In this document: positions 1-64,000 of the stretch, one piece after another | Layout of the letters: the number at the start of each line of letters is the position of its first letter | How positions within the stretch are numbered: the stretch's first letter is position 1 | Assembly: GCF_003932755.1 (NCBI RefSeq) | Contig: NZ_CP024202.1 | Span: 3,596,001-3,660,000, forward strand | Origin: Methylomicrobium sp. wino1 | Lineage (GTDB): Bacteria > Pseudomonadota > Gammaproteobacteria > Methylococcales > Methylomonadaceae | Reading direction: 5' to 3' | DNA length: 64,000 nt | Notes under the pieces: model-generated | What the model was told of the DNA's origin: nothing | Databases searched by the model: none | What the model saw: the letters and a program-made list of their open reading frames with translations, nothing else | Program-made: the position numbers and the translations under genes

Positions 1-25
1 GTACTTTTTAAAAACCCTAAACCCA

Positions 26-1930
26 ATGAATGTTCAATTAATTATTTGCCTGATAGGGCTGTTAAGCCCGTTTTCAGTCGCATCGGCAATGAATATAGAC
101 GATCGGCGCCAGGCATTTTTGAAAGCCGAGAAACAAATTGCGTCAATGAATCGCGGTGCTTTTCCTAAAAATGCCGAAACTCTCAGCGATTATCCGTTAT
201 ATCCGTTGCTCAAGTATCAATGGCTTAAAAATAATTTGGACCGGGATCGAGAGATTAAACATTATTTGAACGATTATTCGGGTATGCGCTATTCAGCGTT
301 GTTGAGACGCGATTGGTTGAAGTATTTGGCGGACGGCAAGCGGTGGCAGGCATTGGTTGAGCATTATCGGCCGACTGGCAATGCCGAGTTAGCATGTCAT
401 TATCAATGGGCCAGATTAAAAACCGGGTTTCGGGATGACGCATTGATCGAAGCCAAAAAACTTTGGACGGTCGGTTATTCGCAGCCAAAAGCTTGCGATG
501 CGCTATTAAACGAATTGATGGCATCGGGTCAATTAACGCAAAACATGATTTGGCGGCGATTCGAGCTGGCCTTGAGAAACAACAGGGTTTCCTTGGCTCG
601 CTATGTTAAAAAATTGCTCGGTCCGAACGAGCAGTCGGCGGCCGACTTTTGGCTCAAGGTGCATCAGTCGCCTCGAATAGTCGAGCAGTCGTCCGAATGG
701 CAAAAAAATTTTCGAATGCTTGGATCGATTTTCGCTTACGGCATCGAGCGCTTGGCCGATTCCGATTTGGATGCGGCGTTGAGTGTTTGGGACGTCAATA
801 AACATCGTTATCGAATGTCGGCCAAGACTGTCGATAAAGTCGAACGTAAGTTAGGCCTATCACTGGCTTTTGCGAGAAGGCCGGGAGCTTATAACCGATT
901 GAGCAGGGTTAACAATGCCGATGCTGCGGCTAGGGAATGGCGGGTTAGAGCGGCCTTGCTCGAACAAAACTGGACTCATGTCATTGAGGCTTTGAACGGT
1001 TTAAGCAAACAGGAAAAAAACCAACCCCGTTGGCAATATTGGTTGGCCCGCGCGTTGAACGAAACCGGGCAGCGCGAACGCGGACATAAAGTGTTTGAAG
1101 CGTTGGCAGGCGATCGTAGTTTGTTTGGGTTTATCGCGGCGGAAACGCTGAATAAGGCGCCAACGCTCTCCGATCGACCGTTGGCATTGACAGCGGAGCA
1201 ATTAGCGAGTTTTGAACGTTTGCCTGCCGTGAGTCTCGTTGCCGAACTAAAATCCATGGGTCGAGAGCCGGAAGGACTTAGGCAATGGTGGTATTTGCTG
1301 GCTAGGCTCGATAAGCAACAAATTCAGATTGCCGCCAAAGTAGCGCAGCAGTGGGGGTGGACGCAAACCGCGGTATTTACGATTGCGAAAGCGGAATATT
1401 GGGATGATGTCGGCTTGCGCTTTCCGCTCGATTATCTCGACGACATCAAAAAACAGGCGCGGCGACAGGCCTTAGACCCGGCTATTGTCTTGGGGTTGAT
1501 TCGTCGGGAGAGCGTTTTCGACCCTAGGGCAAGGTCGCCGGCCGGCGCGCGCGGTTTGATGCAAATCATGCCGCAAACCGGTCGCCAAATCGCGCGAAAA
1601 CTGAATGAAAGATGGCAATCGGAAAATAGCTTGTATCAGCCGAATGTAAATGTTAAGTACGGCACATATTATTACAAACAAATGCTCGACCGTTTCGGCG
1701 GCCATTTTGCCCTTGCCGCTGCCGCTTATAACGCAGGTCCGGGAAGAGTCGATCGATGGTTGCCGAGGCATCAACCGTTACCGGCCGATATTTGGATGGA
1801 AACGATTCCATTTAAGGAAACCCGAGAATATGTCGCTGCGGTTTTAGGTTATGCGATAATTTATCAGCTTATGATGGAACGAGATTCGATTCGGCTCGGC
1901 GATGTCATGAAAGATGTGCAGCCCGGTTGA
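26..1930 (+). CDS. slt: Soluble lytic murein transglycosylase (Slt70)
   Basis: Periplasmic lytic transglycosylase that cleaves the MurNAc-GlcNAc bond of peptidoglycan with formation of 1,6-anhydromuramyl ends. The 634-residue protein has an N-terminal signal peptide (about residues 1-21, ending SVASA), a long alpha-helical superhelical region, and a C-terminal catalytic domain from about residue 475. The catalytic glutamate is Glu495 in the IRRES motif, followed by GARGLMQIMP and AAAAYNAGPGRV, the GEWL/SLT signature blocks. Length matches E. coli Slt (about 645 aa). The ATG at 26 gives the signal peptide. It stands alone, followed by a repeat-bearing gap before fabA. Confidence 0.95.
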   Translation: MNVQLIICLIGLLSPFSVASAMNIDDRRQAFLKAEKQIASMNRGAFPKNAETLSDYPLYPLLKYQWLKNNLDRDREIKHYLNDYSGMRYSALLRRDWLKYLADGKRWQALVEHYRPTGNAELACHYQWARLKTGFRDDALIEAKKLWTVGYSQPKACDALLNELMASGQLTQNMIWRRFELALRNNRVSLARYVKKLLGPNEQSAADFWLKVHQSPRIVEQSSEWQKNFRMLGSIFAYGIERLADSDLDAALSVWDVNKHRYRMSAKTVDKVERKLGLSLAFARRPGAYNRLSRVNNADAAAREWRVRAALLEQNWTHVIEALNGLSKQEKNQPRWQYWLARALNETGQRERGHKVFEALAGDRSLFGFIAAETLNKAPTLSDRPLALTAEQLASFERLPAVSLVAELKSMGREPEGLRQWWYLLARLDKQQIQIAAKVAQQWGWTQTAVFTIAKAEYWDDVGLRFPLDYLDDIKKQARRQALDPAIVLGLIRRESVFDPRARSPAGARGLMQIMPQTGRQIARKLNERWQSENSLYQPNVNVKYGTYYYKQMLDRFGGHFALAAAAYNAGPGRVDRWLPRHQPLPADIWMETIPFKETREYVAAVLGYAIIYQLMMERDSIRLGDVMKDVQPG

Positions 1931-1960
1931 TGTTGTCGGGAAGTATTGATAATGTTCCTT

Positions 1961-2097
1961 AGGAATATGCACGAAATAGCTTATACAAGTAGTAGACTTT
2001 GGGGCTGTTCGGAACTCGCTTGACAGGTCCAGCACCTAAATCCAGACACTGAACCCCCTTCTAACAGTTGTCGAAGTTATTTCATACTCGTTCCTTA
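1961..2097. repeat. Dispersed repeat copies between slt and fabA
   Basis: The slt-fabA gap holds a GGAATATGCACGAAATAG repeat beginning at 1961; its longer match (to about 2025) recurs at 36434-36505. A half copy of the palindromic CAGCACCTAAAT element follows at about 2028. At 2074-2097 there is a reverse-oriented relative of the same family (AGTTATTTCATACTCGTTCC), also seen near 54242, 54467, 54650 and 60324. No coding signal is visible. Confidence 0.6.
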
Positions 2098-2186
2098 TCG
2101 CCATTTCGGATGAAAATTGAGCTGATTTTTTTTGTCATCTAATGGATAATACGCCGTTTAATAAAAATTTAGCTCAGGTACTAATA

Positions 2187-2702
2187 ATGGAGAATCAGCA
2201 TAGTTTTACGCGCGAAGAATTATTAATGTCCGGCAGGGGGGAGTTGTACGGGCCGGAAAATGCGCAATTACCATTACCGAATATGTTAATGATGGATCGC
2301 ATCATTCATATTTCCGACGAAGGAGGTAAGTATGGTAAAGGTGAAATCATTGCTGAATTGGATATTAAGCCCGATTTGTGGTTTTTTGATTGTCACTTTC
2401 AAGGCGATCCGGTCATGCCGGGGTGTCTCGGTTTGGACGCCATGTGGCAATTAGTCGGGTTTTATCTATGCTGGTTGGGTGGTCCCGGTAAAGGCCGTGC
2501 ACTGGGAGTCGGCGAAGTTAAATTCACAGGTCAAGTTCGCCCCACCGCAAAAAAAGTGACATATCGTATTCATTTGAAAAGAGTGATTATGCGAAAATTA
2601 GTCATGGGCATTGCCGATGCCACGATGGAAGTCGACGGTAAGGAAATATACGAAGCGACCGATTTACGAGTGGGTCTGTTTACTTCAACAGAAGATTTTT
2701 AG
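2187..2702 (+). CDS. fabA: 3-hydroxydecanoyl-[acyl-carrier-protein] dehydratase/isomerase
   Basis: FabA dehydrates 3-hydroxydecanoyl-ACP and isomerises trans-2- to cis-3-decenoyl-ACP, the branch point to unsaturated fatty acids; cytosolic homodimer. From the ATG at 2187 the protein is 171 aa, the usual family length, and the catalytic residues fall exactly at His70 (CHFQGDP) and Asp84 ([10 protein letters not shown]). An in-frame ATG at 2142 would add 15 residues with no family counterpart, so 2187 is preferred. The next gene, fabB, starts 31 bp downstream: the standard fabA-fabB pair. The TAG stop lies inside a short duplicated ribosome-binding segment. Confidence 0.96.
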
Positions 2703-2733
2703 GGGCGTAATTGATGGTTAGGGGGCGTAGTTG

Positions 2734-3954
2734 ATGAAAAAAGTCGTAGTGACCGGTTTAGGTATTGTTTCCAGTATTGGAAATAATCGCGAAGAGGTAG
2801 TCGATTCCTTGAAACAAGGTCGTTCCGGGATTTCGTTTGCCAATGATTATCGAGAGCTTGGTTTTAGAAGCCATGTGCGCGGTGCGATTAATATCGATCT
2901 TAATGAATTCATAGATCGAAAAATTAAACGTTTCATGGGCGATGGCGCCGCGTTCAACTATGTTGCGATGCAACAGGCGATCGAGGATTCGGGACTTGAG
3001 GAGTCTGAAATCTCTAATTTCAGAACGGGGTTAGTCATGGGGTCCGGCGGTCCTTCGACATCGAATTTGGTGGATGCTGCGGATATTTTGCGCGAGAAAG
3101 GCATTAAAAAAGTCGGTCCTTACATGGTGCCGAGAACGATGTCGAGCACGAACACAGCTTGTCTTGCTACGCCGTTCAAGATCAAGGGCGTCAATTATTC
3201 GATCAGTTCTGCTTGTGCGACCAGCGCGCATTGCATCGGCCATGCGATGGAGCTGATTCAAATGGGCAAGCAGGATATCGTATTCGCCGGCGGCGGCGAG
3301 GAAGTCCATTGGACGATGTCGCTATTATTCGATGCGATGGGTGCGTTGTCGTCGAAATATAATGAAGCCCCCGAAACTGCATCGCGCCCTTATGATGCAA
3401 CTCGCGACGGCTTCGTGATCTCCGGTGGCGGCGGCGTGCTCGTGATCGAAGAACTCGAGCATGCCAAGGCGCGCGGCGCGAAAATCTATGCCGAATTAAC
3501 CGGTTACGGCGCGACCTCGGACGGTTACGATATGGTTCAGCCTTCCGGCGAAGGCGCTATTCGCTGTATGCAGCAGGCAATGGCAACCGTCGATGCCGAG
3601 ATCGATTATATCAATGCGCACGGCACTAGTACCCCGGTCGGCGATACCAAAGAGCTCGAAGCGTTGCGAGCCGTATTCGGGCAAGGCAAAGTGCCGCAGG
3701 TGAGTTCAACCAAGTCGCTCACCGGTCATGCACTCGGCGCGGCTGGCGTCAATGAGGCGATTTATTCATTGTTGATGATGGAAGAGGGTTTTTTGAGCGC
3801 CTCGGCCAATATTACTGAGCTCGACCCCGATGCAACCGATATCCCTATCGTTCGTGAATTCAGGGACAACGTCACATTGAATACGATCATGTCGAATAGC
3901 TTCGGTTTCGGCGGCACCAACGCGACTCTGATATTCCAGCGTTATAACGGTTGA
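2734..3954 (+). CDS. fabB: 3-oxoacyl-[acyl-carrier-protein] synthase I
   Basis: FabB elongates cis-3-decenoyl-ACP by decarboxylative condensation with malonyl-ACP and partners FabA in unsaturated fatty acid synthesis. The 406-residue protein carries the nucleophile Cys161 in [10 protein letters not shown], His in [15 protein letters not shown] and His in [14 protein letters not shown] (the Cys-His-His triad). An upstream TTG at 2731 is in frame, but the ATG at 2734 gives the conserved [10 protein letters not shown] start. A tandem duplicate of the leader (2701-2716 and 2721-2736) makes a seven-codon mini-ORF, ATG 2714 to TGA 2734, whose stop overlaps the fabB start. Confidence 0.96.
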
Positions 3955-4219
3955 TATTTATTAGGTTCCCACGGACTCCGCGCTGGAACCTTCATTCCGT
4001 AGGGTGCGCACCGCGCACCAGCGATTCCTGGTTCCTAACGCGCCGGAGACTTTGAAAGTATTTGTGCATTCCTCATTCCCACCGCTCCAGCGTGGGAATG
4101 CATACCTTTCCTACTTCGGCAGCCATGATATGAGTTCCCACGGAGGACCGTGGAAACTAGAAATTATTTTCCGCGCCCCGAAAAAGGGTACGCGATGCGT
4201 AGCCTATAATTTATTTCGT
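3955..4219. repeat. Intergenic REP-like palindromic repeats
   Basis: The gap before ttcA contains inverted-repeat sequence such as GGTGCGCACCGCGCACC near 4002 and the TTCCCACCGCTCCAGCGTGG block near 4076. Similar blocks occur at 54540-54645 and 60395-60420. A reading frame open from 4004 into ttcA translates this repeat and is not a real N terminus. Confidence 0.55.
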
Positions 4220-5080
4220 ATGACTCATCCGATTCAAAAATCCCGAACCCAATTCAATAAACTGCAGAAACGTTTGCGGCATGCGGTCGGCGATGCGATC
4301 GCCGATTACAACATGATCGAGGACGGCGATAAAATCATGGTTTGCCTGTCCGGCGGCAAGGATTCGTTCACGATGCTGGACGTCTTGATGAATCTGCAAA
4401 AAACCGCACCGGTCAAGTTCGAACTGCTGGCGGTTAACCTGGATCAGAAGCAACCGGGTTTTCCCGAGCATGTTTTGCCCGAATACCTCGAATCCATCGG
4501 CGTTCCTTACCACATCATCGAGAAAGACACCTATAGCGTGGTCAAGCGTGTGATTCCCGAAGGCCAAACCACCTGCGGCCTGTGTTCGAGATTGCGGCGC
4601 GGTACCTTATACGGTTTTGCCGAGGCGAACGGCATTACTAAGATAGCCCTAGGTCATCACCGCGACGATATTTTGGAAACTTTTTTCCTGAATATTTTTT
4701 ACGGCGGCAAACTGAAGGCGATGCCGCCCAAGCTTTTGAGCGACGATAAGAAAAACATCGTGATCCGGCCGCTCGCCTATTGCCGCGAAAAAGAAATACA
4801 ACGCTTCGCCGCGTTCCGCGATTACCCGATCATTCCGTGCAATTTGTGCGGCTCGCAAGAAAACCTGCAGCGCCAGGCGATGAAAGTCATGCTGAAGACT
4901 TGGGATAAACAGTTTCCGGGGCGTTTGGAGACGATCTTCACGAGTCTGCAAAACGTCGCGCCATCGCAATTGGCCGATACTCAACTGTTCGATTTCGCCG
5001 GGCTCAAAGCCAACCCAAACCCGCTAAACGGATGCGAAGCGATCGATGTCGACGCCGGGTTGTCGGTCTTGGCCATGTAA
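4220..5080 (+). CDS. ttcA: tRNA 2-thiocytidine(32) synthetase TtcA
   Basis: TtcA thiolates C32 of certain tRNAs, using an ATP-activated base and a [4Fe-4S] cluster. From the ATG at 4220 the protein is 286 aa. It has the PP-loop SGGKDS (residues 44-49) that binds ATP, Cys119 and Cys122 in [12 protein letters not shown], and a later Cys in CNLCGSQ; these cysteines ligate the cluster. The frame is open to 4004, but the added 72 residues are repeat-derived and hydrophilic without family match. The stop codon abuts the ATG of the next gene with no spacing, so the downstream genes are probably co-transcribed. Confidence 0.94.
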
Positions 5081-5812
5081 ATGACCTGCGCAGCTATCGT
5101 ACTGTTCACCGATTTCGGGCCGGACGGCCCTTATCTCGGGCAGGTCGAAATCGTGCTTCGCCAGCTTGCGCCGTCTCATTCTGTCATTCATCTTGTCAGT
5201 AACGCGCCGTGCGGCAATCCCCGAGCTGCCGCCTATCTATTGGCCGCATTGCGGCAACAGTTTCCGCAAGATTCGGTTTTTCTCTGCGTCGTCGATCCCG
5301 GTGTCGGCGGGGCGCGTAAGCCCGTGGTATTGCAGGCGGATGGACAAATATTCGTCGGCCCGGATAACGGCTTATTGAATACCGTCGCCAAGCATGCCGA
5401 ACGCTGCGATTGGTTCGAAATCGTCTGGCGTCCCGAAATTTGCTCGATGAGTTTTCACGGCCGCGATTTGTTCGCGCCGGTCGCGGCACGCCTTGCCCTA
5501 GGTCAAGCGGCAGACGATTTAAAACCTTACAACGTCGATATCGCCGAATGGCATGAAGATCTTACCGAAATTATTTATTTCGACGGCTACGGCAATGCCT
5601 TTACTGGTCTGCGTTACCGTTCCGGATTGGATGGACGGATATTAATGGTCGACGGACGCAGGCTCGAGCAAGCCGGCACTTTTAGCGAAGCCGCAGTAGG
5701 CGCGCCGTTTTGGTACTGCAATTCATGCGGCTTGGTCGAAATCGCCGTCAATCAAGGTCATGCCGAACGGCAAATGGGTCTTCGGATCGGCATGAAGGTC
5801 GCTTATGAATGA
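5081..5812 (+). CDS. SAM hydrolase / hydroxide adenosyltransferase family (DUF62)
   Basis: Member of the duf62 (SAM hydroxide adenosyltransferase) family, relatives of fluorinase and chlorinase that split S-adenosylmethionine into adenosine and methionine using water/hydroxide. The 243-aa protein shows TDFGPDGPYLGQVE near the N terminus, DPGVGG, GPDNGLLN and FHGRDLFAP, the family's SAM-binding and catalytic blocks, and a C-terminal beta-barrel segment beginning IIYFDGYGNAFTGL. It begins directly after the ttcA stop and overlaps the following 5-oxoprolinase gene by 8 bp, so the three genes look translationally coupled. The physiological purpose of this activity is not established. Confidence 0.85.
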   Translation: MTCAAIVLFTDFGPDGPYLGQVEIVLRQLAPSHSVIHLVSNAPCGNPRAAAYLLAALRQQFPQDSVFLCVVDPGVGGARKPVVLQADGQIFVGPDNGLLNTVAKHAERCDWFEIVWRPEICSMSFHGRDLFAPVAARLALGQAADDLKPYNVDIAEWHEDLTEIIYFDGYGNAFTGLRYRSGLDGRILMVDGRRLEQAGTFSEAAVGAPFWYCNSCGLVEIAVNQGHAERQMGLRIGMKVAYE

Positions 5813-8800
5813 AGTCAAACGCTGGCAATTTTGGATAGACCGGGGTGGTACGTTTACCGACGTTGTCGCGAAAAGTCCGGATGGACGCCTGCTGACGCAT
5901 AAATTACTGTCGGATAACCCGGAACGTTACCGGGATGCCGCGCTGCAAGGTATGCGCGATATTTTGAATGTGGGTCCAGCAGAGCCGCTGGCGGATGCCG
6001 TCGAAATCGTCAAAATGGGCACGACGGTCGGCACCAATGCTTTGCTCGAACGCAAAGGCGAACCCGTCGCGCTAATAATCACAAAAGGCTTCAAGGATTG
6101 TTTACGCATCGCTTACCAGAACCGGCCCGATATCTTCGCGCTGAATATCCAACTGCCTGAGCAACTTTATCGAACCGTCGTCGAAATCGACGAGCGGATC
6201 GATGCCCAAGGCAACGTGCTTAAAACCTTGGACGAGCAGCTTGCCGAACGACAGTTACAAACGCTTTATAACCAAGGTTTGCGCGCGATCGCGGTGGTGT
6301 TGCTGCATGCCTGGCGCTATCCTGCGCATGAACTACGTTTGCAAAAAATCGCCGAACGAGTCGGCTTTGCACAAATCTCCATTTCACATCAGGTCAGTCC
6401 TTTAATGAAGATCGTCGGGCGCGGCGATACGACCGTCGTCGATGCCTATTTATCGCCGATGTTGCAGCGCTATGTCGATCATGTTGCCTCAGGCTTGGGC
6501 GGCGAGCGCTCGGATGAAGTTCGCTTGATGTTCATGCAATCGAACGGCGGCTTGACCGATGCCAAGCGTTTCCGAGGTCGCGACTGTATTTTGTCGGGCC
6601 CGGCAGGCGGTATCGTCGGTGCGGTCGCGGTCGCGCAACAGGCCGGTTTCGACAAAATCATTGCTTTCGATATGGGCGGCACCTCGACCGATGTCGCGCA
6701 TTTTGCAGGCGAATACGAACGCAGCTTCGAAACCGAGGTCGCGGGCGTTAGAATGCGCGTGCCGATGATGGCGATACATACCGTCGCGGCGGGCGGCGGC
6801 TCGATTCTGCATTTCGACGGCATGCGCTACCGGATCGGTCCCGATTCGGCCGGTGCGAATCCGGGGCCGGCCGGCTACCGGCGAGGAGGGCCGTTGACCG
6901 TGACCGATGCGAATATCATGCTGGGAAAGTTGCCGCTGTTTCCGGCCGTTTTCGGCACCGAAGGCAATTTGCCGCTCGATCGGGAGCGGGTTGGAGTTTT
7001 GTTCGCCGAACTTTCGCAGCGCATACAAGAGGCGACCGGCGATGATCGACGTCCCGAACAAGTCGCCGAAGGTTTTCTCGATATCGCGGTCGAAAACATG
7101 GCGGCGGCCATCAAGACTATCTCGGTGCAAAAAGGCTACGACGTTTCCGAATATGCCTTGTGCTGTTACGGCGCGGCGGCGGGGCAGCATGCCTGCGCGG
7201 TGGCCGACCGCTTGGGTATGCAGCGTATTGTCCTGCATCCGTTTGCGGGCGTCTTGTCGGCCTACGGCATGGGCCTGGCAGACTTGCGCACGGTTCGACA
7301 AAAAGCCTTGGAGCGGCAATGGCATGAGGTTTCTCTGAACGCTGTAACGCGTGAATTCGACGCGTTGGAACGAGAAGGGCATGCCGAGATTGCCGCACAA
7401 GGCATTGCGGAAGACCGCATCGAAGCGGTTCGCCGCCTGTTTTTACGCTACCAGGGCACCGATACCGCGTTGGCGGTCGAATTTGCCGAACAGTCGGTCA
7501 TGCTGGCCGATTTCGAACGGCAATACTTGCGCCAATTCGGGTTTACCTATGCCGACAAGCCGCTCATTATTGAATCGATGGCCGTCGAAGTCATCGGACT
7601 CAGCGGGCAAGATGCACCGATAACGGCAGAAGAGTATGATTTCGAAGACATCGCGCCGCTGACGATCGAATCGGTTTTTTTCCGTGGACGGCATTGGCAA
7701 ACGCCCGTCTATCGTCGTGAACAATTAAACCGGAGCAGGGTCGTCGACGGGCCGACTATTATCATCGAACCGACCTCGACCCTCGTGATCGACCCAGGCT
7801 GGCGTGCCTCGGTCGATCAGGGACACAATCTGATTCTGACGCGGCAACAGGGCAGCGAACATGTTGCATTAACGACCAGTGTGTCGCCCGATCCGGTCAT
7901 GTTGGAAATTTTCAACAAACTGTTCATATCGATCGCCGAGCAAATGGGTTTCGTCCTGCAAAACACCGCGCACTCGGTCAATATCAAGGAAAGGCTGGAT
8001 TTTTCATGCGCGCTGTTCGATGCGCAAGGCGAGCTGATCGCGAACGCGCCGCATATTCCGGTACATTTGGGTTCGATGGGCGAAACCGTCAAAGGTTTGT
8101 TGCAAAACCGCGACTTTACAATGGCGCCCGGCGATGTTTTTCTGGTCAATTCGCCTTATCGAGGCGGCACGCATTTGCCCGACATTACGATCCTCACGCC
8201 GGTTTTCGATCGGGACCGGTTGCTGTTTTTTACGGCATCGCGCGGTCACCATGCCGATATCGGCGGCATAACACCGGGCTCGATGCCATCGCACAGCCGC
8301 TCGATCGAAGAAGAGGGCGTGTTGACTTCCGGCATCAAGATCGTCGAACAAGGCCGTTTCAACGAGGAGTCGCTGAGGGATTGGTTACTGTCGGGAGACT
8401 ATCCTGCGCGCAATCCCGAGCAGAATATTGCCGATTTTCAGGCCCAGATCGCCGCGAACGAAAAAGGCGCTCAAGAACTGCATAAAATGATCGCGCATTA
8501 TTCATTGGCGGTCGTGCAAGCCTACATGCGCTTCGTGCAGGACAATGCCGAGGCGTCGGTTCGGAAAATTTTGGTCCATTTGCCGGATGGGCAGTTTCGT
8601 TATGCGCTCGACGACGGCGCCGAAATCGCCGTGCGCGTGAATGTCGATCGCGAACACCAGCGCGCGCGTATCGATTTCAGCGGTACTTCGCCGCAACAAT
8701 CCGGTAATTTCAACGCGCCGTCGGCGGTCTGCAAGGCGGCGGTATTGTACGTCTTCAGAACCTTGGTGCAAGACGATATTCCGCTCAATGCCGGTTGTCT

Positions 8801-9422
8801 AAAGCCGCTCGATATCGTCATTCCGGAAGGATCGATGCTCAATCCGAAGTATCCGGCCGCGGTCGTCGCCGGCAATGTCGAGACCTCGCAAATCATCGTT
8901 GATGCCTTATATGGCGCATTGGGCGTACTGGCCGGATCGCAAGGTACGATGAACAATTTGACCTTCGGCAATCAGCGTTATCAGTATTACGAAACGATTT
9001 GCGGCGGTGCCGGCGCCGGAAACGGTTTCAATGGATGTAGCGCGGTGCATACGCACATGACCAATTCGCGCATCACCGACCCGGAAGTGCTGGAATGGCG
9101 TTTTCCGGTCCTACTTGAAACATTTTCGATACGGCACGGCAGCGGCGGCAAGGGCGCATACAACGGCGGCGATGGGGTTGTTCGCAGGATAAAGTTTTTC
9201 GAGCCGATGACCGTTAACATTCTGTCTAGCCACCGCACAACCGAACCGTTCGGATTATACGGCGGCGAGCCCGGCGCCGTAGGTAAGAATAGCGTATGGC
9301 GGGCAAGCGGGGCAGTCGAATCATTATCCGGTTGTGCTAAAGTCGAGATACAAGCCGGAGACGCTTTGCAAATCGAAACGCCCGGCGGCGGGGGGTACGG
9401 TAGTAAAGTGGTTCCTGATTAG
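5805..9422 (+). CDS. 5-oxoprolinase (ATP-hydrolysing), fused HyuA/HyuB type
   Basis: Converts 5-oxo-L-proline plus ATP and water to L-glutamate, recycling a spontaneous by-product of glutamine and glutathione metabolism. At 1205 aa it is the single-chain form seen in eukaryotic OPLAH and some bacteria. An N-terminal hydantoinase A/oxoprolinase domain begins WIDRGGTFTDVVA (ATPase fold) and continues through FDMGGTSTDVA and AAGGGSI to about residue 520. A HyuB-like domain spans about residues 690-1195 and contains RGGTHLPDITILTPVF, GHHADIGG and GGGGYG at the C terminus. The ATG at 5805 overlaps the previous stop by 8 bp. Other hydantoinase substrates cannot be excluded; many bacteria use PxpABC instead. 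Confidence 0.85.
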   Translation: MNEVKRWQFWIDRGGTFTDVVAKSPDGRLLTHKLLSDNPERYRDAALQGMRDILNVGPAEPLADAVEIVKMGTTVGTNALLERKGEPVALIITKGFKDCLRIAYQNRPDIFALNIQLPEQLYRTVVEIDERIDAQGNVLKTLDEQLAERQLQTLYNQGLRAIAVVLLHAWRYPAHELRLQKIAERVGFAQISISHQVSPLMKIVGRGDTTVVDAYLSPMLQRYVDHVASGLGGERSDEVRLMFMQSNGGLTDAKRFRGRDCILSGPAGGIVGAVAVAQQAGFDKIIAFDMGGTSTDVAHFAGEYERSFETEVAGVRMRVPMMAIHTVAAGGGSILHFDGMRYRIGPDSAGANPGPAGYRRGGPLTVTDANIMLGKLPLFPAVFGTEGNLPLDRERVGVLFAELSQRIQEATGDDRRPEQVAEGFLDIAVENMAAAIKTISVQKGYDVSEYALCCYGAAAGQHACAVADRLGMQRIVLHPFAGVLSAYGMGLADLRTVRQKALERQWHEVSLNAVTREFDALEREGHAEIAAQGIAEDRIEAVRRLFLRYQGTDTALAVEFAEQSVMLADFERQYLRQFGFTYADKPLIIESMAVEVIGLSGQDAPITAEEYDFEDIAPLTIESVFFRGRHWQTPVYRREQLNRSRVVDGPTIIIEPTSTLVIDPGWRASVDQGHNLILTRQQGSEHVALTTSVSPDPVMLEIFNKLFISIAEQMGFVLQNTAHSVNIKERLDFSCALFDAQGELIANAPHIPVHLGSMGETVKGLLQNRDFTMAPGDVFLVNSPYRGGTHLPDITILTPVFDRDRLLFFTASRGHHADIGGITPGSMPSHSRSIEEEGVLTSGIKIVEQGRFNEESLRDWLLSGDYPARNPEQNIADFQAQIAANEKGAQELHKMIAHYSLAVVQAYMRFVQDNAEASVRKILVHLPDGQFRYALDDGAEIAVRVNVDREHQRARIDFSGTSPQQSGNFNAPSAVCKAAVLYVFRTLVQDDIPLNAGCLKPLDIVIPEGSMLNPKYPAAVVAGNVETSQIIVDALYGALGVLAGSQGTMNNLTFGNQRYQYYETICGGAGAGNGFNGCSAVHTHMTNSRITDPEVLEWRFPVLLETFSIRHGSGGKGAYNGGDGVVRRIKFFEPMTVNILSSHRTTEPFGLYGGEPGAVGKNSVWRASGAVESLSGCAKVEIQAGDALQIETPGGGGYGSKVVPD

Positions 9423-9439
9423 CAAGATGCTTAAGCTAA

Positions 9440-9622
9440 ACCTAATGCTCATTAAGCCCCGGCAAATGAAAGTACGAGACATGGTGGAGGGTGCGGTCAC
9501 TCGCCCGACAGGACGCCGTTAATACGTCCATGTAGGCTCGACGGCGGCTCCCTGCCGCCGACGCCTGTCAGTCGAGCAACCGCACTCTCTTCGGTTTACG
9601 ATTCAGGTACTTTCACAGTAAC
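9440..9622. repeat. Dispersed repeat family A, intact copy
   Basis: An approximately 185-bp intergenic repeat starting near CCTAATGCTCATTAAG and ending CACAGTAA. An almost identical copy lies at 48995-49126 plus 50608-50680, where an IS4 element has split it. Related copies lie at 13852-14005 and 46812-46915. It holds several inverted segments: GGCGGCTCCCTGCCGCC and a terminal pair TGAAAGTAC (9467-9475) / GTACTTTCA (9607-9615). The rest of the oplAH to tRNA-Ser gap (9623-9909) shows no gene. Confidence 0.75.
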
Positions 9623-9909
9623 AAGTCTGTCATGCTCTCAGGGATGCTGGCATCCAGCGCCACGGATGGAAAGCTTCTAGCTATCCATGCAGTCTGGATT
9701 TCGGCAGTCCCAGCCGAAATGACGACTTACGGGACGCGCCTCTGAATTAGCTGAATCAGCTTACTAATCAGGAAGTGGTTTGATGGATTGTGAGGCGAAA
9801 AGAAGGAATCTTAACTGCTTTCATTAAAAGAAATCCTTCAAGAGAAAGGTGGAAAAAATAGAAAAAAAACTTGAATAAAAAATTCAATCTATTATTATAT
9901 GCGGCTCCC

Positions 9910-10000
9910 GGAGAGATGGCTGAGTGGTTTAAGGCAGCGGTCTTGAAAACCGTCGTGGGTTTGTAGCCCACCCAGAGTTCGAATCTCTGTCTCTCCGCCA
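9910..10000 (+). tRNA. tRNA-Ser (anticodon TGA)
   Basis: The sequence folds as a class II tRNA. The acceptor arm is GGAGAGA pairing with TCTCTCC, then discriminator G and encoded CCA. The anticodon loop is CTTGAAA with anticodon TGA at 9944-9946. The long variable arm (GTGGGTTTGTAGCCCAC) is typical of serine, and the T arm contains GTTCGAATC. It decodes UCA and related serine codons. Confidence 0.95.
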
Positions 10001-10414
10001 CTATTCCACACAAGTCATTAATTTTTATATAATAAAATTAAGTGTGTCGTAACCTCTTACCGTAGCCCGCGGATCTAAAGATAAACCTCTATAGTCTGTT
10101 ACCCCAACATCTTCATTAGCATTGAAGATTCCACAAGTTGGAACAAGTAGTCCTATGCTTTTCAATGCTTAACTTGAAGATGGATTAATTGTTTTATAAA
10201 GCAAAGATGTTCTTTATAGAGAGTAATGTCAAAAACCTGGCTGAAAGCCGATACCTTTAATGGCACCGAACCCGCCAAGCCGTCAGCGTCCGGGCTAAGC
10301 CGTTCCTTGGCCGCGCGGTGAAAACATCCCTGTCATCGTTCCCAACGTCTTGTCGACCTTCCGATAGTTCTTCGATTCCCAAGCCTTGCACGTCTTTTTA
10401 CTCTAAATTCCAGC
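10001..10414. other. Intergenic, no gene recognised
   Basis: About 414 bp between tRNA-Ser and the minus-strand repeat protein. The first half is AT-rich (for example TTTTTATATAATAAAATTAA just after the tRNA), the second GC-richer. I see no convincing ORF, RNA gene or terminator hairpin. tRNA-Ser is a common integration site and the accessory zone begins here, but I find no direct repeat of the tRNA 3' end within the window. Confidence 0.4.
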
Positions 10415-10705
10415 TTATCTGATATCTATCGAACCGGTATTCGCAACTGAGTTGCGGCCGATCGCTTGCGTGTTGGTCAGTGTGTTTTTAGATGCGTTGA
10501 TCACGGTGGATTTTTCGACTTTCGAGCCGACGACGTTGATCGAGCCGGTGCTGGCGGCGCTATTTCTTCCGATCGCCTGAGTGTTGGTCAAGGTATTTTT
10601 AGATGCGTTGATTAATGTGGATTTTTCGATTTTCGAGCCTTCGGCCAACGCTGTGCCGCTCACGATTGTCATTAAAACGACTGCTGCAAAAGATACTGTT
10701 TTCAT
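10415..10705 (-). CDS. Secreted protein made of two 37-residue repeats
   Basis: Unrecognised 96-aa protein. The start at 10705 is chosen because AAGGGG lies just upstream and it yields a clean signal peptide (about residues 1-21, ending GTALA). The frame stays open to 10831, but the extra residues are hydrophilic and would bury the signal. The mature part is two near-identical 37-residue units, GSKIEKSTLINASKNTLTN... and GSKVEKSTVINASKNTLTN..., each with TQAIGRNS and TGSI. It is rich in Asn, Ser, Thr and Gly with no Cys or Trp. The composition is loosely reminiscent of curlin-like or beta-solenoid repeats, but no family is assigned. The DNA repeat period is 111 bp. Confidence 0.65.
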   Translation of the reverse strand: MKTVSFAAVVLMTIVSGTALAEGSKIEKSTLINASKNTLTNTQAIGRNSAASTGSINVVGSKVEKSTVINASKNTLTNTQAIGRNSVANTGSIDIR

Positions 10706-10997
10706 GATGGTTTCCCCTTGGTTTTTGTTGTGTTGTTTTCGTTCAAGCGTTTCGTTGAACTTGGGTACAGTATCCCGATTTCCGGTGAAAAAAGCGGTGA
10801 CCGAATCACGCCGATTGTGTGATTTATTCACCGGGCGGCGCTAATTATCCGGCGTGTCGTTGCACCGTGGATTGGTCGTGCCTGGAAACCGATCGAGCAA
10901 GAGACCGAGCCGGTTCTGCCATTGCAAACAAAATAACCAGGCAAGTCATCCATCTTGCCACCATCAAGTGCAACATAAAGAGGTTTTACCGTGGTCG

Positions 10998-12029
10998 GGG
11001 GACCGTAAGGATTCCTTCGTAAATGAGTAACATTATTGATTTCGTTACATCTGAAACGTTACACTGTAGTCAATCGGTTCCAAATCCCGCTCCCGCAGCT
11101 CGTACTTGCCAAAACGATTGGCGTGATGCGTCCGATATGGACTAAACGTAGCGGCCAATTCCGGCGTTAACTTCATCCCCTCGGCTTCCAGTTCTTTGAA
11201 TGCCTGCGTCATCGTATGGCAGTTGTGGAAAATCATCAGATTGGCAATCAGATGATTGTACTTGATTATCTTCAACTGATCCTCGCGCACATTTTCATCG
11301 ATGGTGTCCGATCCGAAATATGCCCACTGCGCAAAATTGTTGAACCCTTCGCACTTGTTTTGCGCTGCCTGGATGACCTGGCGTAACGCATCGTCGCTGA
11401 TATATTCCAGCAGGAATAGGGTGCGGACGACCCGGCCCAACTCACGAAAGGCGAAATACAGTTTGTTTTTCCGGCTTGCAGTGCCGAGCTTGCGCAAGAT
11501 GGTCGATGGTTGAATACGCCCGGCACGAATCGATTGCGCTACTTGCAGCATGTCCGGCAAATGACAGGCAATCAAATCCCAATCGATGGCGTCCTTGGTA
11601 AACAGGTCATCAATGTGTTTATACACTGCGTCGGCGCTCGGACGAAACCATTTCAGATCTTTCCAGTTTGGCCTTCGCTACCGGTACGGTTGTAACAGGC
11701 ACCCCCGGTAAGCCCCGATCCGCCGCTAACAATCCGAAACGTTCAGCGACAAGGCGCCGATAGACCATGTTTAGCTCTGATTCATTGTGTGTCAAGCATT
11801 TCCAACAAGAACTCCTGGAACACTCGATAACACGGTTCAAGGGGCTGATTTTATAAAGAATAATTAGCTGATCTGACCGGCTGGTATCTATTCAAGTGCT
11901 GTCGCGCCGCCGTCCGCTATTTGGCTGCCCCTTTCTTTTAGAACGTGTAAAAATCGGTCTGCATTATATTAAAATGAAGCATAACTGATTAGGATGTTAC
12001 TCATTAACGAAGGAATCCTTACGGTCCCC
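10998..12029. mobile_element. Tn3-family derived element, inverted-repeat bounded remnant
   Basis: Terminal inverted repeats of roughly 36 bp lie at 10998-11033 and 11994-12029, both starting GGGGACCGTAAGGATTCC when read inward and differing at about one position. They begin with GGGG as Tn3-family ends do. Inside, next to the left end, is the C-terminal part of a Tn3-type transposase. The total is 1032 bp, far shorter than a Tn3 transposon, so this is an internally deleted, non-autonomous copy. Flanking pentanucleotides (GGTCG left, TACTT right) do not match, so the target duplication is lost or one end was rearranged. Confidence 0.75.
11045..11665 (-). pseudogene. Tn3-family transposase TnpA, C-terminal fragment
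   Basis: Translation in the frame ending at 11045 gives about 206 residues matching the end of Tn3-type DDE transposases: WKDLKWFRPSADAVYKHID, then HLPDMLQVAQSIRAGRIQPS, LGTASRKNKLYFAFRELGRV and IIKYNHLIANLMIFHN. A stop codon a few codons upstream of the Trp at 11665 ends the homology. A full-length TnpA is about 1000 residues, so about 80 percent is missing. An internal ATG at 11626 would give a 193-aa open frame, but with no catalytic core. The gene end lies close to the left inverted repeat, the normal layout in this family. Confidence 0.9.
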
Positions 12030-12075
12030 TACTTTAGTCTCGATTCATTGACTTGTTTGCTAATTAATAAGCGCG

Positions 12076-12226
12076 CCAGCTTGATGTCTATTCTATGGTG
12101 TATTTGCGGCTTTATTTGTCATCTCGGCATGGGTTTCCGATATCCGGGTTACTTAGATGTGCAGCTACGCATTGCCATCACTGACAGAATGACGCATTTT
12201 TACTTTAAGTTGGCGTCTATGGGGCT
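12076..12226. repeat. Dispersed repeat family B copy
   Basis: Approximately 150 bp, closely similar to 31620-31777 (shared blocks TATTCTATGGTG, GCCGATATCC-like and GCTACGCATTGCCATC). This copy lacks about 30 bp present in the other. It lies immediately outside the right end of the Tn3-derived element. No coding role seen; a short open frame across it is repeat-derived. Confidence 0.6.
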
Positions 12227-12311
12227 TGTAACCCCGTACTAAACGTTTCAACCGTGGTCGAAGCAAACCGAAACAGTCGAGGCGGGTTAATATAAACCGC
12301 CTCGCGCAACT

Positions 12312-12638
12312 CTAATTCCGGTCCCACATGACATTGCAATTGGCCTTTGCAGCGGCGGTGAGCAATTCGATCAGCGGCAATGCTCGATGGTTCAAAGGAA
12401 CCGGTTTTTCTTTCCAGTTCTTTTGCCCGGGGTCTGTTTCATCGTCTGACTTTACCGACGATTCCGCCTTCAGCTTTTCAAGGGAGCTTTGCAATCGCTC
12501 CAGTGCTATTGGAACATCTTCCGCCAAAATGGCGCCCGGCACGTTGCCGCGTTTTCCCATCATTTTCAGCAATGTTTGTGCGATATCGCCGAAATAGGTG
12601 GTGTTGGGGTATACATCACAACTGAATGTTACTAACAT
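12312..12638 (-). CDS. DUF1840 family protein
   Basis: Small cytosolic protein of 108 aa matching the DUF1840 family found in beta- and gammaproteobacteria; function unknown. Family hallmarks visible are the MLVTF start, a YFGDIAQTLLKMMGKRG block and VPGAILAEDVPIALERL. The C terminus (PLNHRALPLIELLTAAAKANCNVMWD) also fits. It is divergently oriented to the DapA-like gene with only 28 bp between the start codons, so the two would share a compact bidirectional promoter or overlapping leaders. Confidence 0.8.
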   Translation of the reverse strand: MLVTFSCDVYPNTTYFGDIAQTLLKMMGKRGNVPGAILAEDVPIALERLQSSLEKLKAESSVKSDDETDPGQKNWKEKPVPLNHRALPLIELLTAAAKANCNVMWDRN

Positions 12639-12666
12639 TTGATTACACTAGAACTCATTGGATTTT

Positions 12667-13563
12667 ATGATTCAACTTCATGGCCCTATTGTAGCGTTGT
12701 TGACACCGTTTGATGCAAGCGGAAAAATCGAATGGCAAGCCTTCAAGGCTTATTTATCGTCCTTGTATTCCTGGGGGGTACGGACGGTTATTGCCAATGG
12801 CACGACCGGAGAATTCCCGTCGATGACGATAAGTGAACGCCGACAGGTTGTCGAATTCGTTAGAGAAAATTTCGCAGGGACTATCATCAACAACGTCAGT
12901 GCAACCTGTGTCGGCGATGTTCGCAAGCTGATCGCCGGAACGAAAGACTACGCGGACTGCATACTGTTATTGCCGCCTTATTATTATTCCGCCTGCCGGG
13001 ACGAAGGGCTCTCGCGTTTTTTTATCGACGCGCTGTCCGGTGCCCCTTTGTCGGCGATGCTATACCATTTTCCCCAACATACCGGTAATCATCTCGGAAT
13101 CGAACTGGTGTCCATACTGCTTGAGCAGGGTCTTTCGATATTCGGCATCAAGGATTCGAGCGGCGATATAGACAATGCCCGGCTATACCAGTCGAATTTT
13201 CCCGAATTGGCTGTATTTTTGGGTAATGACGCAAAAGTTTTCGAGGTCTTGCAAAAAGGTTTGTCAGGTTCTGTCACGGGGGCGGCGAATCCGATGCCAG
13301 AATTGTTGATCGCGATGCAAACGGAATACCGATTATCAGTCAGTAAGACGGAATCGATGCAGCGTTGTCTCGATGTTTGGAATCGGTTTCGGAACGACAG
13401 CGGTTATTTTGAAATTCCTTTGGTCAAGGCGGCCATGAGTGTTCGAATCGAGCGCTTTCCGTTACACGTACGCCCACCGTTGACTCCAGTTCCAATTGAA
13501 AAAATCGATCGAATTCGAGGGGTCGTTTGCAATTGTTTAAGTGGTTTTGGACTATTAGATTAA
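12667..13563 (+). CDS. Dihydrodipicolinate synthase family aldolase
   Basis: TIM-barrel class I aldolase of the DapA/NanA/KDPG-aldolase superfamily, 298 aa from the ATG at 12667 (a TTG at 12658 is also in frame). The Schiff-base lysine is Lys162 in GIKDSSGD, the proton-relay tyrosine is Tyr133 in LYHFPQHTG, and GTTGEF (residues 45-50) is the carboxylate-binding motif. It lacks a lysine-pathway neighbour and sits beside mobile-element debris, so I cannot say whether it makes dihydrodipicolinate or splits a sugar acid; a housekeeping dapA probably lies elsewhere. A repeat-laden non-coding gap follows. Confidence 0.75.
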   Translation: MIQLHGPIVALLTPFDASGKIEWQAFKAYLSSLYSWGVRTVIANGTTGEFPSMTISERRQVVEFVRENFAGTIINNVSATCVGDVRKLIAGTKDYADCILLLPPYYYSACRDEGLSRFFIDALSGAPLSAMLYHFPQHTGNHLGIELVSILLEQGLSIFGIKDSSGDIDNARLYQSNFPELAVFLGNDAKVFEVLQKGLSGSVTGAANPMPELLIAMQTEYRLSVSKTESMQRCLDVWNRFRNDSGYFEIPLVKAAMSVRIERFPLHVRPPLTPVPIEKIDRIRGVVCNCLSGFGLLD

Positions 13564-13718
13564 AGCGTTAAGCTGGGCATCGTTCGATGATACGGCCCGA
13601 TAAACCTGCTTTATTGGGTACCGAATCTCCTGACAGTATGCAAAATCAATAATCGTGTCAGCAATTGCTCTTTAAAAAATGAGCGTCGCAAATCGTTCGC
13701 TATCGATTTTCGGGTAGT

Positions 13719-14121
13719 TTTTAAAAGGCTATGTTCGCGTTAGCAGTTGAAGCGGTTCTCTTACCCCCTCTAAACAAGGCATTTAGGAAATAGTCAATAA
13801 TGACTTTCTCATACACTGTGCATGGTAAAGGGTACGGTTACTCACTTAAAAGGACGTCGTAAACCCTGCACCTAAATTCCATAGATTATTGGCCATGATT
13901 GATTACATAGATAATTTAGGTGCTGGGTAAATACGTCTATGAAGGCTTGGCGGCGGCTTTCCCTGCCGCCGACACCTGTTAATCGAGCAGCCGCCCCCTC
14001 CTTCAATCATCGGCGCGATATTGACAAAGGAAAGCTATTCAGAGGCATATTTCACGCTGGCTTTGAATTTTTAAGCGATTTATAGGGTATCAACTATTAA
14101 CGCATACATAGCCTTTTAAAA
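13719..14121. repeat. Segment bounded by 24-bp inverted repeats
   Basis: Arms at 13719-13742 and 14098-14121 are inverted copies matching at 22 of 24 positions, both containing TTTTAAAAGGCTATGT. The right arm overlaps the stop codon of the CusA fragment. Between them lies a copy of dispersed repeat family A (about 13852-14005), itself split by a 64-bp palindromic element. The 13564-14115 gap otherwise shows no gene. Confidence 0.6.
13864..13927. mobile_element. 64-bp palindromic miniature element with TAAA duplication
   Basis: The element starts CCCTGCACCTAAATT and ends AATTTAGGTGCTGGG, inverted ends with one mismatch. It is flanked on both sides by TAAA (13860-13863 and 13928-13931). The uninterrupted host repeat at 46831 reads CGTAAATACG where this copy reads CGTAAA-element-TAAATACG, so the insertion and its 4-bp duplication can be read directly. 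A second copy is at 50765-50829. It has no coding capacity and must be moved in trans, if mobile. Confidence 0.75.
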
Positions 14122-14565
14122 GGGGGTATTAAGTTTTTTCCTTTCACGCCATTCCAAAAATTGTAATACCAAGCTGTATAGCACCGGAAACACCAGCAGC
14201 GTCAATACCAAAACCGTCAACATGCCGCCTAGCGTGGGTACGACGATGCGCTGGGTCACATCGGCGCCGGCGCCGGTCGCCACCATAAACGGAATCAGGC
14301 TCAACATCGTCGTGAAGGCGGTGATCGCGACCGGGCGCACGTGTAGCGCCGTGGCCGTTTCGACGGCTTCTTTGATTTCCAGCGATGTCAATGGCGCCTG
14401 TTTTTGCTCGCGCAGTTTGGCGATTTCGATATCGATGAAATTCAATACCATCACCCCGGTTTCGGCTGCGGTGCCGGCCAGTGCGATAAAACCGACATAG
14501 ACTGCAACAAAGTACATATTTAACAATACTACTAATATAGTAAAGATGTCTTGAAACAGCTTCAT
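14116..14565 (-). pseudogene. C-terminal fragment of a CusA-type RND efflux pump
   Basis: 149-aa open frame whose residues from about 21 onward match the last transmembrane segments of the CusA protein encoded at 23254-26418: VAVYVGFIALAGTAAETG, then FIDIEIAKLREQKQ, ETATALHVRPVAITAFTTML, and the C-terminal LLVFPVLYSL helix. A full CusA is about 1050 aa, so only the final three or so helices remain. It starts 16 bp downstream of the CDF transporter stop on the same strand and has a new N-terminal hydrophobic stretch. It could still be translated, but it lacks the porter domains and the proton-relay helix TM4. Confidence 0.8.
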
Positions 14566-14581
14566 AGTCGTGAATTGCCGT

Positions 14582-15190
14582 CTATTGACGGAGTTCTTTG
14601 CGAGCCGTAGAAATGACGCGGACGGCGGAACGCATCAGCAGCAACACCAAACCGATCGCCACCACGATATCGGGCCAGCCGTTGTCAGTTAGCCAAACGG
14701 CGCCGGCCGCTATAAAAACGGACAGGTTGGAGGCGATGTCGTTGCGCGAACATTCCCAGACCGAACTCATATTCACATCTTCATGTCGATGTCGCCAAAG
14801 CAGGAAAAGACACAGGCCGTTGGCAAACAGACCGAGTAGGCTGAAGATCCCCATCACTTCAAAGATAGGCAGAGCGGGAACGAGTAACTTGTAAACAATC
14901 TGAGCAATGACCGTGACGGAAGCAAGTCCGATCAGCACCCCTTTGAACAAGGCAACCTTGGCTTTGACGTTTGTATCCTTCGTTACCGCATAAAGGCTCA
15001 GCCCATAGGTCAACGCATCGCCCAGATTGTCGAGGCTGTCCGCCAACAGGGATGTCGACTTGCCGTACACCGCGGCGCCGGCGATGACGAAGAACATCGC
15101 CGCATTGATGGCAAGGACGATTTGCAAGGTGCCGCGCTGACGTTCGCGCATGCGGTCTAAAGTACAATGATTATCGCAACAACCGGCCAT
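14582..15190 (-). CDS. Cation diffusion facilitator family transporter
   Basis: Inner-membrane divalent-metal/proton antiporter of the CDF superfamily, 202 aa. The N terminus AGCCDNHC is a Cys/His cluster likely to bind metal. About five to six hydrophobic helices follow. Helix 2 carries SLLADSLDNLGDALTYGLSL with the acidic pair of the CDF metal site, and helix 5 carries SRNDIASN. The C-terminal cytoplasmic domain is nearly absent, as in the short CDF subfamily often found in metal clusters. It lies downstream of the cusCBA-type operon and the broken merT gene on the same strand, so it is probably part of that metal island. Substrate unknown. Confidence 0.8.
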   Translation of the reverse strand: MAGCCDNHCTLDRMRERQRGTLQIVLAINAAMFFVIAGAAVYGKSTSLLADSLDNLGDALTYGLSLYAVTKDTNVKAKVALFKGVLIGLASVTVIAQIVYKLLVPALPIFEVMGIFSLLGLFANGLCLFLLWRHRHEDVNMSSVWECSRNDIASNLSVFIAAGAVWLTDNGWPDIVVAIGLVLLLMRSAVRVISTARKELRQ

Positions 15191-15261
15191 GGATTTCTCG
15201 CTAATAATTTAACAGATAGGTTTGAACTCTCGGTAAAACGACCTTTATTACTTACGGGGCA

Positions 15262-15499
15262 TTATATAATTTTACGTATTTTCCAAACGTTGCTCTCATT
15301 ACAGAGATAAGGGATCAGATAGAGTCGATGAAAACCTAGGATGATAAAAGCCAATGTCAGGGTGACAAAGAAAGGGCGAGTCGATTCCAATGACATCAGC
15401 GTGCTCATCCAGGCACCGCCAATACCCAAAGAGACCAGCAAAAGCGGACCTATACAGCATGCCGAATCGCCTATTAGTCGAAATCACTGCCAAATCCAT
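15262..15499 (-). pseudogene. MerT-like mercuric transporter, frameshifted
   Basis: A strong GGAGGAGG site precedes ATG 15499, which opens MDLAVISTNR. In the +1 frame, beginning about 10 codons in, the translation becomes MerT-like: GDSACCIGPLLLVSLGIGG, then AWMSTLMSLESTRPFF and a second hydrophobic helix, ending at TAA 15262-15264. The paired cysteines before PLLL are the metal-relay residues of MerT helix 1. A single extra base near 15476-15484 would explain the break. The normal N terminus is also short. It lies between cusA and the CDF gene on the same strand. Probably inactive, unless frameshifting restores it. Confidence 0.65.
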
Positions 15500-15619
15500 C
15501 GCCTCCTCCTTTTGTCAACGACTGAATTTCTTTTCGAGGTCTATCAAAAACTCAAAATAAAAGGTTCGATTGAGGTCTTTGAATAAAATCGGCGATGGAC
15601 GATTGATAATCACTTCATC

Positions 15620-18600
15620 TTATCTTAATTCCCACCCCTTCCAATAGGAATAAATCGCCGGAAAAACGATCAATGCGACGATCAATGTTGAAACAATCCC
15701 GCCCACCATCGGTGCAGCGATGCGTTTCATCACGTCGGCTCCTGTTCCAGTCTGCCATAAGATGGGCGTCAGGCCGATCAGAGTCGTGATACCCGTCATC
15801 AGTTTCGGGCGAATGCGGCGGGCAGCGCCTTCAACGATCGCTTCGGTAAGATCCTGCTGTGTTTGCAAACGGTTTTCGGCACTGCGTTTCCGGTAGCTCA
15901 AGTCCAGATACAGTGTCATCAGCACGCCCATTTCGGCTGCGAGCCCAGCTAGTGCGATCATGCCTACCCACACCGCGACGCTTAAATTGTAATCGAGTAG
16001 ATACAGCACCCAGACGGCGCCAATCAGCGAAAACGGAATCGTCAGCATGATAATCAAGGACTCGCCGATGGAGCCGTGGTTTAAGAACAACATCAGAAAC
16101 ACGATCGCCAGCGTCAACGGCACTAGCATGCTTAATTCGGCCTTGGCCTGCTCGAAATACTTGTATTGCCCGGCCCATTCCAAGCGGACGCCTGGCGGCA
16201 ACGCAACTTCGTCCTGAACGACTTGTTTCGCCGAGTCCACGTAATCGGCAATGCCGGTGTCTTTAACATCGACCAACACAAAAGAAACCATAAAACCGTC
16301 TTCGTTACGCAGCATCGGCGGTCCGCTGATAAATTCGAGGCTGGCTAACTGGCTGATAGGGACTTGCGCGCCGCCGGGCGTCGGCACCAACACCCGGCTC
16401 AAGGCTTCCGGGTTGTCGCGAAACTCGCGGGCATAGCGTAGATTAATCGCATAGCGTTCGCGCCCTTCTATAGTGCGAGACACCGTTTGTCCGCCTACTG
16501 CGGCCGTCAGCACCTGTTCCACGTCATCCACCGTCAGGCCGTAACGGGAAATTTTGTCGCGGTCGATGACGAAATCGATGAAATTGCCACCGGTCAGGCG
16601 TTCGCTAAATGCGCTCCGGGTAAAGGGCTGGGTGCGCTTATCCTGTTGTAAGGCCTGCTCAATAGCCAGCGAGGTGCTTTCTATCGTTTTCAGATCGTCG
16701 CCGAACACCTTGATGCCCAGATTGGATCGAATGCCGGTGGCCAGCATCTCAGTGCGGGTCTGGATCGGCATCCACCAGATATTGGGCATGCCCGGAAAGC
16801 GCAGGGTCTTGTCCATTTCGGCGATCAGATCGTCCCAACTCAGGCCGGTACGCCACTCGGCTTTAGGCTTTAACGTGACGACGGCTTCCACCATCGATAA
16901 AGGCGCCGGATCGGTCGGGCTGGTGGATCGGCCTATCTTGCCGAACACTCGTTCCACTTCCGGAAATGCCTTCAATTGCCGGTCCATCGCTTGCAGCACC
17001 TTGCCTGCTTCGGTGATCGACATGCCCGGCAACGTGGTAGGCATGTAGAGTAGGCTGCCTTCGTTCAGCGGCGGCATGAACTCGTTGCCGAGCTTAAAAA
17101 ACACCGGTAACGAACCAAGCAGCGACAGTAGTGCAATGCCGACCACCCAGCCGCGAAAGCGAAGCACCCAACGGACCACCGGTATGTACACGGACACGAT
17201 TTTTTGCGACAAGCGGTTTTGCTCTCCGTGCAGTTTGCCGCGAATCAAATGCACCGCCAAGGCCGGAATCAGTGTGACAGCCAGCAAAGCGGCAAAACCC
17301 ATCGCATAGGTTTTGGTGTAGGCCAATGGCTTGAACAAGCGGCCTTCCGTCCCGTGCAGCGCAAACACCGGCAAAAACGAGACCGTGATGATCAACAACG
17401 CGAAGAAGATACTGGGGCCGACCTCCTGCATGGCCTGGATGATGATGCTGCGCCGTTCCGAGTCGCCGATGTTTTCCCGGTTTTCCAGACGTTTATGAAT
17501 ATTTTCGATGATCGTGATTGCCGCATCGACCATTGCGCCGATGGCCACAGCGATGCCGCCCAAGGACATGATGTCCGCGGTCAGATGCTGTGCCGACATC
17601 GGTATGAAAGCCAGCAAAATGGCGACGGGCAAGGTTAGAATCGCGATCAGCGACGAACGGAAATGCCATAAAAAGCCAACGATAACCAGCGAAACCACCA
17701 GCATTTCTTCGAACAAGGTATGCTTCAACGTGGCGATCGCACGTTCGATCAAGTCCGAGCGATCGTAGACCGTGACGATTTCGACGCCCGGTGGCAAGGA
17801 GCGTTTGATGTTGGCAAGGCGTTGTTTGACCCGATCGATGACGTCCAGCGCATCTTCTCCGTAGCGCATGATGACGATGCCGCCGACCGTTTCGCCGTGG
17901 CCGTCCAGTTCGGCTAAGCCGCGCCGCATGGCCGGTCCCAAGCTCACCTTCGCGACCTGGCCGATGGTGACCGGCGCACCGGCCGGATTAGCCACCAAGG
18001 CGATGCGTTCGATATCGGCGATGCCGTGGATATAACCTCGGCCACGGATAAAATGTTCGTGGCCTGCGATTTCAAGCACTCTGCCGCCGACATCGTTGTT
18101 GGAGCGGCGGATGGCACTGGCCACCTGGTTCAGGCTAATGCCATAGCCGGCTAATTTGTCGGGATCGACCGTGACTTGGTATTCCTTCTCGAAACCGCCG
18201 ATAGCCGCGACTTCGGCCACGCCTTCGACCGACTCCAGCCAATAGCGCAGCTTGAAGTCTTGCAGGCTACGCAGTTCGGCTAGGTCATTTTGCCCGGAGT
18301 AATCGACCAGCGCATATTGGTACACCCAGCCCACGCCGGTGGCATCCGGGCCCATGGTCGGCTGCGTACCGTCGGGTAATTGCGTTGACACGGCATCCAG
18401 GTATTCGCCGACCCGGGAACGCGCCCAGTAAATATCCGTGTCTTCCTCGAAGATCACATAGACAAAACTTTGCCCCATGAAGCTTTGGCCACGCACCAAA
18501 CGCACGTTGGGCGCCGCTAACAGCGCCGTGGTCAGCGGATAGGTGATCTGATCTTCGACCAAATCGGGGCTACGTCCGGGCCAGTCGGTGTAGATAATAA

Positions 18601-18772
18601 CCTGGGCATCGGACAAGTCGGGAATGGCGTCCAGCGGTGTGGCGAGCAGTGACCTATAACCCCAGAAAGCGCAGATCGACACGATCAGCAGGGTCACCAG
18701 GGCATTGTTGGCGCAATAGGCGATCAGTCGCTGAATCAGGCCCGGATGATGGTTATGCGTTTCGTCTACCAT
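15620..18772 (-). CDS. cusA: CusA-type Cu(I)/Ag(I) efflux RND pump (operon 1)
   Basis: Inner-membrane proton-driven RND pump of the heavy-metal efflux class, 1050 aa, 12 predicted helices and two large periplasmic loops. The TM4 signature GGIAVAIGAMVDAAI with its essential Asp matches E. coli CusA. The methionine triad that binds Cu/Ag in CusA is present with the same spacing at Met577 (LLYM), Met627 (PLSM) and Met676 (RTEM). It overlaps the upstream adaptor gene by 7 bp. The trimer would dock with the periplasmic adaptor and the TolC-like channel encoded just upstream. A merT-like gene and a CDF transporter follow. Confidence 0.93.
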   Translation of the reverse strand: MVDETHNHHPGLIQRLIAYCANNALVTLLIVSICAFWGYRSLLATPLDAIPDLSDAQVIIYTDWPGRSPDLVEDQITYPLTTALLAAPNVRLVRGQSFMGQSFVYVIFEEDTDIYWARSRVGEYLDAVSTQLPDGTQPTMGPDATGVGWVYQYALVDYSGQNDLAELRSLQDFKLRYWLESVEGVAEVAAIGGFEKEYQVTVDPDKLAGYGISLNQVASAIRRSNNDVGGRVLEIAGHEHFIRGRGYIHGIADIERIALVANPAGAPVTIGQVAKVSLGPAMRRGLAELDGHGETVGGIVIMRYGEDALDVIDRVKQRLANIKRSLPPGVEIVTVYDRSDLIERAIATLKHTLFEEMLVVSLVIVGFLWHFRSSLIAILTLPVAILLAFIPMSAQHLTADIMSLGGIAVAIGAMVDAAITIIENIHKRLENRENIGDSERRSIIIQAMQEVGPSIFFALLIITVSFLPVFALHGTEGRLFKPLAYTKTYAMGFAALLAVTLIPALAVHLIRGKLHGEQNRLSQKIVSVYIPVVRWVLRFRGWVVGIALLSLLGSLPVFFKLGNEFMPPLNEGSLLYMPTTLPGMSITEAGKVLQAMDRQLKAFPEVERVFGKIGRSTSPTDPAPLSMVEAVVTLKPKAEWRTGLSWDDLIAEMDKTLRFPGMPNIWWMPIQTRTEMLATGIRSNLGIKVFGDDLKTIESTSLAIEQALQQDKRTQPFTRSAFSERLTGGNFIDFVIDRDKISRYGLTVDDVEQVLTAAVGGQTVSRTIEGRERYAINLRYAREFRDNPEALSRVLVPTPGGAQVPISQLASLEFISGPPMLRNEDGFMVSFVLVDVKDTGIADYVDSAKQVVQDEVALPPGVRLEWAGQYKYFEQAKAELSMLVPLTLAIVFLMLFLNHGSIGESLIIMLTIPFSLIGAVWVLYLLDYNLSVAVWVGMIALAGLAAEMGVLMTLYLDLSYRKRSAENRLQTQQDLTEAIVEGAARRIRPKLMTGITTLIGLTPILWQTGTGADVMKRIAAPMVGGIVSTLIVALIVFPAIYSYWKGWELR

Positions 18773-20259
18773 TGTTCCAATCCCGATTTAAGTTTGCTTT
18801 CCGATGCGATCAGGAAATTACCGGAGGTGACGATCTCATCGCCCTCAACCAACCCTTCCAGCACCTCAATGTAATCGGCATTACGTAGCCCGGTCTTGAT
18901 TTTTTTAGGCAGCAAGCGGCCTTCGCCCAAATCGACAAATACCACCCGCTTTTCGCCGGCATAGATCACCGCCTGTTCCGGAACCAGCAAACGCTTGCCT
19001 AAGTCGATTTGAAGATTCATGCGGGCATAGCGGTCGGGACGCAGCTCACCGTCCGAATTCGGCAACGTCATGCGCACCCGCGCGCTACGGCTTACATGAT
19101 CCAGGCTCGGTTCGATGAAATCGATAGTGCCGCAAAAACGCCTATCCGGTTGATCCTCCAGCACGACTTCGGCGCGCATGCCGGGCTTGAGCCACGGCAA
19201 GTCGGATTCGTAAACCTGAGCGTCCACCCAAACCTTGGATAAATCGGCTATGCGTAACAGCGGCATGCCGGCCTTGACGGCGGAACCGGCCACGATATGT
19301 TTTTCGACCAGGGTGCCGCTGACGGGGGACGCTATCGTCAAATATTCCAAGGCCTTACCGCGACGGGCCATGTCTTGAATCTGAGCCGGCGCGATGCCCC
19401 ACAGCGTCATGCGGCGCCGCGCCGCGTCGGCCAGATTGCCTAAACGCTCGTCGCTTCGTCGCAAACTATCGAGGTATTCTTCCTGGGTAGCGACCAATTG
19501 CGGATTGTAGACGGTCAACAAGGCTTGGCCTTTTTTCACCACCTTGCCGACATAATCCGCATTAAGCTCACCGATCCAGCCGTCGAACTTGAGACTGATG
19601 TCGGTTAGGCGGGTTTCGTCATAGACGATTTGCGCCGGCGAGCGGATAGTTTTAACAAGCTGACGGTATGCGACTCGGCCGGTGGTCACGCCGATCAGTT
19701 GCCGACGGTGCGCATCGATCGTGAAAGCGGCTGGTTGCGGAACGGCTTGACCGGAGACGACTTGTCTCGGCAGATGGTCGCTGGCCGTGGCGGACGTCAA
19801 CTCGACACCTTTTCGGCCGGTGCTCATATCGAAGGTCAGCTGCGCACTGCCTTTGACTTCGGATCGAATGGACAGCGTCAACGGCCAGTAGCCTGCCATC
19901 GGCAGTTCATAATGCCCGCGATAATGGCCGGGACTGTCCATTTTCATTTCGATCGGCACCGGCATGGCCGGCATGGAGCCCATTGCCGGCATCTCCGACA
20001 CGGCCTCGATACGGGCATCGGAAACAGGTTGTCCGTCTTTGTCTCGAATCAATAAACTGATCGTGTTATTGCCGACTTTGGGTTTTGCAGGCTCAAGCGT
20101 GACGTCTATGGCAAAAGGCCCGGCCCAATGGCTGAGGGTATCCTCGGGCTTTGCCATACTTTCATCGGCTGGACGATTGTAAACAAACACGAGGCTCCCG
20201 AGCAGCGCGAGTAAAATCGCACTCCCCGACAAATAACCTAATTTATGTTTTGTATTCAT
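18766..20259 (-). CDS. cusB: CusB-type periplasmic adaptor with FixH/YtkA-like domain (operon 1)
   Basis: Membrane-fusion protein linking CusA to the outer-membrane channel, 497 aa. An N-terminal membrane anchor (about residues 8-27) is followed by a beta-sandwich region of about 110 residues resembling FixH/YtkA domains (DKDGQPVSDARIEAVSEMPA), which contains a Met-rich MPAMGSMPAMPVPIEMKM stretch likely to bind Cu(I). Then come barrel-sandwich, short alpha-hairpin and beta-barrel domains (SPVSGTLVEKHIVAG; VWVDAQVYESDLPWLKPG). This N-terminal domain differs from the YxxPMNP metal-binding domain of the second operon's CusB. Overlaps cusC by 4 bp and cusA by 7 bp. Confidence 0.9.
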   Translation of the reverse strand: MNTKHKLGYLSGSAILLALLGSLVFVYNRPADESMAKPEDTLSHWAGPFAIDVTLEPAKPKVGNNTISLLIRDKDGQPVSDARIEAVSEMPAMGSMPAMPVPIEMKMDSPGHYRGHYELPMAGYWPLTLSIRSEVKGSAQLTFDMSTGRKGVELTSATASDHLPRQVVSGQAVPQPAAFTIDAHRRQLIGVTTGRVAYRQLVKTIRSPAQIVYDETRLTDISLKFDGWIGELNADYVGKVVKKGQALLTVYNPQLVATQEEYLDSLRRSDERLGNLADAARRRMTLWGIAPAQIQDMARRGKALEYLTIASPVSGTLVEKHIVAGSAVKAGMPLLRIADLSKVWVDAQVYESDLPWLKPGMRAEVVLEDQPDRRFCGTIDFIEPSLDHVSRSARVRMTLPNSDGELRPDRYARMNLQIDLGKRLLVPEQAVIYAGEKRVVFVDLGEGRLLPKKIKTGLRNADYIEVLEGLVEGDEIVTSGNFLIASESKLKSGLEQW

Positions 20260-21611
20260 AATGCCGCATCCTGCGTTGCTTGCATGCCCGAAAGTGGCAA
20301 AGCGCTGCCAACCGAGTGTTCCAATTCGGCCAAGTGGCGGTGCATGTCCGCCAAGACCCGTTTAGTTTGTAATTGGGTTTGCATCAGGTTATGCTCGCTG
20401 CTGATCAGGGTCAGAAAATCGCCGCCACCGCTGCGGTAGTCGGCCAATGCCGCTTTGAGAGTTTCGTCCGCCAGCGGTAATAATTTTTCTTGATGCAACC
20501 GATAGACGTGCAGGCTTTCGAGGGTCAATTCATAGGCAACCTGCACGTCTTCCCTGATTTTGGCTATCCGGTCGAAATGTTGCCATTCGGCTTGCTTGAT
20601 ACGGGCATACGCTTCGTCTTCGGCGGCACGGCGTTTGTCTTGGTCCAGCGGTAGATTCATCTCGATGCCGACAATGAAACGCTGCTCTTCTAGCCGCCAA
20701 AAGTTGTTGTAACCCGCTGAAACTTTGAAATCGGGATAAAAGTCTTTTTCCGCCAGATCGCTTCGGGATTTGGACGCATTTATACGCGCCGCCAATTCCC
20801 GCAACTCGGGGCGCGATTGCAAGGCAATCTCTTGTAATGCGGCCGGTTTGGGAAGCAATAACTCGGGGCTCAATTCGGACGGCGCCGGCAGCGGCGACTC
20901 CGGCAGACGGTACAGCAATGTGTTGAGACGGGCCAACAGGGTGCGCTTTTCCCGCTCTAGCGAGATTTTTTGATGATCGAGTAGCGCTATTTCAACTTCG
21001 GCTCGCAAAACATCTTGCTTACTAGCCAGGCCCGTCGCGTAACGATCGAGGGCGATGCCGTGAAATTCGGTCAACAAGCGCTGGTTGATCTCGTTAACTT
21101 CGAGGGCTTGATGAATGTAATACCAATCCGCGAATAAGGTCTTCGCGGTGGCCGTGAGCAGCAAACGCAAGGCCGCTATGTTTTCATTGGCCGCCTCGGC
21201 GTCGAAACTGGCCGCCTCGCCCCGTAACCGTCTCTTTCCCGGCCAGGGCAATTTTTGCGAAATGACGGTATTCTGTGAAAAACCGCTTTGCTGATTGGCT
21301 ATCGTCATCGGAGCAAAACTGTGCGATAGCATCGGATCGTCCAAAGCGGATACTTGCTCAGCCCGACTGGCCGTGGCTTGCCATATTGCCTGTACCACTT
21401 CCATTTGCGGATTCGCGGCTAGAATGTCAGACACTAACTGTCCGGACGACAGGGTTTTCCGAGCCTTGTTGACTTGCGGAGTAAAGTTGTCGAAAGCTGA
21501 TGGTCTATTCGATGGGAGTTCGACGGGCGTCTCTTCGGCTAAGCTGATTGCAGCTCGAAAAAAGCCGGTGGCCAACACCAGTCCTCGAAAGGAATAAAGG
21601 TATGATTTCAT
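20256..21611 (-). CDS. cusC: TolC-family outer membrane channel (CusC-like, operon 1)
   Basis: Outer-membrane efflux protein of 451 aa with a signal peptide at the N terminus (hydrophobic to about residue 24) and two copies of the OEP coiled-coil repeat. Typical segments are VISQKLPWPGKRRLRGEAA in the first half and SAGYNNFWRLEEQRFIVGIEMNLPLDQDKRR in the second. No lipobox Cys is seen, unlike E. coli CusC. The gene overlaps cusB by 4 bp (ATGA type) and begins 160 bp downstream of a small exported Cys-rich protein gene. It is the export duct for the tripartite pump. Confidence 0.9.
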   Translation of the reverse strand: MKSYLYSFRGLVLATGFFRAAISLAEETPVELPSNRPSAFDNFTPQVNKARKTLSSGQLVSDILAANPQMEVVQAIWQATASRAEQVSALDDPMLSHSFAPMTIANQQSGFSQNTVISQKLPWPGKRRLRGEAASFDAEAANENIAALRLLLTATAKTLFADWYYIHQALEVNEINQRLLTEFHGIALDRYATGLASKQDVLRAEVEIALLDHQKISLEREKRTLLARLNTLLYRLPESPLPAPSELSPELLLPKPAALQEIALQSRPELRELAARINASKSRSDLAEKDFYPDFKVSAGYNNFWRLEEQRFIVGIEMNLPLDQDKRRAAEDEAYARIKQAEWQHFDRIAKIREDVQVAYELTLESLHVYRLHQEKLLPLADETLKAALADYRSGGGDFLTLISSEHNLMQTQLQTKRVLADMHRHLAELEHSVGSALPLSGMQATQDAAL

Positions 21612-21770
21612 AGAGTGTCTCTAAGCGAAAAATCATTACAACTGTAAGCAAGCGCATTCTCTGTCCACGTCCCGCACCGGTAATGGAGTCAGGAACGTTT
21701 TGTTACAGAAGGCTTGTTATGGCTATGCACCCGTATCACCGGTGCAAGGGTTTTATCGCTAGAGATTGGC

Positions 21771-22211
21771 CTATAGCCGAAGACGCAGGGTGCGCAGAAA
21801 GATTTGCCGGTTGCCGACCAACAGAAACGGTTCAAACGGGGGCGCTGCAGATAAGAGTTTGGGCGTTAGAAAGTCGAAAAATTCCTGAAAGCCAATCGTC
21901 GGAGGCGGTTGCGGGCTATCCAACAATAAGGTCAGGAGTTCTGCCGTACTTGAACCGTGCGTCATGACGACTTCGGTCAATGAGTCCTGAGTCACTTCAC
22001 AGCATTGATCTTGATTCAAGTTTTCCTGCATGGCGCAAGCGTCAATCATCGGACAAGCTTCGGACATGGCTTCATCGCAGCAGCAAACCAGCTTTGGTTT
22101 GCCATGCATCTTTTCACAGGCAAACAGTATCTGGGTATGCGACAGCAACGCCGTAACTAGAAACATCAAGCAAAGTAAGCGTTGCAATGTTAAGTTGCGA
22201 AAAATGGCCAT
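21771..22211 (-). CDS. Small exported Cys-rich protein heading cus operon 1
   Basis: 146 aa from the ATG at 22211 (the frame is open 8 codons further, without better support). An N-terminal hydrophobic segment (LCLMFLVTALLSHTQILFA) looks like a signal peptide or anchor. It is followed by cysteine-rich sequence CEKMHGKPKLVCCCDEAMSEACPMIDACAMQ and CC, then a hydrophilic C terminus ending YLRT-like (IFLRTLRLRL). No named family is assigned, but Cys/Met-rich exported proteins at the head of copper efflux operons are known as periplasmic metal binders or regulators (CopL-like). It precedes cusC by 160 bp on the same strand. Confidence 0.65.
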   Translation of the reverse strand: MAIFRNLTLQRLLCLMFLVTALLSHTQILFACEKMHGKPKLVCCCDEAMSEACPMIDACAMQENLNQDQCCEVTQDSLTEVVMTHGSSTAELLTLLLDSPQPPPTIGFQEFFDFLTPKLLSAAPPFEPFLLVGNRQIFLRTLRLRL

Positions 22212-22294
22212 GCCGCAATTGTATTTTGAATGCACTCGGTATTCAACGCTTCTTTTGAAGAACCTGCATTAATTATTCTGATTAGCAAGATGCT

Positions 22295-22450
22295 TCAGCT
22301 TGCCGAAGCCAAATTCGAACGGGTTCCATTCGTAGCCGCAGCCATGATAAGGCGCGTAGTAATGGTATCGAGTCGGAAGCGTCGGTTAAAGCGGTACGCA
22401 GCCGCACCTAAGTAACGGGTGCCGTATTTGGCGAAATCGAAAGCATGGTA
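22295..22450 (-). pseudogene. IS1595-family transposase, C-terminal remnant
   Basis: Minus-strand translation from about 22450 to the TGA at 22295 gives YHAFDFAKYGTRYLGAAAYR and then FNRRFRLDTITTRLIMAAA. This matches the end of IS1595/ISXO2-type transposases (HAFxFxKYxxRYLxxxxYRFNRRF). Only about 50 codons remain, with no DDE core and no recognisable terminal inverted repeat. It marks an old insertion immediately upstream of cus operon 1. Confidence 0.7.
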
Positions 22451-22813
22451 GGCGCCGCCGCTGAGATGTGCAGTCGAACCACTATGTTACCGAGTTCCGA
22501 TTGCGGGTCAATGAAAACGCGGATGTTTTTGGGGAGTATTTATGGCCGGTCAAGGCTCTGTTTCATAACGCATTACAAAGAAATCGTCTTGTTCGACTTG
22601 CAAGACGGCAGCAGCTTCGGCGTGCACGAAGCAAGGCAACTCGCGGGCGGTAGGCTTGTTTCCAAATTGTCCGATCTCGACGAGATACTGATCGAGGCGG
22701 TCATTTTGGACGAGCTATGGCCTGACGTCTTCGCCGACGACGACACGCAACCCCTCTCCCGTTGGAAGTGGCACTTGGGTGAAATCCGTACCAAGACCTT
22801 TCCCGCAGTGTAA
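22445..22813 (+). CDS. Unrecognised ORF in the inter-cus gap
   Basis: An open frame of 122 codons. The part from about 22570 reads like real protein (YKEIVLFDLQDGSSFGVHEA, then DEILIEAVILDELWPDVFAD and a Trp-containing RWKWHLGEI). Its first third overlaps the IS1595 remnant and does not look protein-like, so the true start is unclear. A +2 frame across 22468-22570 (HYVTEFRLRVNENADVFGEY) also looks coding, suggesting a frameshifted gene. I do not recognise the family. Treat as a decayed or partial gene. Confidence 0.25.
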   Translation: MVGAAAEMCSRTTMLPSSDCGSMKTRMFLGSIYGRSRLCFITHYKEIVLFDLQDGSSFGVHEARQLAGGRLVSKLSDLDEILIEAVILDELWPDVFADDDTQPLSRWKWHLGEIRTKTFPAV

Positions 22814-23253
22814 TTGCCCGAGCCGTTGCGGGCGGTTTATCAGGATACAGAAAGCACCTAAATATCCTATTTGCAAATAATGAAATAAATGTTCATTTTT
22901 TCGTTTCATTTATTTCTTTTCATTCCGTTTTATTTCATTTATCTCACTTCTGTTCACGAACGCCACCGGAAATATAACGAGTATATTGAACAATTATATG
23001 ACGAAATTCCGGTTGACGAGATGCGCGAAAACAATGGCGGTGAATTGTATCAGGATTAGATGACCATAATCAGCACGCATGCCTAATCGCAGAATTACCG
23101 TATTTTTCAAACAGGTAAGGTTAACTGCGGAGCAGCTGACGACGCTGTAATACCGGTACTGAATTTTAAGTTTGATGCTGATCAAGTTCCTAAACGAACG
23201 CTAGTTGCAGGTGCCGGATTGTCTGTCGGCGGCCATTTTCCTTTAATCGTGGT
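22814..23253. other. Intergenic between cus operons, nothing recognised
   Basis: 440 bp downstream of cusA of operon 2 and near the IS1595 remnant. The first part (22870-22950) is very AT-rich with repeated TTCATTTAT/TTTATTTC motifs. The rest holds only short fragments. No promoter, terminator or gene could be supported. Confidence 0.4.
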
Positions 23254-26200
23254 TTATTGAATCGGATCATCCAAGTCTTTCTCTCTTCGCCGCTCCAAAC
23301 TCTGCAGCGCCAGACTGTAGATCACCGGAAACACCAACAGACTCAACATCAATACGGTCAGCATGCCGCCCAACACTGGGGCCGCGATGCGATGCGTCAC
23401 ATCGGCGCCGGTGCCGGTGGCCCACATAATCGGGACCAAACCTAGCATGGTCGTGAAGGCCGTGATCGCAACCGGACGTACGCGAAGGGCTGTAGCCGTT
23501 TCGACGGCCTCCCTGATTTCCGGCCCCGTTAAGGGCGATTGTTTTTGCGCGCGCAGTTTAGCGATTTCGATGTCGATAAAATTCAATACCATCGCGCCGG
23601 TCTCGGCGGCCGTGCCGGCCAGCGCGATAAAGCCGACATAGACTGCCACTGATAGATTGAAATCGTACCAGTAAATGGTCCAAATACCGCCGATCAGGCC
23701 GAAGGGAATCGTCAACATAACGATTATTGGCTCGACAAAGTTTCGGAAAGAAAAATACAGCAGCAAGAAGATCAACAACAAGGTCAAAGGCACGACGATG
23801 CGCAGCCGCTGGGCCGCACGTTCCATATATTCGAACTGGCCCGACCAGCTCACGGTATAGCCTTTGGGTATCTCGACTTGCTGGTCCAGTATTTTTTTGG
23901 CCTGAGCGACAAAGCCACCGATATCCGAGGTTTTGATATCGACATAAATCCAGGCGTTAAGGCGGGCATTTTCGCTTTTGATCGAGGGCGGTCCGCGTCT
24001 GAGCTCTAAATCGGCCACCAAGGTCAGCGGAATTTGGGCGCCGGTCGGGGCTGGAATCAGGACCCGTTTCAGGCTTTCCAGATTATCCCTCAGTTCGCGC
24101 GGATAACGGAGATTCACCGGATAGCGCTCCAGGCCTTCCACCGTCTCAGTCACGTTCATGCCGCCGATCGCGCTTTGAATGATGTCTTGCACGTCGCCGA
24201 CCGTCAAGCCGTAGCGTGCGGCCTGATCCCGGTCGATATCGAAATCAAGGTAATAGCCCCCAACCGAACGATCGCCAAAAGCCGAAAGTGTGTCAGGTAG
24301 GGTTTTCATTACCTGCTCAATTTCTTTGGATAAACGTTGTAATTCATTTAAATCCGGTCCGGACACTTTAATGCCTACCGGTGTTTTGATACCGGTAGAC
24401 AACATGTCGATTCGGGTTTTAATCGGCATGGTCCAGGCATTGGTGACGCCTGGGAAGCGAATCGCCCGGTCCATTTCGGCCATCAATTGCCGAGTGGTTT
24501 TATCCGGGTTTGGCCACTGATTTTTGGGCTTGAGCCGAACCGTGGTTTCCACCATCGACAAGGGTGCCGGATCGGTGGCGGTATCGGCCCGACCGACTTT
24601 ACCGAAGACATGCTGCACTTCCGGGAAGGTTTTCAGAATCTTATCGGTTTGCTGCAGCAATTCCTTCGCCTTGGTGATCGAGATACCGGGAAATGTGCTT
24701 GGCATATAGAGGATATCGCCTTCATCCAGTGGCGGCATAAACTCGCTGCCGGTTTTGGATAACGGATAAGCGGTGGATAACAGCAATACTATGGCTATTA
24801 TTAAAGTGACCGGACGCCAGCGCATGGCTGCTTTCAAAACTGGGGAGTGTAGGAAATGCAGGAAGCGGTTGACCGGATTTTTGTGTTCCGGAATGATTTT
24901 GCCGCGGATAAAATAGCCCATCAAGACCGGCACGACGGTGACTGTCAATAGCGCCGCGGCCGCCATCGCATAGGATTTGGTAAAGGCGAGCGGACTGAAC
25001 AGGCGGCCTTCCTGCGCCTGCATGGTAAAAATGGGCAGGAAGGAGGCGGTGATCACCAACAGCGAAAAAAACAGTGTCGGCCCCACTTCTTTCGAGGCGG
25101 CCTCGATGGCCTGCCAGCGCTCTTGCCGGGTCAGCTCGGCCCGTTTTTTTTCGGCCGCATCGGCCAAATGCTTGTGCGCGTTTTCGACCATCACGATGCC
25201 GCCGTCAACCATGTCGCCGATCGCAATGGCGATACCGCCCAACGACATGATGTTGGCATTGAGCCCCTGTAATTTCATTACGATGAAGGCGATCAAAACA
25301 CCCAGCGGCAACGTGATCACGATCACCAGCGACGAACGCAGATGCAGCAGAAACAAGCCGACCAACACGCAGACGATGATCAATTCTAGGGTCAACGCCT
25401 CGTATAAGGTCGCAACCGCACGTTCGATCAGATCGCCTCGGTCGTAGACCGGCACGATTTCGATGCCTTCCGGCAGTCCTTTTTTCAGTTCCTCAAGCTT
25501 GGCCCTGACACCGTCAATGGTGGCCTTGGCGTTTTCACCGAAGCGCATGACCACGATACCGCCCGCCACTTCACCTTCGCCATTCAGCTCCACCAAGCCC
25601 CGGCGCAGTTCCGGTCCGATTTGAACATGAGCGATATCCTGTATTCGAATGGGCGTGCCATTGGCATCGACCCCCAGCGGTATGCCGTTGATGTCATCAA
25701 TGTTTTGGATATAACCTAGACCGCGCACCATGTATTCGGTTTCGGCCATCTCGATCAATCGGCCGCCGACGTCGTTATTGGAGCGCTGAATGGCCTGTTT
25801 GACTTTGGCTAGCGGGATGCCGTAAGCGAGCAAAGCATTCGGGTCGACTTCAATCTGGTATTGTTTGACGTAACCGCCGACCGAAGCCACTTCGGATACA
25901 CCGGCTACGGTTTGTAATGGATAACGCATATACCAGTCTTGGATCGAACGCAGTTGGGACAAGTCGTGTTTGCCGGTTTTATCAACCAACGCATATTCAT
26001 ATATCCAGCCGACGCCAGTAGCGTCCGGTCCTAATGATGGATTGACACTTTTCGGCAAGCGGCCACTGACATAGTTAAGATATTCCAGAACCCGCGAACG
26101 AGCCCAGTACATATCGGTGCCATCTTCGAAAATGATATACACGAAAGAAAAACCGAAGAAGGAATAACCGCGAACCACTTTGGTCTTTGGGACTGCCAGC

Positions 26201-26418
26201 ATAGCCGTCGTCAAAGGATAAGTGACTTGGTCTTCGACGACCTGCGGCGCTTGCCCTGGGTATTCCGTGAAGACGATCACTTGCACATCGGATAAATCCG
26301 GTATTGCGTCCAAAGGTATGTTTTTAAAGGACCAAAGCCCAGCCAATCCAAGGATAATAGCAGCCAATAGTACGATGAATCGATCTTTGATCGAGCTATG
26401 AATTAATGCATCAATCAT
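23254..26418 (-). CDS. cusA: CusA-type metal efflux RND pump (operon 2)
   Basis: Second full-length heavy-metal RND pump, 1054 aa, in the same class as the operon 1 protein but clearly divergent. The Cu/Ag methionine triad is conserved at Met572 (ILYM), Met622 (PLSM) and Met672 (RIDM). TM4 reads IAIGDMVDGGIVMVENAHKHL, differing from the GAMVDAAI of E. coli CusA and operon 1. The truncated CusA fragment at 14116-14565 is closer to this protein than to the operon 1 copy. Overlaps the adaptor gene by 8 bp. Transports monovalent copper or silver by inference; a different metal preference is possible given TM4. Confidence 0.92.
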   Translation of the reverse strand: MIDALIHSSIKDRFIVLLAAIILGLAGLWSFKNIPLDAIPDLSDVQVIVFTEYPGQAPQVVEDQVTYPLTTAMLAVPKTKVVRGYSFFGFSFVYIIFEDGTDMYWARSRVLEYLNYVSGRLPKSVNPSLGPDATGVGWIYEYALVDKTGKHDLSQLRSIQDWYMRYPLQTVAGVSEVASVGGYVKQYQIEVDPNALLAYGIPLAKVKQAIQRSNNDVGGRLIEMAETEYMVRGLGYIQNIDDINGIPLGVDANGTPIRIQDIAHVQIGPELRRGLVELNGEGEVAGGIVVMRFGENAKATIDGVRAKLEELKKGLPEGIEIVPVYDRGDLIERAVATLYEALTLELIIVCVLVGLFLLHLRSSLVIVITLPLGVLIAFIVMKLQGLNANIMSLGGIAIAIGDMVDGGIVMVENAHKHLADAAEKKRAELTRQERWQAIEAASKEVGPTLFFSLLVITASFLPIFTMQAQEGRLFSPLAFTKSYAMAAAALLTVTVVPVLMGYFIRGKIIPEHKNPVNRFLHFLHSPVLKAAMRWRPVTLIIAIVLLLSTAYPLSKTGSEFMPPLDEGDILYMPSTFPGISITKAKELLQQTDKILKTFPEVQHVFGKVGRADTATDPAPLSMVETTVRLKPKNQWPNPDKTTRQLMAEMDRAIRFPGVTNAWTMPIKTRIDMLSTGIKTPVGIKVSGPDLNELQRLSKEIEQVMKTLPDTLSAFGDRSVGGYYLDFDIDRDQAARYGLTVGDVQDIIQSAIGGMNVTETVEGLERYPVNLRYPRELRDNLESLKRVLIPAPTGAQIPLTLVADLELRRGPPSIKSENARLNAWIYVDIKTSDIGGFVAQAKKILDQQVEIPKGYTVSWSGQFEYMERAAQRLRIVVPLTLLLIFLLLYFSFRNFVEPIIVMLTIPFGLIGGIWTIYWYDFNLSVAVYVGFIALAGTAAETGAMVLNFIDIEIAKLRAQKQSPLTGPEIREAVETATALRVRPVAITAFTTMLGLVPIMWATGTGADVTHRIAAPVLGGMLTVLMLSLLVFPVIYSLALQSLERRREKDLDDPIQ

Positions 26419-27793
26419 GTCGATGATCTCCTTGTTGTACCGGAGTTACCTTGTCTTCGATGCGATGGTTGGTGTTGTTTGATTCCTGCTGGTGTGGCAT
26501 AGAAGTCGTATTCATCTGTCCGGCAGGTTGATTAGGGGCGACCATTTTGGCGGTGGCTTCACGCAGTTTGGATTCCGAATCGATCAGAAATTGCGCCGAG
26601 GTAACCACCTCTTCACCGACTTTAACACCTTCTAAAACGGCTACTCTGCCATTGGAGGTCAACCCCAGCGTCACCGGGCGCGGTTCGAACTTGCCCGGAG
26701 CGCGCATTACGAAGACTTGTTCCCGGGTGCCGGAACGGATGATCGCTTCGCTGGGCAAGGTTACAGCTTTCAACTGTTTACTGGCCATAATGGCAACTTG
26801 GACATACATGTCCGGTTTCAGCAACAGCTCCGAGTTATCGAACACGAGCCGAACTTTGATGGATCGCGTTTTAGGTTCGGCATAGGGATAAACATAAGCC
26901 AGATGGCCTTTAAAAGTACGACCAGGGACGCCTGCCAACTGCATTTCAACCGGGTCGCCCACTTTGACCCAGGGTAATTCATATTCATAAATATCGGCAT
27001 AGACCCAGACGGTGGAGAGATCGGCGATCATGTAGAGCTCGGTCGCCGGTGTGACATATTGACCTTCTCGAACGCCGATATTCATGACGATGCCTGCCGC
27101 CGGAGAATGAATATGCAAACTTTTTTTGATCTTCTGAGTACGCGTCAAATCATGTAGTTGGTGGGAAGGCACATCCAATAACTTGAGCCGCTCACGCGAA
27201 CTGTTCAGCAACTCCTCGGCACCCCGTCGAATATCCTCGATAGGACTATTTTCCAAGGCCTTGAGATTGTTCAGAGACAGAATGTATTCCTGTTGACTAG
27301 CCACCAATTGCGGCGAATAAATACTGAGCAGGTCGTCATCTTTTTTGACCCATTCGCCGGTTTTATCTATCCGCAAGGTTTCTATCCAGCCTTCCGTTTT
27401 TGGATGAAGTCGAACCAGATGCTCTTCATCGTAGGCTACCCGACCAACCGCGCGAACAATGTGCGAGAGCGTTTCTTGATTGGCAATGGCCGTGCGGACA
27501 CCGATATTCTGTTCGGTAACCGGATCAATTTTGACGGTGCCTGACGGCGTGGTTGTGCCGTTTAAGTCATCTGCATAGACCGGAACATAATCCATGCCCA
27601 TCGCATCTTTCGCCGGTATTGGGGAAGTCACGGACGGATTCATCGGACTGCGATAAAACAAAGGTATTTTACTCGGTGTTGTTGATGAAGCGGCATTCTG
27701 TGTTTCACTCTGATGCCGGGTTGCTAACCAATACCCTCCGCTCAGCCCCACAGCCAATAGTAAAGGCGCTGCAATGATCAAGGACTTATTCAT
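26411..27793 (-). CDS. cusB: CusB-type periplasmic adaptor with N-terminal heavy-metal-binding domain (operon 2)
   Basis: 460-aa membrane-fusion protein. After an N-terminal anchor (residues 5-24) it carries the short heavy-metal-binding domain seen in E. coli CusB: FYRSPMNPSVTSPIPAKDAM, then GMDYVPVYADD. The Cu-handling Met residues are kept. Barrel-sandwich and beta-barrel domains follow (SPAAGIVMNIGVREGQYV; VWVYADIYEYELPWVKVG). The C-terminal tail is His-rich (ending GDHRHD) with Met and Gln/Asn, another likely metal-binding segment. Overlaps cusC and cusA by 8 bp each. Confidence 0.9.
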   Translation of the reverse strand: MNKSLIIAAPLLLAVGLSGGYWLATRHQSETQNAASSTTPSKIPLFYRSPMNPSVTSPIPAKDAMGMDYVPVYADDLNGTTTPSGTVKIDPVTEQNIGVRTAIANQETLSHIVRAVGRVAYDEEHLVRLHPKTEGWIETLRIDKTGEWVKKDDDLLSIYSPQLVASQQEYILSLNNLKALENSPIEDIRRGAEELLNSSRERLKLLDVPSHQLHDLTRTQKIKKSLHIHSPAAGIVMNIGVREGQYVTPATELYMIADLSTVWVYADIYEYELPWVKVGDPVEMQLAGVPGRTFKGHLAYVYPYAEPKTRSIKVRLVFDNSELLLKPDMYVQVAIMASKQLKAVTLPSEAIIRSGTREQVFVMRAPGKFEPRPVTLGLTSNGRVAVLEGVKVGEEVVTSAQFLIDSESKLREATAKMVAPNQPAGQMNTTSMPHQQESNNTNHRIEDKVTPVQQGDHRHD

Positions 27794-29081
27794 AGATTTC
27801 TTCCTTGCCGACCACGGCAGTGAGTTGAGCCAGCGCCTGATTAGCTTCGCTTAAAGCTTTCCAGTATTGGGTCTCATAGTTAAATAAGGTGATTTGGCTG
27901 CGAACCAGGTTTAAAAAATCGACCTTGTTGACCTGATAACCGGCCAGCATGGAGGCAACGGTTTGCCGGGCCTGGGGAATGATGCCGCTTTTAAATAAAA
28001 CCACCTGATTTTTGGTTTGATGAAAATCGCTAGAAGCCGTTGAAATTTCAGCACGCACCTGATTCCACTCATCTTGTAAGACATACTTTTGCTGCATCAA
28101 TTCGCTGGTGCGTTGATCAACCGCTTTGGCCTGTTTGCTAGCCAAAAAAATCGGAACCGTCACGCTCAATTTCATACTGAGAAAATCCGCGCGATCGGTA
28201 TTGGTCAGCGTGTTGTCACGAATGCCATAAGCGGCGCCGACATTAAAATCCGGAAAATAGTCTTTTTTGGCCAGTTCCAGACGAGTTTGTGCCGCATTGA
28301 CCGATTCGCGTCTGGAAGAGAGCAATGCTCTGGAATTTTCCGCTTGTTCGAATAAAGTGGATTCTGCCATTAAGTTGGGTAATGTTTCCGAAACCGCTTG
28401 GGGTAAATTGATTTGCTGGTCCGCCGGCTTATCGAGCAATGCATTCAATTGTGCTTTTGCTCGTTCTCGAGTGCCGACGAGAACAAGTTCGTTATCGAGC
28501 AGGCGGGATAGTTCCAGTTGCGCTAATAGCACATCCTGTTGTAAGCCTTCGCCCACTTGATATTTAGTTTGTGCGATCTCAACGAATTGCCGGAGTAAAT
28601 CTTGATTGGCTTTAACAATCTCCAGTGCGCGGTCCAGATAAAACAGCGACCACCAGATCTTTTTGACGTCTCGCAATAATCGCCACCGCGCTTCGACGAC
28701 ATCATGCGCGGCGGCTTCAGCCGCAAAGCCGGCGGCTTGTTCGTTTAATTCCAATTTGCCCGGAAAGGGTATGCTCTGCGATACGCCGAATTGCATCTGC
28801 GTCATCGGCTCTTGCCGGGTATCGAAGGTATCGGTCGGTAAGTTCAGTGCATTAAAACTGATCACCGGATCAGGCATTGTGCCGACCTGCGAAGGGATAG
28901 CGGCCATTGCTTGGGCTCGAGCGTTAATTTGCGCTAAGCCGGGATTGTCCAGCATGGCTAATTCAGTGGCGGCTTGTAGAGTTAAAACGGCTTGCTCCGC
29001 ACCGTAGGCGACACTACAGATAAACCACGATATCGCCATCAGGAGATGGCGGGTAATGGGTAAAACTGATGACATGATCAT
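27786..29081 (-). CDS. cusC: TolC-family outer membrane channel (CusC-like, operon 2)
   Basis: Outer-membrane efflux protein, 431 aa from ATG 29081 (MIMSS). A signal peptide ends near CSVAYG. The frame is open to 29345, but that extension would place about 88 hydrophilic residues before the signal, so it is rejected. Two OEP repeats are seen: VSQSIPFPGKLELNEQAAGF in the first half and KKDYFPDFNVGAAYGI, SVTVPIFLASKQ in the second. It forms the duct for the operon 2 pump and overlaps cusB by 8 bp. A small exported Cys/His protein gene lies 131 bp upstream on the same strand. Confidence 0.88.
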   Translation of the reverse strand: MIMSSVLPITRHLLMAISWFICSVAYGAEQAVLTLQAATELAMLDNPGLAQINARAQAMAAIPSQVGTMPDPVISFNALNLPTDTFDTRQEPMTQMQFGVSQSIPFPGKLELNEQAAGFAAEAAAHDVVEARWRLLRDVKKIWWSLFYLDRALEIVKANQDLLRQFVEIAQTKYQVGEGLQQDVLLAQLELSRLLDNELVLVGTRERAKAQLNALLDKPADQQINLPQAVSETLPNLMAESTLFEQAENSRALLSSRRESVNAAQTRLELAKKDYFPDFNVGAAYGIRDNTLTNTDRADFLSMKLSVTVPIFLASKQAKAVDQRTSELMQQKYVLQDEWNQVRAEISTASSDFHQTKNQVVLFKSGIIPQARQTVASMLAGYQVNKVDFLNLVRSQITLFNYETQYWKALSEANQALAQLTAVVGKEEIYE

Positions 29082-29212
29082 TCTCAAAACGTCATATGGG
29101 CGATGACAATCTATACGATTTAACTGATTAGCTATAACGCGCTGAAACGACTTAACCGTGATTGCCAGGAATGGCCTTAACGAACGAGTAAGAAAAGGCC
29201 GATCTAAAACGC

Positions 29213-29563
29213 TTAGAGGGTTGCTATAGGTGGCTTTGTATCGGGAGGGGGGGTGATGGAAAAGGGATCTAGATTTGTTGAATCTATGTAAATAGTTACC
29301 CGCGGCATGGAAAGCAGCAACATATAAGACGATGTTATCGCGCAACCGATGCAGACATGAAAGCTACAGCCCAGCGAGTGTAATTTACTTAGGTGACAGT
29401 GATCATGTTGCATGATTGAAGTGCCATCATAATCTGCTTGATCGATCATAACCACGCCCCGTATGGACGCAACCTGATTCCCAATCTCCGAGTAATGAGC
29501 AAACGCCGTCGCAACAGGCATGATAGCCATAATGAACATTAATACTACGCGTCTGCTCAACAT
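29213..29563 (-). CDS. Small exported Cys/His protein heading cus operon 2
   Basis: 116 aa with a clear signal peptide (VVLMFIMAIMPVATAFA, cleavage before HYSEIG). The mature part has a HDHCHLSKLHSLGCSFHVC segment with several His and four Cys within about 25 residues, then a hydrophobic stretch and a proline-rich end (SITPPPDTKPPIATL). The layout resembles short DUF2946/CopL-type proteins found next to copper efflux genes; the family assignment is tentative. Likely binds Cu in the periplasm. Sits 131 bp upstream of cusC and would be the first substantial gene of the operon. Confidence 0.65.
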   Translation of the reverse strand: MLSRRVVLMFIMAIMPVATAFAHYSEIGNQVASIRGVVMIDQADYDGTSIMQHDHCHLSKLHSLGCSFHVCIGCAITSSYMLLLSMPRVTIYIDSTNLDPFSITPPPDTKPPIATL

Positions 29564-29641
29564 TTTAAATAAGTTTAACCAGAATCGGAAACTATAGATG
29601 GATATATGAAGAAGGATTGCTTTTTCAAAATAGCACCATTA

Positions 29642-29755
29642 TTAATTATTATCAATGCAATTTGCTGAACAGCACTGACCTGAAGGGTTTCTAATTCCGC
29701 AGGCACACTCTCCGGCTTTGGTGCGTTGTATGACAAATTCTTTGATTGGTTCCAC
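29642..29755 (-). CDS. Possible 37-aa Cys-rich protein
   Basis: A GTG-started frame preceded by AAGG (8 bp spacing) encodes MEPIKEFVIQRTKAGECACG, then IRNPSGQCCSANCIDNN. Five cysteines lie within 17 residues in a CxC-x8-CC-x3-C arrangement, suggestive of metal binding. It overlaps an alternative 70-codon frame (29575-29787) that begins in IS3-like sequence. Too short to assign and lacks a signal peptide. It lies just upstream of the exported Cys/His gene of cus operon 2. Confidence 0.4.
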   Translation of the reverse strand: MEPIKEFVIQRTKAGECACGIRNPSGQCCSANCIDNN

Positions 29756-29762
29756 ACTGTTC

Positions 29763-29829
29763 GCCTTTTAAAGGCTTTTAACGCCACTTTGGCTTTATTA
29801 AATTCGGCACTGTGTTTCTTTCTCTGTAT
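29763..29829 (-). pseudogene. IS3-family OrfA N-terminal remnant
   Basis: Minus-strand translation near 29826-29768 reads QRKKHSAEFNKAKVALKAFK. This resembles the start of IS3-family OrfA proteins (RKxHSxEFKAKVALEALK). A GGAGGAAAA ribosome site stands just upstream, but the expected ATG is absent and homology stops after about 22 codons. Short match, so moderate confidence. Confidence 0.45.
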
Positions 29830-30076
29830 GATATTTTCCTCCGCACTGCTGAGGTTTGTACATGCATATTACCACCTTAATTAGCTGTTCAATTTTTGGG
29901 TTTTTTTATATACCTCTTAAAAGAAAGGCAATACAAAACGGCGATTTCCATTCTAAAAATATATCCTATCGCTGACTTTTGGGCTCGTTATCCGATTTAC
30001 AAAAATGGCTACATGACATGAAGGCTTTAGGCTTTAGTGTAGTGAACCTTTTGAATTCATTTCTTAATTATCGGTA

Positions 30077-30082
30077 TATAAT
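30077..30082 (+). promoter_or_regulatory. Candidate -10 box for the TauE gene
   Basis: A perfect TATAAT lies 34 bp before the ATG at 30116, within AT-rich sequence. A TTGAAT at about 30051 could be the -35, but the spacing is about 20 bp, longer than optimal. An AAGGAG ribosome site follows at about 30104. Upstream (29830-30060) I see no gene. Confidence 0.4.
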
Positions 30083-30115
30083 GCCGAGATTAATAAAAAT
30101 AAAAAGGAGATATCG

Positions 30116-30838
30116 ATGCCATTGGATATTTTACTGGCAACTATAGCGACGACCGTCATTCAGTCGATTTTTGGCGTGGGCGTTTTATTGTTTGGTACGC
30201 CCTTGTTATTGCTATTGGGCTATCAGTTTATCAATGCGCTTGAGATTTTGTTGCCGATCTCTATTGCCATCAACTTATTACAGTTGGTTAAACATCATCA
30301 TTTTATCGATGTCAACTTTGTCAAGAATGTACTGAAATACAGCATTCCATTCGTCGTGGTGTTTTTATTTATCGTGACTAGCGTTCGAATCAATATCGGC
30401 GTATTGATTGGGGTGTTTTTAATTTTCGTTGCGCTTAAGGACGCAGTCGGCGCCGTCAATAAAATAATCGAAAAACTGGTCAGTTTCGAAAGAACTTATT
30501 TGGTTTCGATGGGTATAGTGCATGGCTTGACCAATTTAGGCGGTTCATTATTGACTGCGATGGTGCATAGCAAAAAGTATGAAAAAAATCAGACTCGGTC
30601 GACTGTTGCGGTTTGTTATGGCATGTTCGCAGTGTTTCAGATTTTGACGTTATTTTTTGTCAAGCATGAGTACGTGATTTCTTATGCCGATAATGTGTCA
30701 TTGCTGCAAATTGCCGTGGTGGTATTTTTGTTGACTGAGGAAATGCTTTATAAGAACATCGATAACGAAAAGTACGCTAAAATTTTTGCGGTATTTTTGG
30801 GGGTTTCGGGCGCCGTATTGATTTGGAAGTCTTTGTAG
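30116..30838 (+). CDS. TauE/SafE family permease
   Basis: Integral inner-membrane protein of 240 aa with about seven to eight hydrophobic helices in two repeated halves, typical of the TauE/SafE (DUF81) family that exports sulfite, sulfoacetate or related anions. N-terminal ATTVIQSIFGVGVLLFGTPL and the second-repeat GIVHGLTNLGGSLLTAM are the paired conserved motifs. AAGGAG precedes the ATG. No substrate clue comes from its neighbours: it stands alone between cus operon 2 (opposite strand) and a DUF502 gene 131 bp downstream. Confidence 0.85.
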   Translation: MPLDILLATIATTVIQSIFGVGVLLFGTPLLLLLGYQFINALEILLPISIAINLLQLVKHHHFIDVNFVKNVLKYSIPFVVVFLFIVTSVRINIGVLIGVFLIFVALKDAVGAVNKIIEKLVSFERTYLVSMGIVHGLTNLGGSLLTAMVHSKKYEKNQTRSTVAVCYGMFAVFQILTLFFVKHEYVISYADNVSLLQIAVVVFLLTEEMLYKNIDNEKYAKIFAVFLGVSGAVLIWKSL

Positions 30839-30969
30839 TCTTGTTGCCTGGATAAGGCTACGAGTGCCGGACAAAGAACCACCAAAGTCTTATGGTCTGC
30901 CATTACAAAATAGCATTGTCATAAAAGCCGTAAAAATGACCGCACGAAGTATAATAATTAAAAGGGGGC

Positions 30970-31563
30970 ATGATGAATAAACAATTCAAGGCAATTTTAA
31001 ATAATTTTTTGATCGGAATTTTCGCGGTTATTCCGATTGTGATCATTTTGCAGATCGTCAATTTTGTAAAAGATCGGGTGTCCGACCTTTTTAGGATGGT
31101 ATACGGTTATGCCGATAACTACTTGTATACGTTGATGGTTTTTGCGGTTAGTTTTTTAATCTTATCGATGATTGGGCATAAAATCGTTAAGGAAGGAAAA
31201 TTTTGGGCGATTGCGGCGTTCGACTTTATTATCGATAGAATTCCGCTGTTGAATAGCATTTATCGGGTGACTAAGAAAGTCATTAATATGTTTTCTTCGC
31301 ATGAGCGTAAGGAAGCGCGCGAGGTGGTTTATATCGAATATCCTAAAGAAGGACTTTGGGTTCCAGCATATGTGACCAATAAGCAGGATGATCAGTACGT
31401 GTTGTTTGTGCCGACGTCGCCGAATCCGACTTCAGGTTTTACGGTCATTGTGCATCAATCCAGAGTGGTAAAGTCCGAAATGAATATTGAACAAGCGACT
31501 AGTTTTATCGTAAGTGTCGGGGTTGATTACGACAAAATGGATGAGATGAAGAAACTTTCCTAA
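30970..31563 (+). CDS. DUF502 family membrane protein
   Basis: 197-aa protein of the DUF502 family: two N-terminal transmembrane helices (IGIFAVIPIVIILQIVNFV and LYTLMVFAVSFLILSMIG) followed by a cytosolic or periplasmic domain with the family motifs DRIPLLNSIYRVTKKVINMF, PKEGLWVPAYVT and FVPTSPNPTSGF. A strong AAAGGGGG site precedes the ATG. Function is unknown; plant homologues (COV/LCV) are membrane proteins. Confidence 0.85.
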   Translation: MMNKQFKAILNNFLIGIFAVIPIVIILQIVNFVKDRVSDLFRMVYGYADNYLYTLMVFAVSFLILSMIGHKIVKEGKFWAIAAFDFIIDRIPLLNSIYRVTKKVINMFSSHERKEAREVVYIEYPKEGLWVPAYVTNKQDDQYVLFVPTSPNPTSGFTVIVHQSRVVKSEMNIEQATSFIVSVGVDYDKMDEMKKLS

Positions 31564-31619
31564 TTGTAAAAAAGGTTTTAACCGAGGGAAATGCTTCCAT
31601 AAGCGTCAGCTTAGTGCTT

Positions 31620-31777
31620 ATTCTATGGTGCATTTGCCGCTTTATTCGTCAAATCGGCATGGATTGCCGATATCCTGGTTACATGGATGTTAAGCTACGC
31701 ATTGCCATCCCTGGCACTGGATTCCGCTAATCCCTGACGGAATGACGCGTTTTTGCTTTAAGTTGGCGCCTATGGGG
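31620..31777. repeat. Dispersed repeat family B copy
   Basis: About 158 bp matching 12076-12226 with an extra internal block (CTGGATTCCGCTAATCCCTG), which also resembles 47080-47100. Lies between the convergent DUF502 and pyrC genes. No coding sense. Confidence 0.6.
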
Positions 31778-31805
31778 AAATGCTTGATGGTGTAAACTGT
31801 CAGAG

Positions 31806-32843
31806 TCAGAAGGTCTCCAGCTTCCAAGCTAACGGTTCGCCGGCTTTAAGCGGCGTGATATTAATTTCTCCATGCCCGTAAGATTCAGGTACGAGCCAAG
31901 GCTCTTTAATCAATGTGACCGAACGAGTGTTTCTGGGCAATCGGTAAAAATCGGCGCCGAAAAAACTTGCAAACCCTTCCAATTTTTCTAAAGCACCGGC
32001 TTTATCAAAGGCTTCGGCATACATCTCGATCGCTGCATGAGCGCTGAAACATCCGGCGCAACCGCAGGCATTTTCTTTTGAGCCGGTTAGGTGTGGAGCG
32101 CTGTCGGTGCCCAAAAAGAATTTTGGGCTGCCGCTGGTTGCGGCAGCGACCAGAGCCTGGCGGTGTTGTTCTCGTTTCAAGATCGGTAGGCAATAGTAAT
32201 GGGGTTTTATGCCGCCGACTAACATCGCATTGCGATTGTAAAGCAAATGCTGCGGCGTAATGGTTGCCGAAATCGTATTCGGTTCCGATTTTACGAATTC
32301 GACCGCATCACTTGTCGTGACGTGTTCGAGTACGATACGTAAATTAGGAAATTGGCGAGTAATATCGTTGAGCGTGTGCTCGATAAACACGCGTTCCCGG
32401 TCGAATATATCGCAGTCCTGATCGACGACTTCGCCGTGAATTAATAATGGTATATCGAATTGTTGCATTGCCTCGAAAATCGGATAAATCGTCTTCGGGT
32501 CGGCGACGCCGGCATCGGAGTTAGTCGTCGCGCCGGCCGGGTATAGTTTAAACGCATAGATGTGTTCGCATTCGGCGGCTTGTTTGACGTCTTGGATAGT
32601 AGTTGATCCGGTCAGGTAAAGCGCCATCAACGGCGTGAAGTCAGACCCCGAGGGGAGGGCCGATAAAATTTCATTGCGATACTGCAAGGCTTGTCGGACC
32701 GTCGTCACCGGAGGCTTTAAGTTGGGCATGATGATGGCTCTTGCAAAGCGTTTAGCGGTATGCGGCAGTACGGTTTTGAGTATCTCGCCGTTTCTGATAT
32801 GCAAATGCCAATCGTCGGGCTGGGTAATGGTGAGTTTATTCAT
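31806..32843 (-). CDS. pyrC: Dihydroorotase
   Basis: Zinc amidohydrolase closing carbamoyl-aspartate to dihydroorotate in pyrimidine synthesis. 345 aa, class II (E. coli PyrC) length. The HLHIR motif near residue 13 supplies two zinc histidines. The carbamylated Lys lies in YAFKLYPAGATTN, further His in LLIHGE and LEHVTT, and Asp in FLGTDSAPH. Loop residues KENACGCAGCFSAHAAIE are typical for the type. Transcribed opposite to its neighbours; the divergent FmdB-aspS unit starts about 100 bp upstream. Confidence 0.95.
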   Translation of the reverse strand: MNKLTITQPDDWHLHIRNGEILKTVLPHTAKRFARAIIMPNLKPPVTTVRQALQYRNEILSALPSGSDFTPLMALYLTGSTTIQDVKQAAECEHIYAFKLYPAGATTNSDAGVADPKTIYPIFEAMQQFDIPLLIHGEVVDQDCDIFDRERVFIEHTLNDITRQFPNLRIVLEHVTTSDAVEFVKSEPNTISATITPQHLLYNRNAMLVGGIKPHYYCLPILKREQHRQALVAAATSGSPKFFLGTDSAPHLTGSKENACGCAGCFSAHAAIEMYAEAFDKAGALEKLEGFASFFGADFYRLPRNTRSVTLIKEPWLVPESYGHGEINITPLKAGEPLAWKLETF

Positions 32844-32944
32844 TATAATGCGCGTATTTTTATAAACGATGATTTTACCTTAAGGGCTTGAAAAATTAAA
32901 TCGTGCCCTTATTTTGGCAATTATTTCTTGTTACGGAGTCGAAA

Positions 32945-33220
32945 ATGCCTATTTACGAATATCAATGTCAAGCCTGCGGTCATGAGCATGAGGCTTTACA
33001 AAAAATGAGTGATCCTGTTTTGGTTCATTGTCCTGCCTGCAGTCGGCCTGAGTTGATGAAAAAAATTTCCGCGGCCGGTTTTAGATTAAAGGGAGGCGGT
33101 TGGTATGAAACCGATTTTAAAAGCGGCAATAAGAAAAATGTCGCCGGCGAGGCTTCTGCGCCTGCGTCGTGTGCTTCAACTGACGGCGGATGCTCCAGCG
33201 GTGCTTGTTCTGCCCAATAA
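32945..33220 (+). CDS. FmdB-family zinc ribbon protein
   Basis: Small 91-aa protein starting MPIYEYQCQACGHEHEALQK with paired CxxC motifs (CQAC and CPAC) forming a zinc ribbon, the FmdB/CxxC_CXXC_SSSS regulatory family. The middle has KISAAGFRLKGGGWYETDFK, and the tail is Ala/Ser/Cys-rich (SCASTDGGCSSGACSAQ). The ATG at 32945 follows ACGGAG. FmdB proteins are commonly encoded just before aspS in gammaproteobacteria, as here (69 bp spacing). Molecular function is not established. Confidence 0.88.
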   Translation: MPIYEYQCQACGHEHEALQKMSDPVLVHCPACSRPELMKKISAAGFRLKGGGWYETDFKSGNKKNVAGEASAPASCASTDGGCSSGACSAQ

Positions 33221-33289
33221 CGGCGGCTTGCATAACAGGGTGTAAGAAAGTAATATCGGCGAATTTTTTGGATTAATACGAGAAGAGTT

Positions 33290-35080
33290 ATGCGTAGCCA
33301 CAAGTGTGGAGAATTGAATACCCAACATTTAGGACAATCGGTTGCTTTATGCGGCTGGGTGCATCGTCGCCGGGATCATGGCGGCGTTATATTTATCGAC
33401 CTGAGAGATCGTGCCGGCTTGGTACAGGTGGTATTCGATCCCGATGCGCCGGAGTCGTTTTCAATAGCCGAAAGCGTACGCAGCGAATATGTTTTACGTA
33501 TCGAAGGTATTGTTCGAGACCGTCCTGAGGGTACGCATAATCCGAATATGGCAACCGGTGAGATTGAGGTGCTGGGTAAAAGCATCGAAGTCTTGAACGA
33601 ATCCGAAACGCCGCCGTTTCCAATCGAAAGCGAAATCGAAGTCAATGAGGAAATGCGTCTGCGTTTTCGTTATATCGATCTTCGCCGCACCGAGATGCAG
33701 CATAAAATGAAGGTGCGCCGCGATGTGACGCGCAATTTGCGTCAGTTCCTTGATGATAAAGAGTTTTTCGAAATCGAAACGCCTTATTTAACCAAAGCAA
33801 CGCCGGAAGGTGCGAGGGATTACATCGTACCGAGCCGCACGCATCCAAACGCCTTTTTTGCCTTACCTCAATCGCCTCAACTCTATAAGCAGTTGTTGAT
33901 GGTTGCCGGCATGGAGCGCTATTACCAGGTGGTACGGTGTTTCCGAGACGAAGACTTGCGCGCCGACCGGCAGCCGGAGTTCACGCAGCTCGATATTGAG
34001 ACGTCGTTCATGAACGAACAAGAAATTATGGCGATTATGGAACAGATGATTCGCCGTTTGTTCAAGGATATCATCGATGTCGATTTGGCCGATCCGTTTC
34101 CGGTTATGAGTTATAGCGAGGCGATGCGGCGGTTCGGTTCCGATCGTCCCGATCTGCGTATTCCTTTGGAATTGGTCGATATTGCCGAAGAAATGCGCGA
34201 AGTCGATTTCAAGGTGTTTTCAGGACCTGCCAACGATCCGCACGGACGTGTCGTCGCGATGCGCTTGCCTGATGGCGGTGAATTGAGTCGTAAGGAAATC
34301 GACGATTTGACTAAGTTCGTTGGGATTTATGGTGCGAAAGGACTGGCTTATATTAAGGTTAATGATTTGGAGGCTGGTGTCGAAGGACTGCAATCGCCGA
34401 TCGTTAAATTTGCGCCTGATGAAGTCTGGGCCAAGGTAATGGCTAAAGCCGGTGCGCAAAACGGCGATTTGATTTTCTTCGGTGCCGATAAGGCCGATGT
34501 CGTCAATGAGGCCATGGGCGCTTTACGGGTCAAGTTGGGTCTGGATCGCGGCTTGCTTGATGGCGATTGGAAACCGGTATGGGTTGTCGATTTCCCTATG
34601 TTTGCTTGGGACGATAAGGCTCAACGCTATACCGCGATCCATCATCCGTTCACCGCGCCGAGTTGTTCTATTGAGGAATTGAAAGCCGATCCGGGCCATG
34701 CTTTGTCGCGCGCTTACGACTTAGTGCTGAACGGAACCGAAGTCGGCGGCGGTTCGATTAGGATTAATCGGACCGACATGCAGCAAATCGTATTCGCGAT
34801 TCTCGGAATAGGCCACGATGAAGCGCGCGAGAAATTCGGCTTTCTGTTGGACGCATTAAAATACGGTGCGCCGCCTCATGGCGGTATCGCTTTCGGATTG
34901 GATCGTCTGGTGATGCTGATGACAGGTGCGCATTCGATCCGCGATGTGATTGCATTCCCGAAAACGCAGACTGCGGCTTGCCCTTTGTTCAATGCCCCGG
35001 CGTTCGTAAGCGAGGAACAATTGAAGGAATTGGGTATCAAACTGCGTAAACCGGCCGGAAAAGACGAAAAGCAAAATTAA
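33290..35080 (+). CDS. aspS: Aspartyl-tRNA synthetase
   Basis: Class II aminoacyl-tRNA synthetase, 596 aa, bacterial AspRS size with the GAD insertion. An N-terminal OB-fold anticodon-binding domain ([20 protein letters not shown]) is followed by motif 2 ([20 protein letters not shown]), the bacterial insert (about residues 290-420), and motif 3 ([14 protein letters not shown]). Charges tRNA-Asp; whether it also charges tRNA-Asn depends on the presence of GatCAB, not visible here. Confidence 0.96.
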
Positions 35081-35109
35081 TGTTGCTCGAATTGTGGATC
35101 TCCCATTTT

Positions 35110-35198
35110 AAACGGGACAGATTAACCTTTCGTTTAAGCGGATCAATCGAGCTGCTAGCTGAGCGGAGTCGAAGCGAACAAAGCTTAAACCGTCCCGG
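35110..35198. repeat. Inverted-repeat (REP-like) element after aspS
   Basis: GTTTAAGC at 35132-35139 pairs with GCTTAAAC at 35183-35190, and CGGGAC near 35113 pairs with GTCCCG just beyond. GCTGAGCGGAGTCGAAGC lies in the loop, a motif I know from REP-type repeats in other genomes. A second block, GGTGCGCGCTACGCACC at 35284-35300, is also palindromic. Not followed by a T-tract, so not an obvious terminator. Confidence 0.5.
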
Positions 35199-35323
35199 CT
35201 TAAGTGTGTAGCCGAAGTGTGTTTGTCGGTTCGTATGCGTCGCTAGTTTTATGTGTTGAATTGAGCGAATGAAGTTTAAAAACGGTGCGCGCTACGCACC
35301 CTAACAAAATTTGAGTGATAAAA

Positions 35324-36421
35324 ATGTCTGCGACAGCCTTAGCAATCCAAGATTATGCGCTTCTCGATGATGACGAATGCGATGCGCGTATCGTAGCCGC
35401 GAAGGAAAAACTCGGTTCGCGCTGTGTCATTCTTGGGCATCATTACCAACGTGACGAAGTGTTCAAACATGCCGACTATAGTGGGGATTCGTTGAAGTTA
35501 TCGCGTAATGCGGCAGCCTCTGAAGCCGAGTATATCGTGTTTTGCGGTGTGCATTTCATGGCTGAAGTCGCTGATATTCTGTCGCGGCCCGATCAAATTG
35601 CAATTCTTCCCGATATGGCGGCCGGTTGTTCGATGGCCGATATGGCGAATGTCATCAAAGTCAACAAATGTTGGAAAGAATTGTCGTCGGTTTTAGATCC
35701 GGATAGCATGGTGACACCAGTGACTTACATAAACTCTGCGGCCGATTTGAAGGCGTTTTGCGGCGAGCATGGCGGTATTGTTTGTACGTCGTCTAACGCG
35801 CAAAAAATTCTCGAATGGAGCTTTGCCAGGCGCGAGAAGGTGTTGTTTTTTCCGGATCAGCATTTAGGGCGTAATACCGGTTATCGGATGGGTATTCCAC
35901 TCGAAGAAATGGTAACCTGGGATTTTGATAAGCCGATGGGTGGTTTGACCGAGGAACAAATCCGAAACGCAAAAATGATTCTTTGGAAAGGTTTTTGTTC
36001 GGTGCATCAGATGTTCAAGCCCGAGCACATCGATCGTTTTCTTGAACAGTATCCTGAAACCCATGTAATTTCACACCCTGAGGCCAGCTTCGAAGTCTGT
36101 CAAAAATCCGAATACATAGGCTCGACCGAAGCGATTTTGAAAATCGTGCGTGAAGCGGAGCCCGGATCGCGTTGGTTGGTTGCGACCGAATTGAATCTGG
36201 TCAATCGACTGAGCGACGAATGTAAGGATGAAGGCAAAAATGTGCATTTCATGTCGCCGACGGTATGCATGTGTTCGACGATGTTCAGAACCGATCCTCA
36301 GCATTTGGCTTGGGTACTGGAAAATCTGGTGGACGGACATGTCGTTAATCGGATATCGGTCCCGGAGCGCGAGTCTGTGCTGGCTAAAAAAGCATTGGAC
36401 AATATGCTTTCGATACACTGA
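35324..36421 (+). CDS. nadA: Quinolinate synthase
   Basis: Condenses iminoaspartate with dihydroxyacetone phosphate to quinolinate in de novo NAD synthesis, using a [4Fe-4S] cluster. 365 aa from ATG 35324 (a GTG at 35315 adds three residues). Motifs: VILGHHYQRDEVFKHADYSGDSLKLS (substrate loop), VFCGVHFMAE with cluster Cys, VCTSSNAQ, and MSPTVCMCSTMF. The last cluster cysteine follows the E. coli-type arrangement. nadB and nadC are not adjacent. Confidence 0.94.
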   Translation: MSATALAIQDYALLDDDECDARIVAAKEKLGSRCVILGHHYQRDEVFKHADYSGDSLKLSRNAAASEAEYIVFCGVHFMAEVADILSRPDQIAILPDMAAGCSMADMANVIKVNKCWKELSSVLDPDSMVTPVTYINSAADLKAFCGEHGGIVCTSSNAQKILEWSFARREKVLFFPDQHLGRNTGYRMGIPLEEMVTWDFDKPMGGLTEEQIRNAKMILWKGFCSVHQMFKPEHIDRFLEQYPETHVISHPEASFEVCQKSEYIGSTEAILKIVREAEPGSRWLVATELNLVNRLSDECKDEGKNVHFMSPTVCMCSTMFRTDPQHLAWVLENLVDGHVVNRISVPERESVLAKKALDNMLSIH

Positions 36422-36433
36422 TATATATTTAGC

Positions 36434-36505
36434 TAAGGAATATGCACAAAATAACTGCTACAAGTAGTAGGCTTTGCGGCGGTTCGGTGGACTCGCTTGA
36501 CGCAT
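36434..36505. repeat. Dispersed repeat copy matching the slt-fabA gap
   Basis: Starts AAGGAATATGCACAAAATAA and includes CTACAAGTAGTAGGCTTTG; about 70 bp shared with 1961-2025. Lies in the nadA-nqrA gap. Confidence 0.6.
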
Positions 36506-36591
36506 CGGGAGTCTTCGCAATTTGAGTTAATTTTTTTGCAAATAGAAAACTGACGATATATGATGTGTTTTATATAGCATCGAATCGACAC

Positions 36592-36630
36592 AAAAAAGCC
36601 GTTACTTACTTGGTATGTAACGGCTTTTTT
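36592..36630 (+). terminator. Rho-independent terminator
   Basis: A near-perfect bidirectional hairpin with arms AAAAAAGCCGTTAC and GTAACGGCTTTTTT around a TTACTTGGTAT loop. It ends nadA transcription and isolates the nqr promoter downstream. Confidence 0.85.
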
Positions 36631-36728
36631 GTTGGTAGATATCGTGTCGCAAATTTTAAATTCATAATAATAAGCCGAATTGTGCGTAATAGGTGACAGT
36701 GTGTTGACTCAATGGACATTTAACGATC

Positions 36729-36757
36729 TTGAGAACGGCACGAAATTATGGTCTAAT
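36729..36757 (+). promoter_or_regulatory. Candidate sigma70 promoter of the nqr operon
   Basis: TTGAGA (36729-36734), 17-bp spacer, TCTAAT (36752-36757). About 95 bp upstream of nqrA, after the nadA terminator. A second TTGACT at about 36704 lacks a well-placed -10. Confidence 0.45.
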
Positions 36758-36780
36758 GCCTCGGTTTACGTCTTCAAGTG

Positions 36781-38203
<1,423 letters not shown>

Positions 38204-38204
<1 letters not shown>

Positions 38205-39406
38205 TGTCGGCTAGAAATTTTTTAGACAGCATAGAGCCGCATTTTACCAATGGCGGTAAGCTAGAGAAGTACTACGGTCTCTACGAGATGGTCGATACTT
38301 TTTTGTATACGCCCGCCGAGGTGACACGCGGTAAAACTCATGTTCGTGACGGTAACGATTTGAAACGAACGATGACGTTTGTCGTCATTGCAACGTTTTT
38401 TTGTATCCTGATGGCCATGTATAACACCGGCTATCAAGCCAACGTCGCGATGGAAGCGATGGGCCTCGAGAAGGCGGAAGGCTGGCGCAGTCTTCCGATG
38501 ATGATATTCGGATATAGCCCCTACAACCCGTTGTCTTGTTTGGTTCATGGTGCGCTGTACTTTTTACCGATCTACATCGTGACCCTGGCGGTCGGCGGTG
38601 TTTGGGAGGTCTTGTTCGCGACTGTCCGCGGCCATGAGGTCAACGAAGGCTTCTTGGTGTCGTCGATGCTTTATACACTGATCATGCCGCCCGATATGCC
38701 GTTGTGGCAAGTCGCACTGGGCATTTCGTTCGGTATTGTGATCGGTAAGGAAGTTTTCGGCGGGACCGGTAAGAACTTCTTAAATCCTGCATTAACCGGC
38801 CGTGCATTTCTCTACTTTGCCTATCCGGCATCGATTTCCGGCGATTCGGTCTGGATTGCGGTTGACGGTTACACGGCTGCCACGCCTTTAGGTTTAGCCG
38901 CTTCAGGTGGCCTGGATGCTGTACATCAGGCGGGTTACGGCTGGATGCAAACCTTCTTTGGTTTCATGCCGGGTTGTTTGGGTGAAACCTCGACAGTGGC
39001 TATTTTGATTGGCTGTGCTTTTTTACTCTACACCCGTATCGCTTCGTATCGTATTGTGGGCGGCGTGTTCCTCGGCATGCTGATTATGTCGTCGGTATTT
39101 AATTTTATCGGCAGCGACAGCAATCCGATGTTTGCTTTCCCATGGTATTGGCATTTGACCGTCGGCGGTTTCGCTTTCGGTATGGTTTACATGGCTACCG
39201 ATCCGGTGAGTGCAGCGATGACTAATACCGGTCGCTGGATTTTTGGAATGTTAGTGGGTGTTATGACGGTTTTGATCAGAGTAGTGAATCCGGCGTTTCC
39301 CGAAGGAATCATGTTGGCGATTCTGTTCTCGAATATGTTCGCGCCTATCATCGATTACTTTGTCGTTCAGGCAAACATAAGAAGAAGGGTGAACCGTCAT
39401 GCCTAA
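38204..39406 (+). CDS. nqrB: Na+-NQR subunit B
   Basis: Integral membrane subunit, 400 aa with about ten helices, holding covalent FMN and riboflavin and lining the Na+ path. The FMN-attachment region reads DGYTAATPLGLAA. FGGTGKNFLNPALTGRAFLYFAYP and FVIATFF-type helices are typical. ApbE, encoded at the operon end, attaches the FMN. Overlaps nqrA by 1 bp and nqrC by 8 bp, indicating coupled translation. Confidence 0.96.
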
Positions 39407-40235
39407 TCTAAAAGATTGTAAGCACTACGAAAAATTCAAGCTTTACGCGGATAGAATTTTAGCGCAAAGCAATGATAGTCTTGAAAAGACGCTTGCGATT
39501 GCGTTGTGGGTTTGTTTTGTTTGCGCGATATTGGTTTCTATTGCAGCGGTTGCGCTGAGACCAATACAAGCCAATAACAAAGCATTGGACATGAAGAAGA
39601 ATATTCTTGACGTCGCTGGTTTGTTGCAAGAAGGGGGCGATATCAATGCTGCATTCGATCAGCAAATTGAAGCCAAACTAGTCGATTTGGAAACCGGCGA
39701 TTATGTCGAGGGCATCGATGTCGCGACTTACGATCAACGGAAAGCGGCTAAGGATCCTGAACAAAGTATCGCTATTCCGCCGGAAGAAGATATTGCCAGT
39801 ATCAAGGCCAAAGCCAAGATTGCCAAAGTTTATCTAGTCAAGAAAGGCGAAGAAATACAGTCGATCATTCTGCCGATCAGTGGTTATGGTTTATGGTCGA
39901 CGCTGTATGGCTTTTTAGCGCTGGAAGCTGACGGTCAAACCGTGCAAAGCATCAATTTTTACGACCAAGCCGAAACGCCGGGCTTGGGCGGTGAAGTAGT
40001 CAATCCAAATTGGCGAGCTTTATGGCAAGGCAAAAAAGTTTATAACGAAGCCGGTGAGCCGGTCTTGAAATTGGTTAAAGGTACGGTCGATACCAACAAA
40101 CCGGGCTCCGAATACCAAGTAGATGGATTAGCCGGCGCCACTTTAACCAGCGTGGGTGTGTCCAATCTGGTTAAGTATTGGATGAGCAAAGAAGGCTTTG
40201 CTACCTATTTAGATAAAGTCAGAACCGACGGGTAG
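39399..40235 (+). CDS. nqrC: Na+-NQR subunit C
   Basis: 278-aa subunit with one N-terminal membrane helix ([18 protein letters not shown]) and a periplasmic FMN-binding domain. The flavinylation motif [10 protein letters not shown] (residues 243-251) carries the acceptor threonine. [13 protein letters not shown] is the second conserved block. Substrate of the downstream ApbE. Overlaps nqrB by 8 bp. Confidence 0.95.
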
Positions 40236-40245
40236 GGGGTTAATC

Positions 40246-40926
40246 ATGAGTGCAATATTAACGAGCGAAACTAAAAAGGTCTTAATCAAACCTTTAATTA
40301 ACGAAAACCCGATTACCCTTCAGGTACTGGGTATCTGTTCGGCGCTGGCGGTTACGTCGCAAATGTCGACGTCATTAATCATGGCGATTGCTTTGACGTC
40401 GGTAACGGCCTGTTCAAGCGCATCGATCAGTTTGATCCGGAATCATATTCCGAGCAGCATCCGGATCATCGTGCAAATGACGATCATAGCGTCGTTGGTT
40501 ATCGTCGTCGATCAAATATTGAAGGCGGTTGCTTACGACATCAGTAAGCAATTGTCGGTATTTGTCGGCTTGATCATCACTAACTGCATCGTGATGGGGC
40601 GCGCCGAAGCCTATGCGATGAAAAATCCGCCGTTGGAAAGTTTTATGGACGGCATCGGTAATGGATTGGGCTATAGCTTGATTTTGGTAATCGTCGCCTT
40701 TTTCCGCGAATTGTTCGGTTCCGGCAAACTGCTCGGCATCGAAATATTCGAATTAACCAAAGACGGCGGTTGGTACGATCCGAATGGTTTGATGCTGTTG
40801 CCGCCTAGTGCGTTTTTTATTATCGGAATGATCATTTGGGTGTTTCGTCAAGTCAAGCCCGAGCAACGCGAGCATGTTGAATTTGAAATCATGCCGATTG
40901 CTCACGGTGAAGGAGGGCATCACTAA
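40246..40926 (+). CDS. nqrD: Na+-NQR subunit D
   Basis: Integral membrane subunit, 226 aa, six helices, homologous to RnfE. Contains [38 protein letters not shown] with the conserved Cys, and [13 protein letters not shown]. The NqrD-NqrE pair coordinates an iron centre between inverted-repeat helices. Ten bases after nqrC; overlaps nqrE by one base (TAATG). Confidence 0.95.
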
Positions 40927-41534
40927 TGGAAGCTTATATCAGTTTGTTCGTTAAAGCGGTTTTCATCGAAAACCTGGCGTTGTCGTTTTTCCTTGGGATG
41001 TGTACATTCCTGGCGGTTTCGAAAAAGATTTCGACTGCTATGGGGCTTGGTGTTGCGGTTATGGTCGTGCAAACGATCACTGTTCCTGCCAACAACATTA
41101 TCTATCACAGCTTGTTGAAAGAAGATGCGTTGTCTTGGTTAGGGATTACCGGCGTCGACTTGAGCTTTTTGTCGTTGTTGAGCTGTATCGGTATGATTGC
41201 GGCATTGGTTCAGATCCTGGAAATGATTTTGGATAAGTTCTTTCCGGCTTTATACAATGCCTTGGGCGTTTTCTTGCCATTAATTACGGTCAACTGTGCG
41301 ATTCTTGGCGGTAGTTTGTTCATGATCGAGCGCGATTACAGTTTGGGCGAAAGTGTCACTTACGGGATCGGTAGCGGTTTCGGCTGGGCATTGGCTATTA
41401 CGGTCATGGCCGGCGTGCGCGAAAAGCTCAAATACAGTGATATACCGGGTGGCCTGCAAGGTCTTGGCATCACTTTTCTTACCGCGGGTCTGATGTCTCT
41501 TGGCTTCATGGCTTTTTCTGGAATCCAACTTTAA
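40926..41534 (+). CDS. nqrE: Na+-NQR subunit E
   Basis: Membrane subunit of 202 aa, six helices, homologous to RnfA. Conserved half-helices include [20 protein letters not shown] and [12 protein letters not shown], each with a Cys that with NqrD holds the intramembrane iron centre. NqrM (end of operon) is required for its maturation. Start overlaps the nqrD stop. Confidence 0.95.
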
Positions 41535-41546
41535 AAAGGTATCGTA

Positions 41547-42767
41547 ATGCTGGAAATTGCATTAGGAATTATTATTTTCACGGTTATCGTGATTGCGCTG
41601 GTCTTTGTGATCATCGGCGCAAAGAGTAAATTGGTAGCTTCGGGAGATGTTGAAGTTCTCATTAATGACGAGAAATTGATTCACGTTCCTGTTGGCTCCA
41701 AGTTATTGACCGCGTTAGCAGACAACAAATTGTTCGTTCCTTCGGCTTGTGGCGGCGGCGGTTCTTGCGCGCAATGCCGAGTGAAAATATTTGAAGGCGG
41801 AGGCGAAATTTTACCGACTGAACGCTCTCATATCACTAAGCGTGAAGCGGCAGAAGGCGAGCGTCTGTCTTGCCAGGTCACAGTTAAGCAAAACATGAAG
41901 ATTGAAGTCGAAGATTCTGTATTCGGCGTCAAAAAATGGGAATGCACGGTCAAGTCCAACCATAACGTCGCGACTTTCATTAAAGAGTTGGTTTTGGAAT
42001 TGCCGAAAGGCGAAGCTATCAACTACCGGGCTGGCGGTTACATTCAGATTGAATGTCCTCCTCATGTCGTAAAATACCAAGATTTCAATGTTGAAGAGCG
42101 TTTCCGCGACGATTGGGATAAGTTCAATCTATGGCGTTATGTTTCCGAAGTCAAAGAACCTGCCTTGAGAGCTTACTCGATGGCGAGTTATCCGGAGGAA
42201 AAGGAAATCATGTTAAATGTCAGGATCGCCTCGCCGCCACCGGGAGCACCTGAAAACGTTCCGCCAGGTATCATGTCGTCTTATATCTTTAATTTGAAAC
42301 CAGGCGATAAATGCATTATTTCAGGTCCTTACGGCGAATTCTTCGCGCAGGAAACCGATAAAGAAATGGTGTTCATCGGGGGGGGGGCCGGTATGGCGCC
42401 GATGCGTTCGCATATCTTCGATCAGTTACGCCGTTTGAAATCGAAACGCAAGATGACCTTTTGGTACGGTGCGCGTAGTAAACGCGAAATGTTCTATGTT
42501 GAAGATTTCGACATGCTGGCGGCCGAGAACGACAACTTCGAATGGCATGTCGCGTTGTCCGATCCTCTTCCTGATGATGACTGGGACGGCTACACCGGCT
42601 TCATTCACAATGTTTTGTATGAGAATTATCTTAAAAACCATCCGGCACCGGAAGATTGTGAATTCTACATGTGCGGGCCTCCAATCATGAACTCATCGGT
42701 TATCAACATGCTGTTGGAAAACGGAGTTGAGCCTGAAAGCATATTCTTGGATGATTTCGGCGGTTGA
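41547..42767 (+). CDS. nqrF: Na+-NQR subunit F (NADH dehydrogenase, FAD and 2Fe-2S)
   Basis: Electron-entry subunit, 406 aa. An N-terminal membrane helix (about residues 4-24) precedes a ferredoxin-like domain with cluster ligands Cys68, Cys74, Cys77 and Cys109. An FAD domain (RAYSMASYP) and an NADH domain ([31 protein letters not shown]) follow. Oxidises NADH and passes electrons through FAD and the 2Fe-2S cluster to the membrane iron centre. A stable hairpin follows the stop codon. Confidence 0.96.
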
Positions 42768-42783
42768 TAATTTAAAAGTGAAC

Positions 42784-42810
42784 ACCTCTCCCGTGTATTT
42801 CGGGAGAGGT
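42784..42810 (+). promoter_or_regulatory. Intercistronic hairpin between nqrF and apbE
   Basis: A perfect 10-bp stem, ACCTCTCCCG (42784-42793) and CGGGAGAGGT (42801-42810), with a 7-base loop. No T-tract follows. The 3' arm contains GGAGAGG, 16 bases before the apbE ATG. It may stabilise the nqrA-F message, attenuate read-through, or modulate apbE translation. Confidence 0.6.
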
Positions 42811-42825
42811 TATAAATGAAGATTT

Positions 42826-43875
42826 ATGAATGTAAAACATAATCAACGAGGATTCGGGGTTTTCCTGGTCCTCGTTTTTTTATTGGTGGGTTGCGATGAT
42901 CAGGGGGCTAATAAACCGGTTTTCTCTTTTGAGATGACTGGTCAAACGATGGGGACCAGTTTCAGCATCAAAGCATCGGTGTTGCCAGATGGAGTCAAAG
43001 CTGACCAGCTTAACATTGACATTGAAGAATTGCTGGAACTCGTTAACGATCAGATGTCGACCTATCGGCCGCAATCAGAATTATCGTTATTTAATAGCAA
43101 CGACTCAGTCGATTGGCAGCCGGTTTCCGAGGCTCTGTACAGCGTTTTGGCCGAAGCTAAACGCATTAGTGATTTGACGGAGGGCGCCTTTGATATTACG
43201 GTCGGTCCTTTAGTCAATTTATGGGGCTTCGGTCCTGATCCTTTATCGTTTCAGGCGCCTTCGAACGAAGCAATACTTCTTGCGATGCAGCGAATTGGTT
43301 ATCGGCATCTGAAGTTAAGAGCCGAGCCCTTATCGATCAAAAAAAATCATCCTGATCTGTATCTTGATTTATCGGCTATCGCGAAGGGTTATGGAGTCGA
43401 TCAAGTCGGTTTGATGTTGGAAAAGCAAGGTATTAAGGATTATTTGGTTGAAATTGGCGGCGAGCTTCGGTTGAGAGGACGCAAACCGGATGGCAATGCT
43501 TGGCGCATTGCAATTGAAAAACCGTCTTCAGAGCAACGAATGATACAGAAAATCGTGTCTATTACCGATATGTCGGTTGCGACTTCCGGAGACTACCGAA
43601 ACTTTTTTGAAGTAGAAGGGGTCAGATTTTCACATACGATCGATCCAAGAACGGGAAAATCTATCAACCATAATCTTGCCTCGGTTACAGTATTGAGCGA
43701 AACCGCGATGGAGGCCGATGCATGGGCAACCGCCTTTATGGTCTTAGGTGCCGAAGACGGTTTGCGATTGGCGGAGCAGCAGCATATTCCTGTTTTATTT
43801 ATTACCCAAACCGAGCAGGGGTTCAGTGAAACATCAACCTCGGCGTTTAGCGATTATTTTAAGGAGGGACAATGA
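42826..43875 (+). CDS. apbE: FAD:protein FMN transferase
   Basis: ApbE covalently attaches FMN to threonines of NqrB and NqrC. 349 aa, periplasmic lipoprotein: signal peptide with lipobox LLVGC at about residue 23. Motifs TMGTSFSIKA, STYRPQSELSLFN, DLSAIAKGYGVDQVG, EIGGELRLRGRKPDG and FSHTIDPRTGKSI are the FAD- and Mg-binding blocks. Its TGA overlaps the nqrM ATG (ATGA). Confidence 0.95.
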   Translation: MNVKHNQRGFGVFLVLVFLLVGCDDQGANKPVFSFEMTGQTMGTSFSIKASVLPDGVKADQLNIDIEELLELVNDQMSTYRPQSELSLFNSNDSVDWQPVSEALYSVLAEAKRISDLTEGAFDITVGPLVNLWGFGPDPLSFQAPSNEAILLAMQRIGYRHLKLRAEPLSIKKNHPDLYLDLSAIAKGYGVDQVGLMLEKQGIKDYLVEIGGELRLRGRKPDGNAWRIAIEKPSSEQRMIQKIVSITDMSVATSGDYRNFFEVEGVRFSHTIDPRTGKSINHNLASVTVLSETAMEADAWATAFMVLGAEDGLRLAEQQHIPVLFITQTEQGFSETSTSAFSDYFKEGQ

Positions 43876-44051
43876 CTTATTTTTTAGTAACTTTTGTATT
43901 TATGCTCATTGTTATTGCGATAATGGCAGTCGGCGTTATTTTTGGAAGAAATACTATCAAGGGCTCGTGCGGCGGAGCTGATAAAGGCGATTGCGTTTGC
44001 ATAAAAAAATGTGATAAAAGAAAAAAAATGGAAGCGGAAGGACATGTTTAA
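43872..44051 (+). CDS. nqrM: Na+-NQR maturation protein NqrM (DUF539)
   Basis: 59-aa protein with one N-terminal membrane helix (residues 3-25) and a Cys cluster at 33, 41, 43 and 47 (GSCGG, GDCVCIKKC), the conserved pattern of NqrM, needed to deliver the iron centre to NqrD/E. Starts at the ATG overlapping the apbE stop, with GGAGGG upstream inside apbE. Completes the nqrABCDEF-apbE-nqrM operon. Confidence 0.93.
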   Translation: MTYFLVTFVFMLIVIAIMAVGVIFGRNTIKGSCGGADKGDCVCIKKCDKRKKMEAEGHV

Positions 44052-44112
44052 TTCTAACGGATGTTTAATGGCCCTTTCGTTGATAATAATAACCATAATC
44101 AGGAGTTAATCC

Positions 44113-44508
44113 ATGCTGGCTAAAATTACTGTTGCCGATTATATGACCAAAAGAAATATGGTCACACTCAAGGAAGATGCCAATGTCGTTGAAGCAATTA
44201 AAAAATTGCTTTCCCATAAAATTACTTGTGCTCCCGTGATAAACGGGCAAGGCAAGTTAGTCGGCATGTTTTCCGAGAAGGACAGCATGAAAGTCGTATT
44301 GGAATCGGCTTATAATCAAGGTTCGGCCGGTAAGGTCTCCGAGTTTATGAGCACGGATATCGTTTCGGTCGACGCGGATGCGAGCATCGTCGATATTGCG
44401 GCCAAGTTCAAGGATTCTTCGATTAGAAGTTTTCCTGTTTTTCGAGATTCCGAACTGGTTGGTGTGGTCAGTCGGACTGATGTACTGAAAGCCTTAGTCA
44501 ATCTTTAG
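44113..44508 (+). CDS. Tandem CBS-domain protein
   Basis: 131-aa protein made of two CBS motifs: residues about 6-60 (TVADYMTKRNMVTLKEDANV) and 75-128 (VSEFMSTDIVSVDADASIVD), ending DVLKALVNL. A pair of CBS domains forms a Bateman module binding adenosyl nucleotides. No effector domain is attached, so the regulated partner is unknown. AGGAG precedes the ATG at proper distance. It follows nqrM by about 60 bp and could be read with the operon. Confidence 0.88.
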   Translation: MLAKITVADYMTKRNMVTLKEDANVVEAIKKLLSHKITCAPVINGQGKLVGMFSEKDSMKVVLESAYNQGSAGKVSEFMSTDIVSVDADASIVDIAAKFKDSSIRSFPVFRDSELVGVVSRTDVLKALVNL

Positions 44509-44511
44509 ATC

Positions 44512-44655
44512 AGCCTTAATAAATGTAGTGTCTATGGTCTAAGTTATTGAATATTGTAAATAAAAAATCATGCTAATTTCGATTCCGCAGTGTCATAATA
44601 TCCATTTCTACCTCTTGTTCAATGCTTTATGTCCGGAAAATGCTAAAGCTGGGTT
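44512..44655. repeat. MITE-like repeat, copy 1
   Basis: About 144 bp sharing AATGTAGTGTCTATGGTCTA-like, AATCATGC, and ATGTCCGGAAAATG blocks with 46211-46396. The ends carry imperfect inverted sequence (CAGCCTTAAT at the left, TAAAGCTGGG at the right). Sits just before the sbcB start. Confidence 0.55.
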
Positions 44656-44676
44656 GATAAGGGTTGTCGATCCATT

Positions 44677-46131
44677 GTGACAGAAAGGACTTTTTATTGG
44701 CATGACTACGAAACGTTCGGAATAGATCCTAGACGCGATAGGCCGGTTCAATTTGCCGGAATTCGTACCGATTACGATTTCAATGTTTTAGGCGATCCGC
44801 TTGTCATTTATTGCAAGCCCGCACTCGATTGCCTTCCTGATCCCTTAGCGTGTTTAATTACAGGTATTACTCCGCAAATTGCCGAAGCAAAAGGTATTTG
44901 CGAGGCTAAGTTTATCGAAGCGATATCTCGTGAAATATCTCAGCCTAATACTTGCACTCTAGGGTATAACAATATTCGTTTCGACGATGAGGTGACGCGC
45001 AATACCTTGTATCGAAACCTTTACGATCCTTATCAACGAGAGTGGCAAAACGGTAATTCGCGTTGGGATTTGATCGATGTAGTCCGAGCCGCTTACGCGC
45101 TTCGTCCCGCCGGTATTGAATGGCCTTTAAACGAGGATGGCCTTGTTACTTTCCGTTTGGAAGAACTAACTAAGGTTAATGGTATTGAGCATGCCATGGC
45201 TCACGACGCGTTGTCGGATGTGTACGCAACGATGGCCATGGCTAAACTGGTTCGCGATGCGCAACCGAAACTTTATAATTTTCTTTTTGATAACAGAGTT
45301 AAATCTGCCGCAAACCATTTGTTGCAATTAGGCAGCTATAAACCGGTCGTTCACATTTCAGGAAAATACGCTGTCAGAAATCATTGTATAGCCGTGGTTC
45401 TGCCGGTTTGTCGGCACCCGGCCAATAACAATGGAGTCGTGGTTTACGATCTTTCTAGTGATCCTGAGGTCTTGCTCAGTTTGTCTGTCGATGAAATCAA
45501 GCAAAGAATTTTTACGGCCACGAAAGATCTTCCGGAAGGAGTCGAACGGATTCCGCTAAAAACCGTGCATGTCAATAAATGCCCTGTTCTGGCGCCGATA
45601 GCAGTCATAAGGCCCAATGACGCAGCTAGGCTTAATATAGATATCGATCGTTGCTATCGGTATATCGATAAAATCCGCAACGATCCAACTGTCTTACAAA
45701 AAATCTCCCAAGTTTTTGAAACAAACTATCCGGAGTCAGACGCCGATCCCGATTTGATGATTTACAGCGGCGGTTTTTTCAGCGAAAGCGACAAAAAAGC
45801 GATGGAGAAATTTCACCAAACCCTTCCTGAAGATTTAGCGAGTTTGCGTTTAAACTTCAGTGACCCGCGTTTGCCGGAAATGTTTTTTCGATTTCGAGCG
45901 CGGAACTATCCTGAAACGTTAAGCGAGGAGGAGTGGGCTTGCTGGTTGAAAGATTGTGTCAAACACCTGACCGGTAACGGTTGCAATCGTATGACTATCA
46001 ATGAATACTTGTCAGCAGTGCAGGAGTTGCAGGCCGATAGCTCAGCGGATCCTGCGATTTTATCGGCATTACGACAATATGCCCAAGACAAAATGAGATG
46101 CTTGTCCATTGTCGATATAGGTTCGGAATAA
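44677..46131 (+). CDS. sbcB: Exodeoxyribonuclease I
   Basis: 3'-to-5' single-strand DNA exonuclease, 484 aa, starting at GTG 44677 (MTERTFYWHDYETFG). The DEDDh active site is visible: HDYETFG (Asp/Glu), LGYNNIRFDDEVTRN (Asp), and HDALSDVYATMAMAKL (His and Asp). The SH3-like and C-terminal helical ExoI domains follow (HVNKCPVLAP; FFRFRARNYPETL). Slightly longer at the C-terminal end of the family range (475 in E. coli). Monocistronic; no good ribosome site beyond a weak GGGTTG. Confidence 0.95.
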   Translation: MTERTFYWHDYETFGIDPRRDRPVQFAGIRTDYDFNVLGDPLVIYCKPALDCLPDPLACLITGITPQIAEAKGICEAKFIEAISREISQPNTCTLGYNNIRFDDEVTRNTLYRNLYDPYQREWQNGNSRWDLIDVVRAAYALRPAGIEWPLNEDGLVTFRLEELTKVNGIEHAMAHDALSDVYATMAMAKLVRDAQPKLYNFLFDNRVKSAANHLLQLGSYKPVVHISGKYAVRNHCIAVVLPVCRHPANNNGVVVYDLSSDPEVLLSLSVDEIKQRIFTATKDLPEGVERIPLKTVHVNKCPVLAPIAVIRPNDAARLNIDIDRCYRYIDKIRNDPTVLQKISQVFETNYPESDADPDLMIYSGGFFSESDKKAMEKFHQTLPEDLASLRLNFSDPRLPEMFFRFRARNYPETLSEEEWACWLKDCVKHLTGNGCNRMTINEYLSAVQELQADSSADPAILSALRQYAQDKMRCLSIVDIGSE

Positions 46132-47333
46132 ATTGCTTAATAGTTCCTTGCTATGAAAGAACGCGATTGTAAGGGTATAGTTAAATACGATGTTAAGATA
46201 ATTAAGGTCACATAGCCCAGCTTTAACGAATGTAGTGCCCATGGCCTAAGGTATTAAATTATATGAGATGAAAAAAAATCATGCCAATTTTTACCCAGTT
46301 TTTCCAAATAAGGCTGGATCAACATTAGTAGTGCCAAATTACTTATTTTTACTTATTATTCAATACCATATGTCCGGAAAATGGTAAGGCTGGACTGGCG
46401 GATGATTTCACGGCCTATATAATTTAGCCGTCATACCGACAATATATGTTGGATGACGGGGTTCCAAACTACTCTCCTCGATCGAAAAAATCGTCAAAAT
46501 GTATCCCTAAGGTGTGGTTTGTGGTTGGCGAAAAGGTCGACAATAGGCTGTTTATAGTCCTGTAAAATTGGTATTTCAGCCATCTTTGACGGCCAGGATC
46601 TGCAATCCTATAATTCATTTATACGCCGATAAACGCGTTATATTCGTTCTATCTTTATCTTCCTTAGTCGTCAAAATATTATTTTTACCATAGATGCTTA
46701 TTTTATCAATCATCTATGGGCGTATTGTTATGTAAGATGCTTAATGCAAGGTATTAAATTGAGCTAGAATAATTACCTAGGATTTCGCGAAAAATAACTT
46801 CCTGGAGTTATGAGCTTAGTCGAGGGTGCCTGGCAGTACGCCGTAAATACGTCCGTGCAGGCTTGACGGCTTTCCCTGCCGTCGACACCTGCCAATCGAG
46901 CAACCGAACCCTCCAAAAATAGGGAAGTTATTTATGATCAAATCCCTATCTATAATCATTGCTAACCAAGTTTCGGTTTCGAGATGCCCGGACATTAAGC
47001 TAAAGCTAAGCCGCCATATGGCTAAAGATTGCCGACATCGGGCTCTAAAGTCGTGCTCGAGTCGGCCGTCCATGGCAGCTGGATTCCGCAATCCCTATCC
47101 GAATGACGGTTTTTCGTTAATTTAATGGTAGTGGCGCTAGGGAAGGAACATAGACCTCCTGCCGACAACATTCCGGGGTCTCTATAAAAGCCGGTGCCGA
47201 TATTTGATGTGTGAAATTCTTATAAAAAATATTTGTAATAATCGAGCGTTTTCTCTTTATATTCATTGCAAACGAGATGTTGGGTCAAGTACATGTTTCA
47301 ATTTTTGGTTGAGCGCTTAAACCTGAGGGATCA
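46132..47333. repeat. Repeat-rich 1.2-kb gap
   Basis: No gene is supported here. It contains MITE-like copy 2 at 46211-46396 (starting CCCAGCTTTAACGAATGTAG, ending ATGGTAAGGCTGG). A degenerate copy of repeat family A lies at 46812-46915 (ACGCCGTAAATACGTCCGTG and the following GGCTTGACGG palindrome). At about 46985-47115 there is sequence related to repeat family B (CTGGATTCCGCAATCCC). The remainder is AT-rich. Confidence 0.6.
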
Positions 47334-48920
47334 GTGAAAAATTCTTTTTTTTTAGTGATCCCCGCCCAACAGGATATTCCTGAAAGATTGAGAATATTCG
47401 AAGAAAAGGCGTTGCAACATTGGCTGGATGAGCTGCCGGTTGCCAATCCGGGTTTATCTACGCGATTAATATACGATTTTTTGAAAGAGTTTAATAGCTT
47501 GACCATGAGTGCTCAGGTTCGTCTCGATGCCCTGGAAATATTAAGTTTTCGTGTATCCAGTGTAGAGGAATATTTGCGCTCCAGATTAATGCAAGAGGGG
47601 TTTCCGAAAGAGCCTGATGAGCACAAAATATTTAATGTATTGATCGCAATAGAAAAAGAGTTTTCGCTCGGCTATTGGATAGTTGTGAAAGAGCTTACTC
47701 GCAGAAGCTTAGGCTGGTTTCAAGGTAAGAGCGCTCCTTTATCTATTCAAAGAGCGATCAGAGGCCTGAGCAACATTGTCGTCAGCCATTATTTAATGAA
47801 TTTAACGGTGCCGGATTGGGTTTGGATCGATATTCATTCGCTGTACCGTTTAAGCGTGAAAATCAAAAAAGATTCGACTAATGTCCCCAAAAGTCATTTA
47901 GAACCTGGGCAGGGGCTCTCTGTCGGCGATTGCTATAGACAAATTTTGTTGCTTTGCCTGGCTGAACCGTCCGGTCTTATGCAAAAAGAGGTATTGCAGG
48001 TATTTAATTTCATTGAACAACACAGTGCCCATTTGGTGATTGGTCATGCTCCTTTCGAGACCCAGCCACATCAATGTATTATTTTGGCAGATGAGGATCA
48101 AGGTCCGCATTTTATATCGAAATCTACTCCGCCCTCGGATACTTCGGTTTTATATTTAGGTTTTAATAAGCTAATAAAGGTACTTCAAAACAAATCCAGG
48201 TTTGTTTCGAAGGAACAAGCGCGTTTTAGTTCATTAATGCTAGTGAAAGACGATGAAGGGGTATTACCAGCTGAATTACTGGAATATCTGATCTCAAGAT
48301 GGACTGGAATCGAGTTTCATGGTGTGTCGGTTTTCGGTGATAGGTTGGAGCGTTATTTTTGTATTGGTTTGGAGGCGTGTTACGATTTGCTTAGCGCAGA
48401 TCCCGCGATCAAATTAGGTGAGGATGAGATGTTAGCCGAGTCGGCTTCGGAAAAATCGTTAGCGTGTCAGTTCAGCAAGACCGGCATGATTTCGATCGGT
48501 AGTTTAATCAGTTTTAGAAAGAAAAATTCCCCGATTTCTAAACGATCACTGGGTGTTGTTAATAAGATTACTTCAGTCAAAGCTGATGGAAAGATTGGTT
48601 TCGAAATCCATTTGCTGGCTAGTCAAGTATTTGCTGTTTCTTATAAGTCATATACAAGGAACGAAACAGACGAGTTGCCTCAAAAGGCATTGATCTATGG
48701 TGTTAAGAGTCAAGAAAGCGAAAAAAGCTTTATCATACTCGAGTCTTTTAATCTTAAGGATGGTGATTTGATTCGCATGACTATGAATAATGAAACATTC
48801 CCGATTATTCTCCGAGATAGAAAAAACATCGGATTGGGTTACTGGCAATTCGAATGTAGAAGAGTTGAGGAGTTAAACGTTCAAAAGGCCGAAACCAAAA
48901 AAGGATATGACTTTATTTGA
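47334..48920 (+). CDS. Uncharacterised 528-aa protein, possible C-terminal PilZ-like domain
   Basis: Cytosolic protein with no signal peptide or membrane helix. Starts at GTG 47334 behind GAGGGA. The N-terminal two thirds is helical, with a block (LDELPVANPGLSTRLIYDFL) that I know from a proteobacterial family sometimes labelled molecular chaperone or c-di-GMP receptor-like. The C-terminal RSLGVVNKITSVKADGKIGF segment resembles the beta-barrel of PilZ-type domains, but the RxxxR/DxSxxG c-di-GMP motif is not seen. Function unknown. The gene stands alone between repeat-rich gaps. Confidence 0.6.
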   Translation: MKNSFFLVIPAQQDIPERLRIFEEKALQHWLDELPVANPGLSTRLIYDFLKEFNSLTMSAQVRLDALEILSFRVSSVEEYLRSRLMQEGFPKEPDEHKIFNVLIAIEKEFSLGYWIVVKELTRRSLGWFQGKSAPLSIQRAIRGLSNIVVSHYLMNLTVPDWVWIDIHSLYRLSVKIKKDSTNVPKSHLEPGQGLSVGDCYRQILLLCLAEPSGLMQKEVLQVFNFIEQHSAHLVIGHAPFETQPHQCIILADEDQGPHFISKSTPPSDTSVLYLGFNKLIKVLQNKSRFVSKEQARFSSLMLVKDDEGVLPAELLEYLISRWTGIEFHGVSVFGDRLERYFCIGLEACYDLLSADPAIKLGEDEMLAESASEKSLACQFSKTGMISIGSLISFRKKNSPISKRSLGVVNKITSVKADGKIGFEIHLLASQVFAVSYKSYTRNETDELPQKALIYGVKSQESEKSFIILESFNLKDGDLIRMTMNNETFPIILRDRKNIGLGYWQFECRRVEELNVQKAETKKGYDFI

Positions 48921-48994
48921 AGTGACTGAGATGAACTAAAGCGTGTTAAAAAACTATGATAGTTCTGATTATTATTGAAGTAGAGTTAAATGAC

Positions 48995-49126
48995 CTAATG
49001 CTCATGAAGACCCGGCAATCTCCCCGGCAAATGAAAGTGTGTGACATGGGCGGAGGGTGCGGTCACTCGCCCGACAGGACGCCGTTAATACGTCCATGTA
49101 GGCTCGACGACGGCTCCCTGCCGCCG
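48995..49126. repeat. Repeat family A copy, left half (split by IS4)
   Basis: Matches 9440-9550 nearly base for base, then is interrupted by the IS at 49127. The right half resumes at 50608 and runs to about 50680. The 11 bases CCCTGCCGCCG appear on both sides of the IS (49116-49126 and 50608-50618) but once in the intact copy. Confidence 0.8.
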
Positions 49127-50607
49127 CAATGCTGTTGACTTAAGCATCAGCGATCCGTTTTGATTTATCCTGCTGCCATTTATTGATGGGTTTACGGGAT
49201 ACACGAGGATGGGACTTCCTGGGCTTCTTCGGATGGTAATACTGAACGCGCGTGATTTCCACCAAAAGCTCCTGAAACACGTTGCGTGCGATCTCCGGAT
49301 AAGCTGCGGTAAACACCACGACCTCACTCGCCAATGCCCGCACGGCATTTTTAAATTGGGGCGTCGATAAGCGCTCGGGATCCGGGTCGGTGAGCAGGGC
49401 AATCAAGGTTCGACTGATCACGCACATGACCAGGACCGCCAACAGTTCTTGTCTTATGCCGTTTTCACTGTGACTGTGGAACGTTTCGATGTCGAGGTGC
49501 AATTTTTCATCACGATACTGTTCTTCAATACGCCAGCGACGGAAATACAGTTCGACCAGCGAGTCGGCGGGATACTGACGGTTATCGGTGAGATTGGTTA
49601 ATAAGACCGACAGCGTGCCGTCCGGGCTTTCCAAACGGACCGCGCGTAGTTTGATGCTTTTGGGGCCCGGTCGTTTCCGGCGAATCCGCGAGGCCGTATC
49701 CAACCAGATGACGGCCTCTGAGCAACCGGATTGCACAAAATTCTCGACCGCTTTAAAGGTCGATTGGGCCGGACAGCGGAACACGAAAGCCGAATCCGGC
49801 GAGGTATCTCGTAAGTAGTAAAGCAAGTCATAGCTGGGATAACCGCGGTCAAACAATAAGACCAAAGGACGATCGGGGAGCTGCGGTAGCAGCTCTTTCA
49901 CATCCTCGCGTTTGTTGCCTTCCGCTAAGGGACTGATCGCGCGCGCGATCGGTAACCGTCGAAAGACATCGAATGCGGTCGAGACCAGACATTGCGGATA
50001 GTGGCCTTTGCCGGGAACGGTCAAGCCGCTGTTGGGATCGAAGGCTTGGCGAAGTTCGGGCGAGGCCGGCAAGTGATATTTGGAACCGTCAAAAGCCACC
50101 GCCGTCATGCCATGCCACGTATATTCCGGCGCTTCCGGCCAAAGCGAATAAGCTAATTGCACACTATCGGCTAATAGATCAGCAAAGACGGACCACGGTA
50201 ATCGACTTCGGGCTTTCGTCACCGCGCTCCGATGCACGGCTTCAGCCTCAGGCCAACAACCGCTTCGCCGCGCTTGTTTGAAGAATTCACCGGAGTGGAT
50301 GTCCACGCCGGCGGATTTATCACCGGTGACCAGTGATAATACCAAGGTAATTAGGTTGGGTAAGGAGAGTTTGCGTTTGCGGGTAAAGTGCTCGGCCGAT
50401 TGCTTTTGATCATCGGCTAACGTGTGTGGAATTAAACGGCGAAATTGTTCAAGATAAGACGAAAGTTGGCATGAATTTTCAAAGCGATGTTTGTGCCATG
50501 TTTGCGGTGCTGGTCATAAATGAGTCTCTCTGTAGTGATGATTTCATGTGCTTATTATAATAAAAACAAGGTGTTATGTCTTTATTTTTCTTAAGTCAAC
50601 AGCATTG
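49127..50607 (-). mobile_element. IS4-family insertion sequence, 1481 bp
   Basis: Perfect 17-bp terminal inverted repeats, CAATGCTGTTGACTTAA at 49127-49143 and its complement at 50591-50607, flanked by an 11-bp target duplication. It has one transposase gene on the minus strand whose stop codon overlaps the left end. IS4-group elements characteristically have 16-18 bp ends and 10-13 bp duplications. The perfect ends and duplication indicate a recent insertion. Confidence 0.95.
49140..50517 (-). CDS. IS4-family transposase with N-terminal frame break
   Basis: DDE transposase. Catalytic blocks: VAFDGSKYHLP (first Asp), LVLLFDRGYPSYD (second Asp), and YFRRWRIEEQYRDEK, which fits the IS4 signature Y-x2-R-x3-E-x6-K exactly. 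A conventional start ATG at 50517 opens 12 codons ending ...TSL, then TGA at 50479-50481. The catalytic frame is +1 and coding-like from 50480 (ENSCQLSSYLEQFRRLIP, then FTRKRKLSLPNLI). The join is CTT TGA, so skipping one base yields about 458 residues. Without frameshifting, only non-ATG starts such as TTG 50345 remain, and these would cut off conserved N-terminal sequence. It is either a 1-base insertion mutant or a +1 frameshifted gene. Confidence 0.85.
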
Positions 50608-51229
50608 CCCTGCCGCCGACGCCTGTCAGTCGAACAACCGCACTCTCTTCGGTTTACGATTCAGGCACTTTCACAGTAATTTTAACAGCAATTCCCAGTT
50701 TGAGTAGTTTCGCCGATCTTAGGGACTTAGGTTGTGGGGTATGCCTGTCGAGGAATACCATAAACCCAGCACCTAAATTAGCCACGATATTGAATCATTG
50801 CCAATGACCTATGGAATATAGTTGCTGGGTAAACCTTCCATGGGAGCTTGGCGGCAGCTTGAACACCTAGGATGGCGTGTATTATAGGGTACCAACAGCA
50901 GGCGCTTTAGGCGATGCAGGGCAGAAAAATACTCCTGCATTTTCTGCATTCATTACATCCATGTAACTCAGCAATTGCTGAGGAGCAAAAATCTGCCCTG
51001 CTGCCGACATCCTCTGCAAGCACACCCACACCCTTTTTGATCCCCAAATTGGGGATTGCTGTAATTTTAAGCTTGAAAACTTTTGCTATCGTGGTACTTT
51101 GATCCATTCGAGATGAGTGTTTTAGCATTGCAATGTTTAATGCAATTGGATTAGGTTTGTACTGACTTTGCTTTATAGCGGTTAGAGACCTATTGTTAAC
51201 TATAATAACTAGAAGATTGAGAGGAAATT
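50608..51229. repeat. Repeat family A right half and further intergenic sequence
   Basis: 50608-50680 is the right half of the split repeat A copy. 50761-50833 contains the second palindromic miniature element with its TAAA flanks. From about 50900 to 51110 the sequence carries short inverted segments (GCAGGGCAGA ... TCTGCCCTGC at 50918-50927 and 50991-51000; CCCCAAATTGGGG). A short minus-strand frame across it is not convincing. Confidence 0.6.
50765..50829. mobile_element. 65-bp palindromic miniature element, second copy
   Basis: Starts CCCAGCACCTAAATT and ends ATATAGTTGCTGGG, flanked by TAAA at 50761-50764 and 50830-50833. It has the same ends, size and duplicated tetranucleotide as the element at 13864-13927, with a more diverged right arm and interior. 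Confidence 0.7.
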
Positions 51230-51772
51230 ATGAGCAGTGAAGACAACAATAACCAAGCTTCGGAAAGTGCCCAGGAAACAGTTGAAAAAGAGATAGCCCC
51301 AAAGAATTCTGAAGACAAAGCAGAATCATTTAAAAAAATGACGGGGGGTTTTTTGAGTTCTGCATTGAAGCTCAAGGAAGAAAAACCTAAGGTTTTTTAC
51401 GGTGCTGTAGGCGGTGTCGTAGTGTTATTGGGTATAATAATGTTCGGAGGCGGGTCGGGTTCCTCCGTATCCGGGCCGGTTATGAAAAACTTGGTCATCG
51501 GTCAAAAGTATGTTCTACAAGGTCCGAATGCTTACGATAAGGACTCCACAATACGATTGGTTGCCGTACCTGGTACGATTGCAGCCTATGATGATACAGA
51601 GGAAGACGATAGAGTAGGAGGATGTAAACATATGCCGGCTGGAACATCTGTTACTGTTCTAGGTTTTCAAGACGCTTTCGGCAAAAAAAATGCCTTCGTT
51701 AACGTAAAAATTGAAGCTGAAGGTGAATGCCAAGGCAAAACAGCTTGGACCAATTCAATGAATGTTCAATAA
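51230..51772 (+). CDS. Membrane-anchored hypothetical protein
   Basis: 180 aa, not recognised. An acidic, low-complexity cytosolic N terminus (residues 1-50, rich in Glu, Ser, Asn) leads to one transmembrane helix (VFYGAVGGVVVLLGIIMFGG, about residues 56-75). A Gly/Ser linker and a small extracytoplasmic domain of about 95 residues follow, with two cysteines (GGCKHMPAGTSV and GECQGKTAW) that could form a disulfide. The domain's beta-rich pattern recalls bacterial SH3-like folds, without a firm match. AGAGGAAAT gives a ribosome site. The tRNA promoter begins just 5 bp after its stop. Confidence 0.7.
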   Translation: MSSEDNNNQASESAQETVEKEIAPKNSEDKAESFKKMTGGFLSSALKLKEEKPKVFYGAVGGVVVLLGIIMFGGGSGSSVSGPVMKNLVIGQKYVLQGPNAYDKDSTIRLVAVPGTIAAYDDTEEDDRVGGCKHMPAGTSVTVLGFQDAFGKKNAFVNVKIEAEGECQGKTAWTNSMNVQ

Positions 51773-51776
51773 AAAG

Positions 51777-51804
51777 TTGACGGGCTAAAATATTCAAGTA
51801 TAAT
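51777..51804 (+). promoter_or_regulatory. Sigma70 promoter of the tRNA-Gly gene
   Basis: TTGACG (51777-51782), 16-bp spacer, TATAAT (51799-51804), then a GC-rich discriminator GCCCG as in stringently controlled stable-RNA promoters. It begins immediately downstream of the hypothetical protein gene and 18 bp before the tRNA. Confidence 0.75.
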
Positions 51805-51822
51805 GCCCGTTATTGAAGCGAC

Positions 51823-51897
<75 letters not shown>

Positions 51898-51907
51898 ATA
51901 ATTTATT

Positions 51908-51932
51908 AAGCCGCGAATCTCGCGGCTTTTTT
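51908..51932 (+). terminator. Terminator between tRNA-Gly and tRNA-Cys
   Basis: AAGCCGCG and CGCGGCTT form an 8-bp stem around AATCT, followed by a T-run. It would at least partly separate tRNA-Gly from tRNA-Cys, although no clear promoter is seen in the 12 bp before tRNA-Cys. Confidence 0.7.
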
Positions 51933-51944
51933 ATTTGATCATAT

Positions 51945-52018
51945 GGCTGCGTAGCAAAGTGGTTATGCAGTGGCCTGCAAAGCCATCTACGCCGGTTCGA
52001 TTCCGGCCGCAGCCTCCA
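51945..52018 (+). tRNA. tRNA-Cys (anticodon GCA)
   Basis: Acceptor GGCTGCG pairs with CGCAGCC, discriminator T (U73, a cysteine identity base) and encoded CCA. Anticodon loop CTGCAAA with GCA at 51977-51979; T arm GGTTCGATTCC. The sole tRNA for UGC/UGU in most genomes. Confidence 0.96.
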
Positions 52019-52026
52019 TTCTATTT

Positions 52027-52057
52027 AAAAAGCCGCTTCATTATAGCGGTTTTTTTT
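52027..52057 (+). terminator. Terminator after tRNA-Cys
   Basis: AAAAAGCCGCT and AGCGGTTTTT form a stem with a 7-base loop, followed by T residues. Ends the tRNA transcription unit. Confidence 0.75.
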
Positions 52058-52589
52058 GGCTCAAAATTTATCACGCTATTTCAACTAACACAGCCCGTCT
52101 TAAGTGGTAAATTTTTTTTAACCGCCAGTACTTTCTGTGCTTATAACTTGAATCCAAGTCCAAAAAAACTCAACACACGGACAGAAATCTTCAGGCTAAT
52201 TAAATTCTGTGCATTCGGATCCTTTGAAAACAATAGTCTATGCAGAATCAATGCCTTATGGTGAGTGTAATAAATAGGTTAAAATAGCAAGTTAAGAATA
52301 GTTTAAATCACTCTCTACTGCATAGAGAGCCTGACAGCTACTGCAGTCTTTATGCGTTGTCAGCGAATTCAGATAGATTCAACTAACGTTTCATTATCAA
52401 TGTTCATATTGAAACCGAGTTATACCTTTCGCACTTCAAATTTCGGCGATGCTTATAAGGAGGTGCCAGGGTGCTTGGCAAAGTGCCTACATGGAACGTA
52501 TTCACGGCGTCCTTTGACGGGTCCCCTGTGCCGAATTTTGATCTACGATGGGTATAAACAGTATCAGCGTACCTCTAAAGGAGTTTGAA
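52058..52589. other. Intergenic before gpmI, no gene recognised
   Basis: About 530 bp with only short open frames. One frame open from 52352 or 52548 reaches gpmI territory but is not protein-like. A clear AAAGGAG ribosome site at 52578-52584 decides the gpmI start. No promoter could be assigned with confidence. Confidence 0.4.
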
Positions 52590-54242
52590 ATGATTGAATT
52601 AAAAAAGAATACGGATTTTGCCGGACCTAAGGGTCCGGTGGTGTTGGCCATTATGGATGGTATAGGGATTGGTAAAAATCCGGAAAGCGATTTTGTGTTG
52701 CAATCAGCGACTCCGCATTTGGATTGGTTGCGTGAGCACGCCTTGTATACTGAGTTGCGCGCTCATGGCATTGCAGTAGGTTTACCGGATGACGGCGACA
52801 TGGGCAATTCGGAAGTCGGTCATAACGCGATTGGTTGCGGCCGTGTTTTTTCTCAAGGGGCATCCTTGGTGGGGAAGGCGATCGGGTCAGGGACTATGTT
52901 CGCGCCCGACTCGGTTTGGGATGAACTGATTCGAAACGTCAATAATAAAGAATCAACCTTGCACTTTATCGGTCTGTTTTCGGATGGCAATGTGCATTCT
53001 AATCTGAATCATTTGGAAGCGATGTTACGGAAAGCTAAGGAACAAGGCGTTAAAAGGGCAAGGGTTCATGCCTTGATCGACGGGCGTGATGTGCCGCCGA
53101 CTTCGGCGTTGGAATATGTCGAACGCTTCGAAGTTTTTTTACACGAGATCAATGTCCACGGCAGCGTCGATTTTTGTGTCGCCTCTGGCGGCGGGCGCAT
53201 GAATATTACGATGGATCGTTATAATGCCAATTGGGACATGGTGCGGCGCGGTTGGGATACGCATGTGAGAGCCGAAGGCCGTAGATTTGCGTCGATGAAG
53301 GAAGCGATAGAAACTTTCCGTAAAGAAAAGCCCGGCATATTGGATCAAGATTTGCCCGCATTTGTCATTGAGCGTGACGGAGAGCCGGTCGGACCGGTTG
53401 TCGATGGCGACAGCGTAATCTTCTTTAACTTCCGAGGCGATCGGGCATTGGAAATTACCAAAGCCTTTGAAGCGGACGAGCTCACCGAGTTTGATCGCGG
53501 CCCGAAACCGGATGTGTTATATGCGGGTATGATGCAATACGATGGCGATCTTGGCGTGCCTGAGCGCTATTTGGTGACGCCGCCCGCGATCGACCGTACG
53601 ATGAGCGAATATTTGTCGAACGCCGACGTAAAGCAGTTGGCGATTTCCGAAACGCAGAAGTTCGGCCACATGACCTATTTTTTCAATGGCAATAATTCCG
53701 GCAAATTCCCGACCGAGACATGGGTGGAAATTCCGTCGGATTCATGTCCGTTCGAGGAAGCGCCGCGTATGAAAGCGGACGAAATCACTGATGCCGTCGT
53801 GCAGGCGATCGAGAGCGGGGAATATAAATTTATCCGCTTAAATTATCCGAATGGCGATATGGTCGGTCATACCGGCGATGTTAATGCGGTAAAGGTGGCT
53901 GTCGAAGCCGTCGATCAAGGTATCGGCAGGATTATCGAGGCGCTGAAAAAGACCAGCGGAATTCTGGTGTGTTCGGCAGACCACGGCAATGCGGACGACA
54001 TGTGTGAGTTGGATAAAAAGACAGGCAAGCTTGTGCTCGACGATGAAGGGAAGCTCAAGCCGAAAACGGCGCATTCGTTAAATCCGGTCCCGGCAATCAT
54101 TTACGATCCTTCAGGGGCGGCTCATGCGAGTTTGGTCGAAGTGTCAAACGCCGGTATTGCGAATCTGGCGGCGACTTGTATCACGTTGTTAGGGTTCGAG
54201 CCACCGGAAGATTACGTTCCAAGCCTCGTGAAAGTCGGTTGA
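52590..54242 (+). CDS. gpmI: 2,3-bisphosphoglycerate-independent phosphoglycerate mutase (plant/trypanosomatid type)
   Basis: Interconverts 3- and 2-phosphoglycerate in glycolysis/gluconeogenesis with two Mn/Mg ions and a phosphoserine intermediate. 550 aa from ATG 52590 behind AAAGGAG. Metal Asp23 (AIMDGIGIG), nucleophile Ser74 (GNSEVGHNA), DGRDVPPTSA and SADHGNADDM are seen. ASGGGRMNITMDRYNANWDM and RRGWDTHV match the plant and trypanosomatid branch better than the 514-aa E. coli GpmM branch, and the length agrees. A hairpin (CCCTCACCT/AGGTGAGGG at 54274-54297) follows the stop. Confidence 0.92.
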   Translation: MIELKKNTDFAGPKGPVVLAIMDGIGIGKNPESDFVLQSATPHLDWLREHALYTELRAHGIAVGLPDDGDMGNSEVGHNAIGCGRVFSQGASLVGKAIGSGTMFAPDSVWDELIRNVNNKESTLHFIGLFSDGNVHSNLNHLEAMLRKAKEQGVKRARVHALIDGRDVPPTSALEYVERFEVFLHEINVHGSVDFCVASGGGRMNITMDRYNANWDMVRRGWDTHVRAEGRRFASMKEAIETFRKEKPGILDQDLPAFVIERDGEPVGPVVDGDSVIFFNFRGDRALEITKAFEADELTEFDRGPKPDVLYAGMMQYDGDLGVPERYLVTPPAIDRTMSEYLSNADVKQLAISETQKFGHMTYFFNGNNSGKFPTETWVEIPSDSCPFEEAPRMKADEITDAVVQAIESGEYKFIRLNYPNGDMVGHTGDVNAVKVAVEAVDQGIGRIIEALKKTSGILVCSADHGNADDMCELDKKTGKLVLDDEGKLKPKTAHSLNPVPAIIYDPSGAAHASLVEVSNAGIANLAATCITLLGFEPPEDYVPSLVKVG

Positions 54243-54768
54243 GGAATGAGTATGAAATAACTGAGTTATGATTCCCTCACCTCACGCTAGGTGAGGGAAA
54301 GTCGCTGACGTTCAATATCCGCGGATTTATCAAACAACTTCGCTCCAAAATATTCGATAACCTCTGTTCAGCGAGATTAATACTTGGTGACAAAAGCTTC
54401 TATCCTAAATTCGGCAGTTTAACCATGAAGCGCATGAAGTTCATGATGTATTTCGAGAGATTACCTAAGAAATAAGCACGAAATAAGTTAGACTTTTGAT
54501 TCCCTCATCCAATCCTCTCTCAGTGAATAAAAAGATGAGTGCATCGTTCCCACGCTCCGCGCGGGAATGCATCCCGAGCCGCAGAGCGGCTCGGGGACGC
54601 TAGAGCGTCCCCGTCCAGGTTCCCACGCAGAGCATGGGAACCATTTGTAGAAGTTATTTCATGCTCGTTCCTAAGTTTTCTTTCTAACCTCATTAGATGA
54701 ACGAAGACGCTATTTCTTCATGATCTTCATGGTGAAATGCTTTTTCTAGGCATATGCCCTCAGGCATT
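54243..54768. repeat. Intergenic repeats after gpmI
   Basis: Contains three members of the GGAAYRWGYAYGAAATAA repeat family (54242, 54467 and, inverted, 54650), each of the two direct copies followed by TTTGATTCCCTCA-type sequence. A hairpin lies at 54274-54297. A REP-like palindromic cluster occupies 54541-54642 (TTCCCACGCTCCGCGCGGGA, GCCGCAGAGCGGC, GGACGCTAGAGCGTCC). No gene. Confidence 0.6.
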
Positions 54769-56718
54769 CTATCGACCGATCAAATCCAGATATTCGGATT
54801 CGCTCAGTATGCGGACGCCGTGTATTTCGGCGGCATTTAATTTTGTTGCACCTACTTTTTCCCCGATGACCAAATAGTCGGTTTTTCCGCTGACCGCGCT
54901 ACCGACTTTCGCGCCCATCGCTTTGGCTTCGCGAATCATATCCTCGCGCGAGCCTTGCTGCATCGTTCCGGTAAATACCAAGGATTTTCCGGCAATGGGG
55001 CTTTGTTCCGCAGGTATTTCCTTGGTTTTGGTTTCGTTCAAGACAAAGCCTAAACGATACAACCGGTTGAACAACGGCTCGATTTTTTTCAAACCTTTCA
55101 GCACGACATCGGCGGTTTTTTCGGCGAAGCCTTCGAGCGCGACGATTTCTTCTTCGCTCAGCGAAAAGATTTCCGGTAAACGGTAGTGCGCGAGAAGTTT
55201 TTCGCAGTTGCCAAGCCCCATTCGGAATACGCCGAATGCGGCTAAAAATCGCCAATCCTCGATCGGTTCGGACAAGCTGCGCTGCAATTGATCGACTAAA
55301 TTTTGCGACTGTTTCGGGCCGAAACCCATCGCTTCGAAATCCGATGCGTTGAGTTGGTAGATTTTATCGATCGTTCGGATATTGTTATCGTAAAGTTTGG
55401 CGATCGTCGCAGGGCCGAAGCCGTCGTTATTGCCGAGAACCCGAAAAAAATGTTCAATCGAATGACTGACCTGAGCGGGGCAATCGAAATTGTTCGTGCA
55501 GTATATAAAGTCGCCGTCCCAAACCAGCTCGCTGCCGCAACTCGGACATTGTTCCGGAAGAGCCGGTTCGGCAGGCGTAATGACTTCCTCGATTTTCGGA
55601 ATGACCTCGCCGCTTCGGGCGAGCTTGATCAACGCGCCGGGACCGATGCCTTTGTCGACGACCATTTTATAATGGTGAGCGGTCGCCCGTTGCAATAGCG
55701 CGCCGCTTAAGCGGATCGGCTCGACTTCGACAACCGGGGTGATACGGCCTGAGCGCGAAGTTTGCGGTACCACACGAATGATTTTGACTTCGGCGGTCGC
55801 GACATTTTCTTTGTAGGCGATTTGCCAGCGATGATGATGGCGGGTGGCGCCCATATGTTCTTTGATTCTTTCGTCGGTAATTTCGAGTATCACACCGTCG
55901 ACGTCATAATCTACCGCATGCCAGATTTGTTTAACGATCTCATCGAAGCGCTCGGCAAGTTCTGTCCAAATGCCAAGCCAAGCGGGTAGCTTCGCAAATG
56001 GAAAAAATACTGCGGCTTGATCTTTTATCGCCTGTTCCGCGTGTTGTTCCAGTTCTTTTTCCTTGATGACGCTGGCTTGAAAGTTCCGAGTGTTATCGAA
56101 AAACTCGGACAAATGCCGTTGAAAGTAGGTTTTATTGACGACGATTTCGCCGGCTCCCAGGCCGCGGGGGCCATTATCCGCGACCTGTAAGCCGCGCTCG
56201 AAGACGCGTGTAATATCGGTGCCTTTTCTGCCGTCGCCGCGCGTATAAAGTCGTTCGCCGTCGTCATAGGCCGCATAGCCGTCTAATTTCGGCGTGACTT
56301 TGAAAACGACCGAATCGAAATCGATGTCCAGCTCTTCGGCCGCTTTTTGGATGCGCTTGGTCCAATTCTCGATTTCGCTCTGATTATAGGCTTTGTCGGT
56401 CGATAGCATTCTGACCGGTAATTCAACCGTTTTACCGGCAAACGCCGATTCCGGTTCGACGCGCGATACGAGAGCGTGCTTAGGATGACGGTGTTTTAGT
56501 TCGGCGATAAAAGTAAAGTCGTACTCGGCATCGCTAATCAGTGCATCGCCGCCTCGATACAAGGCATTGGCTATCTCGATGAATTCGATGAGTTCCTTGT
56601 CGTTGAGTTTCGCTTCGTCGGTCGCGCGCGAGGCGATTGCCCATAGTTTTTCTTCGTTCAGATGTTTTAATTGAACATTTGAGTGCTCGAGAATGTCTTT
56701 TTGATTATTGCTTAGCAT
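54769..56718 (-). CDS. Divergent NAD+-dependent DNA ligase (LigA family)
   Basis: 649-aa NAD+ ligase with all the usual modules in order. Ia NMN-binding region (ISDAEYDFTFIAEL), adenylation domain with nucleophile Lys144 in TPKLDGYAAY, DVDGVILEI and RWQIAYKE, OB fold, four-Cys zinc finger (CPSCGSEL ... CTNNFDCPAQ), HhH domain and C-terminal BRCT (KSLVFTGTMQQGSREDMIREA). The sequence departs from canonical LigA in several usually fixed motifs: KLDGYA rather than KxDGxA context, LSTDKAYN in place of SLDNAFS, and DGVILE rather than DGVVIK. It may be a second ligase rather than the essential LigA. Transcribed opposite to gpmI. Confidence 0.85.
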   Translation of the reverse strand: MLSNNQKDILEHSNVQLKHLNEEKLWAIASRATDEAKLNDKELIEFIEIANALYRGGDALISDAEYDFTFIAELKHRHPKHALVSRVEPESAFAGKTVELPVRMLSTDKAYNQSEIENWTKRIQKAAEELDIDFDSVVFKVTPKLDGYAAYDDGERLYTRGDGRKGTDITRVFERGLQVADNGPRGLGAGEIVVNKTYFQRHLSEFFDNTRNFQASVIKEKELEQHAEQAIKDQAAVFFPFAKLPAWLGIWTELAERFDEIVKQIWHAVDYDVDGVILEITDERIKEHMGATRHHHRWQIAYKENVATAEVKIIRVVPQTSRSGRITPVVEVEPIRLSGALLQRATAHHYKMVVDKGIGPGALIKLARSGEVIPKIEEVITPAEPALPEQCPSCGSELVWDGDFIYCTNNFDCPAQVSHSIEHFFRVLGNNDGFGPATIAKLYDNNIRTIDKIYQLNASDFEAMGFGPKQSQNLVDQLQRSLSEPIEDWRFLAAFGVFRMGLGNCEKLLAHYRLPEIFSLSEEEIVALEGFAEKTADVVLKGLKKIEPLFNRLYRLGFVLNETKTKEIPAEQSPIAGKSLVFTGTMQQGSREDMIREAKAMGAKVGSAVSGKTDYLVIGEKVGATKLNAAEIHGVRILSESEYLDLIGR

Positions 56719-56970
56719 CGGCGGATTGATTGAATAAGATTCTATGGCGAATACGGCCGAAATTATAGCCGATATCGCAATAGGGCGCCTCTGTATGCCT
56801 GATGATCGGTATGCGGAAGGTATTATTGCCGGTTAGTGCTCAAAATGCCGAAAAATATTTCCACAAATATTATGCGGCACTGGTTTTTGTGTGTTAGATT
56901 TGACGAAAGTTTCATGTGCTTGGAAGTTTTTAGCGCTCTACTCCATTTCCACTCATCCATGAGCCTGTCA

Positions 56971-58071
56971 ATGCCGGAAAACTCTAACGCTAAAATACTG
57001 ATCGTCGACGACTCGCCGGAAAATTTATGCGTTCTCAGCGATTTACTACAAACTCAATTTCAAGTGCGCGTTGCCACATCCGGAGAGAAGGCCTTGCGTA
57101 TTGCAGGTACTGCGCCTCATCCCGATTTGATTTTGCTCGATGTGATGATGCCGGGTATGGACGGTTATCAAGTATTCGAGCATTTACGTGCCGATTCGGC
57201 CACGCGAGATATTCCGATTATTTTTGTCACCGCGATGGACAGTGAAGAAGCGCAGCTCCAAGGTTTGGACTCCGGTGCGGTCGATTATATTACCAAACCG
57301 ATTTCGCCTCCTATCGTCATGGCGCGCGTTCGAATTCAATTAGAACTTAAACAAGCGCGCGATCGCTTGTCGCATCAAAATTCCTGGTTGGAGGCTGAGA
57401 TTGCGCGGCGTATGGCGGAAAACGAGTTGGTACAAGAAGTCAGTATCAGGGCTCTCGCCCATCTGGCCGAAGCGCGCGATCCCGAAACCGGCAATCATAT
57501 TTTGCGCACCCAAGGTTATGTGCAGGAGTTGGCCATGGCTTTGCAAAATTGCCCAGGATTTTGCGATGTGCTGACCGATAAATTTATCAAGCTATTGAGT
57601 CGTTCGGCGCCGTTGCACGATATCGGCAAGGTCGGTATTCCCGATGCCATCTTGCTAAAACCGGGGCCATTGACACCTGCCGAATGGGCCGTGATGAAGA
57701 CGCATGCCCGTATCGGTAGCGAAGCGATAGAAATGGCCGAACAAGAAGCCGCGGGACAAGTCGAATTTTTGTCGTTGGCCAAGGAAATAGCCCATTGGCA
57801 TCATGAAAAATGGGACGGTTCCGGTTATCCGGATGGCTTATCCGGCGAAAGCATACCGATTTCTGCGCGCATCATGGCGCTGGCCGATGTATTCGATGCT
57901 TTGATTTCTCCGCGTGTATATAAGGCACCGATGAGTTACGGTGAAGCCAGGGGCATTATTGCTTCGGGGCGCGGCAGTCATTTCGACCCGGCCATGGTCG
58001 ATGTGTTTTTGAAGCATTTCGATGTCTTTTGCAAAATAGCCGACCGATATAGCGATTCGGTAATGGTATAA
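56971..58071 (+). CDS. Response regulator with HD-GYP c-di-GMP phosphodiesterase domain
   Basis: Receiver domain (residues about 8-125, phosphoacceptor Asp57 in LILLDVMMPGMDGY, acidic pair IVDDS, Lys in DYITKP), coiled-coil linker, then an HD-GYP domain (about 150-355). The latter contains HDIGKVGIP, HHEKWDGSGYPDGL and ARIMALADVFDAL, the metal and c-di-GMP hydrolysis signatures of the RpfG type. 366 aa from ATG 56971; ATG 56959 and an open frame to 56836 are alternatives, and no start has a good ribosome site. Ends 4 bp before the next gene, suggesting co-transcription with the PAS protein. Confidence 0.9.
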   Translation: MPENSNAKILIVDDSPENLCVLSDLLQTQFQVRVATSGEKALRIAGTAPHPDLILLDVMMPGMDGYQVFEHLRADSATRDIPIIFVTAMDSEEAQLQGLDSGAVDYITKPISPPIVMARVRIQLELKQARDRLSHQNSWLEAEIARRMAENELVQEVSIRALAHLAEARDPETGNHILRTQGYVQELAMALQNCPGFCDVLTDKFIKLLSRSAPLHDIGKVGIPDAILLKPGPLTPAEWAVMKTHARIGSEAIEMAEQEAAGQVEFLSLAKEIAHWHHEKWDGSGYPDGLSGESIPISARIMALADVFDALISPRVYKAPMSYGEARGIIASGRGSHFDPAMVDVFLKHFDVFCKIADRYSDSVMV

Positions 58072-58075
58072 CAAA

Positions 58076-60325
58076 ATGTCTCGTCGACACCCTCGGGCGG
58101 AAATCATCCGTATCGTATTGACTTATGCGTTGTACGCCGCGTTGTGGATATTCTTTTCCGATAGCTTGCTATCAAGTCTTATTGATGAGCCGGATAACAT
58201 AGCGTTAATTAGCACCATTAAGGGGTGGATCTTCGTTATTGTCACATCGTTGCTGCTGTTTCAATTAATGCACCGCTTGGTGGGCCGGGAAGCCATTGCA
58301 GAAAATACCGAAAAAAATCGTTTCGGCACAGGCGTGCATTGGACGTTATTGGTTGTCGCCGTTTTCTTATTCGTATTTGCTTATAGCCAATATCGATCTT
58401 TCGGCAATCAACCATTGCAATTATCGCCAATACGATCGGCAACGATGCAAGACTCGGCTTGGTTGGGACTTGCCGGTTTAATCTCGATATTTACAATTGG
58501 GACGGGATTCTATCTGTTACGCCAACAGGAACGCTTAGCCGAGTCTCAAGCAATACAACGGGCTCAAGCGGAGCGGTTAAAGGCGCTCGGTTTATTAGCC
58601 GCAATCGCCGAGAGTTCGAACGATGCGATTTTCGCGAAGGATTTGGAAGGTCGTTATACGCTTTTTAATCCCGCTTCGGAGCGTTTTACCGGAAAAAAGG
58701 CCGTCGATGTTCTGGGGCTTGGCGATACGGTGCTTTTTTCACCCGAACAGGCCGAAATGCTTATCGCGAACGATCGGGCTGTATTGGAAGAAGGTCGGGT
58801 CATTACTTACTACGAGGAACTCAATGTTTCGAACGGAAAACGCATATTTCTTGCCACTAAAGGGCCTTTGTTCGATAACGATAGCAATGTTATCGGAATA
58901 TTCGGGATTTCGCGCGACATAAGCGAGCTAAAACAAGCAGAGCAGTCGTTACGAAATAGCGAGGAGCGTTTTCGGGCATTGGTGGAGCAATCGCTAGCCG
59001 GTATTTATATCATTCAGGATAATCGATTTCGCTACATCAACCCCGCTTTTGCATCGATTTTAGGATATCACTCCACTCGGCAAATTATCGATACATTGGC
59101 GGTCGACGATTTAGTCATCCCCGAGCATCGTGAGGAAGTCATGGTTAACATCGCTCGCTTGATCGGTGGAACGGTATCTTCTATCAGTAATTACCGTTTT
59201 ACCGCATTACGCCGCGACGGAAGTCCCGCGTATATCGAGGCGCATGGCAGCGCTTTCGATTATCAAGGCCGACCTGCCGTCATAGGGCTCTTTCTCGATA
59301 TCAGCGCGCGCAAAGCCGCCGAAGACGCGCTTCGTGAAAGCGAGCGGCGCTTTTACGATATCGCCAATGTTTCCGCGGACTGGATTTGGGAAATCGATAC
59401 CGACGGGCGGCTCTTTTATTCGTCGGATGGCGTATTCGAAATGCTCGGCTATGATTCCGAGGATGTACTGGGTAAGACCCCATTCGATTTTATGCCACAG
59501 GAAGAAGCCGACAGGCTACGCGCATGGTTTGTCGATATTAGACGCCAGCGTAAATCGTTTCGTGACGTTGAGAACATAAACCGGCACAAGGATGGACGCT
59601 TACGTTATATCATGACTCACGGCACTCCGATTCTCGATGATGACGGTCAACTGCTCGGTTTTCGAGGTCTCGATCAAGATATCACGGAACGAAAGCAAGC
59701 AGAATTGGCTGTGCGGCAAAGCGAAGCGTTTAAACGTGCGATTCTGGATTCGGTCAATGCCCATATTGCCGTACTGGATAAGCAAGGCATCGTTGTAGCG
59801 GTCAATCAACCGTGGCGACGCTTTGCACAGGAAAACGGACTAAAGCCTGGGGGCGCGTTTAATTCAGTCGATGTCGGGGCAAATTATTTGGATGTTTGTC
59901 AAAGAAGCACCGGCCCATCGTCCGAAGGCGCGATGACGGCAAGAGATGGGATTTTATCGGTTTTGGAAGGTCGTGTTCCAGTGTTTTACTTGGAATATGC
60001 CTGTCATTCGCCGGAAAGGCAGCGGTGGTTTATGATGACTATAACGCCGCTGGATATGGATGAACAAGGCGTGGTCATTGCTCATACCGATATCACCGCT
60101 CGTAAGGCCGTCGAAGAGACGCTCCGCCGGCAAACCGAAGAGCTAGAGGATCGTAATCAGGAATTGGAGCGTTTTAATCGTGCGACGGTTGGACGTGAAC
60201 TCGATATGATTGCTTTAAAGCAGAAAATCAATGAACTTTCCAAGCAGTTAGGGGAAAACCCGCCTTATCCGCTAGCTTTTCTCGATAATTCTCAGCAAGA
60301 TACGCAATACAACGATACCCGGTAA
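58076..60325 (+). CDS. Membrane-bound multi-PAS sensor protein without kinase domain
   Basis: 749 aa. About four hydrophobic helices within residues 9-150 (LTYALYAALWIFFSDSLLSS; WIFVIVTSLLLFQLMHRL; LLVVAVFLFVFAYSQY; GLAGLISIFTIGTGFYLL) are followed by four PAS domains, at about residues 180-290, 295-415, 420-535 and 545-670. These carry PAC motifs such as GISRDISELKQAEQ, FRGLDQDITERKQAE and AHTDITARKAVEE. The C terminus is a coiled coil ending without HisKA/HATPase, GGDEF or EAL. It may pass its signal to the neighbouring kinase or the HD-GYP regulator. The 4-bp gap to the HD-GYP gene argues for joint expression. Confidence 0.85.
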   Translation: MSRRHPRAEIIRIVLTYALYAALWIFFSDSLLSSLIDEPDNIALISTIKGWIFVIVTSLLLFQLMHRLVGREAIAENTEKNRFGTGVHWTLLVVAVFLFVFAYSQYRSFGNQPLQLSPIRSATMQDSAWLGLAGLISIFTIGTGFYLLRQQERLAESQAIQRAQAERLKALGLLAAIAESSNDAIFAKDLEGRYTLFNPASERFTGKKAVDVLGLGDTVLFSPEQAEMLIANDRAVLEEGRVITYYEELNVSNGKRIFLATKGPLFDNDSNVIGIFGISRDISELKQAEQSLRNSEERFRALVEQSLAGIYIIQDNRFRYINPAFASILGYHSTRQIIDTLAVDDLVIPEHREEVMVNIARLIGGTVSSISNYRFTALRRDGSPAYIEAHGSAFDYQGRPAVIGLFLDISARKAAEDALRESERRFYDIANVSADWIWEIDTDGRLFYSSDGVFEMLGYDSEDVLGKTPFDFMPQEEADRLRAWFVDIRRQRKSFRDVENINRHKDGRLRYIMTHGTPILDDDGQLLGFRGLDQDITERKQAELAVRQSEAFKRAILDSVNAHIAVLDKQGIVVAVNQPWRRFAQENGLKPGGAFNSVDVGANYLDVCQRSTGPSSEGAMTARDGILSVLEGRVPVFYLEYACHSPERQRWFMMTITPLDMDEQGVVIAHTDITARKAVEETLRRQTEELEDRNQELERFNRATVGRELDMIALKQKINELSKQLGENPPYPLAFLDNSQQDTQYNDTR

Positions 60326-60795
60326 GGAACGAGTATGAAATAACTTAAGCTTTTGATTCCTTCAGTCTTCTCCTAGAGAGGAGACGTGGGGTATTCATCG
60401 TTCCCGCGCTCAGCGCTCTCCGTCATAGACATCTCTTTGAGATACATTATTGGCCATCCAGCGCGATGGCAAAATCACGCAATCGCTGGAACTCTGTAAG
60501 TTACGCTGTGCGTAACCATGGCGACACCGCCAATATTAACCCAAGCCATTATTGTTTGACCTGGGTAGGGATTCGGTGCCAAGGTACGCGTAGCGTAGCG
60601 TACCCTACAATTTATGTATAACGATGAGGGTAGTGCGTGGTAACCATGCGAAATGTATATCTATGGCCGTGTCGGCAAGAACGCCCGATCGCATAGCCTA
60701 CGCCATGCTTTAACGACTCAGTTTAGATTAAGCCCCAGGATCTATTGAAATATGTTAAACACAATCCATTCTTTAAGCCTTGATTCGGTGGCATT
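60326..60795. repeat. Intergenic repeats between sensor genes
   Basis: Starts with a GGAACGAGTATGAAATAACTT repeat member at 60324-60362, then TCTCCTAGAGAGGAGA palindrome and a REP-like TTCCCGCGCTCAGCGC block. GGTACGCGTAGCGTAGCGTACC near 60582 is palindromic. No gene is supported. Confidence 0.55.
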
Positions 60796-62415
60796 ATGAT
60801 CGACGAACTGAGCCAATTTCTTTCGACAAAAGGCTTGCTTCCTCACGGTTATTGTCTGAGTTGGTCGCCGCCCTTGGTGATGACTTATGTCGTTAGCGAA
60901 ACATTGATTTTTCTCGCTTATTTTTCCATGCCGGCCGCGTTGTCTTATTTCGCGAGACGACGCAAGGACTTTCCTTATCAATGGGTGCTGTGGATGTTCG
61001 CCACGTTTATCATGGCTTGCGGACTGACTCATTTGTTGGGGGCAGTCTTACTTTGGCAACCTTGGTATGGCTTGGATGTTATTTTCAAGTCCGCTACCGC
61101 GCTGATTTCGATTGGCGCCGCCGTGTCGCTCTGGTATGTGCTTCCCGACGCGCTTAGATTACCCAGTCCCGCGCAATTGCGCCGAGTGAATGAACAATTA
61201 CAAACTGAAATCATCGAACGTAGAAGAATTGAGGAAGAGTTGAGGCAAGCTAAGTCTGAAATCGAACTAAGTTTGCACAAGGAACGCATACTCCGTGCGG
61301 CTATTGTCGAATTTTCCGATGATGCGATTATTGGCGGCAGTGCCGATGGAATCATGACGGATTGGAACAGAGCCGCTGAGGTTATGTTTGGCTATAACTC
61401 AGAGGAAGCTCTAGGGCAATCGTTGCTCTCGCTGATGGCGCCCGCACAGCGCGATCCAGAGCAGGCGCTAATCGAAGCTGTCGGTAGGGGACAATCGGTC
61501 AGGCAGCACGAATTACAGTGTTTACATAAGAATGGTAATTTGTTCGATGTGGCGATGACGCTTTCACCTATTTTCGATAAAGAGAAAAAAGTGGTGGCTT
61601 TATCAACGATTGCTCGGGATATAACCGAACGGAAGCGTAACGAGCTGGAGATAATCAGACTTAATGCCGATTTAGAACGACGCGTAAAGGAACGAACCGC
61701 TGAACTGACCTTGGCGAACCGAGAGTTAGATAGCTTCGCTTATGCGGTCTCTCATGATTTACGGGCTCCGATCCGAGCATTGAATGGATTTAGTTGGGCC
61801 TTGATCGAAGACTATGCGGACGAACTGCAAGACCAAGCAAAAGAATACTTGCAACAGATCGGTGTTGCGACCTGCCGCATGAATGATTTGATCGACGGTT
61901 TATTATCGCTATCGCGAAATACACGCGGCGAGTTAAGCCGCGATCGGGTTGATATTTCTTCGCTGGCAATTCGTATGCTCGCTGAATTGTCCGATAGTAA
62001 TCCCGGCCGTCATGTCGATGTGCGGGTCGAACAGGGCCTGAGTGCCTGTTGCGATAAGCGCATGATCGAGTCGGTCATGTTTAATTTGCTCGAAAATGCT
62101 TGGAAATATACGGCCAAACAAAATACGCCGAGCATTCGAGTGTTTGCTCGAGATCGAGACGGCGTTCGCTATTTTTGTGTGGCCGACAATGGGGCCGGCT
62201 TCACTATGGCAAATACCGAACGTTTATTTCAACCTTTCCAACGGCTGCATCATCAAGACGAATTTCCCGGTATCGGCATTGGTTTGGCTACCGTTAAACG
62301 CATCATCAATCGGCACGGCGGCGTGATCGAAGCCGATAGCGAACCGGATAAAGGAGCCGAATTTTGTTTTTCATTGCCTGAAATAGCGATCGAAGGAAAC
62401 AAGTTATCACGATGA
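60796..62415 (+). CDS. PAS histidine kinase with ethylene-receptor-type membrane domain
   Basis: 539 aa. Residues 26-125 form three helices that align without gaps to the ethylene-binding domain of plant ETR1: LAYFSMPAALSYFARRR, FPYQWVLWMFATFIMACGLTHLL. The copper ligands Cys65/His69 of ETR1 correspond to Cys75/His79, and Tyr32 to Tyr42. ETR1 Asp25 is Glu35 here. Next come a coiled coil, one PAS domain (about 175-290), and a kinase core with phosphoacceptor His320 (YAVSHDLRAPIRAL), N box (NLLENAWKYT), G1 (VADNGAGF) and G2 (GIGIGLATVKRI), of the bacteriophytochrome-like HisKA type. Its stop overlaps the start of the next receiver gene (ATGA), suggesting a cognate pair. Confidence 0.88.
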   Translation: MIDELSQFLSTKGLLPHGYCLSWSPPLVMTYVVSETLIFLAYFSMPAALSYFARRRKDFPYQWVLWMFATFIMACGLTHLLGAVLLWQPWYGLDVIFKSATALISIGAAVSLWYVLPDALRLPSPAQLRRVNEQLQTEIIERRRIEEELRQAKSEIELSLHKERILRAAIVEFSDDAIIGGSADGIMTDWNRAAEVMFGYNSEEALGQSLLSLMAPAQRDPEQALIEAVGRGQSVRQHELQCLHKNGNLFDVAMTLSPIFDKEKKVVALSTIARDITERKRNELEIIRLNADLERRVKERTAELTLANRELDSFAYAVSHDLRAPIRALNGFSWALIEDYADELQDQAKEYLQQIGVATCRMNDLIDGLLSLSRNTRGELSRDRVDISSLAIRMLAELSDSNPGRHVDVRVEQGLSACCDKRMIESVMFNLLENAWKYTAKQNTPSIRVFARDRDGVRYFCVADNGAGFTMANTERLFQPFQRLHHQDEFPGIGIGLATVKRIINRHGGVIEADSEPDKGAEFCFSLPEIAIEGNKLSR

Positions 62416-64000
62416 ATGAGGTACAAAAAATTCTTGTCATCGAGGACAATGCGGCGGATTTTTTATTGTTGGAACGCTATTTACGAAGGCATGGACTTGC
62501 GTCCGTGTGTTTTTGCGTAAGTTCCAATGCGGAGTTGCGACGGGCTTTGCAAAACGAATGGGATGTGGTGCTCTCCGATTATAATGTGCCCGGCATGAAT
62601 TTTCGTTCGACCCTACAATCTATCAAAGCGCACCGGGACGACTTGCCGGTTATTTTAGTGACGAGTGCGATCGGCGAAGAAGCCGCTGTGGATTTGTTAT
62701 GGCAAGGCGTTAGCGATTTCGTGCTCAAAGACAATCTTGCCCGCTTGCCTTCGACCATCCATCGTGCATTGAATGAAGTCAGAGAGCATCGGGCTTTGCA
62801 ACAAGCCGAAGCCGCACTGAAACAAAGCCAGGCGAAAACTCTCGAAGAACAGCGTCAAGCACGTTTGGCGGCGTTAAACTTAATGGAGGACGCCATCGCG
62901 GCACAAACGAGAGCCGAGCAGGCGAATGCCGCATTGTTGGAGTCGGAAGCCAAGTTTCGTTTATTGGCCGAGAATTCTTCGGATTGTATTTTTTGGCTCG
63001 ATCTTGAGGATCAATTTAAATATATATCACCGGCGTGTGTGCAAATAACAGGTTACCCCCCTGATGCCTTTTTAGAGAATTCGAAGCTCATGGATGACCT
63101 TGTGCATGAAGAGGACCGGGACAGATATCGACACTTTCTGGTGAGCGATAGCGAAAACAAAACGGGCTATTTGGAGTTTCGAATCGTGCACAAAGATGGT
63201 GCTATCCGTTGGGTCAGTCATCAGAATAAGGCGATCCATGACGAGAACGGGACTTATCTGGGCAAGCATGGCTGCCAGCGAGACATTACCGCGCAAAAAT
63301 CGATAGAGCAAGACTTGCGCGATAGCGAAGCGCGCTTCCGGGTGGCGGTGGAAAACATTCAGGATGCCTTTATTTTAATGGATGCGGACGACCGGATAGT
63401 TATTTGGAACCCCGGAGCCGAGGCGATATTCGGTTATACGCAAGACGAAGTGGAGGGGAAGTTGCTCCATGCTACGATTGCGCCTTCCCGTTTACATGAC
63501 ACAGCCACAGCCGGATTATCGCATTTCAAACAAACAGGGGATGGGCCGGTTATAGGGCGCACGTTGGAATTGCCTGCCGTTCGCCGAAATGGCGAGGAGT
63601 TTTTGGTCGAACTTTCCCTGTCGGCTGTCGAATTGGACGGGTATTGGCACGCTGCCGGTATTGTCCGCGATATTACCGAGCGCAAACGAACCGAAGAGCA
63701 GTTGCGCAAGCTCGCACAGGCAGTCGAGCAGAGCCCCGAAAGCATTGTGATCGCCAATTTGGATGCCGAGATCGAATATGTCAATCAGGCTTTTTTGGCG
63801 AATACAGGCTATAGCCTTGACGAGGTAATCGGTCGTAATCCTAACATTCTACACTCCGGTAAGACGCCGCCTGAGACGTTTATTCAATTTTGGGATGCCA
63901 TGACTAGCGGTGAAACTTGGAAAGGCGAATTTATCAACCGGCGCAAGGACGGTAGCGAATATATCGAGTTCGCGATCGTTTCGCCGCTGCGTCAACCGGA
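62412..64000 (+). CDS. Receiver-PAS signalling protein, 3' end outside window
   Basis: Open to the window edge (about 529 codons seen). An N-terminal receiver domain (residues 5-125) has phosphoacceptor Asp56 in VVLSDYNVPGMN, acidic Glu11/Asp12 and Lys in FVLKDN. A coiled coil of about 60 residues follows, then PAS domains with PAC motifs GCQRDITAQKSIEQ and AGIVRDITERKRTEE, and a third PAS (YVNQAFLANTGYSLDEVIGR, then NPNILHSGKTPPE). The output domain is beyond 64000; GGDEF/EAL or a kinase is common after this layout. Overlaps the ethylene-receptor-like kinase gene by 4 bp. Confidence 0.88.
   Translation, partial: MNEVQKILVIEDNAADFLLLERYLRRHGLASVCFCVSSNAELRRALQNEWDVVLSDYNVPGMNFRSTLQSIKAHRDDLPVILVTSAIGEEAAVDLLWQGVSDFVLKDNLARLPSTIHRALNEVREHRALQQAEAALKQSQAKTLEEQRQARLAALNLMEDAIAAQTRAEQANAALLESEAKFRLLAENSSDCIFWLDLEDQFKYISPACVQITGYPPDAFLENSKLMDDLVHEEDRDRYRHFLVSDSENKTGYLEFRIVHKDGAIRWVSHQNKAIHDENGTYLGKHGCQRDITAQKSIEQDLRDSEARFRVAVENIQDAFILMDADDRIVIWNPGAEAIFGYTQDEVEGKLLHATIAPSRLHDTATAGLSHFKQTGDGPVIGRTLELPAVRRNGEEFLVELSLSAVELDGYWHAAGIVRDITERKRTEEQLRKLAQAVEQSPESIVIANLDAEIEYVNQAFLANTGYSLDEVIGRNPNILHSGKTPPETFIQFWDAMTSGETWKGEFINRRKDGSEYIEFAIVSPLRQP

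Follow-up and report, generated by a model that had tools for sequence, protein, structure and literature searches.

The gene at positions 60796-62415 (+) of the window, i.e., the whole stretch of 64,000 nucleotides that was analyzed, encodes a histidine kinase of 539 amino acids that is a real member of the ETR1_N domain family. The family itself is already known; what is new is a genus-wide variant with glutamate at the site of Asp25, which is essential in the plant receptor. Judged from its sequence, the kinase is a candidate rather than a proven ethylene receptor and we favor, with a probability of about 55%, that it functions as a Cu(I)-dependent receptor histidine kinase which responds to ethylene or a small alkene resembling it and feeds a phosphorelay with c-di-GMP output. 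The gene comprises the following features:

60796-62415 (+): ethylene-binding-domain/PAS/histidine kinase gene, 539 amino acids, open ORF
60841-60855 (+): PHGYC motif before helix 1, residues 16-20
60874-61161 (+): ETR1_N ethylene-binding domain (EBD), residues 27-122; predicted helices 25-55, 62-84 and 91-120
60898-60900 (+): Glu35, codon GAA, in the place of ETR1 Asp25
60928-60930 (+): Met45, in the place of ETR1 Ile35
61018-61032 (+): Cys75 (61018-61020) and His79 (61030-61032), in the places of the copper ligands Cys65 and His69
61087-61089 (+): Lys98, in the place of ETR1 Lys91 according to the AzoEtr1 mapping
61294-61629 (+): PAS domain (Pfam), residues 167-278
61729-62382 (+): HisKA (residues 312-377, with His320 in SHDLRAP) and HATPase_c (residues 420-529), both from Pfam

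In a Pfam search, residues 27-122 matched positions 2-97 of the ETR1_N profile (PF25487) with 114 bits (E 3.9e-33; cut-off 27), the spans in protein and profile being equal in length. This bears out the ethylene-receptor-type domain proposed in a preliminary description of this DNA, which had named placement in an unrelated three-helix family by a profile search as a refutation; the 114-bit match gives no support to such a family. A phage origin of the domain was discarded as well, there being no PHROG match. The AlphaFold prediction shows three long helices with a mean pLDDT of 93.8, which would be the membrane helices of the family. In the PDB, a sequence search with the EBD gave nothing below E 0.1 and a Foldseek search with the model found no match reaching E 0.001, so that no solved structure like it was found there, either by sequence or by fold. 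As the preliminary description had stated, the EBD is followed by a PAS domain and a kinase and not by a GAF domain: PAS, HisKA and HATPase were matched, the H, N, G1 and G2 boxes of the kinase were all found, and the Pfam search of the 539-residue protein returned no GAF match.

BLASTP comparison of the EBD protein with residues 1-125 of Arabidopsis ETR1 yielded 62.8 bits (E 9e-19) and 37 identities among 105 aligned residues. In this comparison, the gapless alignment claimed earlier for residues 34-82 was reproduced (ETR1 residues 24-72), and with it Glu35 falls on Asp25, Tyr42 on Tyr32, and Cys75 and His79 on Cys65 and His69, which provides the EBD with the Cys/His pair of copper ligands in helix 2. 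A second substitution, Met45 for Ile35, is absent from the preliminary description. The seven residues required in ETR1 are D25, Y32, I35, P36, I62, C65 and H69; by this list five are identical in the EBD, Glu35 and Met45 differ, and the complete set, present in 159 of 247 surveyed domains, is not reached. Cys75, His79, Tyr42, Pro46, Ile72 and Lys98 are all retained. That seven residues of ETR1 are required for binding is reported (PMC11819568 and PMC6682694, both in excerpt). Residues D35, C75, H79 and K98 of AzoEtr1 correspond to ETR1 D25, C65, H69 and K91 (PMC11819568, in excerpt), and the numbering of the 539-residue kinase coincides with that of AzoEtr1 at 35, 75, 79 and 98. The equivalence of Lys98 with Lys91, the modeled partner of Asp25, rests on this mapping, because the loop gap falls elsewhere in the BLASTP alignment and Lys98 does not come to lie on Lys91.

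Mutation of Asp25 eliminates binding in ETR1, and this residue has been modeled to position His69 and to form a bond with Lys91 (PMC11819568, in excerpt). The copper site of ETR1 has been counted as Asp25, Cys65 and His69, with copper as a tightly held cofactor (PMC12643061, in excerpt), and in simulations the contact between copper and Asp25 was only infrequent (PMC6586836, in excerpt). No report of glutamate at site 25 of ETR1 (D25E) was found in the library searched. The PHGxC motif preceding helix 1 is near-invariant in the surveyed bacterial domains (His17 in 241/247 and Cys20 in 240/247, with 3 gaps at each position). For cyanobacteria, a possible disulfide has been suggested for a lone cysteine before the EBD, and SynEtr1 resembles the present kinase in having one cysteine in that region (PMC6682694, in excerpt); as a guess, the histidine of PHGxC might form a second metal site.

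The survey, which covers part of all ETR1_N matches listed, comprised 249 distinct domains, 247 of them with both site 25 and site 91. Of these 247, 223 have Asp at site 25, 17 have Asn, 6 have Glu and a single one has His, while at site 35 Ile is found in 202 and Met in 32; the counterparts of Cys75 and His79 were kept in 243 and 245 domains, respectively. Six genomes of the genus were searched and five gave an orthologue, all five of which (host included) carry Glu, encoded by GAA or GAG; the sixth genome (G161, 79% complete) gave a single weaker match, which stays outside this count. That Glu35 might be an assembly or annotation error is refuted by this codon in five genomes, and no point in its favor was found. 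The sixth Glu25 domain of the survey (L183) belongs to a distant protein without Lys91. When sites 25 and 91 were left out of the tree, it grouped the Glu proteins in a starred clade among Asp-bearing proteins of Methylobacter, Methylomonas and Rhodocyclaceae, although this tree has few columns and many of its forks are unresolved. From these sequence comparisons, Glu35 is a real and derived feature, found throughout the genus at an essential residue. Among the EBDs surveyed, the related pair L188 and L189 (from the phylum draw) keep Cys65 and Asp25 and probably lack the usual copper site, because Arg stands at His69 and Phe at Tyr32. At two further places in genomes of relatives, G009:C34:28985-29266 and G095:C2:4138281-4138649, the ETR1_N matches cross an in-frame TAG, indicating broken copies or sequencing errors.

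Several observations bear on whether the altered domain still binds copper and ethylene. It is possible, though in our view rather unlikely, that the EBD, altered by Glu35 and Met45, still binds Cu(I) and detects not ethylene but the copper itself or a different small molecule (acetylene, propylene, CO, NO or some other gas): the copper ligands were retained while surrounding residues changed genus-wide, and across the survey Cys75 and His79 are more conserved than site 25 or site 35. However, Asp25 is present in the nearest relatives, and the whole gene module is preserved at three of the five orthologous loci outside the genus, so the change of ligand would have arisen within one genus, and Met at site 35 is not specific to this genus. 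Against a copper sensor in particular, the operon is devoid of copper genes and the tight copper cofactor of ETR1 (PMC12643061, in excerpt) suits a gas sensor better. It seems improbable that the EBD has ceased to bind any ligand and serves as membrane anchor and dimerizer, the PAS domain being the actual sensor. Loss of Asp25 does abolish binding in ETR1 (PMC11819568, in excerpt), Glu is rare at site 25, and in four of the ten genus pairs, all of them involving G163, conservation is lower in the EBD (85-86%) than in the PAS and kinase parts (86-91%), which makes the EBD the least conserved of the three. Against such a loss, all six residues listed above are retained, the EBD ranks first in conservation in five of the ten pairs and is level in one, and its dN/dS ranges from 0.02 to 0.17 across the ten pairs; in comparison with G159, G162 and G160, the EBDs are 98-99% identical to that of the host and the remainder of the protein 88-90%. 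As judged from these ratios, the EBD is under purifying selection and is maintained rather than decaying.

The genes next to the kinase gene are consistent with a signaling module:

56836-58071 (+): receiver-HD-GYP response regulator, upstream, with HD, HHE and GYP motifs
58076-60325 (+): multi-PAS protein of 749 amino acids, upstream
62412-63998 (+), runs beyond the window: downstream hybrid kinase of 1186 amino acids, receiver-PAS-HisKA-HATPase-receiver-Hpt

The ATG of the hybrid kinase, which is complete in L064:4413-7973, overlaps with the stop codon of the preceding kinase gene. The receiver-HD-GYP protein may start later than at its GTG, the aligned ORFs of L067-L069 beginning at its residue 29. 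Nine orthologous loci were compared (L066-L074), four of which belong to the genus and five to three other genera. In all nine, a receiver-bearing gene lies downstream, as hybrid kinase, as single receiver of 146-172 amino acids or as both (single-receiver identity for L070, L071 and L073 was taken from the copies L096, L099 and L102), so that the catalytic motifs of HisKA and HATPase are accompanied by an adjoining receiver, as expected of a bacterial ethylene-receptor two-component kinase. A receiver-HD-GYP gene is found upstream in seven of the nine loci; in L071 and L073 it does not occur within the sequence read. Also, in the betaproteobacterial loci L092, L094, L095 and L098, a single receiver follows with 45-81% identity, and in L075-L078 a related EBD forms part of one protein of about 1297 amino acids similar to the hybrid kinase, in which a Pfam search, performed for L075, detected EBD, PAS, HisKA, HATPase, receivers and Hpt. 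This arrangement supports a phosphorelay with HD-GYP output.

Under the ethylene-receptor reading, Cu(I) would be held by Cys75 and His79 inside the three-helix domain, where the copper would bind ethylene or a related small alkene, with Glu35 taking over the job of Asp25, that is, placing His79 and pairing with Lys98. Binding of the ligand would then alter autophosphorylation at His320, and the phosphate would pass to the adjoining receiver, most likely the N-terminal receiver of the 1186-residue hybrid kinase, and from the Hpt domain of the hybrid kinase to the upstream receiver-HD-GYP protein; if the phosphate reaches this protein, the gas would alter c-di-GMP. This reading is favored by the ETR1_N match, the three-helix model, the conserved Cys75/His79, the genus-wide Glu under low dN/dS, the kinase and HD-GYP motifs, the conserved order of receiver and HD-GYP genes and the fused proteins of L075-L078. 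Speaking against it are the two differences among the seven required residues, the need of ETR1 for Asp25, the lack of a copper gene in the operon and of a resembling solved structure, the two of nine loci without HD-GYP gene, and the EBD being least conserved in the pairs with G163.

Known systems offer partial precedents. AzoEtr1 of Azospirillum brasilense binds 14C-ethylene, and in its host ethylene lowers c-di-GMP through an undefined pathway (PMC11819568, in excerpt); AzoEtr1 possesses all seven required residues, including Asp35, and its ethylene binding has been measured, whereas the host kinase has Glu35 and is a candidate judged from its sequence. Like SynEtr1 of Synechocystis, the kinase is an EBD protein that would signal through histidine kinase activity and transfer of phosphate to a response regulator, but SynEtr1 senses light as well as ethylene (PMC11819568 and PMC6682694, both in excerpt), whereas the host protein has a single PAS domain and a kinase and lies beside a hybrid kinase and an HD-GYP regulator. 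With Arabidopsis ETR1, the host EBD shares Cys65/His69, Tyr32, Pro36 and Ile62; the host protein differs in having Glu in place of Asp25, Met in place of Ile35, a PAS instead of a GAF domain, and phosphorelay-type neighbors. The nearest EBDs (L039-L043 and L088-L109, from Methylobacter, Methylomonas, Rhodocyclaceae, Sterolibacterium and others) are 60-71% identical in the EBD, and several are EBD-PAS-histidine kinases with an adjoining receiver; in contrast to the host, all have Asp at site 25 and some have GGDEF/EAL-like or hybrid-kinase outputs.

A second ETR1_N protein of 856 amino acids is encoded by the host at L065:2693-5260 (-) (G000:C1:925000-936000; near G000:C1:929900), with the architecture EBD-PAS-GGDEF-EAL. 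It carries Asn25 and Asp91, as do the four counterparts read from the genus (L083, L084, L255 and L273), and in the five genus genomes read, neither of the ETR1_N proteins has Asp25. Asn25 combined with Glu (7) or Asp (7) at site 91 was encountered in 14 of the 247 distinct domains; these come from six host-family genera, and all 14 keep Cys65 and His69. Glu and Asp alternate at site 91 within this class, in which, from the aligned sequences, the acid would in effect have moved from helix 1 to helix 3. The acid-base table for sites 25 and 91 reads 226/3/1/17 (Fisher, which ignores kinship). In the corresponding tree, made from 246 few-gap domains, of which 197 remained after filtering at 90% identity and after exclusions (L187, L190, L191, L192, L207, L222 and L223 being left out where present), independent pairs numbered one on starred branches and five on all branches, and a single clade for the 13 Asn/His rows was not rejected (p-AU 0.964). 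Since one origin is compatible with the data, the 14 domains are not a count of independent events, and covariation of sites 25 and 91 through many such events was set aside.

The host genome, a single contig of 5,056,496 bases, has one match to PF02461 (subunit A; 447 bits), and the genus includes Methylotuvimicrobium buryatense 5G (G160). On these two grounds the host is a Methylotuvimicrobium-like methanotroph, and the earlier guess of a methanotrophic host proved right. The PF02461 protein passes both the PmoA and the AmoA model of NCBIfam, which does not separate them. The rarity of the domain implied by the preliminary description was not borne out: SynEtr1 and AzoEtr1 represent an established bacterial family (PMC6682694 and PMC11819568, both in excerpt), and within the host family ETR1_N occurs in 138 of 237 genomes (135 of them over the cut-off) and in 23 of the 29 genera. 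It was found in 156 of 301 genomes of the host order and in 28 of 397 genomes of the phylum draw, the host being left out. For an alphaproteobacterial genus, the counts were 14/39 genomes with ETR1_N and 31/39 with PF02461, 13 of these 31 having ETR1_N. In its family, ETR1_N occurs in 19/119 genomes, corresponding to 15/112 PF02461-negative and 4/7 PF02461-positive genomes if two draws of 119 are taken as the same genomes. G338 and G423, the two genomes outside the host family above the PF02461 cut-off in the phylum draw, are without ETR1_N, and in the family of G338, which we guess to be ammonia oxidizers, only 5 of 100 genomes possess it. The association of ETR1_N with PF02461 is confounded by kinship, and a link to methane monooxygenase was therefore set aside as functional evidence.

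Methane monooxygenase co-oxidizes ethylene to epoxyethane, which is toxic, and ethylene inhibits methane oxidation, as observed in several forest soils at 3-50 ppmv (PMC11507031, in excerpt), and therefore a methanotroph has reason to sense it. The word 'receptor' is absent from the main text of that paper, and no report of the ETR1_N family in methanotrophs was found among the titles and abstract openings of the matches listed, subscription papers lying outside this search. Present in more than half of the host-family genomes, the ETR1_N family is a candidate ethylene sensor for methanotrophs. Much more speculatively, and with considerable doubt on our part, the family might serve methanotrophs as an alarm that detects an alkene, a substrate analogue by which they are poisoned through methane monooxygenase, and the genus might have retuned its two receptors, each at the Asp25-Lys91 pair (Glu25/Lys91 in one; Asn25/Asp91, with the acid moved from helix 1 to helix 3, in the other), with altered affinity or ligand. 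Because M. buryatense 5G has an orthologue (L086) that is 98% identical in the EBD, the ethylene question can be tested by deletion, and the naturally occurring Glu variant, together with the variants in which Asn and the acid are swapped, offers ready tests of the role of Asp25 in plant receptors.

No copper gene was found in the kinase operon. A copper-translocating-type P-type ATPase is encoded at L064:13347-15674 (TIGR01511, 621 bits versus 397), its start lying some 9 kb past the end of the kinase gene, with four genes on the opposite strand in between. It was set aside as evidence that the operon is linked to copper; that it helps to supply copper is conceivable but not indicated. A scan of 60300-60830 detected no promoter-like site, and no repeats were found in this region. 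The gap upstream of the kinase gene measures 470 bases in the host and 128 to 816 bases in its genus-mates. Within it, at 60583-60604, lies a palindrome-like string of 22 bases, GGTACGCGTAGCGTAGCGTACC, which occurs once in the window. Elsewhere in the window, 15623-27793 (-) harbors two heavy-metal RND permeases of the CusA/CzcA family together with adaptor genes, one adaptor being CusB-like but below the curated cut-off.
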